From Spirochaetota bacterium (GTDB lineage: Bacteria > Spirochaetota > B62-G9 > DRHN01), in contig DRHN01000450.1 of assembly GCA_011049595.1 (NCBI GenBank), positions 1 through 40,497 of the forward strand: a stretch of DNA of 40,497 nt. Direction: 5' to 3'. Numbering within the stretch: position 1 is the first letter of the stretch; the number at the start of each line of letters is the position of its first letter. The position numbers were made by a program, and so were the translations under genes. This document shows positions 1 to 40,497 of this stretch, in pieces. The notes under the pieces are model-generated. The model was not told the origin of the DNA. It did not search any database and saw nothing but the letters and a program-made list of their open reading frames with translations.

Positions 1-42
1 ATCCCGGCTTTTTTTATTTAAATGGTCTTTATTTAAATAGCC

Positions 43-1625
43 TTATGTCATAGTTTCTCTTATGCTTTTTACAATTCTCTTTACAGAAGGCATACATTCC
101 ATTTCGAGAGACGGGGCCATGGGGGGAGGAACATCGTAGCTCGACTCACCATGTGAGAATAAGCGACAACCGTGATATCTCCACCCTCTTTTACAACTCG
201 TGCTTCCCCGAAGGGGATTAAATATTCTTCCCGTTCAGGAACTACTGCCTTTTCAAGATAAACCCATTGATGCTCAATAAATATGACAGGGTTGTCATCA
301 CGAATAGCAGTTTTTAAAAGTCCTTTCATGTCATAAGCATTGGATGGGATAACTACCTTTAATCCGGGAAAATGAGTTAAAACAGACTCAAGGCTCTGGG
401 AATGCTGTCCCGCGTATCCCTTGCCGCCACCGATTGTCGTTCTTATGGTCAGGGGAATACTGTACTGTCCGCCGAACATAAATCTCGCTTTGGCGGCCTG
501 GTTACCGACCTGATCCATTGCCTGGAGAATAAAATCTATAAACATTATCTCAACAACTGGCCGCAATCCTGTCATTGCAGCACCGACACCTGTTCCGATA
601 ATCGCTGCCTCAGAAATCGCGGTATTAAAAATGCGTTGGGCGCCGAATATATCATATAGACCGAGGGTAGCGCTAAAAGCACCGCCATGCTCCGATATGT
701 CTTCGCCCCAGAGCACAACTCTTTTATCTCTCATCATTTCTTCAATCAGCGCCTCTGTTACAGCATGCCTGGCAAGTATCTTCCCCTCGTTATTCCTGGG
801 ATATTTTCGAGGGTTCCTTAGGATTTGCTTTGTTTTATAGTTAGAATCTATTTCATTTGCCTCAATAAGCACCGGACCTTCGCCCTTAATACACAGTTCC
901 CTTGCTCTTCTTACTGCCTCGCGAACACTCAGAACGTTCATTCCACAGATCGATTCAGCGTGCATTGAAACATCATTGTACGCGCAGCCCCTCTTTGCAA
1001 GCAGTTCAATACCGGTCACCTCGCCCTTCTGCTGGCCTGTGTATCCGTACTGATTATTTTCAACAAAATAGACCACCGGAAGCCCCTTTTTAAATTGAGC
1101 CATCGTGGCGAAATTCATCGCTTCGTGAGCGATTCCGTTATTCATAGAACCGTCACCCACGCAGCACAGGATAATTTTTTCCTGACCATAATGTGCTATC
1201 GTGAATGCCGCCCCGGTGGCTATTCCAAAACTCCCTCCGACGATCGCATTTGCGCCCATATTCCCAACGGAGAAATCCGCGATATGCATTCCCCCCCCTC
1301 TGCCCCTGCAATAGCCTTCCTCCTTTCCAATCAACTCAGCCATAGTTCTAAACAGGTGATAATCTACAGCTGCATCCAGGAGATTGTCGTATTGATCTGT
1401 GTCAAACAGGTTGGTTTTCGCGGATTCGATAAATTTATTAAGTTCATCTTCATTCATTTGATAGAGGGCAAACAACCCCTTACTTACACAATGCCCGTGA
1501 CCTCTATGTGTGCTGGTTATGTAATCTGATTTCATTAATGAAGATATTGCTCCTACAGCAGTCGCTTCCTGGTGCTCTGCAAGTCCTATCGAATCGTTAT
1601 TGAACAAGCCACTGGGGATCAGCAT
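43..1625 (-). pseudogene. Fused E1-alpha/E1-beta ThDP dehydrogenase, degraded by internal deletions
   Basis: This is a 2-oxoacid/acetoin dehydrogenase-type E1 with alpha and beta parts in one chain, which would decarboxylate a 2-oxo substrate on ThDP. The alpha part shows HRGHGH, GRGGGMHIADF and the ThDP motif GDGSMNNG; the beta part begins near ARHAVTEALIEE and includes GQHSQSLESV. Three pieces are missing. The N-terminal helix (usual IRRFEE region) is absent and the frame is closed by TAA just before the ATG at 1625. The alpha C-terminus is lost: the chain passes from GPVLIEA straight to a beta-linker-like segment, without the usual TYR..GHS region. In beta the chain runs from VVAYSHMVSRA into a shifted frame that stops at 81. 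The true beta C-terminus (DVPPPMAPSLE..PSVKRIV) is readable in another frame down to 43, with roughly 95 residues lost. Intact family members are about 800 residues (from memory). It is last in operon 1 and overlaps the HD gene. Probably non-functional. Confidence 0.8.
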
Positions 1626-2250
1626 AATCCTTTAATTCTGCATTAAGACGATTTGATCTCTCCAAAACAGGATGGGAAATAATTATGGGATCTTTGCTCA
1701 AAGGACCGGCGATGCTCTTCAATAAGTCAAAAAATCCCTTTGCCGGAGCTTCAGGGTCATTCCAAAGATCCAACCCGAGACCGGCGACGAGAAAGACAAG
1801 GCCGTCAGCGTACATCACGGCTTTTTCTTCCCATGTAACAGGAACGACATCTTCAGCTGGAAGAGGAAGGATCCCGAGCTGGGCTCTTTCATCAAGGTTA
1901 ACTGCGATCAATTCGTGTCGTAAGATGATCATTTGAACCTCATAATTAAATCCCATCTCCTTTGCTATCTCAGCACCATACATGCCGTGTAGAACAACAT
2001 CCTCCGGCACTTCAAATTCTTTTTTACCGAGAATAGAAACGGTTATTGGTTTTCCTTTGCACCTTGTAAAACCTGCATCATGTATCAATGCCCCGGACAT
2101 AATATTGGTATGATCAAGGCTGACTCCCTCTTTTGCCTCAATTCTCGCTGCGATTTTTAGCGCCAGATCACAAACCTGACCTCCATGCTCGATCCTCTCA
2201 TCAGGGATTTCCTTGTCCTTCATTTTTCTTATTACATCGATTCTGTCCAT
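1597..2250 (-). CDS. HD-domain phosphohydrolase-like protein
   Basis: This 217-residue protein belongs to the HD superfamily of metal-dependent phosphohydrolases. The first metal-ligand His is in the RIEHGG region near residue 22 and the HD doublet is LIHDAG near residues 57-58; further His residues lie in VLHGMYGAEIA and ILRHE. The start at 2250 has a strong GAGGAGG Shine-Dalgarno. It follows the threonine-dehydrogenase-like gene by 9 bases. The last codons (PQWLVQ) are read from DNA that, in another frame, encodes the start of the broken E1, so the original 3' end may have been lost in the same deletion that removed the E1 N-terminus. The substrate is unknown. A role in removing phosphorylated or nucleotide-like metabolites in the operon is only a guess. 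Confidence 0.75.
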   Translation of the reverse strand: MDRIDVIRKMKDKEIPDERIEHGGQVCDLALKIAARIEAKEGVSLDHTNIMSGALIHDAGFTRCKGKPITVSILGKKEFEVPEDVVLHGMYGAEIAKEMGFNYEVQMIILRHELIAVNLDERAQLGILPLPAEDVVPVTWEEKAVMYADGLVFLVAGLGLDLWNDPEAPAKGFFDLLKSIAGPLSKDPIIISHPVLERSNRLNAELKDYADPQWLVQ

Positions 2251-2259
2251 ACAACCTCC

Positions 2260-3300
2260 TCAGGAGATTTTAATTATAGCTTTTCCGCATTTTCCCTCCT
2301 GTGCTGTTAGAATTGCCTTTTCGGTTTCTTCAAGAGGAAATTCATGGGTCAAAACATCTTTTACATTTATCTTTCCACTCTGCATGAGATTTTCCGCCTG
2401 ATACCAGCTTTCAAACATCTCTCTTCCTGTAACTCCATAGACAGTTGCCTCTTTATACGTTATATTATTTACAAAATCAAGGCTGACCTCTCTGGAGTGC
2501 AGTCCTATAATACATATTCTCCCGCTTTTTCGCAGCAATTCAAATCCCATTCTTGTCGCTTCCGGAGAGCCTGCTAATTCTATCACGACATCGGCGCCGT
2601 ATCCTTTTGTTTTGTCCTTTACTATTTCTACTATTTTATCCCGGTGGGGATTCAATGCAATCACGTTATCGCTCAGCTTTTGAGCTATTTTCAAACGATA
2701 ATCGTTTATATCAATAGCAAAAACAGGTGAAGCACCACAGACGGAAGCAACATTGACCGCAAATAGGCCAATGGGGCCGCAACCGAAAATTGCAGTAGAA
2801 CAGCCGCCTATTTTATCCTTTAATACCCCATGTACCGCGATCGTGAAAGGCTCATAAATCGCGCCAATATCATGGGGCGTATCCGCCGGTAACTTATAGG
2901 CACAAATTTCAGGAATCTTCGTGTACTGCGCAAACGCCCCATCTGTGTGAACACCAACTATTTTCATATCCTGGCAAATATGCTGTTTTCCTGTTCTACA
3001 CAACATGCAGGTACCGCATGGAATATGGGTCTCACCCGCTACCAGATCTCCGGTTTTTACAAGGGAAACATTTGAACCGACATCCACAACCTCGCCGCAG
3101 AATTCATGACCGATTATTATCGGATTTTTCGCGTGTACGTTATCACACCAATCATTCCAGTTGTACAGGTGGATATCAGATCCGCAAACAGCAGCTGATC
3201 TTACTTTTATTAGAACTTCGTTGTCTGAGATTACCGGCTCCGGGAGCTCTCTTATTTCAATACCTTTGCTCCGATCTGCTTTATAGACTGCTTTCATCAT
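2260..3300 (-). CDS. Zinc-dependent alcohol dehydrogenase, threonine 3-dehydrogenase-like
   Basis: This 346-residue medium-chain dehydrogenase would oxidise a secondary alcohol with NAD(P). The catalytic zinc site is visible as CGSDIH (Cys38 region) and GHEFCGEV (His/Glu pair). The structural zinc site is the CGTCMLCRTGKQHIC cluster near residues 97-111. The Rossmann glycine motif is GCGPIG near residue 174. The C-terminal GREMFESWY and the following region resemble L-threonine 3-dehydrogenase (Tdh) more than sorbitol dehydrogenase. No Kbl (2-amino-3-ketobutyrate ligase) gene is nearby, and the neighbours are sugar-acid genes (PdxA2, DUF1537 kinase), so a polyol or sugar-acid substrate is at least as likely as threonine. 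The start has a GAGGA site 8 bases upstream. It lies between pdxA2 and the HD gene in operon 1. Confidence 0.85.
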   Translation of the reverse strand: MMKAVYKADRSKGIEIRELPEPVISDNEVLIKVRSAAVCGSDIHLYNWNDWCDNVHAKNPIIIGHEFCGEVVDVGSNVSLVKTGDLVAGETHIPCGTCMLCRTGKQHICQDMKIVGVHTDGAFAQYTKIPEICAYKLPADTPHDIGAIYEPFTIAVHGVLKDKIGGCSTAIFGCGPIGLFAVNVASVCGASPVFAIDINDYRLKIAQKLSDNVIALNPHRDKIVEIVKDKTKGYGADVVIELAGSPEATRMGFELLRKSGRICIIGLHSREVSLDFVNNITYKEATVYGVTGREMFESWYQAENLMQSGKINVKDVLTHEFPLEETEKAILTAQEGKCGKAIIKIS

Positions 3301-3323
3301 ACTATCTTCCTCTTAAAAATTTA

Positions 3324-4349
3324 TCATTTTCTTTTTGATAATTTTACGGCCATTTCGATTGCCTCCACCATGCTTTTCTCGTTCGCCCTGCCTTCACCCG
3401 CTTTTCCAAATGCAACTCCATGGTCTACAGAGGTCCGTATCACCGGCAAACCGACAGTTGTATTTACACCGCTCATGGATGACCACCTGTTAGTGCGACT
3501 GTCATATACAAATCCTTTGAATTTCATCGGAATATGTCCCTGGTCATGATACATTACCACAGCGATATCGTACTGTTTACCCCTTAATTTAGAGAAAAGT
3601 GTATCCGGAGGGACAGGCCCTTCGACATTGATATTTTCATTTCTTGCCAGTTCTATTGCCGGTATTATTTCATTTATCTCCTCATCTCCAAAAAGCCCAC
3701 CCTCACCGGCATGGGGATTCAATCCCGCTACGGCAATTTTAGGTTTTTCAATCCCCAAATCACGCAGTGTTTGATCAGCGAGCCGTATCACAGTCAAAAC
3801 CCTCTCCTTTTTAACCCTGTCACATGCCTCCCTTAATGAGACATGTGTGGATACATGAATCACACTCATATCCTCATCCGAGATTATCATGGCATAATCT
3901 TTTGATTTAGTCTTTTCGGCAAAAATTTCAGTGTGCCCGGAATAATGAAACCCGGCAGCCGAAATAGCTTCTTTATGTATTGGGCCGGTAACCACAGCAT
4001 CTACTTTTTTTCCAACCGCCAGATCGATAGCCTTTAGAATATATTCCATGGAAGCCCTTCCTGCTTCGGCATTCACTTTCCCATACTTAAAATCATCAAG
4101 GCCGATGTTGTTTAAATCCATCAAATCTATCGATCCAAAATCCCCGGTTACTTCATCAACATTTTCCACTATATGTAATTTTAAGTTAGAGGGAATAAAA
4201 TTCAGAGCGTCTTTCATTACCGTACTACTACCAATTACCAGCGGTTTCGATATCCTGTATACATCTTCACTGCTCAGTGATTTTACAATTATTTCCGCCC
4301 CGATACCCGCCGGATCGCCCATCGTTATGCTTATTAGTGGTTTTTTCAT
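3324..4349 (-). CDS. pdxA2: PdxA2-like 4-phospho-tetronate / 4-hydroxythreonine-4-phosphate dehydrogenase
   Basis: This 341-residue member of the PdxA family is a metal- and NAD-dependent enzyme that oxidises and then decarboxylates a 4-phosphorylated C4 acid. Visible motifs are ITMGDPAGIGAE at the N-terminus, TGPIHKEAI, SGHTEIFAEKT, NPHAGEGGLFG and MYHDQGHIPMK, which carry the metal-binding His and Asp residues. Length is normal. In pyridoxal synthesis PdxA works on 4-phosphohydroxythreonine. The PdxA2 branch instead acts with DUF1537 kinases on threonate or erythronate 4-phosphate, giving dihydroxyacetone phosphate and CO2. The gene directly follows a DUF1537 kinase (16 bases apart) in a sugar operon with no other pdx genes, so the catabolic role is favoured. 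The exact stereoisomer cannot be read from the sequence. Confidence 0.88.
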   Translation of the reverse strand: MKKPLISITMGDPAGIGAEIIVKSLSSEDVYRISKPLVIGSSTVMKDALNFIPSNLKLHIVENVDEVTGDFGSIDLMDLNNIGLDDFKYGKVNAEAGRASMEYILKAIDLAVGKKVDAVVTGPIHKEAISAAGFHYSGHTEIFAEKTKSKDYAMIISDEDMSVIHVSTHVSLREACDRVKKERVLTVIRLADQTLRDLGIEKPKIAVAGLNPHAGEGGLFGDEEINEIIPAIELARNENINVEGPVPPDTLFSKLRGKQYDIAVVMYHDQGHIPMKFKGFVYDSRTNRWSSMSGVNTTVGLPVIRTSVDHGVAFGKAGEGRANEKSMVEAIEMAVKLSKRK

Positions 4350-4365
4350 GGGTTGATTGTAAAGG

Positions 4366-5673
4366 CTATGTCAACACCTGTCTCCTTTGTCCTATATTGA
4401 GTGACATCTTATCAATAATTTCAAAAAGCGTATCTTCCTCGCCGAATCCGCCCGCTTTTGTTACTAACTTTAATTGTAAATCCCCAAAATCTACCATTGA
4501 CACGGGAATACCTGGAAAAAGTTCATCCAGGATGTATAAATTATGTAAATCCAGAGCCGAGCAAACCCCTAAAGCAGTATCACCACCACTCAATATTAAG
4601 CTCCTGACTGAGCTTTTTCGAACAACGGCAGCGGTAAGCTCACCCAGGAAATTCCTTATTGTTAATTCAAGTTCTCTAGCTTTTAGCCCGTGTTTTTTGA
4701 CCAGCTTTTCATTTATTTTCATTTTTTCAGTATTGAGAGGGTCAGTATGTATTACTACATCCCGTCTCTCATTCAATGCCTTGACTGATTTACCGCTGTA
4801 CTCTTCAATTGCCGATGCCCGCCCGGCAAAAATTGTTTCCAGATCAACAATCACCTCACAAAATTCAACCCTCCCCTTAAGGTAATCTATTTGAGATTTC
4901 ATAACCGGCTGCCTCGTCGCGCAAACCGCCAAGACCGGTCTTTCATTATCAAGTGCTTTTATCTTACTATTTACATGGCCTTTATTCATTCCTAATAGAT
5001 GATTTGCGAGACCGGCAGAACCTGAATATAGAATTGAGCCGTCAAATTTAAAACTGCTCTTTATTATATTTTGAAGATGTGTTTCATCCGCGGCATCAAT
5101 TACAACGATCTTAATCCCTTTTTCATACAGTTCTTTTATCTTTTCAAGAATAACATCAGGGCCCTTTGCAACGTCTTTTAATTCAATTCTCGACACAGGC
5201 AGGTCTGTTTGCCTTTCAAGAAGAGAAGGTATATAAGAAGCTTCCCCTGGTTCTATATCTTCATTGCCATAATTACTGAGTTCAAGGATAGTTCCCTGTA
5301 CAATAAGATAACCGCCGACAGTAATTCTCTTGTTAAAGGAAAAGGTGGGAGAAAAAATACATATATCCATCTGTAAAAAATTCATTATTTCTTCTATCTC
5401 GGCCCCGATACAGCCCCTCAGGGTTGAATCAACCTTTTTATACACGATGTCATTTTTTCCCGGATTTAGTTTCTCCAATACTTGTTTCACTCTTTTTCTT
5501 GCTATTGAAGGCTCTATCTCGCGGGTTTCAATGTCCACTACCATGACGTCCGTATCTTCAATCAAAATGGGCGAGTTATTTATTATTGAAACGACTGTTC
5601 TGTATCCCCTTTTAGAAAATTGAACCCCGGTATCATTCGCTCCTGTAAGATCATCAGCAATAATATATATCAT
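4366..5673 (-). CDS. Four-carbon acid sugar kinase family protein (DUF1537)
   Basis: This 435-residue DUF1537 kinase phosphorylates C4 (or branched C5) sugar acids with ATP. The N-terminal domain begins IIADDLTGANDTGVQF, the family's substrate-side motif, and continues with YKKVDSTLRGCIGAE. The C-terminal nucleotide-binding part includes YSGSAGLANHL and LILSGGDTALGVCSAL. Length and domain order are typical. Characterised members include D-threonate, D-erythronate, 3-oxo-tetronate and 3-oxo-isoapionate kinases. Paired here with PdxA2 it most resembles the threonate/erythronate route to dihydroxyacetone phosphate. The SAF oxidoreductase immediately upstream could supply its substrate. Which acid is used cannot be decided from sequence alone. 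Confidence 0.9.
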   Translation of the reverse strand: MIYIIADDLTGANDTGVQFSKRGYRTVVSIINNSPILIEDTDVMVVDIETREIEPSIARKRVKQVLEKLNPGKNDIVYKKVDSTLRGCIGAEIEEIMNFLQMDICIFSPTFSFNKRITVGGYLIVQGTILELSNYGNEDIEPGEASYIPSLLERQTDLPVSRIELKDVAKGPDVILEKIKELYEKGIKIVVIDAADETHLQNIIKSSFKFDGSILYSGSAGLANHLLGMNKGHVNSKIKALDNERPVLAVCATRQPVMKSQIDYLKGRVEFCEVIVDLETIFAGRASAIEEYSGKSVKALNERRDVVIHTDPLNTEKMKINEKLVKKHGLKARELELTIRNFLGELTAAVVRKSSVRSLILSGGDTALGVCSALDLHNLYILDELFPGIPVSMVDFGDLQLKLVTKAGGFGEEDTLFEIIDKMSLNIGQRRQVLT

Positions 5674-5768
5674 CCAATAAACCTAACCTTTCCTCAAACC
5701 ATTGTTTGCTTTCGAGTCGAACCAGCTTATAACTGTTTCTCCGATATATCGAGAAATATTAGACCGGG

Positions 5769-7100
5769 TCAAACTTTCACAGGGCTGACCTTATCCTGAA
5801 GCATACGAAGATGATAAAGCATAGAATCAACCTTTGGGGCGATTGAATCATATGTGACAATTTGGTCCTTTTTTATATCTTTTATCAGCGCGGCACCTTC
5901 CAGAAGACCAAAGGGAACACTATCGTCCTTTTTTGCAGTGTCCGCCAGTTCATTTAAAGCGTACATCATATAATTATTTTTTATTATCGTCCCGGTTTTT
6001 ATATCAAATTTAGCAGCACCGACAACCTCGGAGAGAAGCCCAAACCTTGGTACAACTGTAGGTTCATGATCTTCAACAGCCCAAACAATAGAAAGAGGAA
6101 GCTCATTTGAAGCAAGGTGATATGGTGTATAAAAGGTATAATAATCCCCGGAGTGTATAACGTTCCAGTATTCAAGATCCCTTTTAAGTTGCGGGTGCTG
6201 GGTGCGCAGTAAAACAAAAACACCGGGTGAAACACTGTTCACAAAATCCACCGAGCCATCCGGCAGGAGTAAAGGCCGGGCATAATCTACAACACCACGT
6301 TTGTTCAACAGACCGCCTTCACTTTTCAAACAGAACAGCTTTGCAATATCCTGGATCCCGGCTGCCGGGCCGTGCATGCCCCTTATATCAGGGATTAACC
6401 CTGTTGCATTTGATATGCACGACATTTCAATCGAAGTTTTGGTACCGTCACGAAATGTAACAAGTATTTCAGGGTTAATATCTAAAATCCTTCCATCCTC
6501 CTCGACAGTATCGGGTGTTGCGTATCTGTCCATTTTTGCAAGGCTTACAGGGCTTTTGCCCACTGCAACCACTTCCAATCCCAACCCGCCCCAGCGATCG
6601 ACAAGCTCTGTGATAAGCCCGGGCTCATCCCCACTGGACACGGAATATATCACACCTGCATTTTCGGCCATATGGTGAAGGATCGGGCCTATAACGACAT
6701 CAGTTTCCACGTTAAGCAGTATGACATTCTTTCCCCCCTGGATCGAACGGAAAGCAACCTGAGCCCCAATTTCCGGTATACCGGTACCGCCGACAACACA
6801 ATCAATAGAAAGCTCCGGCAATATTTCAAAGGTTTCTGTTACAGCGGGTTTCCCTTTATTAATCGCGTCATTTGCCTCACCCGGATTGTTGGTTATGACT
6901 ATGTCCCCGCGTTTTACACCGTTGATTTCATAAGCGCGGACGGCCATTTCAACTTTGATGTCGCAGATGATTGCATTTACAATCCCTACCATCGAATCCG
7001 TCTGGCAGATAGCGCCGGTATTCATGCGCCCGGCACCAACCCAGCCCACCCTTATCGGATTCCCCTCAGCCTTTCTCCGCTCCAGCTTGACAGATATCAC
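5769..7100 (-). CDS. NAD(P)-dependent homoserine-dehydrogenase-like oxidoreductase with C-terminal SAF domain
   Basis: This 443-residue protein has an N-terminal Rossmann fold (VGWVGAGRMNTG, about residues 19-30), a homoserine-dehydrogenase-like middle (GGTGIPEIGAQVAF; NVETDVVIGPIL; SSGDEPGLITEL) and a C-terminal SAF-like region (about residues 360-440, from KFDIKTGTIIKNNYM). This matches the group described as predicted homoserine dehydrogenase with a SAF domain. The reaction is not established to my knowledge. Its position directly before a DUF1537 kinase and PdxA2 suggests oxidation or isomerisation of a sugar acid or polyol derivative. The start is GTG at 7100 behind a GGGGAGAAG site. It sits between the split transketolase and the kinase in operon 1. 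Confidence 0.78.
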   Translation of the reverse strand: MISVKLERRKAEGNPIRVGWVGAGRMNTGAICQTDSMVGIVNAIICDIKVEMAVRAYEINGVKRGDIVITNNPGEANDAINKGKPAVTETFEILPELSIDCVVGGTGIPEIGAQVAFRSIQGGKNVILLNVETDVVIGPILHHMAENAGVIYSVSSGDEPGLITELVDRWGGLGLEVVAVGKSPVSLAKMDRYATPDTVEEDGRILDINPEILVTFRDGTKTSIEMSCISNATGLIPDIRGMHGPAAGIQDIAKLFCLKSEGGLLNKRGVVDYARPLLLPDGSVDFVNSVSPGVFVLLRTQHPQLKRDLEYWNVIHSGDYYTFYTPYHLASNELPLSIVWAVEDHEPTVVPRFGLLSEVVGAAKFDIKTGTIIKNNYMMYALNELADTAKKDDSVPFGLLEGAALIKDIKKDQIVTYDSIAPKVDSMLYHLRMLQDKVSPVKV

Positions 7101-7165
7101 TTTCTTTTCTTCTCCCCGATTTCAAAAAGTACTTAATTTATTCTTTTCGATTACCAGGCACGATA

Positions 7166-8110
7166 TTACCGGTCCCGCTTTTGGAGCAGTATTTTCGCAC
7201 TTCTGGAAATATTCTCAGCTGTTAGACCGAACTTTTCAAAGAGATCACCATACAAACATGATTCGCCAAAGCAATCCGGAACTCCTATTCTATACAATCT
7301 CCCTTTCCCGTATTCAGCCAGAACTTCAGCCACCGCGCTGCCCAGACCGCCGATAACTGAATGGTCCTCGGATGAAACTATACCGGCCGTCTCTTCAGCC
7401 GCCGAGATTATCGTTTCTTTATCAATGGGTTTTATGGTTGACATGTTGATCACACGTGCAGAAATCCCATCCCTGTCCAGATCTGCTGCCGCGGAAAGTG
7501 ATATTTCAACCATTATTCCACAGGCTATTAACGTTACATCATTCCCCTGCTGCAATACTTGTGCCTTACCCAGTTTCATTTCATAATCCTGTGGAAGTAT
7601 TGCAGGTATTGCGTGCCGTATAAGCCTCACATAGACAGGGCCTTCAGTAGAGTATGCAATGACCGTAGCCTGTTTTGCTTCAAGAGGATCACATGGCACC
7701 AGCACCTTAAAGTTCGGAAGCCCCCGCATAAGGGATATATCTTCACACGACTGGTGTGTCGGCCCATCCTGGCCGACACTGATGCCGCTGTAGCCCCCTA
7801 TCACTTTAACGCTCAGATTTGGGTATGCGACTGATTGTCTGATCTGATCATAGGTCCTGCCGGTGGCGAATGTTGCTATGGTCCCGGCGAATGGGATTTT
7901 CCCTGCCGACGCCAGCCCGGCAGACACACCGATCATGTTCTGCTCCGCGATACCAACGTCAATATGCCGATCGGGATATTTATCCTTTAAGAATTTTGTT
8001 CCCATGCGTATCGCCACATCCGCGTCGACCGCGATAATTCGATCGTCTTTTTCAGCAAGCTCAAAAAGCTTTTCACCGTAGGCGTCAGCCTGTTTCATCA
8101 TATCACTCAT
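7166..8110 (-). CDS. Transketolase C-terminal subunit (split transketolase)
   Basis: This protein of about 314 residues carries the pyrimidine-binding and C-terminal domains of a two-gene transketolase. Motifs include VDADVAIRMGTKF, HIDVGIAEQNMIGVSAGLASAGK (with the catalytic Glu of the PYR domain), GYSGISVGQDGPTHQ and LIACGIMVEISLSAA. It transfers two-carbon ketol units together with the N-terminal subunit encoded just upstream. I place the start at ATG 8110, which overlaps the upstream stop as ATGAGTGA and has an AGGGGGTGG site in front; a GTG at 8119 is the alternative. The overlap implies coupled translation and equal subunit amounts. Split transketolases are used in several sugar pathways, for example for apulose 4-phosphate, so this copy is likely dedicated to the operon's substrate. 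Confidence 0.9.
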   Translation of the reverse strand: MSDMMKQADAYGEKLFELAEKDDRIIAVDADVAIRMGTKFLKDKYPDRHIDVGIAEQNMIGVSAGLASAGKIPFAGTIATFATGRTYDQIRQSVAYPNLSVKVIGGYSGISVGQDGPTHQSCEDISLMRGLPNFKVLVPCDPLEAKQATVIAYSTEGPVYVRLIRHAIPAILPQDYEMKLGKAQVLQQGNDVTLIACGIMVEISLSAAADLDRDGISARVINMSTIKPIDKETIISAAEETAGIVSSEDHSVIGGLGSAVAEVLAEYGKGRLYRIGVPDCFGESCLYGDLFEKFGLTAENISRSAKILLQKRDR

Positions 8111-8978
8111 TGAGACCACCCCCTGACCAGTTTAGCTCGGCAAGGGCCAGGGCCAGCTGGTCATCCGTTACCGGCTTCGCGTGCCATTCCATTCTATTTT
8201 CCATAAAAGAGACCCCTTTCCCCTTTACCGTACGGGCCAGAATTACTTTCGGTCTGCCCTTTTTCTTACCCTTCAACGTTTGAAAGGTTTTATAAATTTC
8301 ATGTATGTTGTGCCCGTCTATTTCTGTTGTATCCCAGCCAAAAACCTTCCATTTTTCCTCCAGGTCGCCGAGGGGCATAATTTCATCAACAGGCCCATCA
8401 TTCTGGATCCCATTCCAATCCACTATCGCGATTAAATTATCGAGTCTGTATTTTGACGCCGTCATAATAGCTTCCCATATCTGCCCTTCATCGTGCTCTC
8501 CGTCAGACAGCAGTGAAAACACGTTGTAAGATTTTTTATCTATTTTCCCGGCAATAGCCATACCCACCGCGGCAGACAACCCCTGCCCCAGAGACCCTGT
8601 GGTCATATCCAAACCCGGGGTCTTTCTCATATCAGGATGACCCTGGAGAATGCTTCCCGGTTGTCGAAGTGTTGCTAATTTTGATCTTGGAAAATACCCC
8701 CTTTCAGCAAGGGCTGCATACACCGCAGGCACCCCATGCCCTTTGGAAAGAACAAAACGGTCCCTGTCGGGCCAATCCGGTTTTTCGGGGTCGATATTCA
8801 TCACCCCGAAGTATAACACGGCAATTATGTCAGCAGCGGAAAGGGACCCTCCGGGATGGCCGGGATGATCGGTTGGAGCGGAGTTTATCATCTGCAATAT
8901 TCGAACTCTAATAGCGGCAGCCCTACCGGCAAGTTTATCTACTGTTTCATCACCGGAAGCTAAACGGTTTTTTGCCAT
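8103..8978 (-). CDS. Transketolase N-terminal subunit (split transketolase)
   Basis: This 291-residue protein holds the ThDP diphosphate-binding domain of transketolase. It shows GHPGGSLSAADIIAVLYFG near residues 40-58, RFVLSKGHGVPAVYAAL, TTGSLGQGLSAAVGMA and the ThDP/Mg motif LLSDGEHDEGQIWEA. A second Asn-containing loop (VDWNGIQNDG) and DGHNIHEI complete the site. It works as a heterodimer half with the downstream C-terminal subunit, with which it overlaps by 8 bases. Length is normal for split N-halves. The start ATG at 8978 has only a weak AGGG site. Substrates cannot be told from sequence; the surrounding polyol dehydrogenases and kinases suggest ketose phosphates derived from the imported sugar. 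Confidence 0.9.
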   Translation of the reverse strand: MAKNRLASGDETVDKLAGRAAAIRVRILQMINSAPTDHPGHPGGSLSAADIIAVLYFGVMNIDPEKPDWPDRDRFVLSKGHGVPAVYAALAERGYFPRSKLATLRQPGSILQGHPDMRKTPGLDMTTGSLGQGLSAAVGMAIAGKIDKKSYNVFSLLSDGEHDEGQIWEAIMTASKYRLDNLIAIVDWNGIQNDGPVDEIMPLGDLEEKWKVFGWDTTEIDGHNIHEIYKTFQTLKGKKKGRPKVILARTVKGKGVSFMENRMEWHAKPVTDDQLALALAELNWSGGGLNE

Positions 8979-9001
8979 TGATATAACCCTACTTAATAAA
9001 T

Positions 9002-9048
9002 TTATAATTAGTTCCTGGTGACTATTCCAGGTTTTCCTGGCTGATTAG
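9002..9048 (+). repeat. Small hairpin repeat resembling the one at 36.87 kb
   Basis: In the 116-base gap between the transketolase and SDR genes the sequence AATTAGTTCCTGGTGA is followed by a short CCTGG/CCAGG inverted repeat and then CTGATTAGT. The same arrangement (TTAGTTCTTGGTGA, hairpin, then CTAATTAGT) occurs near 36868. It may be a small interspersed repeat, although the match is short. Confidence 0.35.
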
Positions 9049-9094
9049 TATTTTAATAATAATTGCTGACAATTATTTTCAGTTTCAGCGGCAT

Positions 9095-9856
9095 TTAATC
9101 CATATAAACGCCGCCATTGATATCTATATCCTCCCCTGTTATATATCCGGCCTCCTCGGAAGCAAGAAAACAGATAGCAGCAGCTACTTCATCGGTGCGT
9201 CCGAACCTTCTGCATGGAATTCTGGCTGAAATCTCCATCTGTTTTTCCTCGCTTTCAAGACCACCGCGAATATCGGTTGCTATTGTCCCCGGTGTAATGG
9301 AGTTCACTGTGATGCCGTAAGGGCTTACCTCCTGGACAAGGTGTTTTGAAAAACCAAGTATACCGGCCTTCGAGGCACAATAATGGGCCCCTCCGTAGGA
9401 AATACACCCGGTTTTCCCTGCGACTGAGCTAAGATTGATAATTCTTCCGTATTTTCTCTCAATCATCGAAGGAAGAACCGCCCTGCAAAACAGAAACGCA
9501 CTCGTCAGGTTAACCGCTATAACTCGATCCCAGTCCTCCTCACTCATATCGATTACCTTGACTGGTTGGTTGATAGCGGCATTGTTTACCAGAATATCGA
9601 TCTTGCCGAACTTTCCGAGTGTTTCATTTACAACTTTTTGTATATCACCTGCGGAAGAAACATCGGTTTTGAATGCCAACGCTTCCTGACCCTTCGCTTT
9701 TATTATTCCTTCGACGTCCATAACCCCGTCCAGGTCAATATCGCAAATGATCACCTTTGCCCCCTGCCCTGCGAACGATATCGCGGTCGCGCGTCCGATA
9801 CCCCTCTTTGAACCCGCACCGGTTACGATTGCCACTCTCCCGTCTAAACTAAACAT
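9095..9856 (-). CDS. Short-chain dehydrogenase/reductase (SDR)
   Basis: This classical SDR of about 253 residues is a soluble NAD(P)-dependent oxidoreductase. Features are the TGAGSKRGIGRA cofactor glycine motif near residues 13-24, the adenine-ring Asp (CDIDLDGV, favouring NAD), NNAAINQP, and the catalytic Ser plus YxxxK as NLSSVAG and YCASKAG. The C-terminal substrate lid and GEDIDINGGVYMD end are complete. I choose ATG 9856, with GGGAGG 5 bases upstream, over the GTG two codons earlier. Because the gene clusters with another SDR, a zinc dehydrogenase and a transketolase, it probably oxidises a polyol or reduces a ketose. The substrate is unknown. Confidence 0.87.
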   Translation of the reverse strand: MFSLDGRVAIVTGAGSKRGIGRATAISFAGQGAKVIICDIDLDGVMDVEGIIKAKGQEALAFKTDVSSAGDIQKVVNETLGKFGKIDILVNNAAINQPVKVIDMSEEDWDRVIAVNLTSAFLFCRAVLPSMIERKYGRIINLSSVAGKTGCISYGGAHYCASKAGILGFSKHLVQEVSPYGITVNSITPGTIATDIRGGLESEEKQMEISARIPCRRFGRTDEVAAAICFLASEEAGYITGEDIDINGGVYMD

Positions 9857-10547
9857 ACGCACCTCCCAATAATTTCATACCACGGTTAGAAAGCTTCTCG
9901 ATTACCAGATTGCATATCCTCCATCCAGTACCAGAATATGACCCACCAGCATGGTCGTATCCGGGAGCAATGGCATTTACTATGACATTGTACTTAACCC
10001 ACTCGACAGCGAAGGCCTTTGTCATCATATTGACGGCAGCTTTTGATATACAATAAATGCAATTTTCTCTTCCACGGTTCACAACGAAGGATGACATCGA
10101 AGAATTATTAATAATCCTCCCCTTTTGCCGCTCAATCATGGTGAGGCCGACACTATGCGCGACAAGAAATGTCCCGTCCTGGTTAACTTTCATTATGTAA
10201 CGATAATCCTCAAAAGTGAAATCTTTAATCGGGCCCCTTTTTGTCACCCCGGCGTTGTTAAAAAGGATGTCAATCCTATCGAATGTATCGATCGACTTTT
10301 TTACCATTGCATTTACATCTTCAGGGCTGCTCACGTCTGCCTTAATAGCGATAAAAGTTGCTCCGGGGTGATTTGAGGCAAGCTCGTCTCTGACCTTTGT
10401 AACGGTCTCATTGTTCCAGTCCACCAGAATTACATGAGCGCCCGACTTCGCAAAAGCTCTTGCGGTAACCTCACCGATGCCCTGTCCGGCACCGGTAATG
10501 AGCACAACTTCATCGGTAAAATCATAGACTATTTTTTGCTTTCCCAA
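9849..10547 (-). pseudogene. SDR gene with a deletion and frameshift near its 3' end
   Basis: The N-terminal 190 or so residues are a good SDR: TGAGQGIGEV cofactor motif, VDWNNE (NAD-type acidic residue), NNAGVTKRG, NNSSMSS and YCISKAA with the catalytic Tyr and Lys, then VNAIAPGY. After APGY the normal lid and FLAS region are missing and the reading frame changes, so translation runs into unrelated residues and stops at 9849. The genuine C-terminus (VGHILVLDGGYAIW, stop at 9902) is still present in another frame immediately after the junction. Roughly 45-50 codons have been lost. Start is TTG at 10547 with AGGAGG about 10 bases upstream. With its substrate lid gone it is probably inactive, unless the sequence is misassembled. 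Confidence 0.75.
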
Positions 10548-10583
10548 TTTAAAATACCTCCTAATGAAAAATAAATATCCCTA

Positions 10584-11621
10584 TTAAATCTCCGGTTTGA
10601 CTATAATTTTCAAGGCCTTTTTCTGCTTCAATTTTTCAAACGCGGGCAGCCAGTCTGAAAAAGGTACCACTTCTGAAATCAAGTTGTCCCATTTTCCCTT
10701 ACCGGTGGCATACAGCTCGATTGCTTTCTCCCACGCCGACCATTTGTGAGCATAGGCACCAAATACTTTTATTTCTTTAAAAATAATAGGGTCCATATTT
10801 ATGCTGATCCTGTCTTTAAAAAGACCTATTTGTGTATACTTACCCTCTCGCTTTAAAAGACCCACTCCTAAATCGACTGCTTCCTCTGCTCCCGAACATT
10901 CAAGAAAAACATCAACCCCGTCCGGACCCGTGAGATCACGAACAACCTGAACAGGGTCCTCTTCAGCCAGGTTTATTGTTCTTTCCATTCCCAGATCGCG
11001 GCTGATTTTCAACCTGAGGGCATCATCTCCCGTGCCGATAACAACAACCCTGGCTCCGGCTGTTTTTGCGATTAATGCTGATATCAACCCAATAGGTCCC
11101 GGGCCGGTTACCAGTACCCAGTTGTTTACAACAATACCTGTTACTTCGATAACACAATGGTAACAGCCGGCAATTGGCTCGATTATCGGGGCATTATCTA
11201 AATTTATCGAAACTGGCAATTTATGAATCCTTTTTGCGGGGACAACAACAAAAGGAGCAAAAACACCATTTTCCCAATAGCCGATTACATGACGGTCCTC
11301 GCAGAGCTGATCTGATCCATGCCTGCATGACCAGCACTGCCCGCATGATGAAAAAGTAGTCTCCGATAACACACGGTCACCAATCTTCAAATGTTTTACC
11401 CCCTCACCAAGCTCAACAATAGTCCCGGCAAATTCATGACCGATAACAACCGGGTACTTCATTGCTATCCCTATTTTATCGTAATATATGTGAAGATCGG
11501 AACCGCATATACCGGTAGCATGAACTGCCACCTTGACCTGTTCATAACCGGGTGATGGTTCGGGCACATCTCTTATTTCCATGTTATACGGTCCGGGAGA
11601 GTATTTAACAAGGGCTTTCAT
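10584..11621 (-). CDS. Zinc-dependent medium-chain alcohol/polyol dehydrogenase
   Basis: This 345-residue dehydrogenase belongs to the sorbitol/xylitol dehydrogenase branch. The catalytic zinc ligands are in GICGSDLHIYY and GHEFAGTIVELGEG. The structural zinc cluster is CGQCWSCRHGSDQLC near residues 94-108, and the nucleotide motif GPGPIGLISAL lies near residue 170. It should oxidise a polyol to a ketose with NAD. It is the first gene of operon 1. Its ATG has GGAGG about 9 bases upstream, and a sigma-54 promoter lies about 124 bases ahead of it. As the first gene behind a regulated promoter it is a good marker of what the pathway starts with, which supports a sugar-alcohol or related substrate. 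Confidence 0.87.
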   Translation of the reverse strand: MKALVKYSPGPYNMEIRDVPEPSPGYEQVKVAVHATGICGSDLHIYYDKIGIAMKYPVVIGHEFAGTIVELGEGVKHLKIGDRVLSETTFSSCGQCWSCRHGSDQLCEDRHVIGYWENGVFAPFVVVPAKRIHKLPVSINLDNAPIIEPIAGCYHCVIEVTGIVVNNWVLVTGPGPIGLISALIAKTAGARVVVIGTGDDALRLKISRDLGMERTINLAEEDPVQVVRDLTGPDGVDVFLECSGAEEAVDLGVGLLKREGKYTQIGLFKDRISINMDPIIFKEIKVFGAYAHKWSAWEKAIELYATGKGKWDNLISEVVPFSDWLPAFEKLKQKKALKIIVKPEI

Positions 11622-11744
11622 TCGATAATCCTCCGTGTAATAATTTATTGTTGATAGAAAATGTTAACGAGAAATTGCTTTAATAAATCCAATCAGTATT
11701 ACTATCTTGAAAAATTAATAGCGGTTGTATTTGCTGTAATAAAA

Positions 11745-11760
11745 TGCAATAATTATGCCA
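11745..11760 (-). promoter_or_regulatory. Sigma-54 (-24/-12) promoter of operon 1
   Basis: Read on the minus strand the sequence is TGGCATAATTATTGCA. This fits the sigma-54 consensus TGGCAC-N5-TTGC with the required GG-to-GC spacing. It lies about 124 bases upstream of the first dehydrogenase ATG. The intergenic region 11622-12013 holds this promoter and the two inverted repeats listed separately; I see no gene in it. Confidence 0.85.
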
Positions 11761-11872
11761 ATCTGAATTTATCATTTTATATTCTTAATTGACATTAATT
11801 TGCTAAAAATTCTAAAATTCAGAGGTGCGGAAAACTCGATACGGTTAATTTTATTTATTTTGCAATTTGACA

Positions 11873-11889
11873 TGTTTCAATATGAAACA
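11873..11889. promoter_or_regulatory. Activator-binding inverted repeat 1
   Basis: TGTTTCAATATGAAACA is a perfect 7-3-7 inverted repeat. It lies about 113 bases upstream of the sigma-54 promoter of operon 1, a typical enhancer position, and next to the gene for a sigma-54 activator with a Fis-type HTH. I infer that the activator binds here. Confidence 0.75.
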
Positions 11890-11950
11890 ATAGCTGCCTT
11901 TTACTCGATAATCCGGGACAGGATTTTATTATTAAGTTGAAAAATAGAAT

Positions 11951-11967
11951 TGTTTCAATATGAAAAT
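11951..11967. promoter_or_regulatory. Activator-binding inverted repeat 2
   Basis: TGTTTCAATATGAAAAT repeats the first 15 bases of the site at 11873 apart from one change and differs only in the last positions of the right arm. The two sites are centred 78 bases apart, a little over seven helical turns, which suits cooperative binding on one face of the DNA. Confidence 0.65.
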
Positions 11968-12013
11968 TACAAAACATACTGTTCCAAATCGACATTTGCG
12001 GGTGACACTCAGG

Positions 12014-13954
12014 TTAGTTGTTGTTTATTTTTCTCCATAATGTTGTTCGGCCGATACCGAGTTTTTCAGCGGCAGCCGTTTTATTACCATTTTCTTTTTG
12101 AATCACTTTTTCAATTATTGTTCGCTCGATATCTTCCAGACTACCCATTAAAGGAATCCTTATACTCTTTTGAGGCGTATCAAAACCGTATCCGTCATCA
12201 ATGCCTAAGATTAATTTGCTGCCCGGCAACGATTTTAAAACAAACTTTACATTTTTGGCAGTTATGTAACCTTCCTTTGTTTTTACCATAAGTCTTTCAA
12301 TTATATTTTCCAGTTGTCTGATATTACCCGGCCAATTGTAATTCATTAACAGCTGCGTCCCCTCTTTGGAAATGCCTTCAATAACAATCTTAAATTTATG
12401 TGTGTATTTCCTGACAAAATAGTTTGCCAATAATGGTATATCAATTTTGCGCGCGCGGAGAGGTGGAAGGTTTATGTTTAACACATTGATTCTATAGTAA
12501 AGATCTTCTCTAAATGTATTACATTCAATCAGAGAATAAAGGTCTTTGTTCGTTGATGCTACTACCCGGACATCTACGTGAGTCAATTTATTGTCTCCCA
12601 GCCTCCTTACCTTTCGCTCCTGAATAACACGAAGCAGCCGGGATTGTAAATTAATCGAAATTTCACCAATTTCATCAAGAAATATTGTGCCCTCATGCGC
12701 CTGTTCAAAAAGACCCATTTTACCTTTTTTATTTGCCCCTGTAAAAGCTCCTTCCACATACCCGAAAAGCTCGCTTTCAAGAAGGTTTTCCGGAAGGGCC
12801 GCGCAATTTACCGCCACAAAAGGTTTATTCTTTCTCAGACTCACATTGTGAATCGCCTGAGCAAATAATTCTTTTCCGGTTCCAGTTTCACCATATATCA
12901 GTATGGGAGAATCTACCTGAGCGTAATTCCTGGCCTCCTCCTTTATATATAATATCACTTCGCTTTCCCCGATGATGTCATCGAAACTATTCTCTGCTGT
13001 ATGCCCCTTTAAATATAACTCCTCCCTTATCTTTTGCTCCACCTTCTGTATTTGAGAGACTTTTTGGAATGTAACTATTACTTTGACTATTTCTTTGTTG
13101 ATAATGATTGGAATAACATTAGCCACAATTTTTATACCATCTATTGCCCAGACCTTGCCTTTTGACGTACAGCCGTTTTGAACGGTATTCAACAGATCCA
13201 TACCTGGAAGAACTTCCCCAATGTTTTTTCCAATAACTTTATAAGCTTCCTTGTTAAAAATTTCTTCCGCCCTCGGATTAAAAGTATCAATAACGCCCGC
13301 CCGGTTAATGCTGATAATGCCTTCATAAGCGTAATCTATAATGGTCTTTACCCGTTTCGCCTTTTCGCTTTCCTGCCTTTTAACCTTCAGGACCCGCTCG
13401 GCTTCAAAAAGAGCCTGTATAAGAGCTTCTTTCCCTGATCTGATCAGCAGAGCATTCAATCCTAATTCTTTGGCTGTTTTAACAGAAATAGTATCCCCAA
13501 CAACCCAATTAATACCCATCTTCTTAATATCTTCAAGTTTGGTTTTAATACTGTCTGTATGATGGAAACAATCAAAGTCCAGCGTTATGACATTGAGCTC
13601 AATATTAAAAATATCTCCCAGGTCTTTGATTCCATCTGTGAACGGATTAAAACCAACGATTGCAATTTTATCTGTATGCTCTTTGGCCTGCTGCAGCACA
13701 CGTATCAAATCAAACCCGCTGACCTGTATTTCAACCACAGAAAGATTTATCAGCTCCCCTTTCATCGCTGCGGCAGTTCCCCCTCTGCTTATAACAACAT
13801 CAAAGCCCTTCTCTTCAAGCTCTACCGCTTTTCGAACTCCTTCATCGAGATCTCCTATCTCAATGTGAATGTCTTTTTTAAGTTCTCTGCACACATCATC
13901 AAACAATTCAGCCAATTTTTTATACGGCGCAATAAAAGCTATCGGCTTTGTCAT
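12014..13954 (-). CDS. PrpR-type sigma-54-dependent transcriptional activator
   Basis: This 646-residue enhancer-binding protein has four parts: a PrpR-type N-terminal sensor (about residues 1-185, with DVVISRGGTA), a PAS-like segment (about 205-310), an AAA+ sigma-54 interaction domain and a C-terminal Fis-type HTH. The AAA+ domain shows Walker A GETGTGKE, the sigma-54-contacting GAFTGA loop, Walker B TIFLDEIGEI and the WPGNIRQLENI motif; the HTH includes NGNKTAAAEKLGIGRTTLWRK. PrpR sensors bind small organic or phosphorylated metabolites. It sits between two operons that both have sigma-54 promoters with matching inverted repeats, so it very likely activates both in response to a pathway intermediate. 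The start is behind a GGGGGG-rich stretch 64 bases after the E1 remnant. Confidence 0.93.
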   Translation of the reverse strand: MTKPIAFIAPYKKLAELFDDVCRELKKDIHIEIGDLDEGVRKAVELEEKGFDVVISRGGTAAAMKGELINLSVVEIQVSGFDLIRVLQQAKEHTDKIAIVGFNPFTDGIKDLGDIFNIELNVITLDFDCFHHTDSIKTKLEDIKKMGINWVVGDTISVKTAKELGLNALLIRSGKEALIQALFEAERVLKVKRQESEKAKRVKTIIDYAYEGIISINRAGVIDTFNPRAEEIFNKEAYKVIGKNIGEVLPGMDLLNTVQNGCTSKGKVWAIDGIKIVANVIPIIINKEIVKVIVTFQKVSQIQKVEQKIREELYLKGHTAENSFDDIIGESEVILYIKEEARNYAQVDSPILIYGETGTGKELFAQAIHNVSLRKNKPFVAVNCAALPENLLESELFGYVEGAFTGANKKGKMGLFEQAHEGTIFLDEIGEISINLQSRLLRVIQERKVRRLGDNKLTHVDVRVVASTNKDLYSLIECNTFREDLYYRINVLNINLPPLRARKIDIPLLANYFVRKYTHKFKIVIEGISKEGTQLLMNYNWPGNIRQLENIIERLMVKTKEGYITAKNVKFVLKSLPGSKLILGIDDGYGFDTPQKSIRIPLMGSLEDIERTIIEKVIQKENGNKTAAAEKLGIGRTTLWRKINNN

Positions 13955-13988
13955 GGATGCCCCCCTTAGCAGTAGTTACTTATATTAT

Positions 13989-14014
13989 AAATACTGTTTT
14001 TATTATCAGTATTT
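13989..14014. promoter_or_regulatory. Inverted repeat between E1 remnant and activator gene
   Basis: AAATACTG and CAGTATTT form perfect 8-base arms around a 10-base AT-rich loop in the 63-base gap. It could be a weak terminator for operon 2 or an operator for the activator gene. There is no clear U-run, so I cannot choose. Confidence 0.35.
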
Positions 14015-14017
14015 CTA

Positions 14018-14233
14018 TTAGCTGTATGAAATAACATATCTCACTGCATCTTTTATTTCATCAACCTGAGGTATTGACGCATTTTCAAGCGATGCAGAAT
14101 AAGGGACAGGGACATCCGCACCCCCTACAATACCGCTTCTGAACAACAGGGTTGCTTTTTCTTCGAAGAACCTTATTTTAAGCATCATTTCATACATTTC
14201 AATCATTTTGCTCTCGGGTAATATTTTTTCCAT
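14018..14233 (-). pseudogene. E1 remnant: E1-alpha N-terminus joined to E1-beta C-terminus
   Basis: The 71-residue reading frame starts with a textbook E1-alpha N-terminus (MIEMYEMMLKIRFFEEKA, SGIVGG). It then jumps at residue 38-39 to a textbook E1-beta C-terminus (ADVPVPYSASLE...PQVDEIKDAVRYV). Everything between, including the whole ThDP site, is missing, about 1.8 kb if the ancestor was an alpha-beta pair. The join stays in frame. The start at 14233 follows the lipoyl gene by 86 bases. This is the third E1 unit in the window and cannot be catalytic. A short interfering or structural peptide is conceivable, but deletion decay or misassembly is simpler. Confidence 0.8.
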
Positions 14234-14319
14234 TTTCTACAGAGTCTCCAATAAAAATCATTTGGAAAACAGGAGAAACCAGTGCATGAGGGTCGCTGTT
14301 AACATTAAAAGGAACGATA

Positions 14320-14607
14320 TCAGTTTTTCCTTTTCATGCCGGTGAGAGCCTCAAAATCATACTCTTCACCCGGCTCACCTATAATCCCCATCGGTGCGCC
14401 GACAGGAAAAACCTGCTCCGGTTCTGCTATTTTTTCTAAAAGCACACCTTCATATAAGGATTCAATATCCAGTATCGATTTTTCAGTTTCGATCTGAAAT
14501 AGAGGTTCTTCAACCTCTACTTCTTCTCCGACTTCTTTTAGCCAACCTACAAATATATTCTCAGTTGTCATTATATCTGAACGCGGCATTACAACAACCT
14601 TAGCCAT
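14320..14607 (-). CDS. Stand-alone lipoyl-domain carrier protein
   Basis: This 95-residue protein is a single biotinyl/lipoyl domain with nothing attached. The hairpin motif ETEKSILDIES places the lipoylatable Lys at residue 43, and the conserved glycines (VGEEVE, YEGVL) bracket it. In normal 2-oxoacid complexes this domain is the N-terminal arm of the E2 acyltransferase. Here no peripheral-subunit-binding or catalytic domain follows, and no E2 or E3 gene is in the window. The gene belongs to operon 2, downstream of an E1 pair and the importer. A carrier role like glycine-cleavage H protein, or service to an E2 encoded elsewhere, are the options. Lipoyl is favoured over biotin because the motif has no M-K-M. 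Confidence 0.85.
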   Translation of the reverse strand: MAKVVVMPRSDIMTTENIFVGWLKEVGEEVEVEEPLFQIETEKSILDIESLYEGVLLEKIAEPEQVFPVGAPMGIIGEPGEEYDFEALTGMKRKN

Positions 14608-14723
14608 AATTTATAATTCCTTTCACAATAGGCAATAATTTCTATCCTGCATAGTCATTTAAAATTACCAACAACCAGTAGTATTATTAAAACGAAGGTT
14701 AATCCAACGCAAACACGACGGAG

Positions 14724-15755
14724 TTACTTTTTTGATTGTTCATTCTCAAGCTCCTCCATTTTTACAGTAGTGAGAACTCTTCGCCGCGCGGTGTATACAG
14801 CAAATGACACTGCCACAATAAGCATTGACCCGTTAAACAACGGCTCCACAAAGAACTCGGCTCCCATCTGCTGAAGACCTGAAACAGCAACGGCAAGCAT
14901 CAGCACCGCGACCACAGTACCCCCGACATTCATCCTGCCGGGACGGATCGATGTGGCACCCAACAGCGCCCCTGTAAAAGCGGGCAGCAGGTAATTCGGA
15001 CCCGTAGATATCTGACCCACACGCAGCTGAGACGCAAGAATAACCCCCGCGATACTAACAATAACAGATGAGATGATGAAAGTGAGTGTAACGTATTTTA
15101 CCCTTGATATACCGACCAGTTCTGCGGCACGTGTATTTGCTCCAAGGGCGTAAAAATAGCGCCCCAACGGTAAATACTCATATACAAGCCACAGGATAGC
15201 TCCTATCACGATTACAAAAAAAATCGGGATCGGAATGCCAAAAACATTTAGACCGAGCTTCAAAAAACCTGCCGCAAGGTCCTTTCCCAGCACCTGCGCA
15301 CCTCCGGTAACCCAGAATCCGATACCGTACAGGATAGTCCCGCTTCCAAGCGTCGCGATAAAGGCATGTATACCCACACGGGTTATCAGTGTTCCGTTAA
15401 TAAAACCATAAACAGCTCCCATGGCGATCATAATAACAACAATGACTCCCCAGGGTAATGCCGTAACATTCTGAAGTGATATCATTACGATATGCACCAG
15501 TCCAACGAGATAGCCGACTGATAAATCAAAATTATCCGTTGATAACGGCACCATCTCTGCAAGAGCGAGCAATAAAACAACTGACTGGGTATTCAGCATG
15601 GTGCGGAGGTTGAAAGCAGTTGGAAATGTATCAGGCATGAGAGCGGAAAATACAACAATAAGAGTGCCTAAAAATACTGCCAGCCCGTAATTAGAAAAAA
15701 ACTGCAGGATTGATTGTGAAGCCGTTTTCTTCAACTGTCCTGAAGACTTTTCCAT
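14724..15755 (-). CDS. Ribose/sugar-type ABC transporter permease (RbsC family)
   Basis: This inner-membrane permease of about 343 residues belongs to the ribose/xylose/autoinducer-2 class. It has many hydrophobic spans and the family's conserved segments, such as the loop around GFINGTLITRVGIHAFIATLG and a later ALGANTRAAELVGI. It would form the channel of the importer with the ATPase encoded just upstream. I place the start at ATG 15755, one base after the ATPase stop and behind a GAGGA site; the longer frame from 15800 would overlap the ATPase gene by 44 bases and has no clear site. The C-terminal tail is charged and cytoplasmic. It is co-transcribed with the ATPase and binding protein. 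Confidence 0.9.
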   Translation of the reverse strand: MEKSSGQLKKTASQSILQFFSNYGLAVFLGTLIVVFSALMPDTFPTAFNLRTMLNTQSVVLLLALAEMVPLSTDNFDLSVGYLVGLVHIVMISLQNVTALPWGVIVVIMIAMGAVYGFINGTLITRVGIHAFIATLGSGTILYGIGFWVTGGAQVLGKDLAAGFLKLGLNVFGIPIPIFFVIVIGAILWLVYEYLPLGRYFYALGANTRAAELVGISRVKYVTLTFIISSVIVSIAGVILASQLRVGQISTGPNYLLPAFTGALLGATSIRPGRMNVGGTVVAVLMLAVAVSGLQQMGAEFFVEPLFNGSMLIVAVSFAVYTARRRVLTTVKMEELENEQSKK

Positions 15756-15756
15756 C

Positions 15757-17325
15757 TTAATCCTCACATTGCACACTGTATTTTTGCCCGGTATGCTCAA
15801 TTAGTCCGGAGGCAATACCTGTAAGCTGCTCAATCGAAAGGTCTTTTTTTGATATCTCAGCAGTTACCAAACCGCGATTGAATACTATCGCGCGGTGACA
15901 GATCCCGGCAACTTCCTCAAAATCAGAGGAAATAAGCAAAACTCCTTTACCTTCATTTAACCCTTCTTCCATCAAAGCGTAAATATCAGCTTTGGCGCCC
16001 ACATCAACTCCGAAAGTCGGCTCTTCAAGAATCAGGATTTTACTCCCAGCCTCGAATAACCTGGCAAGTATCACTTTTTGCTGATTCCCACCGCTTAAAG
16101 TACTGACAATCCGTTCACCATCCATGGGTTTTACTGTAAAACGTTTGAGAGTTACCTCACATTTATCACGCTCTTCCTTTTTGTATATCGCCGACAATAC
16201 ATTCCGGTCATCGGATACAGGGTTTAAATAGATATTCTCCCGCACAAAAAGACTCTGCGCAAGACTCTCCTCGGCCCTTTTGCTCGAAAGAAAGCCGATC
16301 CCAGCTCTTCTTGCTTCCACCGGGTTCGTCACCTGTACAGATAACCCGTTTACAACAATATCTCCATAATACGCGTCCATAATTCCGAAAAGAGCACGAC
16401 CGACACCCTGATGGCCAGCTCCCCGCAGTCCAACAAGCCCTAAAATCTCGCCTGCTTTTAGCTCGAAAGAAACAGACTTCACGCATCCAACCCTCATGTT
16501 TTGGACCTTTAAAAGGACTTTCGCGGAAGGTGGAGGCGGTTCTATAAAAACCTCAGCTGGAGGTCTTCCTACGATCTTCAAGACAAGGTCGGCCGGCGGT
16601 GTATCTTTTACGAATGTTGTTGATACCTTCTTACCATTACGTAATACAGTCACCCGGTCAGCGATACGATATACTTCATCGAGACGGTGTGTAACATAGA
16701 TTACACCAACACCTCTTTCCCTAATCTGTTTTAAAAAATCGAACAATTTTGCCACATCGTTTTCCGGTAAAGTGGCAGTCGGCTCATCCAAAATGATAAG
16801 GCTCGCCTTTACAGCTAGAGCTCGAGAGATCGCGACAATCGATTTTTCAGCTGAAGATAGTTTCGAAATTTCGGTTTCGAAATCCACAGTGCTCCCCATC
16901 ATTTTTAATACATCCAACGCTCTTTGATTTGTCTCCTGCCAGGAAATAAAACCTTTACGCTTCTTGTAACCGAGGACAAGAGCAATGTTTTCAGCCACAG
17001 TCATGGACTCTATAAGACCAAGGTCCTGATGGATGAACGAAATGGGCAGTTCCTGCGTGTATAGCTGTATCTCTTCACCCTTTATCCAGGCCTTACCGGA
17101 ATCAGGCTCATACTCAGGAATACCCGCAAGTATTTTAATCAATGTAGATTTTCCCGCCCCATTTTCCCCGAGCAGTGCGTGTATTTCTCCCGGATAAACA
17201 TCAAAATCAACACCATCCAGAGCGCGTGTGCCTGTAAATGTCTTCGATAAACCACGTATCACTAAAAGGGGTACAGTCGAGGTATTTTGAGCCTCCTTCC
17301 CGTCCGGTTTTATGTCGGCCACCAT
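15757..17325 (-). CDS. Sugar ABC transporter ATPase with two nucleotide-binding domains (RbsA/MglA type)
   Basis: This cytoplasmic ATPase powers sugar import. Domain 1 has Walker A GENGAGKSTLIK, a degenerate signature KLSSAEKSIVAISRAL and Walker B LIILDEPTATLP followed by the H-loop THRLDEV. Domain 2 has a degenerate Walker A (GLRGAGHQGVGRALFG), but a good signature LSGGNQQKVILAR and LILEEPTFGVDVGAK. One weak and one strong half is normal in this family. I choose ATG 17325, which has GAGGAG 11 bases upstream; an upstream TTG at 17430 would add 35 poorly conserved residues. The stop is one base before the permease start, so translation is coupled. Confidence 0.9.
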   Translation of the reverse strand: MVADIKPDGKEAQNTSTVPLLVIRGLSKTFTGTRALDGVDFDVYPGEIHALLGENGAGKSTLIKILAGIPEYEPDSGKAWIKGEEIQLYTQELPISFIHQDLGLIESMTVAENIALVLGYKKRKGFISWQETNQRALDVLKMMGSTVDFETEISKLSSAEKSIVAISRALAVKASLIILDEPTATLPENDVAKLFDFLKQIRERGVGVIYVTHRLDEVYRIADRVTVLRNGKKVSTTFVKDTPPADLVLKIVGRPPAEVFIEPPPPSAKVLLKVQNMRVGCVKSVSFELKAGEILGLVGLRGAGHQGVGRALFGIMDAYYGDIVVNGLSVQVTNPVEARRAGIGFLSSKRAEESLAQSLFVRENIYLNPVSDDRNVLSAIYKKEERDKCEVTLKRFTVKPMDGERIVSTLSGGNQQKVILARLFEAGSKILILEEPTFGVDVGAKADIYALMEEGLNEGKGVLLISSDFEEVAGICHRAIVFNRGLVTAEISKKDLSIEQLTGIASGLIEHTGQKYSVQCED

Positions 17326-17517
17326 CTGATTCACACTCCTCGATTTCTTATTCTCCGGTTGGTTGAACATTGAAAGCCCGGATTGTGATCTACCAGGCAA
17401 TGTATAAAAATGTAAGATCTGAGCCCCCAATCTTCTATCATTGAAAACACAGGAACTCAGATCTTATTATTATACACTTTTAAATATGGATGTCAATCTA
17501 TCAAGCAAATTACACGG

Positions 17518-18675
17518 TTATTTAACACCCCATATCTTTTTGTACCTGTCCTGGTAGCCGTTCTGAGGGATAAACTCATCATTAATGCCGCCTTCTTCAT
17601 CCACATTATCCGAATCTATACAGAACACAGGCTGGTGCCATGTATACACATCCTCACCATTGAAGTATCTGTTCATGGCGTCAAAAGTCTGATAGACAAA
17701 TAGGTCCCAGGGCTCAGGGATGGTAACAATCTGATATTCACCCTTTCGTATTCTGTCATATGCGCTTGGAGGTGCGTCCGACCCTAACAATATTACATCT
17801 TCCGTGGGAACTCCTCCCGAACGCAGAGAGGAAACCATAAAATCATAGTAGTAGTCTGCAATAGTCATTACATAGAATGGTTTCGGGTGTTCCTGTACCC
17901 ATTTCACGCCGATTTGCGGCATCTGCGTTGGAACTTCAGCTATGGGATAGTTCGCGTACTCAAGCAGTTCAACGCTGCTGACCTCAATAAACCGGTCTCG
18001 CATTGCTTCGGCTTTCGCGCGGGCAATCGCGTATAGAGCGTCATAGAGGACTATGGCCTTGCCCCTTCCGTTTGAATGCGCGATGATGTAATCGGCCAGC
18101 GCCGCTCCAATATCTCCAGGTCTTGTAGTGCTGTTGTACAACAGCCCGTATTCAGGAACAGGACCCGGAATGTGCAACGCGTGCATTCCGGTTACAGCGA
18201 TACCTTTATCATTCGCTTCCTGGATTGGAACCTGTAAAACTTCAGCATTAGCATCAATGAGAATTCCGTCGGGTTTCATGGAAATTGCCTGATTGAATCC
18301 CGCTATCCAGCTATCAACCGTACCTTTACCGTCTATACTTACAACTCTCCACCCGATTTCCTCCCCCAGCCGTTCAGCATAATCTGCCATTACTTTCACA
18401 ATATGGTTCTGAAAATTGGAACCGAGAAAAACAATAAACTTATCGGGAGCAAGTTTTGGCCCGGATGTCGGCCCAACCCACTCGGTCTGCGGGCCCTTTC
18501 GTTCATCTGTCAGCTCAATTGCCCTTTTGACCAGGGCCCTGTCTTCAGCCGAGAGCTCGGCGAGAGGAGCCCCCGTCACCGTATCAGCCGTTTCCTCCTT
18601 TTCTGAAGCGAAAGCCGGCACAATAAATGCCAAACATACAACTAATACCAGACAAAACAGTATCGGTTTTTTCAT
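17518..18675 (-). CDS. Periplasmic sugar-binding protein of the ABC importer
   Basis: This protein of about 385 residues has a clear signal peptide: KK, then a hydrophobic core, ending VPAFA before SEKEE, so signal peptidase I cleavage near residue 24 is likely. No lipobox is evident. The mature part is a type I periplasmic binding fold (FIVFLGSNFQNHIVKVMADYAERLGEE; PDGILIDANAEVLQVPIQEAND; DVILLGSDAPPSAYDRI). It captures the substrate and delivers it to the RbsC-type permease. Start ATG 18675 has GGAGG 6 bases upstream; a GTG four codons earlier is less likely. It is preceded by a 247-base gap. The ligand cannot be named; relatives bind ribose, xylose, erythritol, inositol and similar compounds. 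Confidence 0.88.
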   Translation of the reverse strand: MKKPILFCLVLVVCLAFIVPAFASEKEETADTVTGAPLAELSAEDRALVKRAIELTDERKGPQTEWVGPTSGPKLAPDKFIVFLGSNFQNHIVKVMADYAERLGEEIGWRVVSIDGKGTVDSWIAGFNQAISMKPDGILIDANAEVLQVPIQEANDKGIAVTGMHALHIPGPVPEYGLLYNSTTRPGDIGAALADYIIAHSNGRGKAIVLYDALYAIARAKAEAMRDRFIEVSSVELLEYANYPIAEVPTQMPQIGVKWVQEHPKPFYVMTIADYYYDFMVSSLRSGGVPTEDVILLGSDAPPSAYDRIRKGEYQIVTIPEPWDLFVYQTFDAMNRYFNGEDVYTWHQPVFCIDSDNVDEEGGINDEFIPQNGYQDRYKKIWGVK

Positions 18676-18872
18676 CTTTTCCTCCACTTAAATTATTGAG
18701 ATTAAAATTAAGAACATTTAAAAAATTTTTATACCCACCTGCTTCACGGTCGGCAAATTCTTGCAAAATACAGCATACTTTATTATTCAGTATACCTTTT
18801 CACAATACCGAAAAACTAGAACCATCGTTGATCATTTGTTCATAAAATATCCCACTATCGTAATTCTATTTT

Positions 18873-18902
18873 TCAAAAAAGCATTTTACTCACCTCCTTT
18901 TT
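18873..18902 (-). other. Orphan consensus ribosome-binding site with a truncated reading frame
   Basis: On the minus strand AAAAAGGAGGTGAGTAAAATG is close to an ideal Shine-Dalgarno plus start codon. The frame stops after three codons (M-L-F-stop at 18873). It lies 21 bases after the E1-beta stop, in a 247-base gap that otherwise shows nothing. It may mark a gene whose body was deleted, or a leader peptide. Confidence 0.4.
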
Positions 18903-18922
18903 ATAATTAGTACCTGCCTTCT

Positions 18923-19972
18923 TTAATAAGTAAGCAGCTCTTGTACCGCCTGTACGATATGATGCTTTTGAGGAAGAACTGCTTCTTCCAGGGGATTCGT
19001 ACATTTTTTCAATTCATCAGATAACGCCGGTATGGCTCCGTAGCCGCCACCTTCTCCGGTACGTGTCAGGCTGAACGGTATAGGGGTATTTTTTGCAGCT
19101 ACAATCTTAATCGGCGCTTTCAACGACTTAAAAGCCTTTTCAGATACAATGCTTGAAATGTGCGCTCCGTATCCACCGCGCCTCACAGCTTCATGTGCTA
19201 TAACTAAACGTCCGGTCCTGCGAACCGAATGGAGGATCGCTTCTTCGTCCGTCGGAACAAGGGTACGGAGGTCGATTATCTCGGCGCTTATCCCTTCAGT
19301 TTCTAAATCCTCGGCTGCATCTATGGCAAAGTTCACCATATCCGACCAGGAGACGATCGTAACATCCTTACCTTTTCGCCTCACATTTGCAACACCCAGG
19401 GGAACAGTGTAATCACCTTCAGGAACAGGGCCTCTACTGTTATATAGCATTTTATGTTCTATAAAGATCACGGGGTCATCGTCACGTATAGAAGATAACA
19501 AAAGCCCCTTTGCATCAGCCGGAGTTGAGGGCATTACCACTTTCAGTCCGGGTATGTGGCAGTAAAGAGCTTCAAGACACTGGGAATGCTGGCAACCGAC
19601 AGACACACGGCCCCCTTCCTGCATCCTGATCACCATTGGAACTGAAGACTCTCCTCCTGTTATATAACGGATCTTTGCTGCACGGTTCATTATATGATCC
19701 ATTCCAAGTGTCGAAAAATCAATATACATGATTTCAAAAACCGGACGCATACCCGCTAAAGCGGCCCCAACAGCTGCCCCGGAGATAGCCTCTTCACTCA
19801 AAGGGGAATCTATCACCCTATCTGATCCGAATTCCTCCCACAACCCTGCCAGGACCATAAAGGTGTTGCCTAACCGGCCTATATCTTCACCCAAAAGAAA
19901 AACGCGGTCATCCTTCAACATCTCAAATCTTATTGCTTCTCTTATGGCCTCTGATCCCTTGATCTCTCTCAT
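18923..19972 (-). CDS. E1-beta subunit of a 2-oxoacid/acetoin dehydrogenase-type ThDP enzyme
   Basis: This 349-residue E1-beta subunit is complete. It contains LLGEDIGRLGNTF, the conserved Glu region DSPLSEEAISGAAVGAALAG, GCQHSQCLEALYCHIPG and DPVIFIEHKMLY. The C-terminal domain follows (EGISAEVIDLRTLVPTDEEAI; RTGRLVIAHEAVRRGGYGAHI) and the end is intact. With the E1-alpha encoded 123 bases upstream it forms an alpha2beta2 enzyme that decarboxylates or cleaves a 2-oxo compound and passes the two-carbon or acyl fragment to a lipoyl group. The usual E2 and E3 genes do not follow; a sugar importer and a free lipoyl protein do. Acetoin dehydrogenase is the nearest classical annotation, but the substrate is probably linked to the imported sugar. 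Confidence 0.9.
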   Translation of the reverse strand: MREIKGSEAIREAIRFEMLKDDRVFLLGEDIGRLGNTFMVLAGLWEEFGSDRVIDSPLSEEAISGAAVGAALAGMRPVFEIMYIDFSTLGMDHIMNRAAKIRYITGGESSVPMVIRMQEGGRVSVGCQHSQCLEALYCHIPGLKVVMPSTPADAKGLLLSSIRDDDPVIFIEHKMLYNSRGPVPEGDYTVPLGVANVRRKGKDVTIVSWSDMVNFAIDAAEDLETEGISAEIIDLRTLVPTDEEAILHSVRRTGRLVIAHEAVRRGGYGAHISSIVSEKAFKSLKAPIKIVAAKNTPIPFSLTRTGEGGGYGAIPALSDELKKCTNPLEEAVLPQKHHIVQAVQELLTY

Positions 19973-20095
19973 GGTCCCGTAGCCTCATGTGAACAACCTG
20001 TATATTTTAGCACTCAAATATTCCTGTCTGCTAGACAGAACTTCAATATTAATGTACCAACCCCTTCTCCCGTACCGTAAAAAAAAACGCACAAA

Positions 20096-21058
20096 TTATT
20101 TTTCCACGCCAAAAACATCTTTCAGCGCTATTTCAACATCAGGAAAGGGAGATCTCAGAGCATATTCAACCGCCTTCTCAATCTCCTCATCGATTTCCTT
20201 TTTCATATCGTTGTGGGCATCTTTACTAAGTAACCCGTTTTCTTCAAGAGTTTTTGCAAACGCTTTTACCGGGTCCTTTTTACGCCACATTGCAATTTCT
20301 TCTTTAGATCTATAGGTTTGCGGATCACCCTCCCGGTGGCCGCGCAACCGGTACGTTGTTATTTCCAAAAGTGTTGCACCATTGCCTTTTCTTGCCCGGT
20401 CTACCGCTCTACAGCCGGCTTCATACACTGCAATGGGATCATAGCCATCGATTTTCTCACCGGCAATGCCAAAGGCCTTAGCACGTGCTGAAAGACCGGG
20501 TTTTGCAGTAGATATTTCAGTATGGGTTGAAATTGCATAGAGATTATCTTCAAGAATCAGCAAAATAGGAAGCTTCCATAATGATGCCATATTCATTGCT
20601 TCATACAGGCACCCCTGATTTGCAGCCCCGTCTCCGAAAAAATACGCAGACAGATCACCATTTTTTTGAAGTTTCTGAGCAAGAGCCGTGCCGACCACAG
20701 GGCCAAACCCGCCTCCTACAATCCCATCAGCGTAAACATTGACATCAGTAGCAATAACATGCATATGGCCACCCTTGCCATGATTGTACCCCCACTCTCT
20801 CCCAAAAACCTCCGCAAGTACTTTATCCATCCGAGCCCCTTTTGCAAGAAGATGCCCGTGTGCGCGGTGAGTGCTGAAAACAAAATCCGGATCCCGCAAG
20901 TGAATACACACCCCGGATGCGATTGGTTCCTGGCCGATATACAGGTGTATGTGCCCGGGAATAAATCCTTCCGCGTAGAGTTGGATACATTTCTGCTCAA
21001 ATCGTCTTATTCGAAACATCGATTTATATAATAAAATCTGTTTTTCAGGATCTATCAT
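20096..21058 (-). CDS. E1-alpha subunit of a 2-oxoacid/acetoin dehydrogenase-type ThDP enzyme
   Basis: This 320-residue E1-alpha is complete. It has the N-terminal helix FRIRRFEQKC, the GHIHLYIGQEPIASGV loop, STHRAHGHLLAKGA, KGGHMHV and the ThDP/Mg motif FGDGAANQG with the paired Asn in LEDNLYAIST. The usual RGHREGDPQTYR loop is present. RAHGH replaces the more common RGHGH, a mild variation. It is the first gene of operon 2, 77 bases from a sigma-54 promoter, with an AGGGGGAT site ahead of the ATG. That position makes the E1 the most directly induced enzyme of the regulon, which argues that it acts early in the pathway and not as a general pyruvate dehydrogenase. Confidence 0.9.
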   Translation of the reverse strand: MIDPEKQILLYKSMFRIRRFEQKCIQLYAEGFIPGHIHLYIGQEPIASGVCIHLRDPDFVFSTHRAHGHLLAKGARMDKVLAEVFGREWGYNHGKGGHMHVIATDVNVYADGIVGGGFGPVVGTALAQKLQKNGDLSAYFFGDGAANQGCLYEAMNMASLWKLPILLILEDNLYAISTHTEISTAKPGLSARAKAFGIAGEKIDGYDPIAVYEAGCRAVDRARKGNGATLLEITTYRLRGHREGDPQTYRSKEEIAMWRKKDPVKAFAKTLEENGLLSKDAHNDMKKEIDEEIEKAVEYALRSPFPDVEIALKDVFGVEK

Positions 21059-21134
21059 TGCAGAAAAATCCCCCTGATGGACACAGAAATACGTTTAATA
21101 TCAAAGTTATTATATAAATTATTAGTGAAATAAC

Positions 21135-21150
21135 TGCAAAATTAATGCCA
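21135..21150 (-). promoter_or_regulatory. Sigma-54 (-24/-12) promoter of operon 2
   Basis: The minus-strand sequence TGGCATTAATTTTGCA matches the sigma-54 consensus with correct spacing and is nearly the same as the operon 1 promoter. It lies 77 bases upstream of the E1-alpha ATG. The divergent region 21059-21829 (771 bases, very AT-rich, no gene seen) also holds the repeats listed next. Confidence 0.85.
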
Positions 21151-21363
21151 ATTTAATTTTATTTATTTCAAAGTGCTAATCCGAGCTTGACCGGCTGATC
21201 CACATTTTCAAATAATTCAAGATTTTTTTAAATGTTTAATTGACCAAATATAATGAGTTATAAAGAATTAATAAAATATTGTATTCTACGCCTGAATACA
21301 CATTGAAACTATTTTAGCAAACCTTTAATATACAATTAATAATACAGATACGTGTCCACGGGC

Positions 21364-21387
21364 CTGTCATTTTTTCGAAAAAGACAG
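21364..21387. promoter_or_regulatory. Imperfect palindrome in the divergent intergenic region
   Basis: CTGTCATTTTTTCGAAAAAGACAG is a 24-base near-palindrome with one unpaired base, flanked on both sides by GGCCTG direct repeats (21361 and 21394). It may be an operator, possibly for the RpiR regulator encoded at the end of operon 3. No U-run follows, so a terminator is less likely. Confidence 0.4.
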
Positions 21388-21445
21388 CTTAATGGCCTGA
21401 AATAATACATTTCATATTAATCTTATAGAAACCTATCTTTTTCTA

Positions 21446-21480
21446 TGTTTCAAAATAAAAAGGTGTTTCAAAAAGAAACG
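21446..21480. promoter_or_regulatory. Paired activator-binding repeats upstream of operon 2
   Basis: TGTTTCA occurs at 21446 and 21464, each followed by AAA and an imperfect right arm. The second, TGTTTCAAAAAGAAACG, keeps GAAAC. They share the TGTTTCA half-site and 3-base spacer of the repeats at 11873 and 11951. They lie about 300 bases upstream of the operon 2 sigma-54 promoter, distant but acceptable for a looping activator. Confidence 0.55.
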
Positions 21481-21616
21481 GTTCACTATAATCATTATTT
21501 CAAATAAATATCACAAATGAATTTAGACATTTTAATTTAGTCACTTATTATACCAATATTATAAAAACTGTCAAGTAAATATTTTCATTTTATTTTCTTG
21601 TAAATGAAAATTTATA

Positions 21617-21645
21617 TTGATATTTTTAACTCCATAAAATATATT
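21617..21645 (+). promoter_or_regulatory. Candidate sigma-70 promoter of operon 3
   Basis: TTGATA and TATATT are separated by 17 bases, 185 bases before the kinase ATG. The surrounding DNA is so AT-rich that a chance match is possible. No sigma-54 promoter is visible on this strand. Confidence 0.35.
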
Positions 21646-21829
21646 AAAATTTATGTTCGTATTAATTGTTTTATATTAAGAATTTACTACTTTATTGTTA
21701 ATCTATTTTATATTTTTCATTTAAACATTTTCATAATATAATATGAAAAACGGAAATATATATTAATACCAGCGCAACTCTTTTTATCAAGCAGATTTAA
21801 TCGGTAATTAACAAAAAAACGATCACAAA

Positions 21830-23362
21830 ATGAAAAAAACTGACAACTTTTTGATGGGTGCTGATATAGGAAGCAGTTCTTGCAAAATTAGTATTGTTGA
21901 CGATACTGGCAGAATATTGGCTTATGGAAATACCGATTATTTTGCCGAAACAAAAAAAGAAGGGTGGGCTGAACAAAATCCCGATGTCTGGTTTCAGGCT
22001 TTCAAATCATCTGTTCGACAATGCCTGAAGGAAAGTAGAATACCACCCTCCAAAATTTACGCGCTGAGCGTTTGCGGCCCGGCTCATAATGCAGTTCTTC
22101 TTGATAAAAATAATGAAGTTCTCCGGCCGGCAATTTTGTGGTGGGATCAACGCAGCACGCATCAGAGTGACTGGCTGCTTAAAAAATTTGGAAGAACAAT
22201 ATTTAAAACAACACTTCAGCCTGTACATCCAAGCTGGACACTCGCTCAACTACTCTGGATAAAAGAAAATGAACCATACATATTTAAGAAAATTCATCGA
22301 ATAATCATCGGAAAAGACTTTATTACATACAGACTCACCGGGTCATGGCAGACTGATTGGTATGATGCTATGGGAACACAGCTGTTCAATGGAAAAGCAA
22401 AAAAATGGTCAAAAGAGATCTGCCGGATATTAAACCTTCCTGTTAAATGCCTTCCACCGGTCCTTAACTCATTGGACATCGCAGGACATGTAACCCCTTG
22501 CGCAAGCATTGAAACAGGACTCCCTGTTGGTCTGCCGGTAGCTGTTGGAAGCGGAGATTCTGTAGTTGAAGCCTTCGGAGTCGCTGCCGTTGAACCAATG
22601 GACTGCCTTGTAAAACTGGCAACAACAGGGACGGTCAGTGTGGTGACCGCAAAACAGCACCCAAGCAAAAAGGCCATGTCGTATTTTCATGTAATCCCTG
22701 ACCTTTTTTACACAATTACCGCAACCAACTCCGGGGCGTCATCAGCTCAGTGGTTCTATAAAACATTTCATGATAATGCAAAAGATTCTTATGAAACCAT
22801 GGAACAGCTAGCGGAAAAAGTTGCACCAGGTAGTGAGGGTTTAATATTTCATCCCTACCTGAAGGGAGAACGCTCTCCATACTGGGACCCGGACCTGCGG
22901 GCTGATTTTATAGGTATTTCTCATACTCATAAAAAACAACACTTCATAAGAGCGGTCTTTGAAGGGGTGGCATTTTCCCTGCGGGATTGTATGGAATTGA
23001 TCAGAAGCATGGATATTCCAATTAAAAGAACTTTTCTGGTTGGAGGCGGTGCCAGAATCAAACTGTGGCGTCAAATTACCTCTGACATTCTTGCAACAAG
23101 GCTGCATATTCCAAAAGTGCCTTCTCTTTATGTTGCGACCTACGGGGCGGCCCTTCTCGCGGGTTTGGCCTCTGGAGTTTTTTCGAGTTTAAAGGAAATC
23201 ACTAAAATTGCCGGAAAATCTGATGAAACAATCAAACCCGATCCAAATTATGCGGATCAGTATGAAAAAACATATACAGTTTATAAAGAAATTACCCGGA
23301 ATTTACAGCCGATCTATAAAAAACTGAAAAATATTTACTCCGGTCAGAAATCTATTAAATAG
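21830..23362 (+). CDS. FGGY-family carbohydrate kinase (xylulokinase-like)
   Basis: This 510-residue kinase phosphorylates a ketose or polyol with ATP. The N-terminal domain begins LMGADIGSSSCKISIVDD and includes SVCGPAHNAVLLD and ILWWDQRSTHQ, the xylulokinase-type substrate loop. The C-terminal domain has AVGSGDSVVEAFG with the catalytic Asp, TTGTVSVV, YLKGERSPYWDPDLRADFIG and LVGGGARIKLWRQI. Length is normal. The PAHN in place of the usual MHG in xylulokinases hints at a different sugar. No Shine-Dalgarno precedes the ATG at 21830. It is first in operon 3, 38 bases before an E1-alpha gene. Xylulose, apulose, erythrulose or similar are possible substrates. Confidence 0.88.
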   Translation: MKKTDNFLMGADIGSSSCKISIVDDTGRILAYGNTDYFAETKKEGWAEQNPDVWFQAFKSSVRQCLKESRIPPSKIYALSVCGPAHNAVLLDKNNEVLRPAILWWDQRSTHQSDWLLKKFGRTIFKTTLQPVHPSWTLAQLLWIKENEPYIFKKIHRIIIGKDFITYRLTGSWQTDWYDAMGTQLFNGKAKKWSKEICRILNLPVKCLPPVLNSLDIAGHVTPCASIETGLPVGLPVAVGSGDSVVEAFGVAAVEPMDCLVKLATTGTVSVVTAKQHPSKKAMSYFHVIPDLFYTITATNSGASSAQWFYKTFHDNAKDSYETMEQLAEKVAPGSEGLIFHPYLKGERSPYWDPDLRADFIGISHTHKKQHFIRAVFEGVAFSLRDCMELIRSMDIPIKRTFLVGGGARIKLWRQITSDILATRLHIPKVPSLYVATYGAALLAGLASGVFSSLKEITKIAGKSDETIKPDPNYADQYEKTYTVYKEITRNLQPIYKKLKNIYSGQKSIK

Positions 23363-23400
23363 AGTGATAGAGAGAAAAAATTTGTAAAGGAGCTTTTAAT

Positions 23401-24381
23401 ATGGATGATGTTTCTGAATTGAGATCATATGAACCTCAATTTTTAAAAAGCATTTTAAAAAAAATGGTAATGATCCGTGAATTCGAACTAAAAATCAACA
23501 GGCTGTTTCTTCAGGGAATGCTGCCCGGTACTATTCACCTGTCTCATGGTCAGGAGGCAACAGTTGTCGGGGTATGCGAGGCATTGAACACAGACGATGT
23601 CATAACAATCACACACCGAGGACACGGACAGGCGCTTGCAAAAGGTGTTACTCCGAAAGAGCTCATGGCCGAGCTTTTTGGTAAAAAAACCGGATGCTGC
23701 AAGGGTAAAGGAGGCTCTCTTCATGTAGGCAAAATGTCTGTTGGGGCTTTACCGGGAATTGCTATCGTGGCAGCTTCCGCACCCATTGCTTCTGGAATGG
23801 CCCTGGCATTTAAACAGAAAGGTTCAAAACAGGTATCTGTATGTTTTCATGGGGATGGCGCAAGTAACGAAGGCGATTGGCATGAGGCATTAAATCTAGC
23901 CGCTGTTTTCAAACTTCCTGTAATCTTCCTGTGTGAAAACAACCTTTACGCTGTCACAACCCATATAACTACTGTAACTTTGGTTCCTGATATCGCAAAA
24001 CGGGCCGGAGCATATGGAATTCCGGGAAAATCCGTGGATGGCAACGACCCGGTTGAAGTTTTCAAAGCTGCTAGCAGGGCAGTTGAGCACGCCAGGGGAG
24101 GGAAGGGGCCTACATTGCTTGAGTGTAAAACCTACCGGCAGGGCGGTCATAAACGTGATGACCCAGCGACTTACAGACCAAAGGAAGAAGTAGCTGCCTG
24201 GCTTGCTAAAGACCCCATTAAATGTTTTCAAGAGAAGTTAATGAAACTGGAAATAGTGGCCCCTAAAGATCTGGAAGTTATAAGACAGAGTGTTCTCGTA
24301 GAATTAAACGAAGCGGAGAAATTCGCGAAGGGAAGTCCGTTCCCGGAAGTAGAATCAGCCGCGGAGGGTGTCTATGCCTGA
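23401..24381 (+). CDS. E1-alpha subunit of a second 2-oxoacid/acetoin dehydrogenase-type ThDP enzyme
   Basis: This 326-residue E1-alpha is complete. It shows MVMIREFELKINRLF, GTIHLSHGQEATVVGV, THRGHGQALAKG, CKGKGGSLHVG and the ThDP motif HGDGASNEGDWHEAL with CENNLYAVTT, then YRQGGHKRDDPATYR. It differs from the operon 2 alpha subunit enough to be a separate enzyme and not a recent duplicate. A strong AAAGGAG site precedes the ATG. It overlaps the beta gene by 8 bases, so the two are translated together. The residue after the ThDP motif and the loop around GKMSVGALPG, where others have an MHI(A/V) segment, may set its substrate. The upstream sugar kinase suggests a carbohydrate-derived substrate. 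Confidence 0.9.
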   Translation: MDDVSELRSYEPQFLKSILKKMVMIREFELKINRLFLQGMLPGTIHLSHGQEATVVGVCEALNTDDVITITHRGHGQALAKGVTPKELMAELFGKKTGCCKGKGGSLHVGKMSVGALPGIAIVAASAPIASGMALAFKQKGSKQVSVCFHGDGASNEGDWHEALNLAAVFKLPVIFLCENNLYAVTTHITTVTLVPDIAKRAGAYGIPGKSVDGNDPVEVFKAASRAVEHARGGKGPTLLECKTYRQGGHKRDDPATYRPKEEVAAWLAKDPIKCFQEKLMKLEIVAPKDLEVIRQSVLVELNEAEKFAKGSPFPEVESAAEGVYA

Positions 24382-25420
24382 ACCAAAAGGCAGAAATATC
24401 ACAGTTGTGGAAGCCATCCGGGAGGCTGTTACCCAGGAAATGAAAAATGATGAATCGGTGTTCATAATCGGTGAAGATATACGTATAGGCGGCTCTTTTT
24501 TATTTACATTAGGGCTGGTGGATAAATTCGGCCCGGATAGGATCATAGATATGCCTATATCCGAGTCCGGGTTCGTGGGAATGGCTATTGGCGCGGCCAT
24601 TCAGGGCCGCAGACCCATTGTGGATTTTCAGTACGGTGATTTTGTTTTGGAAGCGATGGATCAAATAATCCAGCAGGCTTCCAAGCTACATTATATGTCT
24701 GGAGGCCAGGTAAACATCCCAATTGTTCTTCAGATGCCGACAGGTGCTTCAGGCAGAGGTTCTCAACATGCGAACTCTGTAGAGGGTTTTTTCTTCCACA
24801 TACCGGGACTTAAATTGGTCACTCCATCCACCCCCTATGACGCAAAAGGTTTAATGATACGATCAATCAGAGATAATAATCCAGTTATGTTTTGTGTCCA
24901 CAAACACAACTACGGTAGCAAAGGCCGCCCTCTTTCAAATAGCACGATTGCAACCGGTCATGTCCCTCAAGAACCTTACACCATTGATTTTGGTAAAGCT
25001 GATATAAAAAGAACAGGAAAAGATGTTACAATTGTGTCAATTCTGAGAATGGTACACCTTTCTATCAACGCTGCTAAAGAATTACAAAAGGAAGGGATAA
25101 GTGCGGAAGTAATAGATCTTAGAACTCTTGTACCTCTTGATACGGAAACAATAATAGATTCAATTAAAAAAACACACAGGCTTGTGATTGTGCAGGAGGA
25201 CAACATGAGAGGGGGCTGGGGCTCCGAAGTGTCTGCAATTGTCGCTGAAAACGCACTTTCCTACCTTGACGCGCCTATTTTACGTGTCGCGTCTTTGGAC
25301 ACGCCTGTTCCTTTTTCACCGCTGCTGGAAGATATTGTAATTCCCAATGAAACAAGGATTATTAATACAGTCCGCACCCAAATGGATATGAATATAAAGA
25401 AGGATTTTAATGGTCAATGA
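24374..25420 (+). CDS. E1-beta subunit of the second ThDP enzyme
   Basis: This E1-beta of about 348 residues is complete. It shows IIGEDIRIGGSFLFT, DMPISESGFVGMAIGAAIQG, GRGSQHANSVEGFFFHIPG, DAKGLMIRSIRDNNPVMF and the C-terminal domain from DVTIVSILRMVHLSI through PVPFSPLLEDIVIPNETRI. A roughly 12-residue insertion (around SKGRPLSNSTIATG) lies between the HKHNYG segment and VPQEPY, where other beta subunits have a short loop; this is near the active-site entrance. I choose ATG 24374, with GGAGG 6 bases upstream, over GTG 24368. It overlaps the alpha gene before it and the lipoyl gene after it. Confidence 0.9.
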   Translation: MPEPKGRNITVVEAIREAVTQEMKNDESVFIIGEDIRIGGSFLFTLGLVDKFGPDRIIDMPISESGFVGMAIGAAIQGRRPIVDFQYGDFVLEAMDQIIQQASKLHYMSGGQVNIPIVLQMPTGASGRGSQHANSVEGFFFHIPGLKLVTPSTPYDAKGLMIRSIRDNNPVMFCVHKHNYGSKGRPLSNSTIATGHVPQEPYTIDFGKADIKRTGKDVTIVSILRMVHLSINAAKELQKEGISAEVIDLRTLVPLDTETIIDSIKKTHRLVIVQEDNMRGGWGSEVSAIVAENALSYLDAPILRVASLDTPVPFSPLLEDIVIPNETRIINTVRTQMDMNIKKDFNGQ

Positions 25421-25652
25421 CATAGTAATCCCGCAAATAGGTGAAGCCTCCTCCGAATTCTATCTTGTTAAATGGCTTAAAAATACCGGTGATCGAGTGA
25501 CAGAAGGAGAGACGCTTTTTGAACTTGACATAGAGAAATCTGTTTTAGAAATAGAATCGGTTTATACCGGAATCTTAACTGAAATCCTGGTAGAGGAAGG
25601 AGAAAAAGTTATACCTCTACAGGTAGCAGGTAAAATCATAACGGATGAATGA
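25410..25652 (+). CDS. Second stand-alone lipoyl-domain carrier protein
   Basis: This 80-residue protein is a lone lipoyl domain. DIEKSVLEIES carries the predicted lipoyl-Lys at residue 43, the same position as in the 14320 gene, with the GDRV and YTGIL glycine turns. It is only distantly similar outside the motif, so the two carriers are probably specific to their own E1. It overlaps the E1-beta stop by 11 bases and the next gene starts close behind, so it is made together with the E1. No E2 catalytic domain exists here. A free carrier that takes the fragment from E1 and hands it to an unlinked partner is the straightforward reading. Confidence 0.87.
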   Translation: MVNDIVIPQIGEASSEFYLVKWLKNTGDRVTEGETLFELDIEKSVLEIESVYTGILTEILVEEGEKVIPLQVAGKIITDE

Positions 25653-25665
25653 ATTGAGGGAAAAA

Positions 25666-26064
25666 ATGACTGAAATTACCGTGAATAGCAATAAAAAAAT
25701 AGACGCAATTAATATCACTGGCAATATTTCCAATTTTATCCCCGAAAATGCTCAGGGATTTATCCATCTTTATTGCCCGCACTCCACTGCCGCTCTTATT
25801 ATAAGTGAATATGAGGATAAGCTGATCAAAGATCTCAAAAGTGTGGCCAACCGGCTTCTAGAGCATTGCGGACCCTTTGAACACAATGATAACAATAATC
25901 CAAACGCCTCCGCCCATATTTTAAGCAGCATTATGGGTGTCAGTACATGGGTTCCCGTTCAGAACGGCAAAATGAAATTGGGCAAATATCAAAATATTCT
26001 TTTGCTTGAACTGGATGGCCCCAAACAACGTAAAATTCAATTTTCTTTTATAAAAGCTGAATAG
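25666..26064 (+). CDS. YjbQ/UPF0047 family protein
   Basis: This protein of about 132 residues belongs to the YjbQ (UPF0047) family, recognised by CPHSTAALIISE, the NPNASAHILSSIMGVS segment and a C-terminal LLLELDGPKQRKIQF. The conserved His residues of the family pocket are visible in PHST and SAHI. E. coli YjbQ is reported to have weak thiamine-phosphate synthase activity; the true role of the family is unclear. Its gene directly follows the E1 and lipoyl genes, so the association with a ThDP enzyme may be meaningful. I choose ATG 25666 with GAGGG five bases upstream; an ATG at 25645 overlapping the lipoyl stop is the alternative. Confidence 0.85.
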   Translation: MTEITVNSNKKIDAINITGNISNFIPENAQGFIHLYCPHSTAALIISEYEDKLIKDLKSVANRLLEHCGPFEHNDNNNPNASAHILSSIMGVSTWVPVQNGKMKLGKYQNILLLELDGPKQRKIQFSFIKAE

Positions 26065-26109
26065 TAATTGTTTGTAAAATAAATAAAATTACGAATTAAT
26101 ACAATTTTA

Positions 26110-26985
26110 ATGGAAAATATCGAAAAAAGAAACAGTTTTAACTGGCTTTTAAAATTAAAAGCCATTTACAATTCATTAAAAACTGCGGAAAAAAATGCGG
26201 CCGAACATCTTCTAAAACATTCGAATTTGCTATCAGGGATGACAATAACAGAGGCTTCGAAATTTATTGGGTGCAGTCAGGCAACACTATTCCGCCTATC
26301 AAAAAAATTGGGGTTCAACGGTTACCCTGAGCTCCGTCAGGCATTCAAACTTAACCGGGATAGTAAAGAATTTTATCTTTACACTGATATAAAACAGGAT
26401 GATTCCAGTGAAAAAATACTAAACAAAGTTTTTTCCACCACTATTCACACCATCCAAAACACCCTGGATGTTGTGAATCTTTCTGAATATGATAAAGCTC
26501 TAAATGCGATTTTAAACGCAAACAAGATTTCATTTTTTGCTATCGGGGGAGCATCATCTGTAGCAATGATCGGATTTTATAAATTTAACCGTATCGGCTG
26601 TAATTGTACATATTATACTGATCCTGATCTATCACTTATCGCAGCCTCCCATTTAAAAAAACAGGATGTGTCAATCCTTATATCCCATTCAGGAAAAAGC
26701 AAACCTGTTATAAACGCTGCAAAATTAAGTAAAGATTCCGGAGCTACTTCAATATCAATTACTAATTTCCCTTTGTCCCCTCTGGCAAAAATCAGCGATA
26801 TTATTCTCTTAACGGCAGCTTTTGCTGAATATTCATCGAGAGATATTTTAGCCAACCGAGTTGCTCAGTTATGTCTGATAGAATCCCTTTATATCGGGGT
26901 GTTTAACATCCTGCACAAAAATAAAGATGAATTATTAAGTAATGTAAACAAGATTGACGATATCATTAAGTTAAATAAAGTGTAA
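26110..26985 (+). CDS. RpiR-family transcriptional regulator with SIS domain
   Basis: This 291-residue regulator has an N-terminal RpiR HTH (about residues 15-90, with MTITEASKFIGCSQATLFRLSKKLGF) and a C-terminal SIS sugar-phosphate-binding domain (about 120-280, with FFAIGGASSVAMIGFYKF, ISHSGKSKPVINAAKL and ATSISITNFPLSPLAK). RpiR proteins respond to a phosphosugar and usually control adjacent sugar genes. As the last gene of operon 3 it probably controls that operon in response to the product of the FGGY kinase. No Shine-Dalgarno is evident before ATG 26110, 45 bases after the YjbQ stop. The near-palindrome at 21364 is a candidate site. Confidence 0.9.
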   Translation: MENIEKRNSFNWLLKLKAIYNSLKTAEKNAAEHLLKHSNLLSGMTITEASKFIGCSQATLFRLSKKLGFNGYPELRQAFKLNRDSKEFYLYTDIKQDDSSEKILNKVFSTTIHTIQNTLDVVNLSEYDKALNAILNANKISFFAIGGASSVAMIGFYKFNRIGCNCTYYTDPDLSLIAASHLKKQDVSILISHSGKSKPVINAAKLSKDSGATSISITNFPLSPLAKISDIILLTAAFAEYSSRDILANRVAQLCLIESLYIGVFNILHKNKDELLSNVNKIDDIIKLNKV

Positions 26986-27079
26986 ATCATGTTCAGCTTA
27001 CCGTCATACGGGCATTATTAAGAGTGAATAAAATCTACGCAGGTTGAACAAAAGAGTGAAATTCTTTCTGTTATAAATT

Positions 27080-27739
27080 TTATTTAAAAATGTCCCCGGT
27101 TTCTTTGTACCAGAGCACAAAATCAAGATGGCTCAAAGGTATTTCCAGGCTTTCGGAAAACCCGGCCATTTTCTTCTCGATATTGAGATATTTTTTTCTT
27201 GACAGGCTTCCCGGGATTTCATCGATCACACAGCAGGCGTCCAGGTTCTTCAATATGTGTCTGTCCAGAATGGCGATATCGTCCCCGAAACCGATATTTC
27301 TCAAGAAATGGCCGGACTCTTTATAGCCGATACCTTTTACATTTGAGACAAACCATTCCCTTTTGTCGTACACGGAAGCATGTGCGCTGATTTTTTCTCT
27401 CAGGTTTATCCTCCCGCCCATTACAAACAGTTTTCTTGCCAGGTCTATGTATTTAGCTTTGTTGTTGCGGAAACGAACAATATTTAATTCGCCGGCGATC
27501 TGAGAAAGTGTGCCCTTAAAAAGGAGATTTTTCTGTAAAAGGTTTTTTACCGCCTTTTCGGCAGAGCGCGCCCGGGATGACGGTGTCAGAATACAAAAAA
27601 CCAGCTCCTGGAATATATCCTCATCACTGCCGTTTCTCCAAAGGGCGTTAAATTCTTCGAGCCTGTCTATGATCCGGGTTTTTATTTTTTTATATACGGC
27701 CATAATCTCTTCTATTGGAGTAAGATTTTTGCTATGCAT
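27080..27739 (-). CDS. ogg: Ogg2-type N-glycosylase/DNA lyase (8-oxoguanine repair)
   Basis: This 219-residue HhH-GPD enzyme should remove 8-oxoguanine and nick the DNA strand. The helix-hairpin-helix is VKGIGYKESGHFLRNIG, with the catalytic Lys at residue 140. The catalytic Asp is Asp159 in AILDRHILK. Length and the absence of an Fe-S cluster fit the Ogg2 branch, which is best known from archaea and scattered bacteria. The gene follows the anti-sigma-like gene by 21 bases on the same strand. This places DNA repair in the same transcription unit as the CHAT, sigma and anti-sigma genes, which hints at a damage or stress response. The 94-base gap to the convergent RpiR gene shows no clear terminator. 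Confidence 0.88.
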   Translation of the reverse strand: MHSKNLTPIEEIMAVYKKIKTRIIDRLEEFNALWRNGSDEDIFQELVFCILTPSSRARSAEKAVKNLLQKNLLFKGTLSQIAGELNIVRFRNNKAKYIDLARKLFVMGGRINLREKISAHASVYDKREWFVSNVKGIGYKESGHFLRNIGFGDDIAILDRHILKNLDACCVIDEIPGSLSRKKYLNIEKKMAGFSESLEIPLSHLDFVLWYKETGDIFK

Positions 27740-27760
27740 AATGTTATTTACTACCCCGGG

Positions 27761-28324
27761 TCATTCTACATCAAATTCTAATATCACACGCTCGCCTGCC
27801 ACGAGTGAATACTTCCCCTTTTCCAGGCCATCTATAAGCACACTCGGTTCGGTAACATGCCCATGGGCCTCTATTTTTTTGCCGTCAAGGTAAAAGAAAA
27901 AACTCTTTCCCTCGGCACGCGTAATTTCGGCACAAAATTTACCGCCTTTGTCGCCAAAGATGTCAACATTCATTACATCGGTTTTCAGCCTGTATATGAT
28001 TTTTTCTTCATCCCCTATATGCCCTAAAGTGCCTTTCAGTTCCAGAGGGACAAACAAATCCGGACCGGTTAAGTTTTTAATGATCCGGATCCCATCCTTT
28101 AACAGTTTAAAAACCGCCCTCCTGTGCATCAATCTCTCAGGAACATCCATCAGCTTCATCGAGTTCATCAGAAAAAGATCCTTCTCGAGAGCAAGGAGGG
28201 CCCCGGCGCACTCTTTACAGGCCAATATGTGCTCTGAAAACCTCTTTTCAGCCTCGTTTTCAAGAGCCCTGTCATAGTACAGGGATATATAATCCGGATC
28301 ATTAAAACGGCATTTCTTCATCAT
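27761..28324 (-). CDS. Zinc-finger anti-sigma-factor-like protein
   Basis: This 187-residue protein begins with a zf-HC2-like motif, CRFNDPDYISLYYDRAL followed by HILACKECAG, the H-x3-C-x2-C pattern of zinc-binding anti-sigma factors. No transmembrane segment is visible, so it would be a soluble anti-sigma of the ZAS type. The C-terminal half (about residues 95-187) is beta-rich with no family I recognise; it ends with a segment like a small all-beta or carbohydrate-binding fold (GKKIEAHGHVTEPSVLIDGLEKGKYSL). The start overlaps the sigma-like gene by 23 bases and has AAAGGAG. It probably holds the sigma-like protein inactive until a signal is received. Confidence 0.7.
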   Translation of the reverse strand: MMKKCRFNDPDYISLYYDRALENEAEKRFSEHILACKECAGALLALEKDLFLMNSMKLMDVPERLMHRRAVFKLLKDGIRIIKNLTGPDLFVPLELKGTLGHIGDEEKIIYRLKTDVMNVDIFGDKGGKFCAEITRAEGKSFFFYLDGKKIEAHGHVTEPSVLIDGLEKGKYSLVAGERVILEFDVE

Positions 28325-29168
28325 AGCGCTCCTTTAAAAAGTTTTGAACAGCACTCTTCGTTCGCATGATCCCGGTCGAAACCGTTCCTATTGGAAATCC
28401 CAAGAATTGCGAAAGACTCTCATAGGAAGGAGTTAATTTCACTCTTTTATATTCATCTAACACTTTATTCCTTTTTTTCTTTAATTTTTCCACCTCTATC
28501 TTATTATTTTCTTCCTGACTTTTTAATATGCCATAATAGAGATCGTTCAATCTCTGGAACAGCTTATTTTTGAGCCTGTATTTTTCCAGCATTGTGTTCC
28601 TGATCACGCTGATCCCGTTAAGAGATTCACGAAAGGATTTATCAAGATAAATAGATATAAAACTGATATCTTCAGGTCTTATGGTCTCGATAAAATACAG
28701 GTGAAAAAATAATCTATGTTTTTCCTTTAAATCTATTATTATTTCATTAATAAGCCTGTCAAACTTTAAAAATTCCCCGTAGTTTTTACCGTCACCGATA
28801 AAATTGTGCAGGCTTTGATTACTTTCATAGCCGTAATCAAATGAAACCGCCCCGCCCTGCTCTTCGACCCTGTTTTTCAGCTTTTTCCCTCTGACAAAAT
28901 TGAGGTACCTGTTCCTCAGAACGACGGTAAACCATGTGATAAATTTAACATCTGTTTCCCTGTATCCATTTAGTATGGCTTTCATTCTGGTAAGAACATA
29001 CTCAAAAAAATCCCCGCAGGTATCCACGCTCATGCCGAAAGCTACACGGGGGTAATTATATATAAAGTTGGACAGCATTTCGATCAAAAGGGTATAGCTT
29101 TTTTCATCACCCTTTTTATACAGTTTTACAGCCTCTTTGATCCTGCTGTCAGGCGGTCGACTTTTCAT
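28302..29168 (-). CDS. Sigma-70-like (ECF-type) factor with a long linker
   Basis: This 288-residue protein has a sigma region 2-like N-terminus (about residues 25-95, ending FITWFTVVLRNRYLNFVRGKK) and a sigma region 4-like C-terminus (about 235-285; SYESLSQFLGFPIGTVSTGIMRTKSAVQNFL). Between them lie about 140 residues, including a charged helical stretch (EENNKIEVEKLKKKRNKVLDE). Ordinary ECF factors have only a short linker and are about 180-200 residues, so this is a larger variant. Overlaps with the CHAT gene upstream (20 bases) and the anti-sigma-like gene downstream (23 bases) show tight coupling of the three. It probably directs RNA polymerase to a small stress regulon. Target promoters are unknown. 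Confidence 0.72.
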   Translation of the reverse strand: MKSRPPDSRIKEAVKLYKKGDEKSYTLLIEMLSNFIYNYPRVAFGMSVDTCGDFFEYVLTRMKAILNGYRETDVKFITWFTVVLRNRYLNFVRGKKLKNRVEEQGGAVSFDYGYESNQSLHNFIGDGKNYGEFLKFDRLINEIIIDLKEKHRLFFHLYFIETIRPEDISFISIYLDKSFRESLNGISVIRNTMLEKYRLKNKLFQRLNDLYYGILKSQEENNKIEVEKLKKKRNKVLDEYKRVKLTPSYESLSQFLGFPIGTVSTGIMRTKSAVQNFLKERYDEEMPF

Positions 29169-30513
29169 ATATTAACCGGCTTTCTCCAAATAATGAAAAT
29201 GCGAGGGGTACAGGGTTTTTTCCTGTGTATGATTCACACATAGCCCTGTTGAACGCGTACCCGATCTCGCAATTATTTATCAGCAGCTCGTAGAAACAAA
29301 GAACAAAATCGGTGACGCCTCCATCCGTGATCTTCCATCTTGATGAAACAACATTTTTCACACCCGCTTTAAGAAAACTCGACGCAAGCTTCAAAGTATT
29401 TCCGCAGGAGCATGAAAAGACCAGATGAGGGCATCGCTTTGCGCCCGCAATATCCAGGGCAGTAAAATGAGACTCTCCGAGGTCCCAGGCGGGTGACGAG
29501 TCATCCGGACTGCTGTGTCCGGAAAAATGTACTATGTCGTACTGTGAAAACCAATCGACCAGCCTGTCCTTTAGCCGGTCCCTTGAATAAAAATCAACAG
29601 ATATCCCCATTGCTGAAAAAAAATCATACAGCTTCAGCCCCTCATCATAAGCACCGCTGAAACTGCCTGAAGGGTCAGCAATGATAAGAACTCTTTTGAC
29701 CCTCGCAGTTTCGTGTCTTTTTCCTTCATCCCCTCGAAAAGCAAGAAAATTATTTTCAAAAATAAAAGCCCCGTCATAGGAAATTTCGAAAGGTATATCA
29801 TTTACCCTTGCATCCCCCGCTATGTATATACTGAATCCGCCTCTTGTAAACACTTTTTCAAGCCCTGTACCCCTGAATACGGCATCATAAACCAATCGGC
29901 CGATATCCTTCAGCGATTCTGTGTAATTTTCCATGTTCGAGGTCTGTAACAGGTTTTCCCCTATTTTCATTTTTCGCTCCAGCACAGACCGGAAATTTGC
30001 GGTCAACTTGAAGGTAAAATCTGAAAATTGGGTCCCCCTGTTGATCTCGATCACAGTTGCCCTGCCATCGTCACCTGAAAATGATATGTTTATGATCAGG
30101 GGGATTTTCTCGTTATTTACTTTATTGAGCTCTTCAAAAAATATGCTCTCATCTTTTTTCTTTAAAAAAAATGTATCCTCGCCCTTCTTAAATCCGGCAA
30201 AACGGAAAGGCAAACCCTTTTCAAAGACCTGTGAACAGTCCACCCGGGTACTTATGTAGTGATAATGGCTGCCGGTTTTCCCATATCCATTAAACGGCCC
30301 GGATTTCGGATTTTTCTCTTCATTCACGTCTTCCGAGCTTTTGATAAAAGGCCCGGCTATTTTCATGTTTTCAAAATCATAAAGAAATACAATGTCCCCT
30401 TTTCTCAGCTGGTAGATATTAAAACGTTCAATCAGGCTGCGCGGGATGCGGATCAAACCTGTCTTGAGGGTTTTAACAAGGTTGTTCTCATCAGTGTGTA
30501 TCAGATAGGCCAT
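29149..30513 (-). CDS. CHAT-domain (caspase-like) protease with an N-terminal DCD-like domain
   Basis: In this 454-residue protein the C-terminal CHAT peptidase (about residues 270-450) has the His in DIVHFSGHSSPDD (His333) and the Cys in HLVFSCSCGNTLK (Cys368 or Cys370), followed by VVSSRWKITDGGVTDF. The N-terminal 110 or so residues (GLIRIPRSLI, LRKGDIVFLYDFENMKIAGPF, then RFAGF) resemble the DCD/EVE-like fold seen in stress proteins. That is my reading of the pattern, not a verified match. The middle (about 150-265) is unassigned. It starts 14 bases after tsaB and overlaps the sigma-like gene by 20 bases. A likely role is cleaving a regulator such as the anti-sigma-like protein when triggered. 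Confidence 0.78.
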   Translation of the reverse strand: MAYLIHTDENNLVKTLKTGLIRIPRSLIERFNIYQLRKGDIVFLYDFENMKIAGPFIKSSEDVNEEKNPKSGPFNGYGKTGSHYHYISTRVDCSQVFEKGLPFRFAGFKKGEDTFFLKKKDESIFFEELNKVNNEKIPLIINISFSGDDGRATVIEINRGTQFSDFTFKLTANFRSVLERKMKIGENLLQTSNMENYTESLKDIGRLVYDAVFRGTGLEKVFTRGGFSIYIAGDARVNDIPFEISYDGAFIFENNFLAFRGDEGKRHETARVKRVLIIADPSGSFSGAYDEGLKLYDFFSAMGISVDFYSRDRLKDRLVDWFSQYDIVHFSGHSSPDDSSPAWDLGESHFTALDIAGAKRCPHLVFSCSCGNTLKLASSFLKAGVKNVVSSRWKITDGGVTDFVLCFYELLINNCEIGYAFNRAMCESYTGKNPVPLAFSLFGESRLIYEKSTA

Positions 30514-30527
30514 GGTTCCGTCAAAAT

Positions 30528-31157
30528 CTAAATTCCCCGTAAGTATAAGGGTTTTAAATACTTTTTTTCAGGCTTCAACCCGCAGGTTTCAGCAAGCCGG
30601 TACGCGTTTCGCGCGCTTGGATAGGCAAATACCGTTTTTATTTTAATATCAGTGTCATCCCGGATCATAATGCTCCTGTGATCTTTTTCCGATGATATAA
30701 GACATTCGGGGGCATTCTCTTTAATAAATGAAAAAAAATCTTCCCTGTTCAATGCAAGATAATCAGTTACGCTTTCCCCTTCTCTGTAGCAGGCAGTATA
30801 GACTTCCTGTCTTCCGGATCTTATGAACGGGATGGCCGAATTATAACATTTTCTTATTGCAAATGCAAGAAGGTCAAGTGAAGGTATACCGAGTATCGGA
30901 ATCCCCCGGACCTGACACATTGTGTTTGCAAAAGACAGACCTATACGTATTCCTGTAAAAGACCCCGGACCCATTCCGGCGTATATTTGTGTTATATCAC
31001 TTACCGGCCTGTTAATACTTTTCAACAAAAAATCAACAGCGTTGACTATATTCTGGGAGTGAGTTACATCATGCAGAAGTTCCAGACTGGCAATTTCGGC
31101 ATCCTGGAATATGGAAACGGAAAATGCTTTTGTGGAAGTTTCAATAGAAAGAATCAA
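30528..31157 (-). CDS. tsaB: tRNA threonylcarbamoyladenosine biosynthesis protein TsaB
   Basis: This 209-residue ASKHA-fold protein is the partner of TsaD in forming the t6A37 modification of ANN-decoding tRNAs. It starts MILSIETSTKAFSVSI and has the family signature GPGSFTGIRIGLSFAN near residues 63-78. Length is close to the family norm of about 230. It overlaps tsaE by 4 bases, the usual bacterial pairing. The gene is followed by the CHAT gene after 14 bases, so the housekeeping transcript appears to continue into the stress genes. No tsaD is in the window. Confidence 0.93.
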   Translation of the reverse strand: MILSIETSTKAFSVSIFQDAEIASLELLHDVTHSQNIVNAVDFLLKSINRPVSDITQIYAGMGPGSFTGIRIGLSFANTMCQVRGIPILGIPSLDLLAFAIRKCYNSAIPFIRSGRQEVYTACYREGESVTDYLALNREDFFSFIKENAPECLISSEKDHRSIMIRDDTDIKIKTVFAYPSARNAYRLAETCGLKPEKKYLKPLYLRGI

Positions 31158-31567
31158 AATTCTTTCCTTTCAATCGAAATAGACCTGCATTCCTCATGGA
31201 TTCTGAATGAAATAATGATAAACCTGTTCAGTTTTTCTGCCATTTTCTCACCCCATTCTATGACCGTTACTCCCTCTTCGCTGTATAGATAATCCTCGAG
31301 AAGATCGTCCATCTCGGATATATTTTCGATCCTGTAAAAATCAAAGTGATAAAGATCCAGGCTGCCCTTATATATGTTCATAATTGAAAAAGAGGGGCTT
31401 GTCACATTTTCCCCGATATCGAGCGATCCGGCGATCCCCTTCGTAAACACGGTTTTCCCGCATCCCAGACCGCCGGTGAGCAGTACAACTTCTCCGCCTT
31501 TTAAAGTCTTTCCGAGATCCGATCCGTAATTGATCGTATCCATAAATGATTTTGATATATATTCCAT
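31154..31567 (-). CDS. tsaE: tRNA threonylcarbamoyladenosine biosynthesis ATPase TsaE
   Basis: This 137-residue P-loop ATPase regulates the TsaB-TsaD complex in t6A synthesis. The Walker A motif is LTGGLGCGKTVFTKGIA near residues 30-46, followed by VTSPSFSIMNIY and the LYHFDFYRI segment. The Walker-B-like VTVIEWGEKM occurs near residue 100. Length is normal. It lies 86 bases after the YihY gene and overlaps tsaB by 4 bases, which implies coupled translation. Confidence 0.93.
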   Translation of the reverse strand: MEYISKSFMDTINYGSDLGKTLKGGEVVLLTGGLGCGKTVFTKGIAGSLDIGENVTSPSFSIMNIYKGSLDLYHFDFYRIENISEMDDLLEDYLYSEEGVTVIEWGEKMAEKLNRFIIISFRIHEECRSISIERKEF

Positions 31568-31653
31568 TCTATCAAATACCCGGTTTTATTAATAAATCGT
31601 CAATGTCAGGCTGAACAACAGGCTGGAGGAGGGATCCACTCGTTGAAAGATAT

Positions 31654-32493
31654 TTATTTCTCTTGAGAATGAAAAGTATAATTTAATTCCACCCCGAAAA
31701 GCACAATTACCCATGTACAATACAGCCATATTAAAAAGATGGGGATAAAGGCAAGAGAGCCGTACAGTACATTGATCTGCGGTATTACCCGTACATATAT
31801 GGTTAATCCTCTGCGCAGCAGGTACCACAACGACCCCGTAACAACACCTGCCGTAAGGGCATGCGCAAATTTCACTTTCCTGTGGGGAATAAATGAGTAC
31901 ACAACAAACAGCAAAACCCAGTGCAGAACAAGGGAAAAAAACTTTGTCAAACGTAAATTGAATTTCATAAAGTCAGGGAGATAGCTCAGGTACTTCTGAA
32001 ACGACAGATAATTCTGCAGATAAAAAGTCGCGACTATGAGCGCTGGGACGCACACGATGATAATAATAAATTTCAGAAAAGTGTACAGGATGGCCCTGGA
32101 GCGTCTGCTTCTCCAGATATGGTTCATTCCCCTGCTCAACGCGATGAAAAGCAAAAAAGCAATACCGATGGTAACAATTATTCCGAAAAAACCGATCGAG
32201 CCGGTGTCCTCCAGTATAGACTCAATATATCCGACAATTTTTGCTGTCATTTCCGGGAGGATATAATCTGATATGACCCTGAACAGCTCCTCTTTAATAC
32301 GGTCATAAAAGCTGAACCTTCTGAGCCCGAGCAGTATGATCGTTAGAAGAGGGACCAGGGAGAGAAGTGAAACAAAGCTCAGCGCCCGTGCTTCAATATC
32401 GCAGCGGTCTTTTATAAAACGTTTCAGGGTCTGTGCGGTGATCCTGTATATCCGGATTAAAAGATTCAAATGTCTCAAACCCTCGTTTTTCAT
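31654..32493 (-). CDS. YihY/BrkB-family inner-membrane protein
   Basis: This 279-residue polytopic membrane protein has about six hydrophobic spans. It is recognised by the N-terminal DIEARALSFVSLLSLVPLLTI region, the MNHIWRSRRSR segment and the C-terminal GSLAFIPIFLIWLYCTWVIVLFGVELNYTF. The YihY/BrkB family was once called ribonuclease BN because of a mix-up; its transport function is not settled. Here it lies between the PilZ gene and tsaE in the minus-strand housekeeping run. Length fits the family's usual 280-300 residues. Confidence 0.85.
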   Translation of the reverse strand: MKNEGLRHLNLLIRIYRITAQTLKRFIKDRCDIEARALSFVSLLSLVPLLTIILLGLRRFSFYDRIKEELFRVISDYILPEMTAKIVGYIESILEDTGSIGFFGIIVTIGIAFLLFIALSRGMNHIWRSRRSRAILYTFLKFIIIIVCVPALIVATFYLQNYLSFQKYLSYLPDFMKFNLRLTKFFSLVLHWVLLFVVYSFIPHRKVKFAHALTAGVVTGSLWYLLRRGLTIYVRVIPQINVLYGSLAFIPIFLIWLYCTWVIVLFGVELNYTFHSQEK

Positions 32494-32529
32494 GGATTAG
32501 CGGTAAATATAAATAAGGGGAGCGCATTG

Positions 32530-33594
32530 TCATAAAGTCTGGTAATTATAAAGAACAGCAAATATTTCATTTTTATATTTTTTGTCCATTTTCGTCGTCT
32601 GAATATTCATCACCCATGTTTTTCTCGAGGCATCTCTTTCAATCCTTTTAACTTTTCCATACCCCAGGACCTTGTATCCCTCTCTCAGTTCAAAGTCCAC
32701 CCGGACAAAATTATTTTTACCTACAGGCGCCGTTGTTTCGATGGACAGACCCCCGACAGAAATATCGATGATCGTTCCCCAGTGTGTTTCCTTTTTGTCC
32801 ACAAGGGCTTTTTTCTTCCCGCCTTCCGTGATTATACGCATTTTTGAGAAAAATACAGGCAAGCGAACATTTTTTCTGGGATAAAGCCTTTTTTGTATTC
32901 TCGCAATCTTATATGTGTGTCTTAAACAAATTGCCTTGAGTTCTTCGGTGATAACTACGTCGATCACCTTTGAATCAAAAACATACACCGCGTCATTTTC
33001 TCGCCAGAAGGAGCATTTTACTTTTTTTCGGGCCCAGTTTATTGTTTTACCCTGTGGAAGAACAGGAATACTCACACTCAGGTAATCAGTAACGTTTTTA
33101 ACCACATGTGTAGTAAAATACCCGTAATCCTGGGTCCCCAGCCTCATTCTAACACCAACATCAATGCCTCTTGTCGAACGTATTATCCTGCCGCTGCGGC
33201 CCCTTGATATTTTATTCCGTAACCGGTAGTACATGTTTATCAAATCAGCGTTGGATTCATCCTTTGTCTCCTGAAGGGTCAGTCTTCTGACAGCCCTCTG
33301 TATGCATGAATCAAGAATTGTTGCGGAGGTAAATATCAGCGTCGGGTTTGCGACATTTCGGCTAATAACCAGCTTTTTTAGTACTGCGGTCTCTTTTTTA
33401 GACAGCGTCCTCATTTTAGCTATTTGATAGAAATCGTGCCAGCCGGTCCCGGAGGACCTGCCCGGTCTTCGCTTAGTGACACCCATTTTAACAGCTGCTA
33501 TAAAAAAGGCTGCGCCTATCACCACCACAACCACAAGGAGGATTATATATTGGCCGGTTGTCGGAGCGGTGATACGGAAAGCTTCTATTTCCAA
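32530..33594 (-). CDS. Membrane-anchored PilZ-domain protein (c-di-GMP receptor)
   Basis: This protein of about 354 residues has one N-terminal transmembrane segment (QYIILLVVVVVIGAAFFIAAV), a middle region of about 200 residues and a C-terminal PilZ domain (about residues 240-350). The c-di-GMP motifs RKNVR (RxxxR) and DISVGGLS (DxSxxG) are both present, so binding is expected. No ATG is found near the start; TTG 33594, with GGAG 8 bases upstream, gives a sensible short N-terminus, and an earlier TTG at 33636 is possible. Proteins of this layout occur in flagellated spirochaetes (from memory). The gene is 36 bases before the YihY gene. It probably links second-messenger level to motility or surface behaviour. 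Confidence 0.8.
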   Translation of the reverse strand: MEIEAFRITAPTTGQYIILLVVVVVIGAAFFIAAVKMGVTKRRPGRSSGTGWHDFYQIAKMRTLSKKETAVLKKLVISRNVANPTLIFTSATILDSCIQRAVRRLTLQETKDESNADLINMYYRLRNKISRGRSGRIIRSTRGIDVGVRMRLGTQDYGYFTTHVVKNVTDYLSVSIPVLPQGKTINWARKKVKCSFWRENDAVYVFDSKVIDVVITEELKAICLRHTYKIARIQKRLYPRKNVRLPVFFSKMRIITEGGKKKALVDKKETHWGTIIDISVGGLSIETTAPVGKNNFVRVDFELREGYKVLGYGKVKRIERDASRKTWVMNIQTTKMDKKYKNEIFAVLYNYQTL

Positions 33595-33782
33595 GTTTTT
33601 ACTCCGGTCAAATCCTGATGAGCTACAGAAAATCAATGTATTTTTAACTCAGGATAAGAATGAATTTAATCCCTCAATATGAACTTCTATACATTTTATC
33701 GACACATAGATACAGAAATTTAGAGAACAGCATTTGCTGTACAGCGATAGGCGAAGATATTTAAGAGCAGTTCAGCCGGTAA

Positions 33783-34595
33783 TTACTTAAGACGGTTATA
33801 TATCTGGGGAATATTTTTTTGACCTTTCCCTGGAGAATATTTATTGAGTATAAATACCACCTCCAGTTTCTTTTTTCGTGGCAGTCTCGCCGGAACAACC
33901 ATTTTCAGCGGTAATTTAAGATCATCTGCTCCGACAAAGATCTCAATGCCTAAACCCCCCACCTGTTTTATTTTCCTGGCGGGAATTAAAGTTTTTAAAG
34001 ATATCTTTGGAATACTGATCTCTGTCTCACCTTCGTCCGCGAAGTGTACGGTACGCACCGATCTCGGCTCTAAAAAATCAAATGTGTATGTCTCGTTGAT
34101 CACGGCGGGATTGTTTCGAAAAAAGTAAATCATCGAAAATAAGTCAAAAACGTAATTTTTGGATTGAATATGTTTTTCTTCACCCGTGTTTTCGTCGTAA
34201 AGTATAACAAGATTTTCATTCTGTTTGATGTCGTATATGTAGAACCCTTCACTCTTTCCCTCAACAAAATCTTTTTCGATCCTGACAGGAAGAAAGGTGT
34301 TTTTATCGATATAGATCGTCCATTTGTCATTTAATTTATAAAAAATGCTTATCAAACCTGCTGTCTTTGACAGCCCCTTTAGAACATATGTTTCCACCCC
34401 GTTTATTTTCCGTTCGGCTTCCAATTCGAGCGTCTGATATCCCACGTACAGTCCGGCCGCGTAGATTTTGAACTTGAGTTTTTCACCGACAGAAAAAGCC
34501 GAATTACCGTTTGCGGCAAAAGTTGCCGACACAAAAACAATGTTTATTCCTAAAAGAAATAGTAAGATCTTTTTCAAGTACTCTGACATCTTCAT
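33783..34595 (-). CDS. DUF3108 exported protein
   Basis: This 270-residue protein has a clear signal peptide (KKILLFLLGINIVFVSATFAANG, cleavage after about residue 27), so it is periplasmic or bound for the outer membrane. The body resembles DUF3108: FSVGEKLKFKIYAAGLYVGYQTLE, the GLISIFYKLNDKWTIYIDKNTFLPVRIEKDFVEG stretch and a repeated beta-strand pattern, similar to lipoprotein-carrier-like folds. Function is unknown. It lies 52 bases after rseP, and with an envelope protease next door an envelope role is reasonable. A 146-base gap before the PilZ gene shows no recognisable feature. Confidence 0.78.
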   Translation of the reverse strand: MKMSEYLKKILLFLLGINIVFVSATFAANGNSAFSVGEKLKFKIYAAGLYVGYQTLELEAERKINGVETYVLKGLSKTAGLISIFYKLNDKWTIYIDKNTFLPVRIEKDFVEGKSEGFYIYDIKQNENLVILYDENTGEEKHIQSKNYVFDLFSMIYFFRNNPAVINETYTFDFLEPRSVRTVHFADEGETEISIPKISLKTLIPARKIKQVGGLGIEIFVGADDLKLPLKMVVPARLPRKKKLEVVFILNKYSPGKGQKNIPQIYNRLK

Positions 34596-34647
34596 TCCCG
34601 GCCCCTTTTATTCAAGTATAGATAATATTATCCGATTTTGCCAGGAT

Positions 34648-35967
34648 TTATTTGCCGAAGAAGCTGCTGATGTCATTCATCGTGACAAAAATGAGTACAG
34701 CGATCAGGACTATGAACCCGAAAGCCTGGATCTTCTGTATTACTTTGAGATTTGGTTTTTTTCTGGCAATGAGTTCATAGAGGGATATGACGACATGGCT
34801 TCCGTCAAGGGCAGGGAACGGGATCAGGTTCATGATAAAAAACGCTATACTGATGTAACTCAGTACCTGCAGAAAGTAAGTGAACCCCTCTTTTGCGATA
34901 ACACCGGAAAGATAAACTAATTTTGCGGGCCCGGCCACAGCAGACCTGGCCCTGATTTTACCGCTGAAAACTAAATAAATACCCCGGACCGTATCGTTAA
35001 CTCCCTCTATTGATTTTAAAACCCCTCTGCCGAAGGATATATGGACAGGGAACTTTTCAGCCCTGTATGTATCCGTCTGGAAAGATATACCGGCGGAATC
35101 GTACCCTTCCATCTCTTTTGGGATTAAAATAAGTTCTTTTTGTCCGCTTTCGCGTGAGATAATAACCGCCAACACGCTGCCGCTTTTGCCTTTAATCGCA
35201 TTGTAAAAATCCATATGGTGCAATATCTTTACACCATCGACTGAAAGAATAATATCCCCTTTTTCAAAACCACCCACTTCGGCAGGCTCACCCGGGACAA
35301 TATCACCTATTACAGGTTCAACCCATGGATAAATACCGATCAACCCCCGGCCGGTCTCTCTATCGAGCTTCGGCACTACCAGCAGCTCATGTAAAGTCCC
35401 TTCCCGAAGTACCTTCATCTGAATGGGCTTTAGTGCGTTTCGTACAATATTTTCAGTAATATCATCCCAGTTGGTGATATTCTTCCCGTTTAACTCAACT
35501 ATTACATCACCATCGAGCAATCCTGCCGACTGGGCCGGGGTTTTTCTGTCCTCCCCTGTAATATCCTGGGCCTCTGCGAGGAGGATCCTGTTTGAGAAAG
35601 TCCTGATCTCGTAACCGATGATAATGATCATTGAAAACAGCAGCACCGCAAAAATGTAATTAAATACCGGCCCGCCCAGGGCCACGAAGATCCTTTTAAA
35701 AGGCGAGCTCGAATAATATTCATCCGGGCTGTCCTGCAGATCGTCCCTTAAAGAATCTCCCGCGAGTTTACAATAACCGCCGAAGGGTATCCATCCAAGC
35801 TGTATTTTTGTCTCTTTCCATTTGAACGATACGAGACCTTTACCCCACCCGATTGAAAACACCTCGACCCTGATGCCCACAGCCCTGGCCATCAGGAAAT
35901 GGCCAAGCTCATGAACGAATATCAAAATGCCTATAGAAATAATTCCCAGTAAGATTGTTGTTGCCAT
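34648..35967 (-). CDS. rseP: Site-2 intramembrane metalloprotease RseP
   Basis: This 439-residue zinc protease cleaves transmembrane substrates such as anti-sigma factors and signal-peptide remnants. The active-site HELGH is in VHELGHFLMARAVG near residue 20. The second zinc ligand is in NLIPFPALDGSHV near the C-terminus. Two PDZ domains (about residues 120-200 and 205-285) regulate access. Four membrane spans are visible. The C-terminal motif reads ALDGSH in place of the more common ALDGGH. The order cdsA-rseP is standard; dxr, often found between them, is absent. No membrane anti-sigma is in the window to serve as a substrate. Confidence 0.93.
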   Translation of the reverse strand: MATTILLGIISIGILIFVHELGHFLMARAVGIRVEVFSIGWGKGLVSFKWKETKIQLGWIPFGGYCKLAGDSLRDDLQDSPDEYYSSSPFKRIFVALGGPVFNYIFAVLLFSMIIIIGYEIRTFSNRILLAEAQDITGEDRKTPAQSAGLLDGDVIVELNGKNITNWDDITENIVRNALKPIQMKVLREGTLHELLVVPKLDRETGRGLIGIYPWVEPVIGDIVPGEPAEVGGFEKGDIILSVDGVKILHHMDFYNAIKGKSGSVLAVIISRESGQKELILIPKEMEGYDSAGISFQTDTYRAEKFPVHISFGRGVLKSIEGVNDTVRGIYLVFSGKIRARSAVAGPAKLVYLSGVIAKEGFTYFLQVLSYISIAFFIMNLIPFPALDGSHVVISLYELIARKKPNLKVIQKIQAFGFIVLIAVLIFVTMNDISSFFGK

Positions 35968-36009
35968 GATTTTATTTATTACCTCTTGAAATATTTATTT
36001 TTTTAAAAT

Positions 36010-36846
36010 TCAGATGACAGCAAATATCTTTAAAAGCAAATAATAAAAGGGAACAGATAACAATATGCTGTCAAACACATCAAGCACCCCGCCAAGACCG
36101 GGCAAAAAACCGGAAGAGTCTTTTGCACCGGCTTTTCGCTTAACTATTGATTCACATAAATCTCCCAGGGGCGCGAAAACAGAGATCAGAAACCCTGCCG
36201 CAACTGACTCGGTAAAACCCAGATACAGCCTAGGCCGCAGGGCAAGCTGCAGTCCGGCCGCGATCATGATTGTCAATACAAATGACCCTATGTATCCCTC
36301 AAGGCTCTTATTCGGGCTGTATTTGATCAAGCCTCTTGTTCTTCCCAGGAAGGTGCCTATGAAATAAGCAAGCGCGTCGTTTAACCATCCAAGGAAAAAC
36401 AGAAAGTATATTAAAATATACCCCTGTGGTTCCAGTCTTATGACCCATATAATAAGGGGAAAGACCGATGTATAAATATAGCAGGCGCTGAAAACCAGTA
36501 AATATTTCCCGCTGCTTTTCATTCCGAAACCCGCAAAAGTCCCTATAAACACGAGCGCCATGTAACCCGCTATTATATATAAGATACCCATTGAATGGGA
36601 TTTGAAAAAGACATTTATGTAACTGGTCAGCAATAGAGCCAGGCCCGGTATATGGGACCATAAAACAGCAAACCCGCTATCTTCTATCCCGTAAATTTTT
36701 TTTAACAAATTGTATAATTCTTTTGACCCGAGGTAGGACAGGGCGAGAACAAAACATAAAAGGAGGATCGAATTTAAAAAGTCCGCGTATATAACATAAA
36801 TTAATACAGGAATAAGTATTACTGAAGTAATTATTCTACGAAGCAT
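36010..36846 (-). CDS. cdsA: Phosphatidate cytidylyltransferase CdsA
   Basis: This 278-residue membrane enzyme makes CDP-diacylglycerol from phosphatidate and CTP, the branch point for phospholipids. It has about seven or eight spans and the C-terminal CDS signature SIVKRKAGAKDSSGFLPG followed by LGGVLDVFDS. Two signature positions differ from the usual PGHGGxLDRxDS: His is Leu and Arg is Val. I recall similar PGLGGVLD forms in some phyla, so activity is still expected; the KRxxxxKD metal-binding part is intact. It is 42 bases ahead of rseP. A 199-base gap with a hairpin element separates it from uppS. Confidence 0.9.
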   Translation of the reverse strand: MLRRIITSVILIPVLIYVIYADFLNSILLLCFVLALSYLGSKELYNLLKKIYGIEDSGFAVLWSHIPGLALLLTSYINVFFKSHSMGILYIIAGYMALVFIGTFAGFGMKSSGKYLLVFSACYIYTSVFPLIIWVIRLEPQGYILIYFLFFLGWLNDALAYFIGTFLGRTRGLIKYSPNKSLEGYIGSFVLTIMIAAGLQLALRPRLYLGFTESVAAGFLISVFAPLGDLCESIVKRKAGAKDSSGFLPGLGGVLDVFDSILLSVPFYYLLLKIFAVI

Positions 36847-36867
36847 TTACAATTTATCGAATTAATT

Positions 36868-37014
36868 TAGTTCTTGGTGAACAATTCACCAACTCACTTT
36901 ATTGAGCCGTCTCACCGCGACTAATTAGTTCTATTTAACTTTTTATGTTTAACTAGGTAATAATTTAAAATTTACTTGAATTATTAAAAAACACAAATTG
37001 TGCACCAAGAACTA
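36868..37014. repeat. MITE-like element with 12-base terminal inverted repeats between uppS and cdsA
   Basis: TAGTTCTTGGTG at 36868 and CACCAAGAACTA at 37003 are perfect 12-base inverted ends of a 147-base non-coding segment. Inside, TTGGTGAACAATTCACCAA (36874-36892) forms a perfect 8-base hairpin, followed by short CTCA/TGAG and ACTAATTAGT palindromes. It interrupts an otherwise tight operon. A short related piece occurs at 9002. It could be a small non-autonomous mobile element or a processing/attenuation structure. Confidence 0.5.
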
Positions 37015-37045
37015 ATTATTGATCGGGTGATTGTTTCGGGAAAAA

Positions 37046-37774
37046 TTACACACCGCCGAAACGCCTTTCCCTTCTCCTGTAGTCAGAGATCGCCCCAAGG
37101 AAAACCTCGGCGCTGAAATCCGGCCACAGTACGTCCGTCACCCAGATCTCGGTGTACGCGATCTGCCACAGAAGAAAATTGCTGACCCTCATTTCACCGC
37201 CCGTGCGTATCAACAGGTCAGGGTCCGGCATTCCATGGGTAAAAAGAAAACTCTCGATTTTATCCTCGGTGATATCAGATACCTTTATCTCATCCTGCCG
37301 AACGAGAGTACAGAGCTGTTTGACAGCATTTGTCAGCTCGCTTCTGCCGCTGTAGTTGAAAGCGATGTTTAAATACAGTTTTCGTTCGACCGCGTTATTT
37401 CTTTCCATGTTTTTAATTATTTTAATTATGAACGGGGGGAGGTTTTCGGTGTCACCCAGATGAACGAAATAAACGCCTTTGCTCTTTAACCGGTTAAACT
37501 CTCTATTAAAAAATACTTCTGAGAGTTTCATAATACCGCTGACTTCTTTACCGGGCCGCTTCCAGTTTTCTTTTGAAAACGCGTATATGGTAAAATATTT
37601 TACACCCAGCTCCAGACATTTTTCAACGATTTCCCTTACGCGCCCTGCACCTACCCTGTGGCCCTCTGTCCTGGGCAGCCCGTGCTTTTTGGCCCACCTT
37701 CCGTTGCCATCCATTATAACCGCAACATGATCCGGTATTTTTCTTTCAGTTTCTGTCAGGTCCTGTTCTCTCAC
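37046..37774 (-). CDS. uppS: Undecaprenyl diphosphate synthase (cis-prenyltransferase)
   Basis: This 242-residue enzyme extends farnesyl diphosphate with isopentenyl units to make the C55 lipid carrier for peptidoglycan and surface polysaccharides. The catalytic Asp is in VAVIMDGNGRWAKK near residue 22, followed by GHRVGA. Later family motifs are NIAFNYSGRSEL and DLLIRTGGEMRVSNFLLWQIAYTE. Length is normal. It uses GTG at 37774 immediately after the frr stop, so translation is coupled. Confidence 0.95.
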   Translation of the reverse strand: MREQDLTETERKIPDHVAVIMDGNGRWAKKHGLPRTEGHRVGAGRVREIVEKCLELGVKYFTIYAFSKENWKRPGKEVSGIMKLSEVFFNREFNRLKSKGVYFVHLGDTENLPPFIIKIIKNMERNNAVERKLYLNIAFNYSGRSELTNAVKQLCTLVRQDEIKVSDITEDKIESFLFTHGMPDPDLLIRTGGEMRVSNFLLWQIAYTEIWVTDVLWPDFSAEVFLGAISDYRRRERRFGGV

Positions 37775-38332
37775 CTAAATTTCCATGATCTCCGTTTCTT
37801 TTATTTCCATAAGTTTGTTCAGCTCGTCGATATATTCATCAGTTATTTTTTGAATATCTATTAATACTTTCTTTGAGTCGTCTTTACTTATATGGTCTTT
37901 CTTTTCGGCCTCTTTTACCTCTTCGTTGCCGTCTCTTCTAATGTTTCTTATCGCGACCCGTGTGTCTTCTGTCTTTCCTTTTGCGATCTTCACAAGCTCT
38001 TTCCGTCTTTCCTCTGTCAGAGGCGGAATTGAGATCCGGATCACTTTTCCGTCATTGCTCGGATTGAGCATTAGGTCCGATTTATGGAACGCTTTCTCTA
38101 TAAAAGGAAGGGCCCCTTTGTCCCACGGCTGTATCACGACAAGTCTCGGTTCAGGCGCCGATATTCCGGCGATCTGTCTCAACGGAATTCTGTTCCCGTA
38201 GTACTCAACCATCAATCCTTCGACAAGTGAAGTGCTGGCCCTGCCTGACCTGATTTTTTTAAAATCTTCATTTAAACTTTCTACCGACTTGTCCATCCGC
38301 TGTCGTACTTTCTTTTTGATCTCTTCATACAT
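37775..38332 (-). CDS. frr: Ribosome recycling factor
   Basis: This 185-residue protein splits the post-termination ribosome with EF-G. Typical features are KKIRSGRASTSLVEGLMVEYYG near residues 25-46, PWDKGALPFIEKAF, NPSNDGKVIRISIPPLTEERRKEL and the C-terminal helical arm rich in Lys and Glu. Length equals the family norm. It is 3 bases after pyrH and directly abuts uppS. Confidence 0.96.
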   Translation of the reverse strand: MYEEIKKKVRQRMDKSVESLNEDFKKIRSGRASTSLVEGLMVEYYGNRIPLRQIAGISAPEPRLVVIQPWDKGALPFIEKAFHKSDLMLNPSNDGKVIRISIPPLTEERRKELVKIAKGKTEDTRVAIRNIRRDGNEEVKEAEKKDHISKDDSKKVLIDIQKITDEYIDELNKLMEIKETEIMEI

Positions 38333-38335
38333 GGC

Positions 38336-39058
38336 TCACTCCTTTATATAGGTTCCAAGGTTATCACCCATAACTATCCTGACGATATTGCCGCTTTGAT
38401 TAATGTTGAATACTCTAACAGGCAGATTCCCATCCCTGCACAGAGAAATTGCCGTCATGTCCATCACTGTTAGATTTCTATCAAGCACGTCGTTGTATGT
38501 GAGAGTTTTGTAAAACCTGGCATCATCGTGAACTTCAGGGTCTTTGTCAAATACCCCGTCTACTTTTGTTGCCTTTATAAACACCTGGGCGTTTATCTCG
38601 AGAGCCCTGAGCGCGGCCGCAGTGTCGGTTGTAAAATATGGGTTCCCTGTTCCGGCAGCGAAAATGACAATAGTTTTATCAGATAAATAAAAAGCGGTCT
38701 TATTTAGGTCAATACTCTCTGTCACGGTGTCGATGTGAAGGGCTGACTGAAGTATAACCGGGGCGCCGATTGATTTAAGGATACTCTCGAAAAGCAGGCC
38801 GTTTATTATGGTCGCTGTCATTCCCATGTAATCGGACATGTTTCTATCCAGCCCGTATCCTGCCAGCTTTTCACCTCTTATGATGTTTCCACCGCCGATC
38901 ACCAGGCCGATCTCGACACCCTTCTTTTGAACCAGCGCGATCTCCGACGCAATTCTTTTAACGATTTCAAGATCAAACACAGAGTCGGGGCCTCCAATAG
39001 CCTCTCCGCTTATTTTTAGAAGTACCCGTTTATACTTCGGCTTTCTATTCTTCTCCAA
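38336..39058 (-). CDS. pyrH: UMP kinase
   Basis: This 240-residue hexameric kinase converts UMP to UDP with ATP. Motifs are RVLLKISGEAIGG near the start, IGLVIGGGNIIRG, DYMGMTATIINGL, FAAGTGNPYFTTDTAAALRALEI and MDMTAISLCRDGNLPVRVFN. No ATG precedes the conserved start; TTG 39058, with GAGG about 9 bases upstream, is used, and it overlaps the tsf end by 14 bases. A TTG start combined with overlap suggests coupling to tsf translation. Confidence 0.95.
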   Translation of the reverse strand: MEKNRKPKYKRVLLKISGEAIGGPDSVFDLEIVKRIASEIALVQKKGVEIGLVIGGGNIIRGEKLAGYGLDRNMSDYMGMTATIINGLLFESILKSIGAPVILQSALHIDTVTESIDLNKTAFYLSDKTIVIFAAGTGNPYFTTDTAAALRALEINAQVFIKATKVDGVFDKDPEVHDDARFYKTLTYNDVLDRNLTVMDMTAISLCRDGNLPVRVFNINQSGNIVRIVMGDNLGTYIKE

Positions 39059-39896
39059 GTTTGAACCTCGCCAGCCTCTCTATAGTAAATTTACCTTTTA
39101 TTTTCTCCTCTGTTTGTTTGAGATATTTACCAACTGTCAGGTCGCTGTCCTTGACATACTTTTGCTCCAGGAGGCACATCTGCGCAAAAAACTTTTCCAA
39201 TCTTCCTGCTACTATCTTTTCGATTATTTTTTCCGGTTTGCCGCTGTCTCCGGCCTGCTTTGAAAGCGCCTTCTTTTGATCCTCGACCACATCCGCCGGG
39301 ACATCGTCCCTTGATACTGCTATGGGATCCATTGATGCAATCTGAAGCACGACATTGTCAATAAACTCTTTAAAGTCTTCATGCTGACCGACAGCCTCGT
39401 CATCAATCTTGAGCTCTATTATTACACCGACTTTTCCGCCGAGATGAATATAGGAGTGAAGGACGCTTAAACTTTCGTCACTTTTCTTAAAACGCTCTAT
39501 CTTACGTAGAACTATATTTTCACCGAAAGAAGCTATCGCTTCCTTAACACCGGTCTTCACTTTTTCGGAAAGATTCTCGGCGCCTTCATCAAGGACCGCG
39601 AGGGCAGTTTTCTGTACGAAATCCGTGTATTTATCTGTCCTCGAGACAAAATCAGTTTCACAGTTCACCTCAATCATTACGACCTCACTGCCGCCGCTGC
39701 TGTAGACAACTGTTATTATCCCTTCTTTTACCTCTCTTGTGCTCCTTTTTTTTGCTTCCGCGAGACCCTTTTCTCTTAAAAACTTTACAGCTTTATCAAT
39801 ATCGCCGTTGCTTTCGGCCAGCGCCTTTTTACACTCCATTATACCGGCACCGGTTTTTTCGCGAAGCGTTTTAACGTCCTGAGCGCTAATGGTCAA
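39045..39896 (-). CDS. tsf: Elongation factor Ts
   Basis: This 283-residue guanine nucleotide exchange factor for EF-Tu has the N-terminal UBA-like domain (DVKTLREKTGAGIMECKKALAESNGDIDKA), the TDFV motif in EVNCETDFVSRTDKYTDF and two core subdomains ending near the C-terminal GKFTIERLARFKLGEE. Length is normal. It follows rpsB by 45 bases, the usual rpsB-tsf order. Confidence 0.96.
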   Translation of the reverse strand: MTISAQDVKTLREKTGAGIMECKKALAESNGDIDKAVKFLREKGLAEAKKRSTREVKEGIITVVYSSGGSEVVMIEVNCETDFVSRTDKYTDFVQKTALAVLDEGAENLSEKVKTGVKEAIASFGENIVLRKIERFKKSDESLSVLHSYIHLGGKVGVIIELKIDDEAVGQHEDFKEFIDNVVLQIASMDPIAVSRDDVPADVVEDQKKALSKQAGDSGKPEKIIEKIVAGRLEKFFAQMCLLEQKYVKDSDLTVGKYLKQTEEKIKGKFTIERLARFKLGEE

Positions 39897-39941
39897 TTTA
39901 GACCTCCCTCGAAATATTTGTCACCCTTTATCTGTAGCTTC

Positions 39942-40497
39942 TTATTTTTCGGAATCCTTTTTTTCACCAGTTTCCTTTGAGTCAGCTGCATTTTCTTCGG
40001 CTGCCGGCTCTTCTGCTCTTTCCTCAGCCTCCGGCGCCGCTTTTTCTTCGGCTGCCGGCTCTTCTGCTCTTTCCTCAGCCTCCGGCGCCGCTTTTTCCTC
40101 GGCTGCCGGCTCTTCTGCGCTTTCCTCAGCCTCCGGCGCCGCTTTTTCCTCGGCTGCCGGCTCTTCGGAAGAAGGTGCTGTTTCTTTTTTTTGTTCACGT
40201 TCCTTCACATCAATTTGATCCGGTATTTCATCTTCTGCTGCGGCCCTGTCAGGCTCATCCGCAGGTACGGTTTTTTTCGCGCCTCCGTCAACCATTATTT
40301 CATCGGATAGATCCTCCTCTTCCGATAAATACCCCTCCTCCTCTATCGCGTCAGCCTTCGCTTCTTCCTCCTCGAGAGAAATAATTTTTGTTTCCTCGGC
40401 AATCTCTAATTTACCTGCTTCATTTTGTCCTTCGATTACTGCAGAAGAAACTATAGAAGCGAAAAGGTTTATCGCCCTGATAGCATCATCATTACCG
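39942..40497 (-). CDS. rpsB: Ribosomal protein S2, 3' part, with a long acidic repeat tail
   Basis: The gene enters from beyond the window's right edge; only the C-terminal 184 or so codons are here. The visible start, GNDDAIRAINLFASIVSSAVIEGQ, matches the end of the S2 core (the usual PGNDDAIRAI...). Ordinary S2 then stops within about 20 residues. Here about 160 more residues follow, very rich in Glu and Ala, first acidic (EEEEAKADAIEEEGYL) and then three copies of a 17-residue unit. The tail would be disordered and exposed on the small subunit. Position before tsf is standard. Antisense and shifted-frame open reading frames over the repeats are by-products of their composition. Confidence 0.9.
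   Translation of the reverse strand, partial: GNDDAIRAINLFASIVSSAVIEGQNEAGKLEIAEETKIISLEEEEAKADAIEEEGYLSEEEDLSDEIMVDGGAKKTVPADEPDRAAAEDEIPDQIDVKEREQKKETAPSSEEPAAEEKAAPEAEESAEEPAAEEKAAPEAEERAEEPAAEEKAAPEAEERAEEPAAEENAADSKETGEKKDSEK
39988..40166 (-). repeat. 51-base tandem repeats encoding the S2 tail
   Basis: Three full 51-base units begin at 40001, 40052 and 40103, with partial units on both sides. Each encodes a 17-residue unit like EEPAAEEKAAPEAEESA. Copies are nearly identical in DNA, including third positions, so they duplicated recently or are kept the same by slippage or conversion. The unit length is a multiple of 3, so copy number can change without breaking the frame. Confidence 0.92.

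Follow-up and report, generated by a model that had tools for sequence, protein, structure and literature searches.

The window analyzed here is a 40,497-nucleotide contig (C450; DRHN01000450.1) of the Spirochaetota draft genome GCA_011049595.1 (4.44 Mb in 521 contigs, 89% complete, 7.7% contamination). Open reading frame and profile searches identified within it two intact pairs of E1-alpha and E1-beta genes, genes for two short lipoyl proteins, and a further two E1 units that are broken (Table 1). All four E1 genes of the two modules are full length as judged by Pfam.

Table 1. Features of the window in order of position.
Feature	Position	Strand	Evidence
Fused E1-alpha/E1-beta gene, broken	81..1625	-	E1_dh and Transket_pyr only
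Acid-sugar branch: PdxA-like dehydrogenase (3324-4349), DUF1537-type kinase (4366-5673)	3324..5673	-	
DRL / type II DXP-reductoisomerase-like oxidoreductase	5769..7100	-	PF21135, E=2.6e-49
Split transketolase: C half (7166-8119), N half (8103-8978)	7166..8978	-	Domain search
Sigma-54 activator with PrpR_N and PAS domains	12014..13954	-	Domain search
E1-alpha N-terminal remnant, 71 aa, broken	14018..14233	-	Resembles E1-alpha N-terminus; no Pfam match
Free lipoyl domain protein, 95 aa (module 1)	14320..14607	-	Pfam Biotin_lipoyl PF00364, E=2.4e-7
Sugar ABC permease	14724..15800	-	BPD_transp_2, E=5e-21
Sugar ABC ATPase	15757..17430	-	ABC_tran, two stretches
Periplasmic sugar-binding protein	17518..18687	-	Peripla_BP_4, E=2e-21
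E1-beta, module 1, 349 aa	18923..19972	-	Transket_pyr and Transketolase_C; PRK09212, 362.6 bits
E1-alpha, module 1, 320 aa	20096..21058	-	Pfam E1_dh, E=2.4e-78
FGGY sugar kinase (XylB-like), opening the module 2 run	21830..23362	+	TIGR01312, 417 bits (cut-off 380)
E1-alpha, module 2, ThDP-dependent dehydrogenase E1, 326 aa	23401..24381	+	Pfam E1_dh, E=1.4e-82
E1-beta, module 2, 350 aa	24368..25420	+	Transket_pyr and Transketolase_C
Free lipoyl domain protein, 80 aa (module 2)	25410..25652	+	Pfam Biotin_lipoyl PF00364, E=4.8e-14
YjbQ/UPF0047, secondary thiamine-phosphate synthase family	25645..26064	+	TIGR00149, 97.6 bits (cut-off 67.75)
RpiR-type regulator with SIS domain	26110..26985	+	HTH_6 and SIS

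In module 2, the genes for the FGGY kinase, E1-alpha, E1-beta, the 80-residue lipoyl protein and YjbQ are closely spaced on one strand, and overlaps of a few bases join E1-alpha to E1-beta, E1-beta to the lipoyl gene, and the lipoyl gene to that for YjbQ. The best solved relative of this E1-alpha is the E1-alpha of pyruvate dehydrogenase (PDH; E=5e-63), and the GDG...N motif for ThDP is retained. E1-beta scores 361.5 bits against PRK09212 (cut-off 321), with 3duf_B as its nearest solved chain. The 80-residue protein matches solved E2 lipoyl domains, lacks the MKM biotin motif, and has Lys43 (context IEKS) as its predicted lipoyl-lysine. In module 1, the 95-residue protein (predicted lipoyl-lysine Lys43, context TEKS) is separated from the E1 pair by the three importer genes, about 4.3 kb, all on one strand; its top NCBIfam match is the acetoin dehydrogenase E2 PRK14875, matched in the lipoyl part alone. 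Its gene lies beyond positions 18923-26064, the segment in which the repeated module was originally reported.

The fused E1 gene at one end of the window has lost its C-terminal transketolase domain through an internal deletion and a frameshift, with the C-terminal tail left in another frame; the visible lesion excludes a simple cut by the contig end. The 71-residue remnant adjoins the gene for the 95-residue lipoyl protein. The surroundings of the modules are those of a sugar, polyol or acid-sugar catabolic island. Its reverse-strand part also contains a threonine-dehydrogenase-like enzyme and, downstream of the module 1 run, a zinc alcohol dehydrogenase and two SDRs, and its DRL enzyme is a strong match to PDB 3upy (268 bits). 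A Pfam scan of the 30 window genes detected no E2 core, E3 or lipoate ligase. The original prediction, made from the sequence alone, had placed a sugar importer, kinases and a split transketolase around the E1 modules, and domain searches identified all of them in the window. The two broken E1 units that it described in the same island are borne out, and Lys43 was confirmed in both lipoyl proteins, in the common context EKS. Its assignment of each E1 pair to an operon with a lone lipoyl protein holds for module 2; in module 1 the carrier is encoded on the same strand but not adjacently.

Family profiles place the E1 proteins with the 2-oxoacid and acetoin dehydrogenases, with E1_dh in alpha, Transket_pyr and Transketolase_C in beta, and a ThDP motif. 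Against TIGR03182, the equivalog for PDH E1-alpha, the two window E1-alphas score 337.8 and 339 bits, below the cut-off of 393.85, and are thus relatives of PDH, not shown to be PDH. Both short proteins exceed the cut-off of PF00364 and carry the lysine in a DKA-type context, not MKM, as in E2-type lipoyl domains. The window lipoyl proteins match PF00364 only, with no match to the GCV_H family; the GCV_H match of the source genome lies on contig C434. A role as biotin carriers was excluded by the missing MKM motif and by best matches that are E2 lipoyl domains. The 80- and 95-residue proteins are predicted to be lipoylated. Such complexes usually have an E2 polypeptide, encoded alongside E1, that unites the lipoyl domain with the acyltransferase core. 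This is not the arrangement of the window modules; the genome as a whole encodes both a dihydrolipoyl acyltransferase core and E3.

Ten matches to the E2 catalytic core family PF00198 were found in the source genome (G000), about eight of them in frames that also bear a lipoyl domain and represent complete E2s. A lone catalytic core of 235 residues (PF00198, E=7e-76) is encoded outside the sugar island, on contig C219. Neither a lipoyl nor an E3-binding domain was found in this protein, which keeps the HxxxDG motif and has a PDH E2 core as its closest solved relative. A single gene, on contig C203, exceeds the family cut-off for E3, and LipA is encoded as well. The claim of a module without E2 or E3 therefore stands for the window and fails for the genome, where the proposed check for these genes recovered complete E2s, the lone core and E3. 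An E2 with a poorly functioning arm and an E3 in the same regulon had been named as a finding that would tell against the original reading; as judged by gene presence, an arm-less core and an E3 are largely that, the shared regulon excepted.

The lone core occurs in seven of the eight genomes searched of the order (G000, G001, G003, G004, G005, G006, and G007). Its orthologues share 57-77% identity with the core of the source genome, in frames of 240-272 residues where complete; that of G005 is cut by a contig end. Five of the genomes, those of the first family, have the gene near dnaX, ybaB or recR (dnaX-ybaB-recR), and none was found in G002, of the same family. About 300 bp separate the C219 core from a divergent upstream gene, too little room for a lost N-terminus. 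This short interval, the neighborhood shared by five genomes, and the lone state of the core in seven exclude an assembly or frameshift artefact. Nearly all other good core matches in the phylum (296 genomes scanned) lie within full-length E2s; beyond the order, matches in this sample fall in longer E2 frames, and the lone core was not found there.

These gene contents suggest a model that we consider fairly probable, in which the module represents a dehydrogenase system of the acetoin or 2-oxoacid type with a dismantled E2, core and E3 being supplied in trans. Each sugar operon would provide its own E1-alpha/beta, conferring substrate specificity, together with a small free lipoyl protein. 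E1 would act by cleavage or decarboxylation on a ketose, acyloin or 2-oxoacid derived from a sugar and would reductively acylate the lipoyl protein, and the acylated carrier would diffuse to an E2 core encoded elsewhere, most likely that on C219. The core would pass the acyl group to CoA, giving an acyl-CoA, and the lone E3 from C203 would reoxidize the dihydrolipoyl group. Our guess at the substrate, which fits the neighboring genes, is a 1-deoxyketose phosphate, yielding acetyl and glyceraldehyde 3-phosphate, or else a 2-keto acid. A 1-deoxyketose was considered on account of the DXR-II-like gene and of E. coli PDH E1 mutants that make DXP, a chemical precedent for E1 acting on 1-deoxyketoses (PMC3424233). 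Several points weigh against a split E2: the lone core lies outside the sugar island, its housekeeping partner may be a fused E1 found across the order, no E2-type lipoyl protein was detected beside the lone core in G006 and G007, the roughly eight complete E2s could serve the free carriers instead, and the assembly is a draft.

A search for E1-alpha/E1-beta/short lipoyl loci without E2, suggested in the original prediction, revealed that the layout recurs. A scan of reference genomes detected it with no adjacent E2 in Sphingomonas and Rhizorhabdus; in the Sphingomonas genome, the contig that bears it also encodes a lone core, at a distance of about 50 kb. In a Peptostreptococcaceae metagenome-assembled genome (MAG), genes for a free lipoyl protein (81 residues), a lone core (237 residues), E1-alpha and E1-beta occur together twice, and in Paraburkholderia E1-alpha, E1-beta, lipoyl protein and lone core are encoded by consecutive genes of a degradative operon. 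The sugar operon of a Shinella plasmid encodes E1-alpha, E1-beta, an 80-residue lipoyl protein, GlpD, a class II aldolase, and a 225-residue lone E2 core, with FGGY kinase genes, sugar ABC genes, and a lipA paralog around them. On plasmids of Agrobacterium and Rhizobium, E1 and lipoyl genes are accompanied by an alpha/beta hydrolase gene, and sugar regulators, kinases or importers are encoded close by; a lipA paralog is again present in the Agrobacterium cluster. In Tritonibacter and Rhodobacteraceae SC52, a lone core is encoded close to E1 and to a larger, core-less lipoyl protein. A Rubrobacter plasmid encodes E1-alpha, E1-beta, a lipoyl protein, a sugar importer, GlpD, glycerol kinase, and an aldolase. 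The recurrence in Shinella, Rubrobacter, Agrobacterium, and Rhizobium supports the view of the lipoyl protein as a free carrier dedicated to a sugar-operon E1. The Rubrobacter module closely parallels module 1 of the window.

The carrier might instead behave like the glycine-cleavage H protein, delivering its fragment to an acceptor other than E2, with no E2 transfer to CoA. The island has no E2 core, and no lone core was found near the modules of Rubrobacter (whole plasmid viewed), Sphingobium, Croceicoccus or Azospirillum. Within the order, a GcvH-type protein is encoded directly 3' of a fused E1 in G003 and G004. No glycine-cleavage genes were found near these pairs, and a small tree places their GcvH-type proteins among the order's orphan GcvH proteins (93/94), away from those of glycine cleavage. 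These pairs strengthen the H-protein comparison, which the original prediction had drawn, but its premise of absent E2 and E3 does not hold: genes for a lone E2 core and an E3 are present in the source genome, and split core, lipoyl and E1 genes adjoin in Shinella, Paraburkholderia, and the Peptostreptococcaceae MAG. The hydrolase that takes the place of an E2 core beside the lipoyl genes of Agrobacterium and Rhizobium also favors a non-E2 acceptor. AcoC of acetoin systems has an acyltransferase-type domain with just this alpha/beta hydrolase fold, so the hydrolase may be another split E2. On balance we regard transfer to a non-E2 acceptor as unlikely.

It is improbable, too, that the free lipoyl proteins feed the complete E2s as accessory arms, or that the E1s bypass them to use those E2s directly. 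The genome does offer about eight E2s that bear lipoyl domains of their own, and in the source and related genomes several E1 pairs (L102, L104, L278, and L279) lack a nearby lipoyl gene; however, neither the overlap of lipoyl and E1-beta genes in a compact operon nor the coexistence of lone cores and free lipoyl proteins in unrelated lineages is explained in this way. Decay of the island, with the short proteins as leftovers of E2 genes that lost their cores, is very improbable despite the two broken E1 units, one directly beside the 95-residue protein, since both short proteins are intact and compact with the lysine kept, the 80-residue gene overlaps both of its neighbors, and intact examples of this arrangement occur in other phyla.

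The split-E2 reading also has a phylogenetic dimension. On the E1-alpha tree, the free lipoyl label requires about ten changes, at least six of them forced by well-supported branches. Lone cores require about six changes by a quick method, at least three forced, a count that includes L211, probably a mis-called complete E2. Detachment of the arm thus probably arose repeatedly and independently. The lone cores of the order form one clade of the E2 core tree (SH-aLRT 100), neighbored by complete E2s from the same phylum. On the E1-alpha tree, relatives in G004 and G005 join module 2 (96/93), and module 1 falls in another clade; not being sisters, the two modules are excluded as copies of each other. 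The broken fused E1 of the window and the GcvH-linked one of G004 are sisters (99/90).

Relatives in the order show further combinations. In G004, a one-contig genome, E1 pairs are followed by core-less proteins, one a 94-residue lipoyl protein and two others (159 and 174 residues) with lipoyl and E3-binding domains; an E1 pair there also precedes a run of genes that includes a fusion of a ThDP decarboxylase with lipoyl and E3-binding domains. Every genome of the order checked has a fused E1 of about 756-770 residues. G006 and G007 combine it with a lone core and GcvH-type proteins, no E2-type lipoyl protein having been detected in these two incomplete drafts. We tentatively raise the possibility that the PDH-type machine of the order consists of loose parts, many E1s sharing an arm-less core and a lone E3 through diffusible lipoyl carriers. 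Such carriers may be E2-type single domains, proteins with lipoyl and E3-binding domains, or an H-protein subfamily (motif ESVKSVSD) that may itself be dedicated and distinct from the glycine-cleavage H protein. If so, the machine would dispense with a tethered swinging arm.

By the textbook account, these complexes work because the swinging arm is tethered to the E2 core. A system that encodes arm and core separately, as a split that recurs and spans several phyla, would offer a direct test of the need for tethering. It also points to a class of lipoate-dependent sugar or polyol catabolism in plasmid-borne operons whose carriers are annotated merely as 'biotin/lipoyl-containing protein'. Searches of the open-access full-text literature yielded no account of an E2 split so as to leave a free lipoyl protein encoded in a sugar operon.

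The acetoin dehydrogenase system comprises AcoA, AcoB, AcoC, and AcoL, often with the sigma-54 activator AcoR and the LipA-like AcoS. The window modules share with it E1-alpha/beta subunits of the same fold, a lipoyl arm, and a sigma-54 regulator, with SDR dehydrogenases nearby. They differ in having a sugar importer, sugar kinases, and a split transketolase in place of acetoin genes, and in that the lipoyl domain is a separate protein in an operon without acyltransferase or E3. The lipA paralogs found in the clusters of Shinella and Agrobacterium have a parallel in acoS, part of the aco cluster of Pelobacter (PMC3543383). As in pyruvate and other 2-oxoacid complexes, the E1 is nearest to PDH E1 among solved structures, the lone core is of PDH type, and E3 is present; unlike in those complexes, the arm is untethered, E1 and carrier lie in sugar operons, and core and E3 are separate single genes elsewhere. 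The window carriers resemble GcvH as small free lipoyl carriers between separate enzymes, a shuttling role that is here proposed from the genes, but belong to the E2-type lipoyl family PF00364 and not to GCV_H (PF01597). LbpA of Hdr-like sulfur oxidation, a GcvH-like protein linked to Hdr-like genes and proposed as a sulfur carrier, is likewise a dedicated free lipoyl protein encoded with its pathway (PMC6067878), whereas the window carriers are neither GcvH-like nor linked to Hdr-like genes. LbpA and glycine cleavage thus already provide examples of free lipoyl proteins that serve a dedicated pathway; what departs from the usual layout is that arm and core are separate genes.

A fused E1-alpha/beta gene with a gene for a GcvH-type carrier immediately after it is present in two genera of the family; the carrier motif is ESVKSVSD at both loci (L266, L317), and no glycine-cleavage genes lie near either pair. 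At L273, in one of the same relatives, a ThDP decarboxylase-type fusion adjoins an E1 pair.

In the window, the DRL gene sits within the sugar-catabolism island alongside the split transketolase, which suggests a use for its product outside isoprenoid synthesis. The YjbQ/UPF0047 gene overlaps the lipoyl gene of its operon.

Coordinates of the features in the window and at related loci
Feature	Location	Note
DRL (type II DXP-reductoisomerase-like)	window 5769-7100	
YjbQ/UPF0047	window 25645-26064	in E1 operon
Fused E1, GcvH-type carrier	L266:6706-9450	
Fused E1, GcvH-type carrier	L317:5073-7906	
ThDP decarboxylase-type enzyme fused to one lipoyl and one E3-binding domain	L273:9552-11750	732 aa
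lipA (lipoyl synthase) paralog	L281:3061-4014	plasmid-borne sugar operon
lipA (lipoyl synthase) paralog	L284:10103-11074	plasmid-borne sugar operon
Alpha/beta hydrolase	L284:8249-9007	immediately after free lipoyl gene
Alpha/beta hydrolase	L285:8318-9016	immediately after free lipoyl gene
Alpha/beta hydrolase	L286:8240-9028	immediately after free lipoyl gene

In the Agrobacterium/Rhizobium plasmid modules (L284, L285, L286), the free lipoyl gene and the hydrolase gene together look like a split AcoC-type E2. The plasmid sugar operons carrying lipA paralogs also encode E1 and free lipoyl proteins, and these paralogs resemble acoS of acetoin clusters.

Follow-up and report, generated by a model that had tools for sequence, protein, structure and literature searches.

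A conserved CHAT protease, sigma factor and anti-sigma gene module in Spirochaetota, a candidate stress switch outside CRISPR

The window analysed here is the whole of a 40,497-nt stretch of DNA from a Spirochaetota bacterium (contig DRHN01000450.1). Between positions 27080 and 30513, its minus strand carries open reading frames for a CHAT protease, a sigma-70/ECF-like protein (SIG), a soluble zinc-finger anti-sigma factor (ZAS) and an Ogg2 glycosylase (OGG). All four genes named in a preliminary description of the locus were recovered, each with a profile match. From upstream to downstream, the features are:

30528..31567, minus strand: tsaB and tsaE (TIGR03725, TIGR00150), upstream in the same run; housekeeping t6A synthesis
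29149..30513, minus strand: CHAT protease gene, 454 aa, EVE/DCD-like N-terminal domain plus CHAT domain (PF12770, E 2.4e-12, 47.4 bits against a cut-off of 24)
30109..30513, minus strand: CHAT N-terminal domain, residues 1-135, EVE/DCD-like (PUA superfamily), candidate sensor (Foldseek)
29215..29904, minus strand: CHAT domain, residues 204-433 (Pfam hmmscan)
29515..29517, minus strand: His333 codon, predicted catalytic, invariant in 16/16 homologues
29404..29406, minus strand: Cys370 codon, predicted catalytic, invariant in 16/16 homologues
28302..29168, minus strand: SIG, sigma-70/ECF-like factor, 288 aa (NCBIfam TIGR02937, sigma70-ECF, 47.8 bits against a cut-off of 42.9)
28854..29126, minus strand: SIG region 2, about residues 15-105 (alignment A2, NCBIfam match)
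28326..28433, minus strand: SIG region 4 helix-turn-helix, about residues 246-281 (NCBIfam matches around 248-280; conserved GTVSxGIxRMK)
27761..28324, minus strand: ZAS, soluble zinc-finger anti-sigma, 187 aa (PF13490, zf-HC2, 22.8 bits against a cut-off of 22.2)
28148..28297, minus strand: ZAS helical domain, residues 10-59 (AF2 model), candidate zinc ligands in or just before the domain
27767..28120, minus strand: ZAS C-terminal beta-sandwich, residues 69-186 (AF2 model)
27080..27739, minus strand: Ogg2-type 8-oxoguanine glycosylase/lyase, 219 aa (PRK01229 equivalog, 223.7 bits against 183; PF22175)

The full run reads tsaE-tsaB-CHAT-SIG-ZAS-OGG, with CHAT starting 14 bp past tsaB; the tsaE/tsaB order is preserved in five relatives. 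CHAT and SIG overlap by 20 bp and SIG and ZAS by 23 bp, while ZAS and OGG lie 21 bp apart, so that the overlap is confined to three of the genes. A rubrerythrin gene is inserted in the run in two relatives (G003 and G004).

The dyad formed by H333 and C370 is unchanged across 16 divergent CHAT homologues (alignment A4), and PF12770 matches 15 of the 16. Searched with Foldseek, the AF2 model of CHAT (pLDDT 88) finds separase (5fc2) and Csx29 (8eey) with E about 5e-12, and its fold also matches SAVED-CHAT. From these sequence features CHAT is predicted to be proteolytic. Relatives of CHAT are absent from phage records, and phage carriage of the module was rejected on this ground.

The N-terminal third of CHAT had gone unnoticed in the preliminary description. 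It matches EVE-domain proteins (1wmm, 2hd9 and 2p5d; probability 1.00, TMt 0.58-0.60), an EVE/PUA-like assignment drawn from the predicted model only. The EVE/DCD-like (PUA) fold is a reader of modified bases. Judging from the modelled fold, the domain is a candidate sensor that most likely would bind a nucleic-acid or nucleotide-type signal. At the sequence level, subthreshold Pfam matches to DCD occur in 5 of 16 CHAT homologues and to EVE in one, and seven of the nine DCD-model matches in 149 genomes are the CHAT N-terminal domain. A sequence proof of EVE homology was given up, the profile-profile comparison with bacterial EVE being weak (15.8%); searching PDB sequences with the N-terminal profile returned nothing useful. 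The domain shares a predicted PUA-like fold with the prokaryotic EVE/DCD-domain proteins surveyed previously (PMC7641849, whose text mentions neither CHAT nor Spirochaetes) but, unlike them, stays below the curated cut-offs, the best scores among homologues being 17.8 versus 27.8 bits for DCD and 19 versus 23 bits for EVE. CHATs of other lineages differ at the N-terminus, those of families f5, f17 and f30 carrying a C-terminal extension instead. Since the N-terminal domains vary between lineages, a single common signal is unlikely.

SIG belongs to the sigma-70/ECF superfamily by its NCBIfam score, and scores below the cut-off for Pfam region 2 alone. It departs from the ECF format (regions 2 and 4 only, about 170-200 aa) by roughly 100 extra residues separating the two regions, which are common to relatives across the phylum. 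Relatives occur in 93/149 and 195/393 Spirochaetota genomes; a narrower alignment search of named genomes yielded six named spirochaete MAG loci.

ZAS appears to be soluble, as was claimed at the outset: no transmembrane segment was found (maximum KD19 1.04). Its candidate zinc ligands are C5, H32, C36 and C39, that is, the H-x3-C-x2-C of zf-HC2 with a further upstream Cys. The two domains of the AF2 model are joined by a low-confidence linker at residues 60-68 or thereabouts. A structure search with the C-terminal domain returned weak Ig/CnaB-like hits, none of them significant. By hhalign, this domain is also present in the Leptospira-like (f5) and f10 partners, the f5 partner (X) aligning to it with P 1.8e-5 and a probability of 78%. 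From gene adjacency and overlap, ZAS is predicted to bind and inhibit SIG. It resembles RsrA/ChrR-type anti-sigmas in its zinc motif, its ECF-like partner and its solubility; it differs in the added C-terminal Ig/CnaB-like beta-sandwich, and zinc ligands have been lost in several lineages retaining the pair.

The CHAT-SIG-ZAS order is found in four Spirochaetota families (f1, f2, f4 and f13), in two of which (f4 and f13) the flanks are wholly different and CHAT identity is near 20%. In f5, six genomes have SIG and CHAT on a single contig and all six read SIG-X-CHAT, X being anti-sigma-like; CHAT and the sigma gene are separated in f10, f17 and f30. Among 393 genomes, every one of the 83 with CHAT also has SIG, 34 have SIG only and 276 have neither, counts that rest on clear CHAT relatives only and are in part explained by shared ancestry; at the family level co-occurrence is 16/0/11/32 (Fisher p 1e-7). 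Other families retain the order even where protein identity has dropped to about 20%, and co-occurrence is strong; the arrangement therefore goes beyond chance. The 34 SIG-only genomes comprise 11 families without CHAT and some members of families that have it; the sigma factor can therefore work without CHAT or with an unrecognised partner. Secondary CHATs lie next to sigma and/or anti-sigma genes at six further loci (L081, L098, L119, L120, L121 and L122). Altogether, the functional link first proposed for protease, sigma and anti-sigma is borne out by several families, by adjacency that survives rearrangement, by co-occurrence, by the retained dyad and by the solubility of the anti-sigma, and we hold with high confidence that the three form a real functional module.

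The Leptospira interrogans orthologue of SIG is LIC_10225 (WP_001054050.1), with an anti-sigma-like gene and a CHAT gene directly downstream; it has been classed as an 'unclassified' ECF sigma (PMC12655853). Its locus shares with the present one the long ECF family, an anti-sigma-like partner and a CHAT, and differs in that its CHAT lacks the EVE/DCD-like domain, its partner X lacks zinc ligands and the order is SIG-X-CHAT.

The glycosylase fared differently. OGG adjoins the trio only in f1 and its sister family f2, within one taxonomic order, at the loci there whose contigs extend that far, and is absent from beside it elsewhere; the four-gene unit originally put forward is thus local, the trio being what is conserved. 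Ogg2 is probably an operon neighbour rather than part of the core. Nothing points specifically to damage as the trigger either, so that a damage circuit with Ogg2 at its core was rejected as a general account and a DNA-damage signal is speculative. LexA was not found in the genome carrying the window (89% complete); replacement of the SOS response was also discarded, as LexA is present in close relatives (G002-G004) and most CHAT-positive genomes, with no trend.

We envisage the following sequence of events. ZAS, in the cytoplasm, would keep the ECF-like sigma factor inactive. Binding of a nucleic-acid or nucleotide-type signal to the EVE/DCD-like domain would render CHAT active, and the protease would then cut ZAS, probably in the linker that separates the putative sigma-binding helices from the beta-sandwich, a possible cleavage region, or within the sandwich itself. 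The freed sigma factor would switch on a stress regulon. We infer that CHAT is active and cuts ZAS, and likewise infer the regulon and what the sensor binds; release of the sigma factor through cleavage of the anti-sigma is the reading we favour, if by a modest degree.

Alternatively, ZAS could itself be a zinc-thiol redox sensor of the RsrA/ChrR kind, releasing the sigma factor upon oxidation, with CHAT a regulon target or effector (such as a protease for cell death or clean-up) and not an activator. The four candidate ligands, a weak match to RsrA and the presence of oxidative-stress genes in the same run (Ogg2 and the rubrerythrin inserted in G003/G004) are consistent with this. However, the f5 and f10 anti-sigmas lack the zinc ligands while CHAT retains its dyad there, and release is therefore not zinc-redox-based throughout the group; moreover, CHAT lies upstream of the sigma gene and overlaps it, as expected of a stoichiometric regulator. 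We judge this alternative unlikely, though the most serious of those considered. Less probable again is that CHAT cuts the sigma factor, alone or together with ZAS, and so shuts off or tunes the response: the long non-canonical insert of SIG offers a possible cleavage region, the CHAT and sigma genes overlap, and the sigma factor persists without CHAT in the SIG-only genomes, but the inhibitor is the target in the known CHAT/Lon precedents and in f5 and at L119 it is the anti-sigma-like gene that CHAT directly follows. Slightly more doubtful still is the view that these neighbours in an operon are not mechanistically linked in any direct way, their order reflecting slow rearrangement among related genomes. 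Synteny between f1 and f2 does extend to rseP, DUF3108, PilZ, YihY, tsaE and tsaB, but f4, f13 and f5 hold CHAT beside sigma or anti-sigma genes amid other flanking genes and in another order, the block from tsaE to OGG occurs as a unit in different surroundings in G004, and the unlinked f10 and f30 genomes keep both genes. A stand-alone or degraded Craspase-like type III effector recruited from defence is very improbable: SIG weakly matches the type III-E sigma model, CHAT shares its fold with Csx29 and SAVED-CHAT, a TPR-CHAT-sigma-ZAS cluster lies close to a cas10 gene in G009 and in G023 a sigma factor adjoins a CHAT whose Card1-CARF match is subthreshold, but PADLOC matched none of the four locus proteins, a search of G000, G002, G003 and G006 found no Cas10 (its absence from the genome carrying the window, together with the lack of a PADLOC match, led us to reject CRISPR effector identity), and the flanks are housekeeping, the copy single and the inheritance phylum-wide.

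Returning to cleavage of the anti-sigma, conservation of the trio across much of Spirochaetota, Leptospira included, suggests a protease-triggered stress switch outside CRISPR. To our knowledge, release of a sigma factor gated by CHAT or SAVED-Lon proteases had been known from CRISPR type III systems; a phylum-wide, inherited version, if true, would make the mechanism a general regulatory device, perhaps one that CRISPR borrowed. A broader scenario, which we offer tentatively and think doubtful as a whole, is an ancestral CRISPR-independent stress system in which a separase-like CHAT, equipped with an EVE/DCD-type domain that senses modified or damaged nucleic acid (or free modified nucleosides), directly cleaves a soluble anti-sigma and releases a previously unclassified long ECF sigma, the type III CHAT-sigma cascades being relatives or borrowings. 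The proposal provides LIC_10225 with a testable partner and activation route, and connects a possible reader of modified bases with a bacterial protease of the caspase/separase type.

That a CHAT enzyme should control a sigma factor, described at first as unusual, does have precedents. In type III-E CRISPR, Csx29 cleaves Csx30, the inhibitor of CASP-sigma, and frees the latter (PMC10028731). This Craspase and the spirochaete module have in common a separase-fold CHAT and an inhibitor of an ECF-like sigma, encoded together and soluble, with no membrane protease. Csx29, however, contains TPRs and responds to Cas7-11 target RNA, whereas the spirochaete CHAT has an EVE/DCD-like domain; the inhibitor here is zf-HC2 plus beta-sandwich and not Csx30, and the module sits on the chromosome and extends across a phylum, with housekeeping genes in place of a cas neighbourhood. 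CalpL-CalpT-CalpS shows a similar sensor-protease architecture, CalpL cleaving the anti-sigma CalpT to free a sigma factor (PMC11229360), but the protease is Lon and its SAVED sensor responds to cyclic oligoadenylates from type III CRISPR. SAVED-CHAT (8tl0) has the same protease fold with a SAVED sensor, and DdvA (8rot) ties a CHAT domain to anti-sigma function within a transmembrane anti-sigma chain, unlike the separate soluble CHAT of spirochaetes. No report of this CHAT-sigma-anti-sigma module outside CRISPR was found in the open-access literature. In conclusion, the CHAT-sigma switch is known from type III-E, and what is new is a proposed CRISPR-independent, chromosomal version that is widespread in one phylum and would have a different sensor.

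Profile searches backed the identity of each of the four minus-strand genes, which are where the preliminary description had put them; the tRNA t6A genes lie upstream:

29149-30513, minus: CHAT, caspase/separase-like protease (Pfam PF12770, E 2.4e-12)
28302-29168, minus: SIG, sigma-70-like factor (TIGR02937 sigma70-ECF, above cut-off)
27761-28324, minus: ZAS, zinc-finger protein (zf-HC2, barely over cut-off)
27080-27739, minus: OGG, Ogg2 glycosylase (PRK01229 equivalog, far over cut-off)
30528-31567: tsaE-tsaB, tRNA t6A genes upstream of CHAT

CHAT/SIG share 20 bp and SIG/ZAS 23 bp, while OGG lies 21 bp from ZAS; thus, the first three genes are interleaved and OGG is just adjacent. The gap between tsaB and CHAT is 14 bp. 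By the features tested, CHAT is a member of the CHAT proteins and ZAS is a ZAS-type protein, with C5, H32, C36 and C39 as its four candidate zinc ligands. The ZAS sequence contains no membrane segment, and its model runs from a helical anti-sigma domain through a poorly defined linker to a beta-sandwich. SIG is an ECF-like sigma factor by profile, atypically long, with about 100 extra residues between sigma regions 2 and 4.

Relatives among named genomes are Spirochaetota MAGs only. The six-gene order tsaE-tsaB-CHAT-SIG-ZAS-OGG is held in the window's own family (f1) and its sister family (f2) where contigs are long enough. In genome G004 the block is relocated, with a caspase gene (PF00656; locus L033, 10448-11494) just upstream of tsaE; here and in G003 ZAS and OGG are separated by a rubrerythrin/ferritin-like gene (L033, 5959-6459; L034, 977-1513). 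As for the four-gene order, CHAT-SIG-ZAS recurs in families f4 and f13, with CHAT identity of ~20% and unrelated flanks, whereas OGG, like tsaB, is absent there and is kept in the own and sister families. AT-rich family f10 retains the SIG-anti-sigma pair (hhalign 93%), the anti-sigma lacking zinc ligands; its CHAT, whose N-terminal domain is comparable, is located elsewhere in the genome. In family f5 the order is SIG-X-CHAT in 6/6 genomes where SIG and CHAT share a contig, X being a partner that shares its C-terminal domain with ZAS (hhalign P 1.8e-5) and lacks zinc ligands.

Family f5 is Leptospira-like, its CHAT matching a Leptospira interrogans protein at 57%. The sigma gene of the L. interrogans module, WP_001054050.1, is catalogued in the literature under LIC_10225, as a 301-aa ECF factor left unclassified (PMC12655853), and X then CHAT follow downstream. 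This CHAT homologue is shorter (403 aa; L131, NZ_CP092665.1, 5001-6212), and the PLSDB table lists no gene for it. Labelled a plasmid, the record nevertheless contains dnaE and thiD.

Presence of CHAT and SIG was called at E < 1e-15 in both searches. SIG occurs in 83/83 genomes with CHAT and, without CHAT, in a further 34; 276 genomes lack both. By family, 16 have both, 0 CHAT only, 11 SIG only and 32 neither (Fisher p ~1e-7), all these figures being inflated by shared ancestry. The lack of CHAT-only genomes, together with the altered gene order in Leptospira-like genomes, argues for a functional tie between CHAT and SIG.

The AlphaFold2 model of CHAT is confident (pLDDT 88, pTM 0.84). A structure search with it hit separase (5fc2) and Csx29 (8eey), each with E ~5e-12, followed by SAVED-CHAT and the CHAT-bearing anti-sigma DdvA; His333 and Cys370 are invariant in 16/16 divergent homologues. 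The model also matches EVE-domain structures 1wmm, 2hd9 and 2p5d (probability 1.00, TMt ~0.6, ~150 columns). Since the search output carries no query range, these matches were placed through Pfam: subthreshold matches in CHAT homologues (DCD in five, EVE in one) all fall within the first 80 residues, and the N-terminal 135 residues most likely account for the EVE matches. The preliminary description had overlooked this stretch. In a DCD-model scan of 149 genomes, 7/9 matches were the N-terminal domain of this CHAT family; direct profile comparison with bacterial EVE gave a weak match. Membership of the modelled N-terminus in EVE/DCD is supported by fold, but the sequence matches stay below the cut-offs. 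EVE and DCD domains are held to be readers of modified bases, and the text of the 2020 survey mentions neither CHAT nor Spirochaetes (PMC7641849). The t6A synthesis genes tsaE-tsaB precede CHAT in all f1/f2 loci, a curious placement beside a putative modified-base reader.

Further spirochaete CHAT proteins also adjoin sigma and/or anti-sigma genes. At L081 (G010), L119 (G079) and L120 (G155) a second CHAT stands beside a canonical ECF sigma and a small non-zinc partner; at L121 the neighbours are an ECF sigma and a borderline zf-HC2. L122 (G023:C10, 2749-5273) encodes a 576-aa CHAT that matches Card1-type CARF below threshold; a sigma-70 ECF gene lies divergently beside it, and the pair is possibly a cyclic-oligoadenylate-gated sigma switch. 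L098 (G009:C42, 4623-6158 and 15342-19351) has a TPR-CHAT divergent from a sigma/zf-HC2 anti-sigma pair, with a cas10-bearing type III (Cmr-like) CRISPR cluster within ~10 kb. The sigma neighbour is missing at several sampled secondary CHATs (e.g. L123-L130).

Our best reading is that ZAS would hold SIG in check, and that CHAT would detect a signal through its N-terminal domain and cut ZAS, setting SIG free. That the f5 and f10 partners have lost the zinc ligands speaks against a release that works through zinc redox alone. An oxidative-damage trigger is speculative: it draws on neighbours only (Ogg2, rubrerythrin) in two families. LexA is found in most relatives. Protease-operated sigma release of this kind has direct precedents: in type III-E CRISPR, Csx29 cleaves Csx30, the CASP-sigma inhibitor (PMC10028731), and CalpL/CalpT/CalpS provides a second case (PMC11229360). 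Identity with the type III-E module is ruled out, as there are no cas genes near the locus, no PADLOC match among its proteins and no Cas10 found in the window's own genome; in addition, Csx29 has TPR and the partner Csx30, whereas the window locus has neither. By comparison with these systems, we rate the locus as a putative CRISPR-independent, inherited CHAT-sigma switch, CHAT-sigma switching itself being already known from CRISPR.
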